A stretch of DNA of 35,009 nt from Streptacidiphilus melanogenes (GTDB taxonomy: Bacteria; Actinomycetota; Actinomycetes; Streptomycetales; Streptomycetaceae), in contig NZ_BBPP01000061.1 of NCBI RefSeq assembly GCF_000787835.1, positions 1 to 35,009 on the forward strand. Reading direction: 5' to 3'. Of the stretch, positions 1 to 35,009 are shown one piece after another. Position 1 is the first letter of the stretch, and each line of letters begins with the position of its first letter. The position numbers and the translations under genes were made by a program. The notes below the pieces were generated by a model that saw nothing but the letters and a program-made list of their open reading frames with translations, made no database searches and was not told where the DNA came from.

Positions 1-1275
1 GGTCGGCCGCTGCTCGACATAGGGCGGCCGCTGCCGGGCGGCGCGCCGCGCGCCGCGGGGCAGCACCGCGCGGCGCCGGAGCGGGAGCTGGTCACCGGGG
101 TCGCCCTCGACGCCGTGGGCGCGGCCTGGGCCGGCCGCCTCTCCCGCGCCCTCGCGCCGCTGCGCGAGCCCGACGCCGCGCGTCGGGGCAGCGGCCGCAC
201 CGCACTGCCGGAGGCCGCCCGCCTGCTCGACCTGCTCGGCCTCGACCTGGTCACCCCGGCCAAGATCTCCGCCCGCTGGGCCGAACTGCGCATCGGCTCC
301 GGCGAGATCGCCACCGCGACGGTCGGCGTCACCCGCGAAGGCAGCTGTGCGCTCGACCTGACGGACCATCTCCTCGTCGGCGGTGCACCGCAGTCCGGCC
401 GTACCGAGCTGCTGCGCTCGCTGCTGGCGGCCCTTGCGGTCGCCGAGCGCCCCGACCGCCTGGGGCTGCTGCTGATCGAGGGCCGTCCGCCCGCGGATCC
501 GGCCCGGGGGCTCGCCCCCGCGGTCGAGCTCCCCCATGTGGTCGGCCACGTGGCGACCACCGACGGCCCCGCGCTGCGCGAGGCCGCCCGCGCCCTGAGC
601 GCCGAACTCGATCGTCGTGCGGCGCTGTTGGAGGGGCGCAGCTTCGCGGCGTGGCATGCGGAGCGGGCGCTCTCGCGGCTCGCGCCGCCGCGGCGTCCCG
701 CCGACGACTACCCGAACGCCGTGCCCGCGCCCGGCCCGGTCGCCGTCGAGGCGGATCCGCTGCCGCACCTGGTCGTCGCGGTCGACGACTGGGACGCCCT
801 GGTCGGCACGCCGCTGGCGCACGTCCTCGAGGACGCGGCCCTGCGTGGCCCCCGCCTGGGCGTCCGTCTGGCCGTCACCACCGCGTCCCCGGAGCACACC
901 GCCGGCACGGCGGTGGACGAGGCGGCTCAGCTGCGCATCGCCCTGCGGGTCGCCTCCCCCACCGCCTCCGCGCTGCTGATCCACGTCGACGACGCGGCCT
1001 CCCTCGCCGAGGACAGCCCCGGCCGGGGCCTGCTGCGGCACCCCGACGGCGGCGTGACACCGTTGCAGACGGCCCGCGTCACGGGCCGGATCCCGCGGAC
1101 CGCGACGCTGCGGCCGACGGTGACGCCGCTGGACTGGTCCGCGCTGGGCGAGCCTCCGGCGTCCCGCACCGTGCGGGAGCTGGGCAACGGGCCGACGGAC
1201 CTGGCCTTGCTGGCGAGCGCGCTACAACGGGCGGCCGAGTCGCTGGGCGCGCCGCCCGTGCCGCGCCTGGTGTAG
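1..1275 (+). CDS. FtsK/SpoIIIE-domain ATPase (EccC-like), 3' part only
   Basis: The frame is open from base 1 to the TAG at 1273, so the gene begins outside the window and only about the last 424 residues are visible. This part resembles the last ATPase-like module of large Streptomyces FtsK/SpoIIIE-domain proteins, which are DNA or protein translocation motors. It has a degenerate P-loop (GGAPQSGRTE, from about base 382), a hydrophobic strand ending in two acids (LVVAVDDWDAL, from about base 772) in the Walker B position, and a following strand LGVRLAVTTAS. The P-loop lacks the usual GKS/T lysine (SGRT instead), so this module may bind nucleotide poorly, as described for distal modules of EccC-type proteins. 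It converges on the importer genes, with a strong hairpin in between. The family is fairly sure; whether it serves type VII secretion, DNA translocation or something else cannot be told from this fragment. Confidence 0.75.
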   Translation, partial: GRPLLDIGRPLPGGAPRAAGQHRAAPERELVTGVALDAVGAAWAGRLSRALAPLREPDAARRGSGRTALPEAARLLDLLGLDLVTPAKISARWAELRIGSGEIATATVGVTREGSCALDLTDHLLVGGAPQSGRTELLRSLLAALAVAERPDRLGLLLIEGRPPADPARGLAPAVELPHVVGHVATTDGPALREAARALSAELDRRAALLEGRSFAAWHAERALSRLAPPRRPADDYPNAVPAPGPVAVEADPLPHLVVAVDDWDALVGTPLAHVLEDAALRGPRLGVRLAVTTASPEHTAGTAVDEAAQLRIALRVASPTASALLIHVDDAASLAEDSPGRGLLRHPDGGVTPLQTARVTGRIPRTATLRPTVTPLDWSALGEPPASRTVRELGNGPTDLALLASALQRAAESLGAPPVPRLV

Positions 1276-1287
1276 CGCTGCGCGCTC

Positions 1288-1387
1288 GACGGCCGACCGC
1301 CCACAGCTGCTCGGTCACGGGGTGGCCGGTGTCGACGTCGGTGGCCACCCGGCTGAGCCCCTCCCAGGGCAGGACGCGGAACCGTCC
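1288..1387 (-). pseudogene. possible short coding remnant between convergent genes
   Basis: On the minus strand about 33 consecutive codons (reading RFRVLPWEGLSR at the upstream end and HPVTEQLWAVGRR at the downstream end) all end in G or C, as real genes do here, and the peptide is well balanced. There is no credible start codon or ribosome site upstream. Downstream, the frame runs on into the antisense of the FtsK-like gene with a sudden change in codon use. I do not recognise the peptide. It may be a decayed gene end or chance. Confidence 0.25.
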
Positions 1388-1458
1388 ACTGATGGGCCCC
1401 CTCGACGGTCCCTTCGCCCCTCCGCCGGTGCACCTGAGCCGGTGCCCGTGCTCGCGAG

Positions 1459-1499
1459 CGCGCCGGGCGTCCGTCCGGTGGGGACGGACGCCCGGCGCG
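1459..1499. terminator. bidirectional terminator hairpin
   Basis: A perfect 18-bp inverted repeat (1459-1476 with 1482-1499) with a 5-nt loop GGTGG lies between the FtsK-like gene (plus) and the binding-protein gene (minus). It has no U-run on either side, which is common for terminators of these high-GC genomes. Its position between convergent stops supports the call. Confidence 0.85.
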
Positions 1500-1524
1500 A
1501 GGACCGCGAACGCGAGGCGCCGGC

Positions 1525-2616
1525 TCAGCCGTTGGCGCCGGCCGGGGTGGTGGTCGTGGTGAAGCCCTCCAGCTTGTTCGCCGCCATGACGAACTCGTTG
1601 GTGAAGGTGGTGCCGAGGTTCACCGAGGAAGTCGCGTTGCCCGCCAGCTCCTCCGTCGCCAGGGAGGTCTTCGGGCCGCCGGACGGCATGATGCCGTCGG
1701 GCAGGAACTGGCCCTTGTCCTGCGTCAGCGCGGCGACGTAGTCGGCCTTGGTCACCAGGGCGTTGGAGACGAACGCCGGGGGCAGGTTGTTCGCGATGTC
1801 GGCCGCGGAGTGGGTGTTGATCCAGTGCATGGTCGCCACCAGCGCGTCGACGACCTTCTGCGCCGCGTCCTTGTGGGAGTTCACCCAGTCGGTGCGGGCC
1901 AGCACGCCGGCCGCCGGCCACATGCCGCCCAGGGCGCCGCTCGCGCCGGTCGTGGTGGCGAGGTCGATCGCCGAGTAGGCGATGTTCTTCTTCTCCAGCG
2001 CCGCGACCGTCGGCTGGGTGGTGATGGCGCAGTCGGCCTTGTGGTTCTGCAGCGCGGCGACCACGGTCGAGCCCGCGCCGACGCCGATGCGGGTGAAGTC
2101 GCCGGTCTTCAACCCCTTCTGCGCCGCCAGGAACTTGACCAGGGTGTCCGTGCCCGAGCCCAGGTCGGTGACGCCTATGGTCTTGCCCTTGAAGTCCGCC
2201 GCGGAGTGCACGCCGCTGCCGTTCGCGCACATGATGCGCTCGCCGGGGGCGCCGGACAGCTGCACGATGTCCTCGACGGCCTTGCCCTTCACCTGGAAGT
2301 CGATGGTGTGGTTGTACCAGGCGCCGGCCATGTCGACCTGACCGGAGGCCATCGCGTCCTCGGCGCCGATGCCACCGTCGAGTTCGGTGGAGAGGACGAC
2401 GTTGACGCCGTACTTCTTGTAGAAGCCGAGGTTCTGGGCGAGCTGGTACGGCAGGTAGATCTGCTTGTCGATGCCGCCGACCATCAGTCTGACCGTGGGA
2501 ACGCCGCCTCCGGCGGAGCCGGAGCCGCCCGAGGAGCCGGAGGAGGAGCACGCGGTGGCGGCACCGAGCGTGGCCAGGGCGAGGGCGGAGGCGATGACCG
2601 CGGAACGCTTGAACAT
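1525..2616 (-). CDS. ABC transporter substrate-binding lipoprotein (NMT1/SsuA/TauA type)
   Basis: A 363-residue lipoprotein: basic MFKR start, hydrophobic stretch, then a lipobox ending ATAC with Cys23, followed by a Ser/Gly-rich linker. The mature part has the features of periplasmic-binding-protein-like domains of the nitrate/sulfonate/taurine/THI5 group: an early strand RLMVGGI, YLPYQLAQNLGFYKKYG near residue 55, and ADFKGKTIGVTDLGSGTD around 140-157. It would capture the substrate on the cell surface and deliver it to the permease encoded just upstream. It is the last gene of an ATPase-permease-binding protein set, 40 bp after the permease stop. The substrate cannot be read from the sequence: aliphatic sulfonate, taurine, nitrate, riboflavin or pyrimidine precursors are all possible in this superfamily. 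Confidence 0.85.
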   Translation of the reverse strand: MFKRSAVIASALALATLGAATACSSSGSSGGSGSAGGGVPTVRLMVGGIDKQIYLPYQLAQNLGFYKKYGVNVVLSTELDGGIGAEDAMASGQVDMAGAWYNHTIDFQVKGKAVEDIVQLSGAPGERIMCANGSGVHSAADFKGKTIGVTDLGSGTDTLVKFLAAQKGLKTGDFTRIGVGAGSTVVAALQNHKADCAITTQPTVAALEKKNIAYSAIDLATTTGASGALGGMWPAAGVLARTDWVNSHKDAAQKVVDALVATMHWINTHSAADIANNLPPAFVSNALVTKADYVAALTQDKGQFLPDGIMPSGGPKTSLATEELAGNATSSVNLGTTFTNEFVMAANKLEGFTTTTTPAGANG

Positions 2617-2656
2617 GGGAAGCCACTTGCCTTTCGAGGGTGGGGGTGAGGATGCG

Positions 2657-3541
2657 TCAGATGGCGTTGGAGGCCTCGGAGGGGGCGGCGGGCCGCCAGG
2701 AGAGCAGCCAGTGCTCCAGCTTTCCGATCAGCCACTCGGCGACGAGCACCAGCGCGGAGATGAGGAACATGGCCGCGAACACCGTGTTCGGGTCGAACTG
2801 GTTCTGCGCGTTCTTGATGATCAGACCGAGCCCCTGCTGGGCCCCGAGCACCTCGCCGACCAGCGCGCCGACGATGGCGAAGCCGAACGCGCTGTGCAGG
2901 CTGGCGATGATCCAGGTCAGCGCGGAGGGGACGATGACGTGCCGGGTGACCTGCAGTCGCGAGGCGCCGAGCACCTTGGCGTTGGCGAGGATGTTGCGGT
3001 CCACCTCGCGAACGCCCTGGAAGGCGTTGAAGAAGACGACGAAGAAGACCAGCACGGCCGCGAGAAGGATCTTGGGCAGCGTTCCGATGCCGAAGGCGAC
3101 AATGAAGATCGAGCCCAGGACGATGCGCGGAATCGCGTTCACGATCTTGATGTACGGACCGAGCACGTCGGCGAGGAAGCGGCTCTGCCCCAGCGCGACA
3201 CCCACGATGACGCCCGCCACCGCGCCGATGGCGAAGCCGATCAGCGCCTCCTGCATGGTGACCCAGATGTTGGCGTAGATCGAGCCGAACTCGGTTCCGT
3301 TCCGGAACAGGTTGATCAGGCTCTTCCAGATGCCGGAGGGCTGCCCGTAGAAGAACGCGTCGATCAGGTTCGCCCGGGCGGCGAGCTCCCATCCGCCGAG
3401 GACGACGACGGCGAAACCGACCCGGGCCGCCCAGACCGCTCCCCTTCGACGCAGGACGGCGCGCCTCGCAGCCTTGGCCGCGTCCGGTTGCGCCCGGTCG
3501 TTGGCGACGGTGTCCAGGGTGGTGGAGGATGCGGTGCTCAT
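2657..3541 (-). CDS. ABC transporter permease (SsuC/TauC type)
   Basis: A 294-residue inner-membrane protein. The ATG at 3541 overlaps the stop of the ATPase gene by four bases (ATGA), which decides this start over the longer upstream extension. About six hydrophobic segments are visible, beginning with VGFAVVVLGGWELAA, which is characteristic of the nitrate/sulfonate/taurine permease family. The cytoplasmic coupling loop is seen as DRNILANAKVLGASRLQVTR, followed by VIVPSALTWI. It would form the channel as a homodimer with the adjacent ATPase. Translational coupling to the ATPase gene implies matched production. Confidence 0.88.
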   Translation of the reverse strand: MSTASSTTLDTVANDRAQPDAAKAARRAVLRRRGAVWAARVGFAVVVLGGWELAARANLIDAFFYGQPSGIWKSLINLFRNGTEFGSIYANIWVTMQEALIGFAIGAVAGVIVGVALGQSRFLADVLGPYIKIVNAIPRIVLGSIFIVAFGIGTLPKILLAAVLVFFVVFFNAFQGVREVDRNILANAKVLGASRLQVTRHVIVPSALTWIIASLHSAFGFAIVGALVGEVLGAQQGLGLIIKNAQNQFDPNTVFAAMFLISALVLVAEWLIGKLEHWLLSWRPAAPSEASNAI

Positions 3542-4374
3542 GCTGCCTTGCCTTCCGTGACGGGACCACCGGCGGTGCGCGCGTAGGCGCGCTCGACCTC
3601 CTCGCGCAGGGTGTCCCAGATCTGGTGCTGCAGTTCGAGGAAGCGGGGCTCGAAGCGGATCTCCTGGACGGAGCCGCGGGGCCGTGGCAGGTCGATGTCG
3701 TAGACCGCCTTGACCGTGCCGGGGCTGGAGGTCATCACGACGACCCTGTCGGCGAGCGCGACGGCCTCGTCCAGGTCGTGGGTGATGAAGAGGACCGCGG
3801 GGCGGCTCTGCTCCCACAGGCCCAGCAGCTCGTTCGACATGATCGCCTTGGTCTGCACGTCCAGGGCGCCGAACGGCTCGTCCATCATCAGGATCTTCGG
3901 CTCGTTGATGAGCGCGGCGGCCATGGCGACGCGCTTGCGCATCCCGCCCGAGAGCTGGTGCGGGTAGCGGTCCTCGAAGCCGGCCAGGCCGACCCGGCGC
4001 AGCCAGTCCCGGGCGCGGGCCTGCGCCTCGGCCTTGCCCGCGCCCTTGAACACCGGCCCGAGGGCGACGTTCGCCAGCACCGTCTTCCAGGGCAGCAGCG
4101 CGTCCGCCTGGAACATGAAGCTGACGCCGTCGGTGATGCCGTCGACGACCTTGCCGCCGACCTTGACCGTGCCCTCGCTGGGCCGGTCCAGCCCGGAGAC
4201 CATGCCGAGGGTCGTCGACTTGCCGCAGCCGGTCGGTCCGACGACCGCGCAGAACTGGCCGGGCTCGACGGTGAACGACACGTCCGAAATCGCGGTGAAG
4301 ACCTCACCGCCCGGCGTCAGAAAGCGCTTGGTGACGCTTTCGATCTCGATTCGGCCATTGTTCGCATCGGCCAT
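3538..4374 (-). CDS. ABC transporter ATP-binding protein (SsuB/TauB type)
   Basis: A 278-residue ATPase that powers the importer. Walker A is GPTGCGKST (residues 46-54), the signature is LSGGMRKRVAMA (from 141) and Walker B is ILMMDEP (161-167), followed by FGALD. The MRKR signature and the FMFQADALLPWKT Q-loop are usual in the nitrate/sulfonate/taurine group. The frame can be read upstream from a TTG at 4392. The ATG at 4374 is the better start because AAGGAG (4383-4388) lies eight bases before it. That ribosome site is enclosed in a perfect 13-bp inverted repeat ending directly at the ATG (see separate entry), so translation of this gene is probably controlled. It is the first gene of its three-gene set, 125 bp downstream of the carbohydrate permease gene. 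Confidence 0.9.
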   Translation of the reverse strand: MADANNGRIEIESVTKRFLTPGGEVFTAISDVSFTVEPGQFCAVVGPTGCGKSTTLGMVSGLDRPSEGTVKVGGKVVDGITDGVSFMFQADALLPWKTVLANVALGPVFKGAGKAEAQARARDWLRRVGLAGFEDRYPHQLSGGMRKRVAMAAALINEPKILMMDEPFGALDVQTKAIMSNELLGLWEQSRPAVLFITHDLDEAVALADRVVVMTSSPGTVKAVYDIDLPRPRGSVQEIRFEPRFLELQHQIWDTLREEVERAYARTAGGPVTEGKAA

Positions 4375-4432
4375 GGGACCCGCTCCTTCCAAAACCCCGG
4401 TTCGAGGTATTCAGAAGGTAGGAGCGGGTCCC
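4375..4432 (-). promoter_or_regulatory. hairpin sequestering the ATPase ribosome binding site
   Basis: In the minus-strand transcript a perfect 13-bp inverted repeat (4420-4432 with 4375-4387) encloses a 32-nt loop. The 3' arm contains the AGGAG of the ribosome site and ends one base before the ATG at 4374. The loop can form a smaller hairpin of about five pairs around 4395-4409. When folded, the structure would block initiation. It could be a translational switch, a DNA operator, or both. I do not recognise a known riboswitch class. Confidence 0.6.
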
Positions 4433-4499
4433 GTGTGGCGTCTCCGTTTGCCTTGTTGTCAGTTGTTAGCCGCGTAATCGGCCGTTCTGCTCCTTCTGC

Positions 4500-5459
4500 T
4501 CAGCCCTTCACCGAACCGGCGAGCAGGCCCCGGACGAAATAGCGCTGGAGCGAGAAGAAGACGATGAGCGGGATCACCACGGAGACGAAGGCGCCCGCGG
4601 TCAGGATCTCCCAGTGGTCGCCGAAGGAACCGGACAGCTGCGCCAGACGCGAGGGCATCGGCGCCGACTCCGGCGCACCGCCGGTGAAGGTGAGGCCGAC
4701 CAGCAGGTCGTTCCACACCCACAGGAACTGGAAGATGGCGAAGGAGGCCAGCGCCGGCGTCGCCAGGGGCAGCACCACGGACCGGAACACCCGGAAATGG
4801 CTGGCGCCGTCCACACGCGCGGCCTCGATGAGGTCGCGGGGCAGTTGCGCGATGAAGTTGTGCAGCAGGAAGACGGCGAGCGGCATCGCGAACATCGTGT
4901 GGGCGATCCACACCGGCGCGTAGGAGCCGCCCATGCCGACCGCCGGGAAAATGGTCAGCCCGCCGATGTGCGCGCCGCCGGAGAAGAGTTGGAGCAGCGG
5001 CACGAGCGCCATCTGGAGCGGCACGACCTGGAGCGCGAAGAAGACGAAGAAAATCGTGTCGCTGCCCTTGAACGGAATCCAGGCCAGCACGTAGGCGGCC
5101 ATCGACGCGAGCACGATCGGGAAGATCGTCGCCGGGACGGTGATGGCGATCGAGTTCACCAGGTACGGCATCAGCCCGTCGCTGACGCCGAACCCGCCGT
5201 TGAACAGCACGTCGTGGTAGTTCGCCAGGGTCAGGTGCGGATGCGCGAAGAAGTCCCACCAGCCCGTCTGCGCGACGTCCTGCTGCGGCCGGAGCGAGGT
5301 GATCAGCAGGCCGAGCGAGGGCACCGTCCAGACCACCGTGACGAGCAGCACGGCGACGGTCGACAGGGGGCTGCTGAGCGCGCGGCGCACGCCGGTGCGC
5401 GTCGGCGCGGCACGGGCCGGCTCCGGGCTCTTCCGCTCCGTGGGCGTGAGCGTGGCCAT
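4500..5459 (-). CDS. carbohydrate ABC transporter permease (AglG/MalG type)
   Basis: A 319-residue membrane protein. Its ATG (5459) shares one base with the TGA of the upstream permease gene (TGATG), a typical coupled start. After a polar N-terminus (about 30 residues) the first membrane helix reads TVAVLLVTVVWTVPSLGLL. A loop with SLRPQQDV and NYHDVLF is usual for MalG-type proteins. The coupling motif EAARVDGASHFRVFRSVVLP is the EAA loop that docks on the ATPase. The protein ends in QRYFVRGLLAGSVKG, the classic C-terminus of this family. With the partner encoded upstream it would form the channel for an oligosaccharide. No ATPase of the MalK/MsiK family is encoded next to it. Confidence 0.9.
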   Translation of the reverse strand: MATLTPTERKSPEPARAAPTRTGVRRALSSPLSTVAVLLVTVVWTVPSLGLLITSLRPQQDVAQTGWWDFFAHPHLTLANYHDVLFNGGFGVSDGLMPYLVNSIAITVPATIFPIVLASMAAYVLAWIPFKGSDTIFFVFFALQVVPLQMALVPLLQLFSGGAHIGGLTIFPAVGMGGSYAPVWIAHTMFAMPLAVFLLHNFIAQLPRDLIEAARVDGASHFRVFRSVVLPLATPALASFAIFQFLWVWNDLLVGLTFTGGAPESAPMPSRLAQLSGSFGDHWEILTAGAFVSVVIPLIVFFSLQRYFVRGLLAGSVKG

Positions 5460-6433
5460 CAGCGGACCTCCCGTTCCCTGCGCAGCATCGCGACGTTGTA
5501 GGCGACCAGCGGCACCACCGCCAGGAAGAGCAGGACGGCGAGCGCACCGGCCCGGCCGTTGTTGAACTCGGTGAACGCCTGCGAGTACATCTCGTTGGCG
5601 AGCACCTGCGTGCCGAAGTTGCCGCCGGTCATGGTCCGGATGATGTCGAACAGCTTGAGCGTCGTGATCATCACCGTGGTCAGCACGACGATGATGGTGC
5701 TGCGGATCATCGGGATGGTGACGTTGGCGAACAGCCGCCACCCCTGGGCGCCGTCGAGCACGGCCGCCTCGGTGACGTCCTCCGGAATCGCCTTGATCGC
5801 CGCGGACAGCACCACCATGGCGAACCCGGTCTGCACCCAGATCATGATGATCATCAGCAGGAAGTTGTTCAGCGGGTGCGACAGGATCCAGTTCGGCGGG
5901 TTGTGCCAGCCGAGCCACATGCATATCTGGGAGAGCAGACCGATCTGCGGCTGGGAGGGGTCGCGGTAGGCGTAGACGAACTTCCAGATGATGCTCGCGC
6001 CGACGAAGGAGATGGCCATCGGCATGAAGATCAGCGACTTGTAGACCGCCTGCCCGCGCAGGCGGTCCACGAGCAGTGCGAGCACCAGCCCGAGCGCCGT
6101 CGTCAGGATCGGGGCGATGACGATCCACAGGAGGGTGTTGAGCAGCACCTGGTGGATGTCGGAGTTGCCGAAGGCCCAGGTGTAGTTGCCGCCGCCGAGG
6201 AACTTGGTGCTGTCCTCGTTGAAGAGCGACAGGTAGATGGTGCGCACCGCCGGGACGACGATCCCGACGAGCAGCAGGAGTACGGCAGGTCCGAGCAGCA
6301 GCAGGATCGCCAGCCTCCGCGAGAGCCGCCCCCGCGCGAACCCGGCCAGGTAGAACAGCAGGAGCAGCACGCCGAGGAAGCCGGCGACGGCACCGAACAT
6401 GTTCCCGAGCTTGATCGAAGTATCGCCCCACAT
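5459..6433 (-). CDS. carbohydrate ABC transporter permease (AglF/MalF type)
   Basis: A 324-residue membrane protein. The ATG at 6433 is preceded by GGAAGGAG about ten bases upstream; a longer reading to 6532 would run into the inverted repeat and lacks support. An extra N-terminal hydrophobic helix (NMFGAVAGFLGVLLLLFYLAG) precedes the core helices, as in AglF-like permeases. The cytoplasmic loop EAAVLDGAQGWRLFANVTIP is the EAA motif that contacts the ATPase. Residues around SLFNEDSTKFLGGGNYTWAF fit the first periplasmic loop of the alpha-glucoside branch. It lies 144 bp after the binding-protein gene and is coupled to the next permease gene. The exact sugar remains an inference. Confidence 0.9.
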   Translation of the reverse strand: MWGDTSIKLGNMFGAVAGFLGVLLLLFYLAGFARGRLSRRLAILLLLGPAVLLLLVGIVVPAVRTIYLSLFNEDSTKFLGGGNYTWAFGNSDIHQVLLNTLLWIVIAPILTTALGLVLALLVDRLRGQAVYKSLIFMPMAISFVGASIIWKFVYAYRDPSQPQIGLLSQICMWLGWHNPPNWILSHPLNNFLLMIIMIWVQTGFAMVVLSAAIKAIPEDVTEAAVLDGAQGWRLFANVTIPMIRSTIIVVLTTVMITTLKLFDIIRTMTGGNFGTQVLANEMYSQAFTEFNNGRAGALAVLLFLAVVPLVAYNVAMLRREREVR

Positions 6434-6469
6434 AAGCCTTCTGCTCCTTCCTGCAGGTGCGCACCCAGC

Positions 6470-6567
6470 GGCGCGAGGAACTGCGCGGGCAACCACCGGC
6501 GTGCGGATGGCCCTGTCCGCTCGGCCTGCCACGTCGGTGGGTGGCTTGTCGCGCAGTTCCTCGCGCC
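6470..6567. repeat. intercistronic inverted repeat (REP-like hairpin) between binding protein and permease genes
   Basis: A perfect 18-bp inverted repeat (6470-6487 with 6550-6567), extended by CCACC/GGTGG further in (6493-6497 with 6540-6544), lies ten bases beyond the stop of the binding-protein gene. The core GCGCGAGGAACTGCGCG is a motif I know as very frequent beyond gene ends in Streptomyces genomes. In the mRNA it would stabilise the upstream message and reduce read-through into the permease genes, so more binding protein than permease is made. Confidence 0.7.
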
Positions 6568-6577
6568 CCTGAAGTGG

Positions 6578-7945
6578 CTACTGCGGCCAGGCGGCGTCGA
6601 TGTCGGACGCGGTCTTCTGCACGGACTGGTTCTGCGCGAACCACGCCGTGAAGGACTTCCACTCCTGGCCCGCGCCGATCGCGGCCGGCATCATGTCGGA
6701 CGCGTCGAAGCGGAAGGTCGCCGAGGGGTCGGTCAGGTACTTCGCCGAGAGCTGGTCGATCGGGTCGGTGTAGATGGACGGGTCCACGCCCTCGTTCGCC
6801 GAGACCCAGCCGGGCGCCTGCTTGATGCGGCTCTCCGCCCACTCCGTCGTCGACAGGTAGTTCTGCACGGCCTGCACCTCGGGCCGGCTGCTGAACGCCG
6901 CGACGAACTCGCCGCCGCCCTCGACCGGGGTCGGGATGGACGGGTTCACCGAGGGGAGCTTGAAGGCCCAGATGTCGCCGTTCGGGCCGACCTTCGTGCC
7001 CTTGGGCCACTGCGCCTCGTAGAAGGAGGCCTGCTGGAGCATCGAGCACTTGCCGGTGAGGATCGGCGCACCCGCGTCCTGGAAGGTCGTCGAGGCGATC
7101 GACTGGACGTTGCCGATGCCGCCGTTGACCCAGGCGGGGTTGTGCATCCAGTTCTGCACGATGTTCATCGCGTCGATGATCTGCGGGTCGGAGAACTTGA
7201 TCTGGTGGCTGACCCACTTGTCGTAGACGTCGCCGCCGTACTTGCCGAGGACGACCTCCTCCAGCCAGTCCGTCGCCGGCCAGCCCGTCGCCGTGCCGGA
7301 GCCGATGCCGCCGCACCAGGGCTTGTTCTTGCCCGCCTTGGCGATCTTGTCACTCAGCGCCATCAGGTCGGACCAGGTGGTCGGCACGGTGTACCCGGCC
7401 GCGGCGAAGGCCTTCGGCGAGTACCACACCAGCGACTTCATGTTGGCGCTCATCGGGGCCGCGTAGAAGGTGCCGTCCACCGACCCGTAGGACTTCCAGA
7501 TCGGGGCCCACTTGTTCTCGTTCGCGACCGTCTGCGCCGGCGGCTTGACCACCTTGCCGGTCTTCACCATCTGCTGGAGCAGACCCGGCTGCGGGATGAT
7601 CGCCAGATCCGGCGCGTTGCCGCCGCTGACGCGGACCGGGAGCTGGGACTCGAAGTCGTTCGAGCCCACGTACGAGATCTTGATCCCGGTGCACTGGCTG
7701 AACTTGGCCCAGGAACGCTCGAGCGCGTCCGACTCCGGGCTGAGGATCGAGGCGAACATGGTGACCGTCGTGCCCGAGTGGCCCGCGTAGGCCTGGAAGG
7801 GAGCGCAGTCACCGGTCAGAGTGGGCGTGGCGGAGGCCGAACCTCCACTGTTGCTGGAGGAGTTCGAACAGCCCGCGAGCAGGGTGAGCGCGGCGGCCGC
7901 CGCCACTGCGAGCGCGCGGCGTCCGGACGGGGTGGTTCCTTGCAT
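6578..7945 (-). CDS. carbohydrate ABC transporter substrate-binding lipoprotein (AglE-like)
   Basis: A 455-residue extracytoplasmic binding protein of the family-1 type. The ATG at 7945 follows GGAGG by six or seven bases; longer readings to 8128 run through the promoter region. A short basic stretch and helix lead to a lipobox LLAGC (Cys26). Recognisable family features are NAPDLAIIPQPGLL, ANMKSLVWYSPKAF, the stretch GWPATDWLEEVVLGKYG and YDKWVSHQIKFSDP, which recall alpha-glucoside binding proteins of the AglE group. It heads the operon, followed by an inverted repeat and two permease genes. The operator at 8025-8038 resembles CTTGCA-type maltose/alpha-glucoside repressor sites in Streptomyces, so an alpha-glucoside is my first guess as substrate. 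No glycosidase gene lies nearby to confirm it. Confidence 0.87.
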   Translation of the reverse strand: MQGTTPSGRRALAVAAAAALTLLAGCSNSSSNSGGSASATPTLTGDCAPFQAYAGHSGTTVTMFASILSPESDALERSWAKFSQCTGIKISYVGSNDFESQLPVRVSGGNAPDLAIIPQPGLLQQMVKTGKVVKPPAQTVANENKWAPIWKSYGSVDGTFYAAPMSANMKSLVWYSPKAFAAAGYTVPTTWSDLMALSDKIAKAGKNKPWCGGIGSGTATGWPATDWLEEVVLGKYGGDVYDKWVSHQIKFSDPQIIDAMNIVQNWMHNPAWVNGGIGNVQSIASTTFQDAGAPILTGKCSMLQQASFYEAQWPKGTKVGPNGDIWAFKLPSVNPSIPTPVEGGGEFVAAFSSRPEVQAVQNYLSTTEWAESRIKQAPGWVSANEGVDPSIYTDPIDQLSAKYLTDPSATFRFDASDMMPAAIGAGQEWKSFTAWFAQNQSVQKTASDIDAAWPQ

Positions 7946-8024
7946 TGCGTGCCTCCAAGAGGGTGGACCGGGTGCGCGCCGTGCAGTGAGAGCCGTGCAG
8001 TTGAGCCGTGCTGTGCCATGGTCG

Positions 8025-8038
8025 TGCAAGGTCTTGCA
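8025..8038. promoter_or_regulatory. palindromic operator, LacI/MalR-like
   Basis: TGCAAG-GT-CTTGCA is a perfect 6+2+6 palindrome positioned at about +2 to +15 of the predicted transcript of the sugar importer. CTTGCA-containing palindromes are the type bound by MalR-like LacI-family repressors in Streptomyces. A related TTGCAG half-site occurs upstream at about 8100-8107. Binding here would block transcription when the sugar is absent. Confidence 0.5.
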
Positions 8039-8046
8039 GAGACAGG

Positions 8047-8075
8047 ACCATAACCTGATGGCAACTTGAGGCCAA
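8047..8075 (-). promoter_or_regulatory. probable promoter of the sugar-importer operon
   Basis: On the minus strand TTGGCC (8070-8075) and TATGGT (8047-8052) are 17 bp apart, a good housekeeping sigma-factor arrangement. Transcription would start near 8040, directly at the palindrome, with a leader of roughly 95 nt before the ATG at 7945. Confidence 0.5.
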
Positions 8076-8130
8076 GGGGTCGTGCTGCATTCAGATCTTG
8101 ACTGCAACCAGATTGTGGCCGCACTCAAGC

Positions 8131-8164
8131 CGAGGGGCCCACGGCTGTCGCCGTGAGCCCCTCG
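8131..8164 (-). terminator. terminator hairpin after the glutamate dehydrogenase gene
   Basis: Arms 8131-8145 and 8150-8164 pair over 8 bp, one mismatch, then 6 bp, with a four-base loop TGTC. It starts 24 bases beyond the GDH stop and separates it from the importer promoter. Confidence 0.75.
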
Positions 8165-8187
8165 AACGTGTTACGTCAGCCGATCAC

Positions 8188-11100
8188 TCAGCGCATCGAC
8201 CCGGTCCGCAGCAGCGTGCGGATGACCCGCATCGCGACGCTGAGGTTGGCCAGGTCGTACGACTCCGACGTCCTTATGTCGTCGAGCGTGGTCTTGGCCC
8301 GGTTGACCAGGGTCGCGTTGGCCTCGGCCCAGGCCTGGAACCGCTGCTCCGGCGTCGCACCCGGCTCGCCGTGACCCAGCAGGTCCGCGGTGAGCGTGGC
8401 GTGGGCCGCGAAGAGGTCCTCGCGGATCGCCGCGCGGGCCATCGACTGCCAGCGGTCCGTACGCGGCAGCTCGATGATCCGGTCCAGCAGCTCGGTGATC
8501 TGCAGACGCGAGCCGAGGTCGTAGTAGACCTCCGCGACGTCCAGCACGTCGGCGCCGTCCCGGTCCGCCACCTCGATGATGTCGAGTGACGGGAAGACCG
8601 ACGACATGCCGGCGCACTTGACCGCCAGCTCCTCCGGCACGCCGGCCTCGAGCAGCTCGTCCCGCACCGACTGGAACCACTCCAGGTCCGAGCCGCGGAC
8701 CAGCTCCGGCACCTTGCTCCAGACCAGGTTGGCCCGCTCGCGGAAGACCGCGATGGTCTCGGCGATGTCGAGCGGCTGGCGCCGGTTGTTGAGCAGCCAG
8801 CGGGTGGCGCGCTCGACCAGACGGCGCGCGTGCAGGCGCATCCGCGTCTGGATCTCGGCCGACACCTTGTTGTCCAGCGCCTCGATGGCCTGCCAGATGC
8901 CCTTGAGGTCGAAGATCGCGCGGGCCGCGGTGTGCGAGCGCACGACCTCCTCGTAGGTGGCGCCCGTCTCCTCGCGCAGACGGAAGGCGAAGGTCATGCC
9001 GCCGCGGTTGATGGTCTCGTTGACCACGACCGTGGTGATGATCTCCCGGCGCAGCGCGTGCGCGTCGATCTGGGTCTCGAACTTCTCCTGCAGCTGCGGC
9101 GGGAAGTACCGGTGCAGCTTGCCGCGCAGGTACGGGTCGTCGGGCAGGTCCGAGGCCAGGATCTCGTCGGCCAGGGTGATCTTCGTGTAGGCGAGGAGCA
9201 CCGCCAGCTCGGGCTGGGTCAGGCCACGCCCGGCCGCCGCGCGCTCACGCATCTGCGGGCCGGACGGCAGGAACTCCAGCGCGCGGTTGAGGTGGCCCTC
9301 GCTCGCGAGCCTGCGCATCAGGCGCTGGTGCACGTTGACCATGCTGGGCGCCTGGGCGACCGCGTTGGCCAGCGCCACGTTCTGCGCGTAGTTGTTGGTG
9401 AGGACGTGCTCGCCGACCTCGTCGGTCATCTCGGCCAGCAGCGCGTTGCGCTGCTTGACCGTCATGTCCCCGTCGGTGACCACCTGGTTGAGCAGGATCT
9501 TGATGTTGACCTCGTGGTCCGAGGTGTCCACGCCCGCCGAGTTGTCGATGGCGTCGGTGTTGACCTTGCCGCCCTCGCCGCTGTTGCCGACGGTCGCGAA
9601 CTCGATCCGGCCCAGCTGGGTCGCGCCCAGGTTGCCGCCCTCGCCGAGCACCTTGACCCGCAGCTCGCCGCCGTTGACGCGGATCGCGTCGTTGGCCTTG
9701 TCGCCGACCTCGGCGTTGTTCTCCGCCGTCGCCTTGACGTAGGTGCCGATGCCGCCGTTCCACAGCAGGTCGACCGGGGAGAGCAGGATCGCCTTCATCA
9801 GCTCGGCCGGGGTGAGCCGGGCGAAGCCCGCCTCGATGCCCAGCGCCTCGCGCATCTGCGGGGTGATGCTGATCGACTTGGCGCTGCGCGGGAAGACACC
9901 GCCACCGGCCGAGATCAGCTCGGTGTTGTAGTCCTCCCAGGAGCTGCGCGACAGGTCGAACATCCGCTTGCGCTCGGCGAAGGAGGCGGCCGCGTCCGGG
10001 TTCGGGTCCACGAAGATGTGGCGGTGGTCGAAGGCGGCCACCAGACGGATGTGCTCGCTCAGCAGCATGCCGTTGCCGAAGACGTCGCCGGACATGTCAC
10101 CGACGCCGACGACGGTGAAGTCCTCGTTCTGGGTGTCGTGGCCCAGCTCGCGGAAGTGGCGCTTGACCGACTCCCACGCACCGCGGGCGGTGATGCCCAT
10201 GCCCTTGTGGTCGTAGCCGGCCGAGCCGCCGGAGGCGAAGGCGTCGCCCAGCCAGAAGCCGTAGTCGCCCGCCACGCCGTTGGCGATGTCGGAGAAGGTC
10301 GCGGTGCCCTTGTCGGCGGCGACGACCAGGTAGGTGTCGTCACCGTCGTGGCGGACCACGTCCTTGGGCGGCACGACCTCGCCGGCGACCAGGTTGTCGG
10401 TGATGTCGAGCAGCCCGGAGATGAAGGTCTTGTAGGACGAGATGCCCTCGTCCAGCCAGGCCTGCCGGTCCGCCTGCGGGTCCGGCAGCTGCTTGGCGAA
10501 GAAGCCGCCCTTGGAGCCGACCGGCACGATGACGGTGTTCTTCACCATCTGCGCCTTGACCAGACCGAGGATCTCGGTACGGAAGTCCTCACGGCGGTCG
10601 GACCAGCGCAGACCGCCGCGGGCGACCTTGCCGAAGCGCAGGTGCACACCCTCGACCTGCGGCGAGTAGACCCAGATCTCGTAGGCGGGGCGCGGGGCCG
10701 GCAGGTCCGGGATGGCCTGCGGGTCGAACTTCATCGACACGTAGGCGTGCGGCTCGCCGTTCTCGCCGCGCTGGAAGAAGTTGGTGCGCAGGGTGGCCCG
10801 GATCAGCGACAGGAACGAGCGCAGGATGCGGTCCTCGTCGAGGCTGACGACCTGGTCGAGCGCGAAGTCCAGCTCCTCCAGCAGGCCCTCGATCAGCTCG
10901 GCGGCGCTGTGCGTGTGCGCCGGGGAGAGCCGGGCCTCGAAGAGGTTCACCAGCAGGCGGGTGACGTGGACGTTGCCCAGGAGCGCGTCCTCCATGTAGT
11001 CCTGCGAGAAGGCCACACCGGCCTGGCGCAGGTACTTGGCGTAGGCGCGCAGCACCATGGCCTGACGCCAGGTCAGGCCGGAGCGCAGGACCAGGGAGTT

Positions 11101-13074
11101 GAAGCCGTCGTTCTCGGCCTTCCCGGTCCAGACGGCGGCGAAGGTCTCCTGGAAACGCTCGCGGCTCTCGTCGGTGATGGAGTCGGCGACCTCGGGGCGC
11201 AGCTTCAGGCCGAAGTCGTAGACCCAGGCGACGGTGCCGTCGGTGCGGCGCAGCTCGTAGGGGTGCTCGTCGAGCACCTCGACGCCCAGGCGGGACAGGA
11301 CCGGCAGCACCTCGGTGAGGGAGACTGAGCCGCCCTCCCAGTAGATCTTGAAGCGGCGCTCGTCGGCCTCGGCGTCGACCGGCTGGTAGAGGTTCAGCCG
11401 GAAGTCGCCGGCGCCGCTGAGCGACTCCAGCTGGCGCAGGTCCGCGACGCCGGTGGCCGGGGTGAAGTCGGCGCGGTAGCCGTCGGGGAAGGCGTTGTTG
11501 TAACGGCGCGAGGCCTCGGCGGCGCGCTCCTCGCCGCACTCGCGGATCAGCACCTCGTTGAAGCCGTCCGCCCAGGAGCGGGCGGTCTCGGCCAGCTTGG
11601 CCTCCAGCCGCTCGACGTCCTGCTCGGTCAGGTGCGGCAGCTCGGTGCCGGCCGGGACGCGGATGACGAAGTGCAGACGGGCCAGGACCGACTCGGTGTT
11701 CCACGCGGTGTAGTCGATGGTGGAGCCGCCGAGCTCCTGCATCAGCAGGTCCATCAGGCGCAGCCGGACGCGGGTGGTGTAGCGGTCACGCGGCAGGTAG
11801 ACCAGCGCGGAGAAGTAGCGGCCGTACTCGTCCTGACGCAGGAACAGGCGCAGCTTGCGGCGTTCCTGCAGGTACAGCACGGAGTGGGCGATGGAGAGCA
11901 GCTCGTCGACCGGCGTCTGGAAGAGCTCGTCGCGGGGGTACGTCTCCAGGATCTGGACCAGGTCGCGGCCGTCGTGGCTCTCGGCGCTGAAACCGGACTC
12001 GGCCAGCACCTCCTGCACCTTGCGCCGGGCCACCGGGACCCGGTTGACCGACTCGGTGTAGGCGGCGGCGGACAGCAGGCCGAGGAAGCGGCGCTCGCCG
12101 ACGACGTTGCCCTGGGCGTCGAACTTCTTGATGCCGACGTAGTCCAGGTAGGACGGGCGGTGCACGGTGGCGCGGCTGTTGGCCTTGGTCAGCACCAGCA
12201 GCTTCTGCTCGCGGGCCTTGGCGCGGGCCGGCGCGGTCAGGCGGCCGAATGAGGAGGAGTCGCCGGCCTTCGGGTCGGAGCGCAGGATGCCGAGGCCGGT
12301 GCCGGCGACGGCGTGCAGCGCGTCCTCGCCGTCCGGGGTCTGCACCAGGTCGTACTCGCGGTAGCCGAGGAAGGTGAAGTGGTCGTCGGCGAGCCAGCGC
12401 AGCAGGTCCCAGGTCTCCGCGACCTCCTGCTCCTCGAGACCGGTCGGCGGGGTCTCGCGCAGTTCGTCGGCGAGGCGCAGCGCGGACTCGCGCATCTTGC
12501 TCCAGTCCTCGACGACCTCGCGGACGTCGCCGAGAACGCGGCGCAGGTCGGACTCGATGGCGCGCAGGTCGTCGCGGTCCGTCTCGCGGTCGATCTCGAT
12601 GTGCATCCAGGACTCGACCAGCGCGTCGGCCGGACGCTTCTTGTCGCAGGCGTCCAGGTCGAGGATCTCGATGAGCTTGCCGGTGATGTCGCGGCGGACG
12701 ACCATCTGCGGGTGGATCACGACGTGGATGCCGCGGTCCTGGCGGGTCAGCTCGTTGGTGACCGAGTCGACCAGGAAGGGCATGTCGTCGGTGACGATCT
12801 CCACGACCGTGTGGCCGCAGGACCAGCTGTTCTCCTCGACGGTCGGGGTGTAGACCCGGACCTCGACGGCGCCCTGCGGGCGCTTGGTGGCGAGCCGGTA
12901 GTGGGAGGCCGCCGCACCGTAGACGTCGACCGGGTCCCGGTCGAGAAGGTCCTCGGGGGCCGTGTGCAGGTAGTAGTGCTTCAGGTACGAGGCAAGGGCG
13001 CCGTTGCCGAGCGCCTCTCCCTGAGCCGCCTTGCTGAGCAGTTCGGCCTTAGCTGCGTCCAGCTGGGTCTGCAT
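8188..13074 (-). CDS. gdhB: NAD-specific glutamate dehydrogenase, large (180-kDa class)
   Basis: A 1628-residue cytoplasmic enzyme that converts glutamate to 2-oxoglutarate and ammonia with NAD. The length and architecture match the large GDH class known from Streptomyces clavuligerus: a long N-terminal regulatory region with ACT-like parts, the catalytic core and a C-terminal helical domain. Core motifs visible are VEGVHLRFGKVARGGLRWSD, VPVGSKGGFF (substrate-binding lysine loop), VVGVGDMSGDVFGNGMLLS (dinucleotide fold) and LLWNGGIGTYVKA. The ATG at 13074 begins MQTQLDAAKAELL and has AGGAG about ten bases upstream; the longer reading to 13182 has no family support. The gene follows pruA in the same direction across 271 bp with a possible promoter of its own. 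The symbol is used in the sense of the NAD-dependent large enzyme; naming varies between genomes. Confidence 0.95.
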   Translation of the reverse strand: MQTQLDAAKAELLSKAAQGEALGNGALASYLKHYYLHTAPEDLLDRDPVDVYGAAASHYRLATKRPQGAVEVRVYTPTVEENSWSCGHTVVEIVTDDMPFLVDSVTNELTRQDRGIHVVIHPQMVVRRDITGKLIEILDLDACDKKRPADALVESWMHIEIDRETDRDDLRAIESDLRRVLGDVREVVEDWSKMRESALRLADELRETPPTGLEEQEVAETWDLLRWLADDHFTFLGYREYDLVQTPDGEDALHAVAGTGLGILRSDPKAGDSSSFGRLTAPARAKAREQKLLVLTKANSRATVHRPSYLDYVGIKKFDAQGNVVGERRFLGLLSAAAYTESVNRVPVARRKVQEVLAESGFSAESHDGRDLVQILETYPRDELFQTPVDELLSIAHSVLYLQERRKLRLFLRQDEYGRYFSALVYLPRDRYTTRVRLRLMDLLMQELGGSTIDYTAWNTESVLARLHFVIRVPAGTELPHLTEQDVERLEAKLAETARSWADGFNEVLIRECGEERAAEASRRYNNAFPDGYRADFTPATGVADLRQLESLSGAGDFRLNLYQPVDAEADERRFKIYWEGGSVSLTEVLPVLSRLGVEVLDEHPYELRRTDGTVAWVYDFGLKLRPEVADSITDESRERFQETFAAVWTGKAENDGFNSLVLRSGLTWRQAMVLRAYAKYLRQAGVAFSQDYMEDALLGNVHVTRLLVNLFEARLSPAHTHSAAELIEGLLEELDFALDQVVSLDEDRILRSFLSLIRATLRTNFFQRGENGEPHAYVSMKFDPQAIPDLPAPRPAYEIWVYSPQVEGVHLRFGKVARGGLRWSDRREDFRTEILGLVKAQMVKNTVIVPVGSKGGFFAKQLPDPQADRQAWLDEGISSYKTFISGLLDITDNLVAGEVVPPKDVVRHDGDDTYLVVAADKGTATFSDIANGVAGDYGFWLGDAFASGGSAGYDHKGMGITARGAWESVKRHFRELGHDTQNEDFTVVGVGDMSGDVFGNGMLLSEHIRLVAAFDHRHIFVDPNPDAAASFAERKRMFDLSRSSWEDYNTELISAGGGVFPRSAKSISITPQMREALGIEAGFARLTPAELMKAILLSPVDLLWNGGIGTYVKATAENNAEVGDKANDAIRVNGGELRVKVLGEGGNLGATQLGRIEFATVGNSGEGGKVNTDAIDNSAGVDTSDHEVNIKILLNQVVTDGDMTVKQRNALLAEMTDEVGEHVLTNNYAQNVALANAVAQAPSMVNVHQRLMRRLASEGHLNRALEFLPSGPQMRERAAAGRGLTQPELAVLLAYTKITLADEILASDLPDDPYLRGKLHRYFPPQLQEKFETQIDAHALRREIITTVVVNETINRGGMTFAFRLREETGATYEEVVRSHTAARAIFDLKGIWQAIEALDNKVSAEIQTRMRLHARRLVERATRWLLNNRRQPLDIAETIAVFRERANLVWSKVPELVRGSDLEWFQSVRDELLEAGVPEELAVKCAGMSSVFPSLDIIEVADRDGADVLDVAEVYYDLGSRLQITELLDRIIELPRTDRWQSMARAAIREDLFAAHATLTADLLGHGEPGATPEQRFQAWAEANATLVNRAKTTLDDIRTSESYDLANLSVAMRVIRTLLRTGSMR

Positions 13075-13221
13075 GACTATCTGGCTCCTGTCGCGCGCCG
13101 TTGCGTGACCTGGTGGGTGCGGTTGCATGGATCTGCATGGAGTTGCGCATGATCCACCGGGTCTGTCCCTATCCTCCCTCATCGCGAGGGATGGTCGGTC
13201 CGGCCCCGGTGGTTCCGGTCG

Positions 13222-13250
13222 AGCCTAACTTGGGTAGGAGACCGTGTCCC
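13222..13250 (-). promoter_or_regulatory. possible promoter of the glutamate dehydrogenase gene
   Basis: On the minus strand GGGACA (13245-13250) and TAGGCT (13222-13227) are 17 bp apart, giving a start near 13215 and a leader of about 140 nt. The rest of the 13075-13345 gap holds only weak short hairpins: 13313-13335 just after pruA, and a 6-bp stem in the leader around 13171-13187. Read-through from pruA is therefore possible. Confidence 0.35.
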
Positions 13251-13345
13251 GGGCCGATTCGGTGCACTGCGTCAGGATCTTTGGTACCGGCTGTACGACT
13301 TGTCCAAGGGGAATCCACCCCTCCTTCACGTGGATCGAACGACCC

Positions 13346-14983
13346 TCACCCCATGTGCGGATACCGGTGGTCGGTCGGCGGCAGAAACGTCTCCTTGATC
13401 GAACGCGTGGACGTCCATCGCAGAAGGTTCTGCCCGGCGCCCGCCTTGTCGTTCGTCCCCGACGCCCGGCCGCCGCCGAAGGGCTGCTGGCCGACGACGG
13501 CGCCGGTCGGCTTGTCGTTGACGTAGAAGTTCCCGGCCGCGAACCGCAGCCGGTCCGTGGCCCGGGCGATCGCGGCGCGGTCCTGCGCGACGACCGCGCC
13601 GGTCAGCGCGTAGGGCGCGGTGCCGTCCACCAGGTCGAGGGTCTGCTCCCAGCGGGCGTCGTCGTAGACGTGGACCGCGAGGACCGGGCCGAACAGTTCG
13701 GTGGAGAAGATCTCCTGCCGCGGGTCGGTGCCGATGACCACGGTGGGCTCGACGAAGTAGCCGATGGCGTCGTCGCTGTGACCCCCGACGACGATGTCCA
13801 GGCTGTGCACGTCCCGGGCACGGGCGATCGCCCCGACGTTCTTGGCATAGGCGCGGTCGTCGATCAGCGCCCCCATGAAGTTGGACAGATCGGACACATC
13901 GCCGACGGGCAGGGACCGCACCTCGTCGAGGAGGTCGCCCTTCATGGCCTGCCACACGCTGCGCGGAACGTAGGCCCGGGAGGCCGCCGAGCACTTCTGC
14001 CCCTGGTACTCGAAGGCCCCGCGGATCAGCGCCGTCCGCAGCACCGCCGGATCCGCACTCGGGTGGGCGAGGACGAAGTCCTTGCCGCCGGTCTCGCCGA
14101 CCAGGCGCGGATAGCTCGCGTAGCGGCCGATGTTCTGCCCCACCCGCCCCCACAGCGCCTGGAACGTCGTGGTGGAGCCGGTGAAGTGGACCCCGGCCAG
14201 GGCGGGGTGCGTCAGCGCCACCTCGGAGACGGCCCGCCCGTCCCCCGTCACCATGTTGACCACCCCGGGCGGCAGCCCCGCCGCCTCCAGCACCCGCATC
14301 AGGTACCAGGCCGAGAGCGTCTGTGTCGGCGACGGCTTCCACACCACGGTGTTGCCCATCAGCGCCGGAGCGGTCGGCAGGTTGCCCGCGATGGCCGTGA
14401 AGTTGAACGGCGTGATCGCGCAGACGAAGCCCTCCAGCGGCCGGTGGTCCATCCGGTTCCACACCCCGGGGCCGCTGACCGGCTGCTCGGCCAGGATCCG
14501 GCGGGCGAAGTGCACGTTCCAGCGCCAGAAGTCGACCAGCTCGCACGGGGCGTCGATCTCGGCCTGCTGCGCTGTCTTGGACTGCCCGAGCATCGTCGCC
14601 GCCGCGACCGTCTCCCGATACGGACCGGCCAGCAGCTCGGCGGCCTTCAGGAAGACCGCGGCCCGGTCGTCGAACGAGAGCGCACGCCAGGCCGGGGCGG
14701 CCTGCAGCGCCGCCTCCACCGCCTGCCCCACGTCCTCGGCCGTCGCGTTGCCGAGCACGCCCAGCCGCGCAGAGTGGTGGTGCGGCTGCACGACGTCGAT
14801 CCGCTCGCCACCGCCCAGGCGCTGGGCGCCGCCGACCGTCATCATCAGCGGCGTGTCGGTGGCTGCGGCCAGCTCCGCCAACCGCCCCTCCAGCCGTGCC
14901 CGTTCCGGGCTGCCGGGGGCGTAGCTGTGGACCGGCTCGTTCAGCGGCTCCGGAACACTGGTGATTCCGTCCATTTCTGACAT
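13346..14983 (-). CDS. pruA: L-glutamate gamma-semialdehyde (1-pyrroline-5-carboxylate) dehydrogenase
   Basis: A 545-residue aldehyde dehydrogenase that oxidises P5C/glutamate semialdehyde to glutamate with NAD, the second step of proline breakdown. Visible are the cofactor region VCAITPFNFTAIAGNLP (from 187), the general-base segment LVGETGGKD with Glu297, the catalytic cysteine in YQGQKCSAAS (Cys331), and the C-terminal FGGGRASGTNDKAG with an ending WTSTRSIKETF typical of PruA. Two starts are possible: ATG 14983, or ATG 14974 reading MDGITSVPEPLNEP, which resembles the usual Streptomyces start. Neither has a clear ribosome site. The upstream HAD gene ends only seven bases before 14983, so translation is probably coupled. 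The product feeds the glutamate dehydrogenase encoded directly downstream. No proline dehydrogenase gene lies in the window. Confidence 0.93.
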   Translation of the reverse strand: MSEMDGITSVPEPLNEPVHSYAPGSPERARLEGRLAELAAATDTPLMMTVGGAQRLGGGERIDVVQPHHHSARLGVLGNATAEDVGQAVEAALQAAPAWRALSFDDRAAVFLKAAELLAGPYRETVAAATMLGQSKTAQQAEIDAPCELVDFWRWNVHFARRILAEQPVSGPGVWNRMDHRPLEGFVCAITPFNFTAIAGNLPTAPALMGNTVVWKPSPTQTLSAWYLMRVLEAAGLPPGVVNMVTGDGRAVSEVALTHPALAGVHFTGSTTTFQALWGRVGQNIGRYASYPRLVGETGGKDFVLAHPSADPAVLRTALIRGAFEYQGQKCSAASRAYVPRSVWQAMKGDLLDEVRSLPVGDVSDLSNFMGALIDDRAYAKNVGAIARARDVHSLDIVVGGHSDDAIGYFVEPTVVIGTDPRQEIFSTELFGPVLAVHVYDDARWEQTLDLVDGTAPYALTGAVVAQDRAAIARATDRLRFAAGNFYVNDKPTGAVVGQQPFGGGRASGTNDKAGAGQNLLRWTSTRSIKETFLPPTDHRYPHMG

Positions 14984-14990
14984 ACGGTCA

Positions 14991-15641
14991 TCATGCGACC
15001 AGCTCCTCCGCCAGGGAGACAGCCTCGGCCAGAGTGTCGGCCACCGGCACCCCGATGCGCGACAACCCGCGCCGCGAACCGGCCCCGCCGGTGTACAGCA
15101 CCGACCGCACACCGGCCTCGGCGGCGGCGGCCGCGTCGTCCGGCACGTCACCGATCAGCACCGTGCGGGCCGGATCCACCGCATCCCCCAGCGCGACCAG
15201 GTGACGCACCAGGTACTGCCCCTTGCCCGACGTCCCCGAGGTGCCGTCCCGGCCGTCGACCCGGCGGAAGTGCCCGTCGATCCCGAAGCTGCGCACCAGC
15301 GGCACCAGCTCCTCGTGCCCGTACATCGACAGCAGCGACTGGGACCGCCCGGAGGCAAGCAGCTCCAGCGCCCCGGCGGCCAGCCCGCAGGAGACGCGCA
15401 GCGCGGTGTAGTGGGTGTGGAAGACGGCATCCATCCGCTCCCACTCCTGCTGCGAGGGCGTCCGCCCGATCCGGTCGGCGTAGCAGTCGATGACCGGTAT
15501 CCGGTACCACTCGCGGTACTCCTCCACCGTCATCGGCGGCAGGCCGATCTCGCCGAAGGCGGCGTTGCTCGCCTCGACGACCGCGGAGATGTCGTCGAAG
15601 AGGGTGCCGTTCCAGTCCCAGACGATGTGTGGTGGATGCAT
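14991..15641 (-). CDS. HAD-superfamily hydrolase (phosphoglycolate-phosphatase-like)
   Basis: A 216-residue soluble protein of the haloacid dehalogenase superfamily with a helical cap. Motif I is VWDWNGTLFDD (nucleophile Asp9). Motif II is the serine of LLSMYGHEEL, motif III the lysine of GKGQYLV, and motif IV reads GDVPDDAAAAAEAG. Motif I has Asn11 where phosphatases normally have the acid/base Asp (DxN rather than DxD). Members of this subgroup are annotated as phosphatases, but the substrate is unknown. The ATG at 15641 was chosen because family proteins begin just before motif I; a TTG at 15671 directly after the DUF6912 stop would add ten residues and is a real alternative. It is the middle gene of a tight three-gene set ending in pruA. 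Confidence 0.82.
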   Translation of the reverse strand: MHPPHIVWDWNGTLFDDISAVVEASNAAFGEIGLPPMTVEEYREWYRIPVIDCYADRIGRTPSQQEWERMDAVFHTHYTALRVSCGLAAGALELLASGRSQSLLSMYGHEELVPLVRSFGIDGHFRRVDGRDGTSGTSGKGQYLVRHLVALGDAVDPARTVLIGDVPDDAAAAAEAGVRSVLYTGGAGSRRGLSRIGVPVADTLAEAVSLAEELVA

Positions 15642-15671
15642 GAGCAGGACGTTATCTCGCAGGTCTGACAA

Positions 15672-16187
15672 TCACGGCAACAGCCCGGGAATCTCCTGCG
15701 TCGCGAACCAGAGCAGCTCGTGGTCCTCGGCGCCGTCCACGGTGAAGCGCGCGTCCTCGTCCCCCGCGTCGGCCGAGGGCAGCGCGAGCGCGGCGGCCGC
15801 GACGTCCTCCAGCACCTCCGCGTCGTCCGCGTCGGCGTGCACGGACGCGGCCTTCGCGAGCTGCAGCGGCTCGTTCAACCGGACCGCGCCGAGCGCGGCG
15901 GCCTCCTCGTGCTCGGCCTGCACGTTCAGCACGACCGCGCCGTCCGGCACGTCCGCCGCCACGACCACCCGCCGCCGCGGCGCGTCCGGCTCCTCGGCCA
16001 GCATCCGCAGCGAGGCCAGCGAGGCACGGACCAGCGCGGCGTACTCCAGCTCCTCGATGTCGTCGCTGAGGTACCACTCGCGCAGCGCCGGCGTCACGGC
16101 ATACGCCCGCAACGGCGGCGGCGCGACGGAGCCGTCGGCATGAGCCTTGGCAAGACCGGTCAGGGTGAGGGGCACGTAGACGCGCAT
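15672..16187 (-). CDS. DUF6912-like conserved actinobacterial protein
   Basis: A 171-residue protein beginning MRVYVPLTLTGLAKAHADG, with AYAVTPALREWYLSDDIEELEYAAL in the middle (given here in pieces: AYAVTPALREWYL, then DDIEELEYAALVRASLASL). This is the pattern of a conserved actinobacterial family with no known function. The rest is rich in Ala, Asp and Glu, has no membrane segment and no signal peptide, and ends WFATQEIPGLLP. The ATG at 16187 lies six bases after a TATCCT box, so the message is probably leaderless; extensions to 16319 lack support. It is the first gene of the operon with the HAD hydrolase and pruA, its stop touching the next possible start. A role in proline or glutamate metabolism is only suggested by position. 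Confidence 0.72.
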   Translation of the reverse strand: MRVYVPLTLTGLAKAHADGSVAPPPLRAYAVTPALREWYLSDDIEELEYAALVRASLASLRMLAEEPDAPRRRVVVAADVPDGAVVLNVQAEHEEAAALGAVRLNEPLQLAKAASVHADADDAEVLEDVAAAALALPSADAGDEDARFTVDGAEDHELLWFATQEIPGLLP

Positions 16188-16193
16188 GCGCTC

Positions 16194-16199
16194 AGGATA
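16194..16199 (-). promoter_or_regulatory. -10 box of a leaderless promoter for the DUF6912-HAD-pruA operon
   Basis: TATCCT on the minus strand fits the actinobacterial TANNNT -10 consensus and ends six bases before the ATG at 16187, the spacing expected when transcription starts at the A of the start codon. No good -35 is visible. The rest of the divergent gap 16200-16409 shows no further clear element; a weak TTGTTC-18-TACACG pair ends about 12 bases before the plus-strand gene. Confidence 0.4.
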
Positions 16200-16409
16200 A
16201 GGCGTCAACGCGACCCCACGACGCCGGTTGCGCAACGTCATCGATTGAGTGGCATTCCGTCGCTCTACGTGACCGGCGTCGGATGGAGTCGCTACCCATC
16301 GCCGCAGCTCAGACGGCATTTTTCACTCGGATAAGTGATTCTCCAGAGGCCACGGCGGCCCACGCGAAGATCCTTGTTCGCCACCATCTGTCACAGATAC
16401 ACGTCTGCC

Positions 16410-16823
16410 ATGACGACGCACACCGGCAACGTTCGCATCGGCCGCATCCACGGTGTCGGCGCCAGGCGCAGGCCGACGCCGTGCACGACACCCCAGAACC
16501 CGCTGGCGCGCGCCTACGCGCAACGGCTGCTGGAGGTCCTCACCGGCCTGCGCCCGCAGGAACAGCTGCTGGCCTTCGCGACGGAGGACGTCTACGACCG
16601 CGTCCGGACCCTGCGGGCCCTCGGCTGCCTCCGTGCGGACGGCTGCCGCCCGCTGTTGCAGCGGGTCTTCGACTCCGCGCCCCGGCAGGACGCCCTGGAA
16701 GTCACGGCCCTGATCCGCGTGGGCGCCCGGACGGAGACCCTCGCCTTCCGGCTCGAGTGCCGCGCCCTGAGGCGCAGTCAGAACGTGACGTGGCGCTTCA
16801 CCGCGCTGGAGTCACGGTGGTGA
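16410..16823 (+). CDS. Rv3235-like small conserved protein
   Basis: A 137-residue basic protein resembling the Rv3235 family found near secA in actinobacteria. The N-terminal 30 residues are Arg/Pro/Thr-rich and probably disordered. From about residue 33 (ARAYAQRLLEVLTGLRPQEQLLAFATEDVYDRV) a compact alpha/beta domain follows; the key part is LTGLRPQEQLLAFATEDVYD. The end reads TWRFTALESRW, giving a domain of about 100 residues. There is no signal peptide or membrane helix. Function is unknown; a link with the translocase is suggested only by location. The ATG at 16410 was chosen by length and composition; a GTG at 16335 would add 25 residues without a ribosome site. It converges on secA with a perfect hairpin between the two. 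Confidence 0.7.
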   Translation: MTTHTGNVRIGRIHGVGARRRPTPCTTPQNPLARAYAQRLLEVLTGLRPQEQLLAFATEDVYDRVRTLRALGCLRADGCRPLLQRVFDSAPRQDALEVTALIRVGARTETLAFRLECRALRRSQNVTWRFTALESRW

Positions 16824-16826
16824 AAG

Positions 16827-16860
16827 TCCTCAGGGGCGCGGTTGCCCGCGCCCCTGAGGA
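16827..16860. terminator. bidirectional terminator between the Rv3235-like gene and secA
   Basis: A perfect 14-bp stem (16827-16840 with 16847-16860) with loop GTTGCC fills the 46-base gap between two convergent stop codons. The arm CAGGGGCGCG belongs to the GGGGCGCG-type hairpins frequent after Streptomyces genes. Confidence 0.9.
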
Positions 16861-16869
16861 AAGGTCCTA

Positions 16870-19605
<2,736 letters not shown>

Positions 19606-19655
19606 GTGGGCTGGCTCCTTGCCTGGATGGACCGGGCGACTGTATCGGGCACCTT

Positions 19656-19696
19656 GCTCGCGGTGGTAACGAATAGGCCACCGCGAGCCCATCGTA
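19656..19696 (-). promoter_or_regulatory. secA promoter -10 and leader hairpin
   Basis: On the minus strand TACGAT (19691-19696) fits the -10 consensus. A perfect 11-bp inverted repeat (19656-19666 with 19678-19688, 11-nt loop) sits where transcription would start, about 50 bases before the GTG. It could cap and protect the 5' end of the message or act as an operator. No convincing -35 is seen. The remaining gap 19697-19810 shows nothing further, and no strong terminator for the hydrolase gene. Confidence 0.4.
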
Positions 19697-19810
19697 TGCG
19701 AGGAGCCCGTGCTGCCGGGAGGTCCGTCAGCACAGGGCATGGTGTCGTCCGCACGAGTGGCATTCTTTTTGCGTCGACAGCGGTCGAAATCGGACAGCGG
19801 AAATCCCGCC

Positions 19811-20659
19811 TCAGCAAGTCTGCCGCCATGCGTCCAGTTCCAGGTGCTTGCGGATCGCGCTGATTCCCAGGGGGCGCGTCTGCGCGCAGAACGCCGATGT
19901 CGGCACGGAGTACTCCGCGTCGAAGACGGGCTTGCCGGCCTTCACGAAAACGGTCAGCACCGCACACGCGCGCAGTTCGGCGCACTGCTCGTCCACCCCG
20001 TAGTCGAAGTCCGGCCGGAGTGCCGCAACCTGGTCGAAGTCGTTCTTCAACCCCACGGCCAGACCTCGCTCGTGGGCGAGCCGGGCGACCGCGCGGTCGA
20101 ACGCGAGCTGGTCGGCGGCAACAAGCGGAAAGCCGGTGTCGTTCTCGTAGCCGTCCATGTTGTCGGGCTCGACCCCGTCGAAGCCCTTGGCGCGGCACTC
20201 GTCGAGGCGGCGGGAGAGCAGCGGCGTCAGCAGGTCGAGCCGCCGGATGTCCAGCCACCGCTCGTCGGGCCAGCCGTCGAGGGGCTTGCCGAGCAACTCC
20301 TTCGGGTACTTTCCCGCGTCCGGCCGATACGGCTCCCAGCTCCCGGCGTTGACGTAGCAGACGACCCGTCGCCCGGCGCGGTGCAACGCGGCGACCACGG
20401 AGGCTGCGTTGTCGTCGGCGTCGATGTCGTAGACGTCGGCGCGGACGGAGGTGTCGACCGGCGCGGTGAGCTGCCACTGCCAGGTCAGCCCTGCCCGCGG
20501 CCGCCACCACGAGTCGGCGGAGGCGGCGGAGGCGGCGGAACCGGAGTCGGCGGAACGGGACGCGGCGGAGGCGTGCCGCGGCACCGGTCCGCCCGCGCAG
20601 GCGGTGAGCATCGCCCCGAGCAGCGCGGCCGTGATCATCAGGGCCCGCATTCTTTTCAT
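19811..20659 (-). CDS. GH114 endo-alpha-1,4-polygalactosaminidase-like lipoprotein
   Basis: A 282-residue exported protein. [15 protein letters not shown] and a lipobox LTAC (Cys21) predict lipid anchoring outside the cell, followed by a Ser/Ala-rich linker to about residue 50. The catalytic barrel begins with WQWQL (60-64) and VYDIDADD (77), continues with [16 protein letters not shown], and has the acidic cluster [16 protein letters not shown] (159-174), the hallmark of GH114 (Spherulin-4-like) glycosidases that cut alpha-1,4-linked galactosamine polymers. ATG 20659 was preferred (purine-rich AAAGAAAGAAG before it); ATG 20650 is an alternative. It is the last gene of a group with a PelF-like glycosyltransferase and a CE18-like deacetylase, so it probably trims or releases the polymer they make. 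Fungal Ega3 and the hydrolase part of PelA play comparable roles. Confidence 0.85.
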
Positions 20660-20679
20660 GTACTTCTTTCTTTTCGTCG

Positions 20680-20708
20680 TCACCGGTGCCGGGATCACCG
20701 GTGCCGGG
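20680..20708. repeat. short tandem repeat at a gene junction
   Basis: TCACCGGTGCCGGG occurs twice (20680-20693 and 20695-20708), the second copy covering the stop codon of the membrane-protein gene. Each copy contains the palindrome CACCGGTG. Probably a replication-slippage duplication that moved or reshaped the C-terminus and spacing; no function is evident. Confidence 0.5.
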
Positions 20709-22137
20709 TCGCGGTGGCGACGGCGAAGGCGGCGAGCGCGAAGAGTGCCGCCGCCGCGACGACGCCCACCCAGGCTTGTGCCGTTCCCGCGTCGACCTCC
20801 GCCAGCCGCGCCGCGACCAAGGCGAGCGCCGCCGCGCCCACCCCGAGCGCGGCCCGGCCGAGCAGCCCGAGGGACTGCAGCAGCTGCGCGCTCCAGATCG
20901 CCGCGGCCAGCGCCGTCAGGCTGCCCACGCCCGGCCCGGAGGCCCCCGGCCAGAACGCCTCGGCGAGCCAGGCGAGCCCGGCGACGAGCAGCAGGTAGCC
21001 ACCGAGGCAGCGCAGCAGCGCGCCGACGACCAGCCCGTGGAACTCCCGCGCGGCCGCCGCCCGCCCCAGCGCCAGCTCCATCGCCCCGCGGCAACGGGCC
21101 AGGAACCACTCCGCGCCGCCCATGCTGAGGGTGAGCGCCACCGTCGTCGGCCCGATGTCGGCCAGCGTCAGCACCGCCACCGCGAGACCGAACAACCCCG
21201 CCTGCCCCGCGTCCCGCCACGCGGGCCGCTCCCGGCGCCCGGCCGCGCCGGTCCACGGGTTCGCACGGCCCGTCTCCCGCCAGCCTGCCCGGACCGTCAG
21301 CAGCAGGGACAGCAGCACGAGGATGGGACCCACCGGCCCCGGCGGACCTGGCAGGCCGACCGGCCGGGCGAGAAGGAACCAGAGCGCGCCGCACGCGACC
21401 GGCGTGAGCGGGCCGACGAGCGCGCGTTCACGGCCGAGGACCAACAGCGCGGTCGCGGAGGCGAAGTACAGCCCCTGACCGAGGGCGTACCCGACCGCCG
21501 CCGGCGGCGACCCCGACAGCGCTGCGGCGACGGCGGCCACCGGGAGGCACAGGGCCACGCCCGCCACTCCACCACGGGCCAGACACTCCGCCGCGGCGAC
21601 CGGCTCTCCCCGGCCCAGCCGCACATAGCCGAGGTGGGCCACCGCCTGGCTCCAGCTCCAGCAGAACAGCAGCGCCGCCCCCGCGCACCACAACGAGCCG
21701 GGCGGCGGCCCGGCCAGCACGAACGCGAGGCCCGGCAGCGCGAAGAGGACACCCCGCAACGCGCTGCGCGACGCGGGCACGCCCCACGCGGACGCGCGGG
21801 CCGGGCGACGGGCCAGCCGCAGCTGCACCCGCTTGGGCACAGTGCCGCGCGCGGCACGCCCACCCTCCGGATGCGCCCGCCGGAACAGCTCCTCCCCCAA
21901 CTCGAAGGCGTCACGTCGACCGTAGCGCTGCTGTATCTGACCGTCGCTGAGCCCCTCCGCCTCCAGCGCCGCGACCAACTCCAACGCGTGCACGGCCCCC
22001 GCCGCGACCTCGGCGAAGCGCAGCGCTATCTCCTCGGCGGGATCCTCCGCGACCGCGGACCGCGCCGCCACGCGCGGCAGCGCCGCGGGCACGGGATCCA
22101 ACCGCAACCCCCGCACCAGCTCGACGAACCCGCTCAC
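20695..22137 (-). CDS. polytopic membrane protein in the PelG position
   Basis: A 480-residue integral membrane protein. The first roughly 130 residues are soluble and helical, with LSDGQIQQRYGRRDAFELGE near 65-85 and then a basic stretch (PKRVQLRLARRPARAS). About 10-12 hydrophobic helices follow, from ALRGVLFALPGLAFVLAG (about 147) to the C-terminus; the seventh or so carries TLADIGPTTVALTL. The GTG start (22137) overlaps the glycosyltransferase stop by four bases (GTGA), so the two are translationally coupled. In Pel systems the PelF glycosyltransferase works with the membrane protein PelG, which is thought to export the polymer. Position and topology suggest the same job here, but I do not recognise PelG sequence motifs, and the soluble N-terminal domain differs from what I know of PelG. 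Confidence 0.6.
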   Translation of the reverse strand: MSGFVELVRGLRLDPVPAALPRVAARSAVAEDPAEEIALRFAEVAAGAVHALELVAALEAEGLSDGQIQQRYGRRDAFELGEELFRRAHPEGGRAARGTVPKRVQLRLARRPARASAWGVPASRSALRGVLFALPGLAFVLAGPPPGSLWCAGAALLFCWSWSQAVAHLGYVRLGRGEPVAAAECLARGGVAGVALCLPVAAVAAALSGSPPAAVGYALGQGLYFASATALLVLGRERALVGPLTPVACGALWFLLARPVGLPGPPGPVGPILVLLSLLLTVRAGWRETGRANPWTGAAGRRERPAWRDAGQAGLFGLAVAVLTLADIGPTTVALTLSMGGAEWFLARCRGAMELALGRAAAAREFHGLVVGALLRCLGGYLLLVAGLAWLAEAFWPGASGPGVGSLTALAAAIWSAQLLQSLGLLGRAALGVGAAALALVAARLAEVDAGTAQAWVGVVAAAALFALAAFAVATATRHR

Positions 22138-23822
22138 GCAGCGACCTCGTCGTCCGCGGACTGCGCCGGTCCGTCTCCCGGCAGCCCGGGCGGGCCGCCG
22201 GGGCCGGGCCCGGGGACCGGTGCCGCGTCACGCTGCCGTGGCATGCGGGCGGGCACGGACAGCGGGGCTGCGCCCGCGGCCCCGACGGGCACAGGAACAG
22301 GTAGATGCACAGGCACAGGCCGACCGAGCGGCACACCGCCCGTGCCGGTCGGGGCCTGTCCGAAGCCCGCCACCCCCCGCTGCGCCGCCGACGCACCCTC
22401 CTGCGTCAACTCCCCGTACAGGGCCCGGTACTCGGCCACCGTGCGCTCCACGGTGAACCGTTCCGTCACCCGTCGCCGCGCCGCCGCGCCCAGGCGGGCG
22501 CGCCGGCCGGGATCGCGGAGCAGGGCGAGCGTCGCGGCGGCGAGAGCCTCGGGCTCGCGGGCGGGGACGACCAGGCCCGTGTCGCCGACCGCCTCCCGAA
22601 CTCCGCCGACGTCGGTGGAGACCGTCGCCCGGCCGCAGGCCATCGCCTCGATCAGGCTGAACGGGAAGCCCTCGGAGATGCTCGAGAGCAGGACCACCGA
22701 GCCCGCAGCGTAGGCGTTCCTGACCGCGTCGATGCGGCCCTCGAAGGCCACGCCCTCGCTGACCCCGAGCTCCGCCGCGAGAGCGTCGAGCCGCGCGCGG
22801 TACGCCTCTCCCCCGGCCGGCACACCGCCGAACAGGCGCAGCCGCACCCGCGGCAGCTCGGCGCGGACCAGCGCGAAGGCACGCAGCAGCGTCTCCAGAT
22901 CCTTGATCGGGTCGATCCGCCCGGCCCAACTGAGCGTCAGTTCCTCGGGTTCGGGGCCGGCCACGGGGAACTGCCCAAGGTCCACGCCGTTGTAGACGGT
23001 GCGGATGCGCTGCGGGTCGCAGCCGCCGTGCTCCTCCCAGCGGCGGTTATACCGGTTGCACGGCGCGACGACGTCGGCGCAGCGGTAGCTCTCCGTGGCG
23101 AGCATCCGGTAGAAGCCGAGCAGCAGCGTCTTCACCGGGCGGCAGAACGGCGGGTTCCGAAAGCCGAGGAAGCGCTCGCGCAGATAGATGCCGTGCTCGG
23201 AGAGAAGCAGCGGCACGCCGTGGAAGCGCCGGGCGGCCAACGCCGGCAAGGCGGCGAGCCCGCCTGTGGCGACGTGGGCGACGCCGCGCGCGGGTGGCTG
23301 GACCGCGAGGGGGCGCAGCGCATGCTCCAGCAGGTCGGTGCCCTCCAGCGCGTCGCGCAGGCTGGGCCGGTCCCGGCTGGTGGGCAGGAACGGCAGCCGC
23401 CACACGCCCTGGAGCGAGCGCAGCGCGCCCTCGGTGCGCAGCGCGGCGGTCAACGAACCGCCGGTCAGCGCGAGTTCGGACAGCTGATAGAGCTCGTCGG
23501 CGAAGTGGTGCTCGAAGTCCGGGTCGAGCAGCGAGAGCAGGAAGCGCTCGTAACCGGCGAGGAAGCGCCGCAGCGCCCTCCCGCGTGGGGCGCGGCCCTG
23601 CGGCGTCGGACCCCACAACGGCACGGTGCTCACCGAGGCGACCTGCCTCGGCAGCGGCCAGACGACCGGCTCCGCACCGGAACCGGTGATCCCCAGGACG
23701 TGGAAGCGGACGTCGGGCATCCCGTGGACCAACTGGTCGCACCAGGTGCTGACACCGCCATGGATGTACGGATAAGTGCCCTCCGTCAGCAGGGTGACCT
23801 CAAGCGGTCCCGGGCTGTTCAT
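22134..23822 (-). CDS. PelF-like GT4 family glycosyltransferase
   Basis: A 562-residue cytoplasmic glycosyltransferase of the GT-B fold. The N-terminal LLTEGTYPYIHGGVSTWCDQ (11-30) is the signature of PelF proteins (DUF3492 region). LLLSEHGIYLRERFLGF (205-221) and YNGVDLGQFP are also typical. The donor-binding half has LSWAGRIDPIKDLETLL (298-314) and the EX7E motif SEGFPFSLIEAMA (Glu384, Glu392). PelF uses UDP-GalNAc/GlcNAc-type donors to polymerise the Pel chain, and fungal Gtb3 is comparable. Residues 480-562 form a Pro/Gly/Ala-rich, probably disordered tail that is unusual for the family. The ATG at 23822 follows GAGGGGG by about ten bases. The gene is coupled by GTGA overlap to the membrane-protein gene and lies 150 bp after the deacetylase gene. 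Confidence 0.85.
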   Translation of the reverse strand: MNSPGPLEVTLLTEGTYPYIHGGVSTWCDQLVHGMPDVRFHVLGITGSGAEPVVWPLPRQVASVSTVPLWGPTPQGRAPRGRALRRFLAGYERFLLSLLDPDFEHHFADELYQLSELALTGGSLTAALRTEGALRSLQGVWRLPFLPTSRDRPSLRDALEGTDLLEHALRPLAVQPPARGVAHVATGGLAALPALAARRFHGVPLLLSEHGIYLRERFLGFRNPPFCRPVKTLLLGFYRMLATESYRCADVVAPCNRYNRRWEEHGGCDPQRIRTVYNGVDLGQFPVAGPEPEELTLSWAGRIDPIKDLETLLRAFALVRAELPRVRLRLFGGVPAGGEAYRARLDALAAELGVSEGVAFEGRIDAVRNAYAAGSVVLLSSISEGFPFSLIEAMACGRATVSTDVGGVREAVGDTGLVVPAREPEALAAATLALLRDPGRRARLGAAARRRVTERFTVERTVAEYRALYGELTQEGASAAQRGVAGFGQAPTGTGGVPLGRPVPVHLPVPVPVGAAGAAPLSVPARMPRQRDAAPVPGPGPGGPPGLPGDGPAQSADDEVAA

Positions 23823-23855
23823 ACGGGCTCGGCCCCCTCGGGCGTTCGCGGCGGA

Positions 23856-23888
23856 CCAGGGCCCGGGGCGTTGCGTCCCGGGCCCTGG
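23856..23888 (-). terminator. hairpin between deacetylase and glycosyltransferase genes
   Basis: A perfect 12-bp inverted repeat, CCAGGGCCCGGG with its complement (23856-23867 and 23877-23888), loop of nine bases, no U-run. It stands in the only sizeable gap of the exopolysaccharide gene group. It could end the deacetylase message or be a partial terminator setting the ratio of the two products. Confidence 0.6.
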
Positions 23889-23972
23889 CTCTGCCGTATG
23901 TGTGGCTGGTGAAGAAGGTGGTGCTCGACGGCTGTGTCCGTCCGTTCCTTGCCGTGCCTGCGGTGCCTGCGG

Positions 23973-26189
23973 CTACTCGCGCGCCTGCGGCAGGAGAGCC
24001 ACGCCGGCCGGGGTGAACGGCACCTGGAGAGCCACCGAGGCGGGCTGCGCCGGCTCGGTCTGCGCCGGTGCGACCGTCGTGGCCGTGGCGGACTTCGTGC
24101 TCGGCGCGGCGGGCGCAGCGGGCGTGCCGGCGGAGTTCAGTGTCAGGGTGACCGCGCTCTGCAACAGCTTGGGCGTCAGCCAGCCGGAGAGCTCGCCCGC
24201 GTACGCGGTGCCCGCCGCCGTCGAGCCGAGGCCGAGCAGGCCCGGCTGGACCGTCCCGTTCGGCATGGTCACCGGGACCTGCACCCCCGACGGGGCCTGC
24301 ACGGTGACGGTGCCGCCCACGCGGTAGGCCGTGACCTTGCCCGCGGAAACCGCCGACTGCCAGGCCGAGCGCTGCTGCAGCTCGGCGCCGATCGCGGACT
24401 CGCGCAGGTTGACGATCGGGGCGTTGCCCGCCATCAGCTGGCCGTAGGTGGCGAACAGGGTGTCCAGCACCGGGTAGAGGATGCGGTCCTCGGCGAGGTT
24501 GGACTGGTGGGCGTAGTGCGGGTCGGGGTTGTCGCCGAGGATGTGCCCCATGTCGATCCGGGCCTCCAACGGCACGATGTAGCTGCTGTAGCCCGTCGAC
24601 TCGTCCAGCGGGGCGGGCAGGCAGGTGGTCGTCGCCGGGTTGGCGGTGCAGGTGCCGCTGCCGCCCTGGGCGGTGGAGGTGTAGAGCCAGTTGTACTCGT
24701 CCACCTCGTCGGCGACCTTGCCGGCGTTGTAGTAGACGTTCATCGGGAAGCGCGGCACGGTGAGGGCGTTGCCGACGGCCCGCTGGTCGGGCTCGCGGGA
24801 GTGGTCACTGCCTGTCCACTTCACGCCCTCGGCGTTCAGCGCCGGGGCGAGGCCGGGGTTGTCGACAGGCTGCTGCGGCAGCGTCTTCAGGCCCGAGTGC
24901 TCCCCGGTGACCAGCTCGGTCCGGTCGATGGAGAGCCCGTGCTGGGCGGCCCAGGCGACGTTCTGGCTGATCGCGTTATCGATGGTCTGCTGGTCGACCC
25001 AGGAGACGTTGCCCTTCGCGTCCGTGGTGCAGGACCACGGGACCGTCGTGGTGTTCTGCACGCAGCCCAGGAACGGGTGGTCGTAGGTGTGGTTCACCCA
25101 GCGGAACGAGGACTTGTTCTGCAGCAGCGCGTCCGTGAGCGGGTCGTCGACCTTGCCGTTCTGGGTCGCGTCGTCGCTGCCGCCCCCGTTGAAGAGGAAG
25201 TCGAAGGTGAAGTTGTGCGCCTGCTCCCACTGCACGGCGTAGCCGACGTCGGCCGGGGTCATCCGGATCTCGGAGGCCGCCGGAGTGCCCTGGCAGGCGG
25301 AGGCAGCGTCGCCGGGAGTGCACTTGGCCGTGGAGCTCCACCGGTCGTCCGGCAGCAGGACGTCGTCGACGTGCATCGAGAAGTAGTTGCGGTCGAAGCC
25401 GAGGTGGATGCCCTGGGTCATCCAGTCGACGATGCCGCGGGCCAGCAGCCGGTACTGCTGCTGGTACTGGTTGTAGTCGAAGGTGAGCACCAGCTCGGAG
25501 ACGCCGCTGTGGTCGTACTCCCCGGCCAGCACGCCCTGGGCGCCGCTGCCGCCCGGGATCGGCATGGTGACCAGCGGCGTGAACGACGCCCCGGCCGCCT
25601 GCGTGGCCAGCGGCGTGGCCAGATAGCCGTAGCTTTCCGTCACGTTCGGGTCGTTGTCCTCGAAGGGGACGCCGCCCTTCAGGTAGTCGAAGGCGCCACC
25701 GAGCCCGGCACCGGTGACGGTGCCCTGCATGCCGTCGAGCGCCCCGATGTAACCGGGGTTCGCGGCCCAGTTGAGGCCGACGGCCGGCTGGGCGTAGGTG
25801 TACGCGTCGACCTGGCGCACGCCGAACTGGGCCTCGTAGCTCTGCAGTGCGGCCATCTCGGCCGAACCGGCGGGGAAAGGCGCGTTGTTGGGCAGCACGA
25901 CGGCCTGGTACCGCGCCTCCGCCCGGCCGGAGCCGTCGGTGCCGCTGAGGAACGCGGCGTTGATCACCGGGCGGCTCGCGTCGCCCAGGCTCACCCGCGT
26001 GTAGGGCGTGCCGGTGAGATCGAGCTCGTTGACGATCGCGGCCACGGACGGGCCTCCGTCATCGACCACGAGCACCTTGAGGTCGATCCGCTGCGTGCCG
26101 CTCGCGGCCTGCGCCCCGGCCACAGGCGTCATGCACGCCAGCAGCCCCGCCGCGACGAACGCGGCGGCCCATCGGGTCCTGCGACCCAT
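23973..26189 (-). CDS. secreted CE18/Agd3-like polysaccharide deacetylase
   Basis: A 738-residue exported protein. The signal peptide is MGRRTRWAAAFVAAGLLACM with likely cleavage after AGAQA; the LLAC could instead serve as a lipobox. Residues 34-260 form an all-round beta/alpha N-terminal domain with LKVLVVDDGG. The catalytic part has NodB-type metal-site motifs: FSMHVDDVLL (His273, Asp275, Asp276), WVNHTYDHPF (HTxxH, His367 and His371), GEHSG (429-433) and PRFPMNVYYN (Arg480). These fit deacetylases of the Agd3/PelA C-terminal kind, which remove acetyl groups from GalNAc polymers outside the cell. A Thr/Ala/Pro linker and short C-terminal tail follow (about 690-738) without an anchor. The ATG at 26189 has GGGAGGGG six bases upstream. 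It heads the exopolysaccharide gene group. Confidence 0.8.
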   Translation of the reverse strand: MGRRTRWAAAFVAAGLLACMTPVAGAQAASGTQRIDLKVLVVDDGGPSVAAIVNELDLTGTPYTRVSLGDASRPVINAAFLSGTDGSGRAEARYQAVVLPNNAPFPAGSAEMAALQSYEAQFGVRQVDAYTYAQPAVGLNWAANPGYIGALDGMQGTVTGAGLGGAFDYLKGGVPFEDNDPNVTESYGYLATPLATQAAGASFTPLVTMPIPGGSGAQGVLAGEYDHSGVSELVLTFDYNQYQQQYRLLARGIVDWMTQGIHLGFDRNYFSMHVDDVLLPDDRWSSTAKCTPGDAASACQGTPAASEIRMTPADVGYAVQWEQAHNFTFDFLFNGGGSDDATQNGKVDDPLTDALLQNKSSFRWVNHTYDHPFLGCVQNTTTVPWSCTTDAKGNVSWVDQQTIDNAISQNVAWAAQHGLSIDRTELVTGEHSGLKTLPQQPVDNPGLAPALNAEGVKWTGSDHSREPDQRAVGNALTVPRFPMNVYYNAGKVADEVDEYNWLYTSTAQGGSGTCTANPATTTCLPAPLDESTGYSSYIVPLEARIDMGHILGDNPDPHYAHQSNLAEDRILYPVLDTLFATYGQLMAGNAPIVNLRESAIGAELQQRSAWQSAVSAGKVTAYRVGGTVTVQAPSGVQVPVTMPNGTVQPGLLGLGSTAAGTAYAGELSGWLTPKLLQSAVTLTLNSAGTPAAPAAPSTKSATATTVAPAQTEPAQPASVALQVPFTPAGVALLPQARE

Positions 26190-26394
26190 GTCGTCCCCTC
26201 CCGGGCGCGCGCAGGAGTGACCGCGCACGCCGAAGCATCAGAGAAAGTGATCAGAAGAAATGCGGAATCCCCGTAAGCCCCCACAGGCAGCTCGATCCGC
26301 TGCGTGAACAGGCTAGGAGCGGGGTCCGGCAGGAACGGTCCCGATCCGTTTTCTCCACCCCTGGGCGTGAGATTCGGGACGAGAGTTTGATTCG

Positions 26395-26414
26395 GCTCAC
26401 CCGATCCGGTGAGC
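26395..26414. promoter_or_regulatory. palindrome in the divergent promoter region
   Basis: GCTCACC (26395-26401), six bases, then GGTGAGC (26408-26414) form a perfect 7+6+7 inverted repeat. It overlaps the predicted -35 of the YcaQ-like gene and lies about 205 bp upstream of the deacetylase start, so a regulator bound here could affect both. Elsewhere in the 26190-26445 gap a minus-strand TAGCCT at about 26303 is a possible -10 for the deacetylase gene, without a clear -35. Confidence 0.4.
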
Positions 26415-26438
26415 GCTGTCAGTGGGCCCGCCTAGGCT
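26409..26438 (+). promoter_or_regulatory. leaderless promoter of the YcaQ-like gene
   Basis: GTGAGC (26409-26414), 18 bp, TAGGCT (26433-26438), then seven bases to the ATG at 26446. This is the normal distance between -10 and transcription start, so the message should begin at the start codon. No ribosome binding site is visible, in agreement. Confidence 0.55.
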
Positions 26439-26445
26439 GCGGGTC

Positions 26446-27630
26446 ATGGCGACACCTCTCGAGCTCTCCAGTGACCAGGCCCGCCGGATCGCTCTGCGCG
26501 CCCAGGGCTTCCTCGGTGCGCCGGACCGCCGCGGCGGCGTGCGGGCGATGCTGCGCCGGCTCGGCTCGGTGCAGCTGGACACCATCTCGGTGCTGGCCCG
26601 CTCGCACGAGCTGATCCCGTACGCCCGGCTCGGCGCGGTCGGGCGGGAGGCGGTCGAGGCGGCGTACTGGAGCGGCAACCGCTCGTTCGAGTACTGGTCC
26701 CATGCCGCCTGCGTGCTGCCGGTCGAGGAGTGGCCGCTCTTCGCCTTCCGGCGCCGCGCCTTCCAACGGCGCGGCCACCGCTGGCACCGCATGGAGGACG
26801 CCGAGCGCTCCTGCGCCGAGATCGTGGCCAAGCTGCGCGGCGAGGGGCCGCTCACCACCAAGGAGTTGGGCGGCGCCAAGCGGGGCGGCGAGTGGTGGGA
26901 CTGGTCCGAGTCCAAGATCGCCGTCGAGTGGCTGCTCGACACCGGCGTCGTGGTCTGCACGGAGCGCCGCGGCTGGCGACGCGTCTACGCGCTGGCCGAG
27001 CAGGCCGTCCCGGCCGAGCTGCTGGAGGCGGAGCCGGAGGACGAGGCCTGCCTGCGGCAGCTGGTGTTCCAGTCGGGCCAGGCCCTCGGGGTCGCCACCG
27101 AGAAGGATTTGGCCGACTACCACCGGCTCCGGGTGGAGCAGGTCACCGCCGCGTTGCCGGGCTCGGGTCTGGTGCCGGTCCGCGTCGCCGGTTGGGAGCG
27201 CAACGGCTCAGCCGGACAGCCGGCGCGGGCCTGGGCGGATCCGGCCGCCCTCGTCGCGGAGCCGCGCGGGCGCCACCGCACCACGCTGCTCTCCCCGTTC
27301 GACTCGTTGATCTGGGACCGCGCCCGCACCGAGCGGATCTTCGGCTTCACCCACCGGTTGGAGGCCTACACCCCCAAGCACAAGCGCGTGCACGGGTACT
27401 TCACGATGCCGCTGCTCGTAGGCGGCCGCCTGGTCGGCCGGGTCGATCCGGCGCGCGAGGGCACCACGCTGGTGGCCCGTCAGGCCTCGCTCACCTCGCC
27501 GAGCGCTCTCCCGGCGCTCGCCGACGCGCTGCGCGAGGCGGCGCAGTGGGTCGGCTGCTCGTCCGTGCGCGTCGAGCAGCTCCACGACGAGACGCTGCGC
27601 ATCCCGCTGGAGAAGCTGCTGGCCGCCTGA
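26446..27630 (+). CDS. YcaQ/AlkX-like winged-helix DNA glycosylase
   Basis: A 394-residue cytoplasmic protein of the HTH_42/YcaQ family: tandem winged helices that bind damaged DNA. The catalytic-type motif is SVQLDTISVLARSHELIPYARLG, in which Gln43-Leu44-Asp45 matches the Q-phi-D of E. coli YcaQ (AlkX), an enzyme that unhooks interstrand crosslinks; relatives such as AlkZ protect producers of genotoxic natural products. The middle has KRGGEWWDWSESKIAVEWLL, and the C-terminal part has LLSPFDSLIWDRARTERIF and YTPKHKRVHGYFTMPLLV, standard for the family. The ATG at 26446 lies seven bases after a TAGGCT box. It converges on the response-regulator gene with a ten-base gap. Many members are annotated only as winged-helix proteins, so glycosylase activity is inferred from the motif. 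Confidence 0.85.
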   Translation: MATPLELSSDQARRIALRAQGFLGAPDRRGGVRAMLRRLGSVQLDTISVLARSHELIPYARLGAVGREAVEAAYWSGNRSFEYWSHAACVLPVEEWPLFAFRRRAFQRRGHRWHRMEDAERSCAEIVAKLRGEGPLTTKELGGAKRGGEWWDWSESKIAVEWLLDTGVVVCTERRGWRRVYALAEQAVPAELLEAEPEDEACLRQLVFQSGQALGVATEKDLADYHRLRVEQVTAALPGSGLVPVRVAGWERNGSAGQPARAWADPAALVAEPRGRHRTTLLSPFDSLIWDRARTERIFGFTHRLEAYTPKHKRVHGYFTMPLLVGGRLVGRVDPAREGTTLVARQASLTSPSALPALADALREAAQWVGCSSVRVEQLHDETLRIPLEKLLAA

Positions 27631-27644
27631 GCCCGGCGGGTCAG
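27627..27644. terminator. small hairpin spanning convergent stop codons
   Basis: CTGA-G-CCC / GGG-TCAG forms a 7-bp stem with one bulge and a three-base loop, including both stop codons. It is weak, and is the only candidate terminator between the YcaQ-like gene and the response-regulator gene. Confidence 0.25.
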
Positions 27645-28309
27645 CCTATTTCGAGGATCTTCTCCCGCATCGCGTAGACCACGGCCTCCATCCGGGAGTG
27701 GAGCTGCAGCTTCTCCAGGATGTTGCGGACGTGGTTCTTCACGGTGTTCTCGCTGATGAAGAGCTGCTTCGCGATGTCCCGGTTGTTGAGCCCGGTGGCC
27801 ACCAGCTTGAGCACCTCCATCTCACGGTCCGTCAACCGCGGCGCGGGCAGCAGCTCCTGCTGGTCGGTCCGTTTCTGGATCATCGACTTGAACTCCGTGA
27901 GCAGCTTGGCCGCCATGGAGGGGCTGATCTGCGACTGGCCGTCCGCCACCGCGCGGATCGCCGTGGCCACCTCGTCCGTGGAGATCTCCTTGAGCAGGTA
28001 GCCGGTGGCCCCCGCCTTGATCGCCTCGTAGAGGTCGGCCTCCTCGTCGCTGATGGTCAGCATGATGATCTTCGTGCTGGGTGCGACCTCCTTGATGGCC
28101 GTGCACGCCTCGATACCGCCGCGGCGCGGCATCCGCACGTCCATGAGGATGATGTCGGGCAGCAGATCCGCCGCCTTCTCCACCGCCTCGGCCCCGTCCC
28201 CGGCCTCGCCGACGACGGCGATGTCCTCCTCCTGGGCCAGGACGATCTCCAGACCGCGCCGGAACAACGCGTGGTCGTCCACGACCAGTACCCGGATCGG
28301 CTCCACCAT
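27641..28309 (-). CDS. NarL/FixJ-family response regulator (orphan)
   Basis: A 222-residue DNA-binding regulator. The receiver domain has VLVVDDH, the phosphoacceptor Asp57 in DIILMDVRMP, the conserved Thr in IIMLTISD and the Lys of GYLLKEIS. A linker leads to the LuxR-type helix-turn-helix DREMEVLKLVATGLNNRDIA, continuing to ENTVKNHVRNILEKLQL (about 158-205). The ATG at 28309 has GGGAGGG six bases upstream. No histidine kinase gene adjoins it, so its partner, if any, is elsewhere. It follows the hpf gene in the same direction but is separated by a strong hairpin, so it is likely transcribed on its own. Targets are unknown. Confidence 0.92.
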   Translation of the reverse strand: MVEPIRVLVVDDHALFRRGLEIVLAQEEDIAVVGEAGDGAEAVEKAADLLPDIILMDVRMPRRGGIEACTAIKEVAPSTKIIMLTISDEEADLYEAIKAGATGYLLKEISTDEVATAIRAVADGQSQISPSMAAKLLTEFKSMIQKRTDQQELLPAPRLTDREMEVLKLVATGLNNRDIAKQLFISENTVKNHVRNILEKLQLHSRMEAVVYAMREKILEIG

Positions 28310-28385
28310 CCGGTCCCTCCCCCTCCGTGGGCGGCTTTCAGCGACATGATTCCACGCTTCGTGGTGATCGCTATCACGCGCCCGA

Positions 28386-28422
28386 AGAGGGTTCCCCCGG
28401 AAGTGTGCCGGAGGAACCCTCT
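28386..28422 (-). terminator. terminator after hpf
   Basis: Arms 28386-28400 and 28408-28422 pair over 10 bp, one C/A mismatch and 4 bp, with a seven-base loop. It stands 51 bases beyond the hpf stop and upstream of the response-regulator gene. Confidence 0.85.
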
Positions 28423-28473
28423 GTCATTCAGTGTCGCCCGTCTACCTGTGGTGCTTCGCCGTCAGGCGGGCCG

Positions 28474-29097
28474 TCACTCCTCGACCTTCAGGTGGATCAC
28501 ACCGTAGTCGTAAGCGTGGCGCCGGTAGACCACGCTCGGCTGGAGTGTGTCGGAGTCCACGAACAGGTAGAAGTCGTGGCCGACCAGCTCCATCTCGTAC
28601 AGCGCCTGGTCCAGCGCCATCGGTGCGGCGGGGTGGGTCTTCTCGCGGACCACCAGCGGCCCGTCACCCTCCACCGCCACGGACCCCTGCATCGTCCTCT
28701 TGGGCGGGCTCAGCTCCTCGGGCGTCGCCTGCCCCGGCGTGTCCGACAGCGCGGCGGTCGCCTGGGCGACGCTCATCGGCGCCCGGGGCCCCTTGCTGAT
28801 CCGCCGTCGGTCCGCTGCCTTGCGCAACTGCGCGTCCAACTTCGCGGACGCGAGGTCGAGCGCGGAGTACGGGTCGGAGGAGCTCGCCTCCGCCCTGATC
28901 ACCGGGCCACGGCTGCGGAGCGTGATCTCCACCTGGTCGGCGTGGTCGGACTGGCGCGGGTTGTGTTCCTTCGAGAGCTCCACGTCGACGCTGATCACCT
29001 TGCCGTCGAGCTTGTTGATCCGCTCGAGCTTCTCGGCGACGTGCCTGCGGAACCGCTCCGGAACCTCGGTCTTGCGACCCTTGACGACGATGTCCAC
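28474..29097 (-). CDS. hpf: long-form ribosome hibernation promoting factor
   Basis: A 207-residue ribosome-associated protein that pairs 70S ribosomes into inactive 100S dimers under stress or starvation. Residues 1-95 are the HPF/YfiA domain (VDIVVKGRKTEVPERF, VEITLRSRGPVIRAEA). A variable linker of about 55 residues follows. The C-terminal dimerisation domain has MALDQALYEMELVGHDFYLF and SVVYRRHAYDYGVIHL. The start taken is the GTG at 29097, with GGATCGGAG six bases upstream and the usual family beginning. An ATG at 29124 would add nine residues and lies against a 7-bp hairpin (29129-29146). It is divergent from comF across a long gap. Confidence 0.93.
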   Translation of the reverse strand: MDIVVKGRKTEVPERFRRHVAEKLERINKLDGKVISVDVELSKEHNPRQSDHADQVEITLRSRGPVIRAEASSSDPYSALDLASAKLDAQLRKAADRRRISKGPRAPMSVAQATAALSDTPGQATPEELSPPKRTMQGSVAVEGDGPLVVREKTHPAAPMALDQALYEMELVGHDFYLFVDSDTLQPSVVYRRHAYDYGVIHLKVEE

Positions 29098-29485
29098 GCA
29101 GAACTCCGATCCTTCGCGCTTCATGCCCGCGGACCCATAGGTCCGCAGGGCCCGTCGAGTACGCAGCCCCACCCGCTCGGGGGGTCGGGCGGAACCGCCC
29201 CTCTGTCCCCTTCATCCCCAGTCGGAACGGTGGGAACCCCATGGAACAACGGTTCCCTGAAATTCGCCTGTCCGACACGGGACTGAAGTCCCCGAGTCAG
29301 GGAGCCATACGTCCTGCCGTCCAAATTCGCCGCGCGCGGGGTCCTTGTACAGCCCCCGCGCGGTGGCTGCCCCCGTTCGGATGAACATCACGTGAATGGC
29401 CCTCGTCATCGGGGTGGTCGGGGCACTCTTGGCACTCCTTCCGTGTGTATCTCCGACCGTATCTCTGATCGCGTGGGGAGGCTCC
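29098..29485. other. divergent intergenic region between hpf and comF
   Basis: 388 bases without a convincing gene. Visible are a 7-bp hairpin just upstream of hpf (29129-29135 with 29140-29146), an inverted repeat GGGAACC/GGTTCCC around 29230-29255, and an imperfect GC-rich inverted repeat around 29330-29363 with a two-base offset between the arms. The promoters of both genes must lie here, but I could not assign -35/-10 pairs with confidence. Confidence 0.5.
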
Positions 29486-30190
29486 GTGGAACGGTCACCG
29501 ATTCGCACTCTCGACGCCGTGCTGGACCTGCTGCTGCCCACCGTCTGCGTCGGCTGCGGCAGCCCGCACGCGCAGCTCTGCGCGCCCTGCCGCGTCCAGC
29601 TGGAACAGCCCGACCCGAGCCGTGCCAGGCCCGGCCACCCGCCGCCCGGCCTGCCCGAGGTCTATGCGGCACTGCCCTACGGCGGAGCCGTCAGACAAGC
29701 GCTGCTGGCCCACAAGGAGCGCGGTGCGATGCGGCTCGCCGCGCCGCTGGGCCGCGCACTCGCGCAGGCCGTGCACATGGCGGTCCCACTCGAGCCCGCG
29801 CCCCATCGCCGCGACGCGCGCCCCCTGCTCCTGGTGCCGATGCCGTCCACGCCGCGAGCGACCCGGGCCCGCGGGCACGATCCGACGACCCGCCTCGCCC
29901 GCGCCGCCACGGCGTCGCTGCGGTCGCGCGGCCTTCCCGCCCGCGTGGTGCCCGCGCTGCGCCACGCCCGCGCCGTCGCCGACCAGGCCGGCCTGGACGC
30001 CCCCGCCCGCCGCCGCAACCTCGCCGGCGCGCTCCGCGTCACCCGCGGCGCCGACGACCTCCTCCACACCGGCCATGTCGTGGTCGTCGACGACCTCGTC
30101 ACGACCGGCGCAAGCCTCGCCGAAGCCGCCCGCGCTCTCGCCGACGCCGGCATCGACGTCCTCGCGGCCGCCGTCGTCGCCGCGGCCTGA
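29486..30190 (+). CDS. comF: ComF family phosphoribosyltransferase-like protein
   Basis: A 234-residue protein with an N-terminal zinc-finger-like pair of cysteines (Cys21, Cys24, Cys32, Cys35 in CVGCG...CAPC), the middle LLLVPMPSTPRATRARGHDP typical of ComF, and a PRPP-binding-type loop VVVVDDLVTTGA (198-209). ComF proteins take part in DNA uptake in competent bacteria. In actinobacteria their role is unclear, and the gene is simply conserved beside lpqB. The GTG at 29486 was chosen because GGGGAGG lies four or five bases before it; an upstream ATG at 29396 would add a hydrophobic stretch not expected in this family. It converges on lpqB with a 34-base gap in which I see no strong hairpin. 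Confidence 0.9.
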   Translation: MERSPIRTLDAVLDLLLPTVCVGCGSPHAQLCAPCRVQLEQPDPSRARPGHPPPGLPEVYAALPYGGAVRQALLAHKERGAMRLAAPLGRALAQAVHMAVPLEPAPHRRDARPLLLVPMPSTPRATRARGHDPTTRLARAATASLRSRGLPARVVPALRHARAVADQAGLDAPARRRNLAGALRVTRGADDLLHTGHVVVVDDLVTTGASLAEAARALADAGIDVLAAAVVAAA

Positions 30191-30224
30191 CCCGCCCCGG
30201 GATCGGCCGGTACGGATCCGACCG

Positions 30225-32087
30225 TCAGCCGGGGAAGCGCACGCCGCTGCCCTTGCTCGACGCGGAGTCGGTGATCGGGAGCCAGCGGAACGCCGTCAGC
30301 TGGGAGAAGAAGATCTCGTTCTCCTCGTCGGGGTTCTTCGCCGTGGCGAAGAGCCACAGCGGCAGCGACGGGTCACTCGGCAGAGTCGTCACATCGGTCA
30401 CGCCGCTCAGGGTCTGGATCGTGCCGAGCGAGGACGGGCTGCCGTCCATCTCGACGGGGATGACGCTGGTGGTTCCCGACTGCTGGCCCACGACCACCAG
30501 GCCGTCGCCGTCCTGCCAGGACAGCGAGGAGATCGAGGTGATGTTCGCAGCCGTCGGCCGCAGCTCCTCCACGCTCAGCGAAGGCACCTGGTGCGTGGAG
30601 TCGTCCGCCGCGAGGTGCCGCACCCGGCCGATCTCGACCGTCGTGTTGTCCCCGCTCTTCACCAGCAGCGCGATCCGCGCACCGTCGGGCGCCACACGGA
30701 CCTGCTGGATCGTCGCCCCGTCCGGCAGACCCTGCACCTCGACGGGCACGGACACGCCGTTCACCACCGCCCGCAGCGTCGTCCCACCGGGCTCGGTGTC
30801 GACCGCCCACAGCGTGCCGGCGCCGTCCCAGCTGGGCGAGGAGAGCGCGCCCGGCGTCCCGCCGCGCAGCACCGCCGTCGTGGGCGCCGTGGCGGCCCGC
30901 AGGGTGCTCACGTACAGCGCACGACCGTCGTCGGAGATCGAGGCCACCTGGTCCTCCCCGTTCGGGGAGACGGCGAAGGAGCCGATCGTGGTCCCCACCG
31001 GGACCAGCTTCCCCGGCACGTCCTCCACCGTGGCCGGGCTGGAGCCCGGCTGCGGGGTGACGCTCATCAGATGGTGGTCCGCGCTGAGGAAGTACGCCGT
31101 CGCACCCACCCGCACTGGGTTGTACCCGCCCTCCGACTGGGTCGTGCAGATCGGCGCGCCGCCCTTGTCACGGTAGAGCGCCACCGAGGTCGGCGGGGTG
31201 GGCTCCACGTTCGTGGTGCCCTCGGCGAACGTGGCATACAGCTGCGCCGCCATCGTCTGGCAGGTGGTCGGGCTCCAGTCCGCGTCCGCCCCCAGTGACA
31301 GGTAGACCTTGGCCTGGGGGCTGCTGGTGTCCAGTACGACCTTGGAATTCGACGAGTTCGCCGGGAAACCGGTGGTGACCACCGGCGCCAGCCAGGTGCT
31401 CGGCCCGTCGATCAGCTGCTGCGCCGCCAGCTGCAGCGGGTTGTCGACGCGGCCACGGATGTAGACCGGGTCGGCAACGAGCGGGCTCACGCCCTTGCTG
31501 GTGTGGCCGGCCGCCGCTGGGAAGTACAGGTTGACCGACTGGTATATCCGCTGGAAGTCACGCTGGCTGGTCAGCACCGTCGTCGGCGGGTCGACGATCC
31601 GCCACTGGCCCTTGTCGTTCAGCTCGAAGTGGTAGTCGACACTCACCGACTGCGTGCCGGGGGTCGCGGGCGTGTACGAGCCGTGCGAATCCAGCGAGGC
31701 GATCTCGGTGCCGGTGGCTGTGACCGTGGCGCTCTTCCGATCGGGACTCTCCGTCATCCGCAGGTCCGGGGTCGTGCTCAACACGTCCACGGCGCCCGAG
31801 GGCTGCCAGTTCGGGTCGCTGAGGTAGAGCCGGGCCGTCCGGTAGTCCGACTGGTCGCTGCCCAGCGCGTCCAGGAAGCCGTAGAGAAGCTGCTCCGGGC
31901 GCTCCTGATCGGCCGGCGGCACGGGAATCAGCTCCACGCGGGTGTTCTGCGTGTTGCCCGACGCGGTCGGCCCGAGCGTCACCGGGCCGTTGCTGGGCAT
32001 CGTGGCGCAGCCGGCCAGGCCGAGCAGGGTGCCCGACAGCGCCACAACGCGGACCGCACGGAACCGCGACGGCTCAGACCTCTTCAC
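30225..32087 (-). CDS. lpqB: lipoprotein LpqB, MtrAB-associated
   Basis: A 620-residue lipoprotein with lipobox LLGLAGC (Cys27). The mature part has a GerMN-type domain (VPPADQERPEQLLYGFLDAL then TARLYLSD, with a second LYLSLGADADW-like stretch near residue 260) and then a beta-propeller-like region of repeated short strands to the C-terminus. LpqB binds the external domain of MtrB in mycobacteria and tunes its signalling; the same is likely here. The GTG at 32087 lies inside the end of mtrB (14-base overlap) with AGGGA about six bases before it, so translation is coupled. It is the third gene of the mtrA-mtrB-lpqB operon. Confidence 0.93.
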   Translation of the reverse strand: MKRSEPSRFRAVRVVALSGTLLGLAGCATMPSNGPVTLGPTASGNTQNTRVELIPVPPADQERPEQLLYGFLDALGSDQSDYRTARLYLSDPNWQPSGAVDVLSTTPDLRMTESPDRKSATVTATGTEIASLDSHGSYTPATPGTQSVSVDYHFELNDKGQWRIVDPPTTVLTSQRDFQRIYQSVNLYFPAAAGHTSKGVSPLVADPVYIRGRVDNPLQLAAQQLIDGPSTWLAPVVTTGFPANSSNSKVVLDTSSPQAKVYLSLGADADWSPTTCQTMAAQLYATFAEGTTNVEPTPPTSVALYRDKGGAPICTTQSEGGYNPVRVGATAYFLSADHHLMSVTPQPGSSPATVEDVPGKLVPVGTTIGSFAVSPNGEDQVASISDDGRALYVSTLRAATAPTTAVLRGGTPGALSSPSWDGAGTLWAVDTEPGGTTLRAVVNGVSVPVEVQGLPDGATIQQVRVAPDGARIALLVKSGDNTTVEIGRVRHLAADDSTHQVPSLSVEELRPTAANITSISSLSWQDGDGLVVVGQQSGTTSVIPVEMDGSPSSLGTIQTLSGVTDVTTLPSDPSLPLWLFATAKNPDEENEIFFSQLTAFRWLPITDSASSKGSGVRFPG

Positions 32088-34227
32088 GCGTTCCCTCTCC
32101 CTCGTGCGCCCCGTCCGCTTCCAGCGACTCCCGGCTCTCCCGCGGCCCCCGAAGCTGCCGCGACTCGTCCGCCCGGGGATCGTCCGCACGTGTCGTCACC
32201 GTGCCGGGAACGACGACCTGCGCGCCGCCCGGGGCGAAGCCGGCCCCGAGACCGGAGACCGTGCCCAGATCGGAGGGGTTGCTGGCGGGCGTGGCCCGCG
32301 TCGGACCGGGCAGAGCCGGGATGACCGAACCGTAGCCGAGCACGCCGCCGAGACCGGGACCCAGGCTCGGCTGCGCCGGGCTCTGCTCCAGCTCACCCGT
32401 GGCCGGAAGGGCCGTCGCCCCGGCCGGCCGGGGTCGGCGGTAGGGGCTGCCGGAGATGTCCAGACCCAGGTTGCCGCGCGAGTCCTCAGGCTCCAGCGGG
32501 ATCGGAGACCGGGCGATCTCCGTGCCGGCGCTGCGCGGAATCGTCAGGCGGAACTGCGAACCACCGCCCGGCTCACCCCAGGCGTGCAGCCAGCCCCCGT
32601 GCAGGGCGGCGTCCTCCAGGGCGATCGACAGGCCGAGGCCGGTCCCTCCCGTCGTACGGGCGCGGGCCGGGTCGGCACGCCAGAAGCGGTTGAAGACGCG
32701 GGCGGCCTCGCCGGGCTTGAGCCCGATGCCGTGGTCACGCACCGCGACCGCCACCGCGCCGTCCCGGGTGGCCATGTGGACCTCGATGTCCCGGCCCTCG
32801 CCGTGCTCCAGCGCGTTGACGACCAGATTGCGCAGGATGCGCTCGATACGCCGGGGATCGCACTCGGCCACGACCGGCTCGTCGCCGCCGACGATCCGCA
32901 CCGCGCTGCCCTTGCGCTCGGCCAACGGACCGGCACCGTCGATCACACGGCCGACGACCTCGCGCAGGTCCGTGGGCTCAGAGTCGAGGATCGCGGCCCC
33001 GGCGTCGAAGCGGCTGATCTCCAACAGATCAGCCAGCAGCGACTCGAATCGGTCCAGCTGGTTCTGCAGCAGTTCGGCGGAGCGCACCGCCATCGGGTCG
33101 TCGAAGTCCTCGCGGGCCTCGTAGAGCAGGTCGGCGGCCATGCGGACCGTCGTCAGCGGCGTGCGCAGCTCGTGCGAGACGTCCGAGACGAAACGGCGCT
33201 GAACCCGGGAGAGCTCCTCCAGCTGCCGGATCTGCGCCTGCAGCGCGCCTGCCATGCGGTTGAACGATTCGCCGAGGCGGGTGATGTCGTCCGTGCCGGA
33301 GACCTTCATCCGCTCCTCGAGCCGGCCCGAGGCCAGCTGCTCGGAGATCTCCGCCGCCATCCGCAGCGGTGTCACCACCTGGCGCACCACCAACCAGGAG
33401 ATCGCGCCGAGCAGGATCACCACGAAGACCCCGGCGGTCGCCAGCGTCCCGGTCACCAGGTTCAGCGTGCTGGTCTCCTGGGTGAACGGGAAGACGTAGT
33501 AGAGCTGGTACGAGCCGTTGACGGCGGCAGCGCCACTCTGGCCGCTCGCGTCGTTCGGCAGCGATATCTGCTCGCCGATGACCATGCCCGGCTGGCTCTG
33601 GGCCCCGTTGGAGAACGTGACGGTGGTGTACGCGCCCTCCGGGCTGCCCGGGTTCCCGGCCACCCGCTGCTGCAGGTCCGCCGGGATCGTCGCCGTGGGA
33701 TCCACGCCGCCGGTCAGGTACATGGCCCGGGACGTCGCGTTCGACGAGTCGCCGCTCGTCGGCAGCCCGACCACGTAGTAGGACCCCGCGCCGCTCGAAG
33801 CCAGCGTCCCGACCTGCTCGTTCATGACCGCACCGACGTCCGGCTGCGACTGCGCGTCCGCACCGACACCGGTCTGCGAGGTCGCGCTGCCGCCGCCCGT
33901 CTTGTGGGCGTATCCGCTGAGGTTGCTCGCGGCGGTCCTGGCGGCCGCGAAGCCGCTCTCGGCCTGCGTCTGCGCCGACTGCGTCTTGGTCTGGAGCAGA
34001 CCGTTGCGGACCTGGTTCATCACGACGACGCCCAGGAGCAGCACCACGCCGAGCGAGAGCACGAGCGTCATCGCCACGACGCGCAGCTGGATGGAGCGCC
34101 GGTACAACCCGACGGCACGCCGGGCCGGCCTCCGCAGCTGCCGCCACAGGGCGCTGAACAGAGACTGCTGGGTGGTAGACCGCCCGCCGTCCGTATGGGG
34201 CAGGGCGGCGGGGGCCTGACCGCTCAT
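32074..34227 (-). CDS. mtrB: sensor histidine kinase MtrB
   Basis: A 717-residue membrane kinase. Helix 1 (about 49-70) and helix 2 (about 257-283) flank an external sensor domain of about 185 residues. A HAMP linker follows, then the H-box FVSDVSHELRTPLTT (His352), N-box LRNLVVNALEHGEG (Asn467, Asn471), G1 VRDHGIGL, F-box VFNRFWRAD and G2 GGTGLGLSI. From about residue 575 to 717 there is a Pro/Gly/Ser-rich tail of uncertain role beyond the kinase domain. It senses envelope conditions and phosphorylates MtrA. The ATG at 34227 follows the mtrA stop by a single base, so the genes are tightly coupled. Confidence 0.96.
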   Translation of the reverse strand: MSGQAPAALPHTDGGRSTTQQSLFSALWRQLRRPARRAVGLYRRSIQLRVVAMTLVLSLGVVLLLGVVVMNQVRNGLLQTKTQSAQTQAESGFAAARTAASNLSGYAHKTGGGSATSQTGVGADAQSQPDVGAVMNEQVGTLASSGAGSYYVVGLPTSGDSSNATSRAMYLTGGVDPTATIPADLQQRVAGNPGSPEGAYTTVTFSNGAQSQPGMVIGEQISLPNDASGQSGAAAVNGSYQLYYVFPFTQETSTLNLVTGTLATAGVFVVILLGAISWLVVRQVVTPLRMAAEISEQLASGRLEERMKVSGTDDITRLGESFNRMAGALQAQIRQLEELSRVQRRFVSDVSHELRTPLTTVRMAADLLYEAREDFDDPMAVRSAELLQNQLDRFESLLADLLEISRFDAGAAILDSEPTDLREVVGRVIDGAGPLAERKGSAVRIVGGDEPVVAECDPRRIERILRNLVVNALEHGEGRDIEVHMATRDGAVAVAVRDHGIGLKPGEAARVFNRFWRADPARARTTGGTGLGLSIALEDAALHGGWLHAWGEPGGGSQFRLTIPRSAGTEIARSPIPLEPEDSRGNLGLDISGSPYRRPRPAGATALPATGELEQSPAQPSLGPGLGGVLGYGSVIPALPGPTRATPASNPSDLGTVSGLGAGFAPGGAQVVVPGTVTTRADDPRADESRQLRGPRESRESLEADGAHEGEGTREEV

Positions 34228-34228
34228 C

Positions 34229-34915
34229 TCAGTTCGGACCCGCCTTGTAGCCGACACCGCGGACCGTCACCACGATCTCGGGACGCTCCGGGTCCCGCTC
34301 GATCTTGGAGCGGAGCCGCTGCACGTGGACGTTGACCAGGCGGGTGTCGGCGGCGTGCCGGTAACCCCACACCTGCTCCAGCAGCACCTCACGGGTGAAG
34401 ACCTGCCACGGCTTGCGCGCCAGAGCGACCAGAAGGTCGAACTCCAGCGGGGTCAGCGGAATGCTCCGGCCGTCGCGCTTCACGGAGTGGCCGGCGACGT
34501 CGATCACCAGATCGCCGATCGTCAGCTGCTCCGGGCTCGGCTCCTCGGCACGACGCAGACGCGCGCGCACCCGGGCGACGAGCTCCTTCGGCTTGAACGG
34601 CTTGGTCATGTAGTCGTCCGCACCCGACTCCAGCCCCACCACCACATCCACCGTGTCGGTCTTGGCGGTCAGCATGACGATCGGCACGCCGGACTCGGCA
34701 CGGATCTGCCGGCAGACGTCGATCCCGTCCCTGCCGGGCAGCATCAGGTCCAGGAGCACAAGGTCGGGCTTGACCTCACGGAATACGGCCAGAGCCTTGT
34801 CGCCGTCCGCGACGAAGCTCGGCTCGAACCCCTCTCCACGCAGCACGATGCCAAGCATCTCGGCCAGAGCAGTGTCGTCATCGACGATCAGGACGCGTCC
34901 CTTCATGGTGTCCAT
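34229..34915 (-). CDS. mtrA: response regulator MtrA
   Basis: A 228-residue OmpR-family regulator. The receiver has VLIVDDD, phosphoacceptor Asp56 in LVLLDLMLPGRDG, MLTAK, and Lys105 in YMTKPF. The winged-helix domain has LTPLEFDLLVALARKPWQVF and ADTRLVNVHVQRLRSKIE, and ends TVRGVGYKAGPN. In actinobacteria MtrA controls cell-wall, osmotic, developmental and antibiotic genes. Two starts are possible: ATG 34915 (MDTMKGR) or ATG 34906 (MKGR). Neither has a strong ribosome site; a GAG lies close before 34915. It heads the operon with mtrB and lpqB. Confidence 0.96.
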   Translation of the reverse strand: MDTMKGRVLIVDDDTALAEMLGIVLRGEGFEPSFVADGDKALAVFREVKPDLVLLDLMLPGRDGIDVCRQIRAESGVPIVMLTAKTDTVDVVVGLESGADDYMTKPFKPKELVARVRARLRRAEEPSPEQLTIGDLVIDVAGHSVKRDGRSIPLTPLEFDLLVALARKPWQVFTREVLLEQVWGYRHAADTRLVNVHVQRLRSKIERDPERPEIVVTVRGVGYKAGPN

Positions 34916-35009
34916 GGTCTCAGATCCGAAACGTGACCTGGGGCACACCGGGCGAGACTTCTGCCACAACCCACCGGTAACGCAGTAGAGCCCCCCTGGT
35001 ACAAGGCCA
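34916..35009 (-). promoter_or_regulatory. upstream region of mtrA
   Basis: The window ends 94 bases before the mtrA start. On the minus strand it contains GTTACC (reverse GGTAAC, about 34976-34981) and GTCACG (about 34933-34938). These resemble half-sites of the GTWAC-type repeats bound by MtrA, so self-regulation is possible. No clear -35/-10 pair is visible. Confidence 0.25.

What the first reader, a model, noticed from the sequence alone, without database searches (positions are those of the whole stretch)
19811..26189. A compact Pel/galactosaminogalactan-like exopolysaccharide locus in an actinomycete
Four consecutive minus-strand genes encode a secreted CE18/Agd3-like deacetylase (HVDD and HTYDH metal motifs), a PelF-like GT4 enzyme (N-terminal TEGTYPYIHGGVS, EX7E), a polytopic membrane protein coupled to it by a GTGA overlap, and a lipoprotein GH114 hydrolase (GFDGVEPDN). 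The same set (GT4, membrane exporter, deacetylase, alpha-1,4-galactosaminidase) makes Pel in bacteria and galactosaminogalactan in Aspergillus. Inference: this locus makes a partly deacetylated, cationic GalNAc-type polymer that could mediate adhesion or biofilm and pellet formation. It differs from classical Pel: PelA is split into two separate genes, and there is no c-di-GMP receptor PelD, PelE or outer-membrane part. It may be a minimal single-membrane version, and its gene content is closer to the fungal cluster.
Basis: partly seen in the sequence, partly recalled or inferred. Interest (0 to 1): 0.85.

Follow-up and report, generated by a model that had tools for sequence, protein, structure and literature searches.

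The report
Pared-down actinomycete galactosamine-polymer operon
A soil actinomycete carries a four-gene locus that most likely makes, exports, partly deacetylates and trims a sticky, positively charged galactosamine polymer like the biofilm sugars of some fungi and bacteria; this type of locus was already described in outline, but its likely exporter belongs to an unnamed protein family different from the usual one.

Summary
In detail: four minus-strand genes encode an Agd3-like (CE18) deacetylase, a PelF-type GT4, a polytopic membrane protein (GTGA overlap) and a GH114 lipoprotein. A partly deacetylated alpha-1,4-GalNAc-type polymer is the best explanation, but the chemistry is inferred. Two corrections. 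(1) It is not Pel with PelA split in two: the enzymes are CE18 and GH114, as in the fungal galactosaminogalactan cluster, and the membrane protein is not detectably PelG. It has a predicted 12-helix MOP/MATE fold and belongs to an unnamed family with its own N-terminal helical domain, also seen beside PelF on Kocuria, Deinococcus and Thermus plasmids. In a 22-row tree, PelFs beside this family and PelFs beside PelG lie on opposite sides of a 100/100 branch. (2) It looks reduced, not primitive: 42 of 80 related named loci have eight genes (two epimerase-type genes, a nucleotidyltransferase and a spherulin-4 gene more), with candidates for all five fungal functions. Operons of this kind in Actinobacteria were reported in 2020 (PMC7229062). 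Verdict: new variant of a known kind; the distinct exporter and its possible PelF-docking domain are the fresh points.

The parts
23973..26189 (-). Secreted CE18/CBM87 Agd3-like de-N-acetylase (738 aa); D275/D276, H367/H371, H561 are the CM1, CM2 and CM4 counterparts
23855..23889 (-). 13-bp hairpin in the 150-nt gap between deacetylase and PelF; no T-run; possible attenuator (role not tested; stem identical in 2 of 4 relatives aligned, altered in one, not seen in one)
   Evidence: (z -2.74)
22134..23822 (-). PelF-type GT4 glycosyltransferase (562 aa, DUF3492 domain; EX7E at E384/E392)
22134..22137 (-). GTGA stop/start overlap of pelF and the membrane gene; a possible NTGA overlap exists in 63 of 82 related loci that had both genes
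20695..22137 (-). Membrane protein (480 aa): 12 predicted transmembrane helices with MOP/MATE fold; probable polymer exporter or flippase
21808..22050 (-). N-terminal helical domain of the membrane protein (about residues 30-110), the shared signature of this family; proposed PelF-docking module (inference)
19811..20659 (-). GH114 endo-alpha-1,4-galactosaminidase-like lipoprotein (282 aa; LTAC lipobox; D166 and E224 match the Ega3 catalytic pair by spacing and alignment)

Best explanation
The locus makes and matures a partly deacetylated alpha-1,4-linked GalNAc/GalN (Pel- or galactosaminogalactan-like) surface polymer. Proposed steps: the cytoplasmic PelF-type GT4 polymerises UDP-GalNAc (epimerase supplied from elsewhere in the genome); the translationally coupled 12-helix MOP-fold protein exports the chain across the single membrane, with its N-terminal helical domain holding PelF in place of the PelD/PelE scaffold; the secreted CE18-like enzyme removes acetyl groups, making the polymer cationic so that it sticks to the anionic cell surface; the GH114 lipoprotein cuts deacetylated stretches, setting chain length or release. 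Shown here: gene identities, predicted folds, conserved catalytic residues, conserved gene order, no detectable PelG. Inferred: substrate, direction of transport, docking, biological role.
For: GT4 scores above NCBIfam's PelF equivalog cut-off. The deacetylase model has the Agd3 architecture; of the 62 alignment members scanned, the window's included, 44 reach Agd3_CE and 32 CBM87_Agd3 at E <= 1; of four plasmid relatives scanned, the Deinococcus and Thermus ones pass the Agd3_CE cut-off and the Kocuria and S. californicus ones do not. GH114 matches Ega3 with both catalytic residues. The membrane protein is MOP-fold, the superfamily to which PelG is assigned (PMC13254593 passages; folds). Conserved order CE18-PelF-MEM(-SDR-NTase-SDR-spherulin4)-GH114; the five fungal functions are listed in PMC11356417 passages. 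PelF acting on UDP-GalNAc and export by PelG in B. cereus: PMC13254593 passages.
Confidence: 0.75

Rival explanations
1. Canonical Gram-positive Pel operon (pelDEADAFG) that has lost pelD and pelE; the membrane protein is a diverged PelG.
For: PelF equivalog hit; 12-helix MOP fold as described for PelG (PMC13254593 passages).
Against: Profile-profile comparison with an alignment of six PelGs gives probability 0.2 %, and with a seventh 0.05 %, the level of an unrelated MFS control at 0.07 %, while an alignment of six Deinococcus, Thermus and Kocuria proteins gives E 3.1e-38. PF16933 is not found in the genome; in the class it reaches E 0.001 in 10 and its cut-off in 4 of 296 genomes, as partial matches, though it finds true PelGs at 420-498 bits. 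The PelF tree separates the groups at 100/100.
Confidence: 0.1
2. The product is a wall-anchored or lipid-carried galactosamine glycopolymer (secondary cell-wall polymer), flipped as a lipid-linked intermediate in the way of Wzx or MurJ, and the two secreted enzymes tailor the wall.
For: Fold relation also to the lipid-linked flippases WzxE and MurJ; low levels of galactosamine polysaccharide in Streptomyces walls are mentioned in PMC7229062 passages.
Against: No initiating phosphoglycosyltransferase, polymerase or ligase was seen among the genes read in the locus or its eight-gene relatives; PelF-type polymerases are not known to need a lipid carrier (recalled).
Confidence: 0.15
3. A scavenging or attack locus: the CE18-like enzyme and GH114 degrade foreign galactosaminogalactan of fungi, and the GT4 and membrane protein are bystanders.
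For: GH114 genes of a second, lower-scoring class (about 168-193 bits in the listed rows) exist in many Streptomycetaceae.
Against: The GT4-membrane pair is usually coupled (possible NTGA overlap in 63 of 82 loci) and co-occurs with the deacetylase (78 and 77 of 80 loci); no uptake transporter in the locus.
Confidence: 0.05

Closest known systems
Agd3-homologue (CE18) bacterial exopolysaccharide operons of PMC7229062 (Bamford et al. 2020)
   Same: Agd3-like deacetylase, cytoplasmic GT, multi-spanning membrane protein and GH114 together, in Actinobacteria among others; spherulin-4 in some
   Different: The window lacks spherulin-4 and sugar-nucleotide genes at the locus; section 13 of that paper names no fold or family for the membrane protein, which is proposed here
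Fungal galactosaminogalactan cluster (uge3, gtb3, agd3, ega3, sph3)
   Same: Counterparts of gtb3 (GT part), agd3 and ega3 in the window; epimerase-type and spherulin-4 (sph3-type) genes in the eight-gene relatives
   Different: GT and membrane part are separate genes here (Gtb3 is called a putative transmembrane glycosyltransferase, PMC4817252 passages); no epimerase in the window locus; homology to Gtb3 not tested
Gram-positive pelDEADAFG (Bacillus cereus type)
   Same: PelF-type GT4, MOP-fold exporter, extracellular three-domain deacetylase
   Different: No PelD or PelE in the locus; exporter not detectably PelG; deacetylase Agd3-like, whereas PelADA is said to fall outside the CE families that existed before that paper (PMC13254593 passages)
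Streptomyces MatAB (PNAG) and CslA/GlxA pellet polysaccharides
   Same: Possible role in adhesion and pellet formation
   Different: Other synthases and sugars (PMC5972031 passages)

Membership tests
CE18-GH114 bacterial exopolysaccharide operon (PMC7229062) | Agd3-like deacetylase with CBM87, CE18 and C-terminal beta domains | tested here: met
CE18-GH114 bacterial exopolysaccharide operon (PMC7229062) | Cytoplasmic glycosyltransferase in the operon | tested here: met
   GT4/PelF 22134-23822
CE18-GH114 bacterial exopolysaccharide operon (PMC7229062) | Multi-spanning alpha-helical membrane protein | tested here: met
   12 long helices in the model, MOP fold
CE18-GH114 bacterial exopolysaccharide operon (PMC7229062) | GH114 gene in or next to the operon | tested here: met
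   266.8 bits
CE18 deacetylase | CM1 (DD), CM2 (HxxxH), CM4 (catalytic His) | tested here: met
   D275/D276, H367/H371, H561, placed by motif through the Thermus-Agd3 alignment; invariant in 62 of 62
CE18 deacetylase | CM3 arginine | tested here: inconclusive
   R465, R470 and R480 are invariant candidates; no residue-level structural alignment
CE18 deacetylase | Pfam Agd3_CE gathering score | tested here: not met
   17.8 against 27.6 bits; so filed as Agd3-like by fold, not as a Pfam member
GH114 | Domain and catalytic Asp/Glu pair | tested here: met
Pel operon | PelF | tested here: met
   163.4 bits, cut-off 100
Pel operon | PelG | tested here: not met
   positive control
Pel operon | PelD and PelE | tested here: inconclusive
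   No unassigned gene in the locus; 0 of 80 related loci by single-sequence tblastn, a weak test; rest of the genome not searched
Fungal-type galactosaminogalactan cluster | Epimerase and sph3-type (spherulin-4) gene in the cluster | tested here: not met
   No such gene between membrane gene and GH114; in G000 the one spherulin-4 match lies on contig C75 and the best epimerase relative on C94
MOP superfamily exporter | 12-helix MATE-like fold | tested here: met
MOP superfamily exporter | Polysaccharide transport | not testable with these tools
   needs an assay

The most novel reading that the evidence does not exclude
Two classes of Pel-type polymerase exist. One uses PelF with PelG and a PelD/PelE c-di-GMP scaffold. 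The other, described here, uses PelF with a MOP exporter whose built-in N-terminal domain docks PelF, needing no PelD or PelE, and it moves as a cassette on plasmids between Actinomycetota and Deinococcota. A PelF-exporter fusion of this kind (as in P0220) could be the ancestor of the fungal transmembrane galactosaminogalactan synthase.
Probability: 0.3. Interest if true: 0.75.

Novelty: new variant of a known kind. Interest (0 to 1): 0.5.

Why it matters
Filamentous actinomycetes are industrially important and their pellets limit fermentation; the pellet polymers met in the papers looked at here are PNAG and a CslA-made polymer. A third, cationic galactosamine polymer, whose exporter gene is found in 80 of 150 and deacetylase in 50 of 101 Streptomycetaceae genomes sampled, would be a new handle on adhesion and pellet shape. 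The unnamed exporter family with a possible PelF-docking domain would show how a Pel-type synthase can work without a c-di-GMP scaffold, and the eight-gene bacterial versions make the proposed bacterial origin of the fungal cluster testable.

Tried and rejected
PelG identity for the membrane protein: rejected (PF16933 does find true PelGs). Sequence search of the solved structures with the deacetylase and with its alignment A2 gave no Agd3 hit, nor did the Kocuria relative; only the Thermus relative did, so the assignment rests on fold. A BldD-like motif (pattern recalled) is at chance level. Promoter and terminator scans found nothing. Burkholderia stagnalis plasmids carry two CE18 relatives; no PelF, membrane-gene, GH114, spherulin-4 or PelG relative was found within 9 kb of them at E 1e-3 (L145, L146), so they do not extend the locus. 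A regex lipobox count on GH114 (32 of 54) misses obvious lipoboxes and was not used. The 80 loci are the best 80 of 514 relatives, so the tally is biased to close relatives; several are cut by contig ends (63 of 80 are at least 20 kb). The overlap count takes the start codon nearest the PelF stop, so it counts possible overlaps. Searches for print on a Streptomyces Pel or PelF function (13 of 13 listed, 15 of 1,736 listed, 15 of 31 listed) showed none beyond PMC7229062 and PMC12054363 in the listings; open-licence papers only. The PelF tree has no Firmicutes row, two long branches and six rows of odd composition. ORF lists come from a crude GC-frame rule and contain spurious frames; presence and absence were therefore checked by tblastn.

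Full report
What is there. The window lies in a Streptacidiphilus-like genome: the tool groups G000 with 13 others in one genus, and the best named protein and locus relatives are Streptacidiphilus. Four minus-strand genes lie between secA (16870-19740) and a plus-strand AlkZ-like gene (26422-27630): deacetylase 23973-26189, GT4 22134-23822, membrane protein 20695-22137, GH114 19811-20659. The GT4 stop and the membrane start overlap as GTGA; the membrane-GH114 gap is 35 nt; the deacetylase-GT4 gap is 150 nt and holds a strong hairpin without T-run. No room is left for a PelD or PelE gene.

Glycosyltransferase. NCBIfam PelF equivalog 163.4 bits (cut-off 100) and DUF3492 174.3 bits; EX7E at E384/E392.

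Hydrolase. GH114 266.8 bits, Ega3 E 6.4e-55. D166 and E224 sit where Ega3 has an Asp and a Glu 58 residues apart, the spacing of its Asp189/Glu247 pair (pair from PMC12054363 passages). LTAC lipobox.

Two PelF classes. In a 22-row tree, 7 PelFs followed by PelG separate at 100/100 from 15 PelFs followed by, or fused to, the new family. Three of the 15 belong to a second type: P0220 fuses the GT4 to the N-terminal domain and membrane helices, and in L135, L136 and also L137 the GT4 is followed by a stretch with that domain, then an epimerase-type gene and a spherulin-4 gene. These three nest within the other twelve, so the new-family PelFs are a group only with them. This is the ground for the docking idea, which remains inference.

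Distribution and reduction. Among 150 Streptomycetaceae genomes, PelF is over its cut-off in 89, the membrane protein is found in 80, and GH114 of any class in 122; the deacetylase is found in 50 of 101. In 80 named loci (best 80 of 514), 42 have CE18-PelF-MEM-SDR-NTase-SDR-spherulin4-GH114 in that order and 15 more the same without a GH114 match in the held DNA; PelF is in 78, MEM in 77, spherulin-4 in 65, the SDR/NTase trio in 61, GH114 in 54. In the genus of the window, 13 of 14 genomes leave at most about 1 kb between the membrane and GH114 matches, too little for the trio; in G066 they fall on two contigs. 7 of 14 have spherulin-4 at the locus; the other 7, G000 included, have their one spherulin-4 match elsewhere, and in 6 of these 7 the membrane and GH114 matches lie within 500 bp. 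In 4 of 14 no deacetylase match lies at the locus, where PelF stands next to the AlkZ-like gene; they carry a weaker relative elsewhere, 1,214-1,259 aa in the three genomes read. The best epimerase relative in G000 is 35 % identical, a generic level. So the four-gene form is best read as pared down, with sugar-nucleotide supply left to genes elsewhere; the direction of change is inferred from the tally, not from a reconstruction.

Mobility. Plasmid records of Streptomyces californicus (4), Deinococcus (4), Thermus (2) and Kocuria rosea (1) carry the deacetylase, besides 2 of Burkholderia stagnalis. I read 7 of the first 11 regions; all 7 have PelF followed directly by a member of the membrane family (relation). 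A GH114 is annotated in the region in 5 of 7; in D. grandis a GH114-like gene scores just under the cut-off (24.7 against 27). The Kocuria copy is flanked by two transposase genes with the same protein accession.

Known or not. PMC7229062 section 13 (read whole) already reports bacterial Agd3 operons, all with a GT and a multi-spanning membrane protein, GH114 highly consistent, spherulin-4 in some Actinobacteria; its discussion (passages) links them with the fungal cluster. PMC7112168 and PMC7112194 (passages) report pel operons in actinobacteria, with PelD. PMC11356417 and PMC4817252 (passages) give the five fungal functions. PMC13254593 (passages) gives PelF, PelG and PelADA roles in B. cereus. 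Not seen in those texts or in the listings: the MOP fold and non-PelG identity of this exporter, its shared N-terminal domain, the two PelF classes, and the reduced forms in Streptacidiphilus.

Judgement.

Noticed in passing
L135:5586-10243; L136:7032-12337; L137:5823-10222; P0220: A second Streptomyces locus pairs a DUF3492 GT4 with a stretch bearing the same N-terminal domain, then an epimerase-type gene and spherulin-4; in L136 and L137 no CE18 or GH114 match lies within the 18 kb read.
   Followed up: partly
L121:3514-12582: Kocuria rosea plasmid carries the five-gene version between two transposase genes with one protein accession, so the cassette may be mobile.
   Followed up: no
L142:6860-10639; L143:6032-9676; L144:5180-8845: CE18/CBM87-like proteins of 1,214-1,259 aa (Pfam run only on the L142 one: Ig domains, Agd3 models just under cut-off) in genomes of the window's genus that lack the deacetylase at the locus.
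   Followed up: partly
G000:C75, L132:7125-7733: Spherulin-4 gene beside a pyruvate kinase gene in the window's own genome; 48.6% identical to the one at the locus in G019.
   Followed up: partly
window 23855-23889: Strong 13-bp hairpin without T-run between deacetylase and pelF, identical in the two closest relatives aligned and not kept in the most distant of the four.
   Followed up: partly
window 16870-34257: Neighbourhood: secA, AlkZ-like glycosylase, LuxR-type response regulator, S30AE ribosomal protein, LpqB and a histidine kinase; the operon sits between secA and the AlkZ-like gene in 6 of the 7 named Streptacidiphilus loci (the seventh, L030, is cut short).
   Followed up: partly
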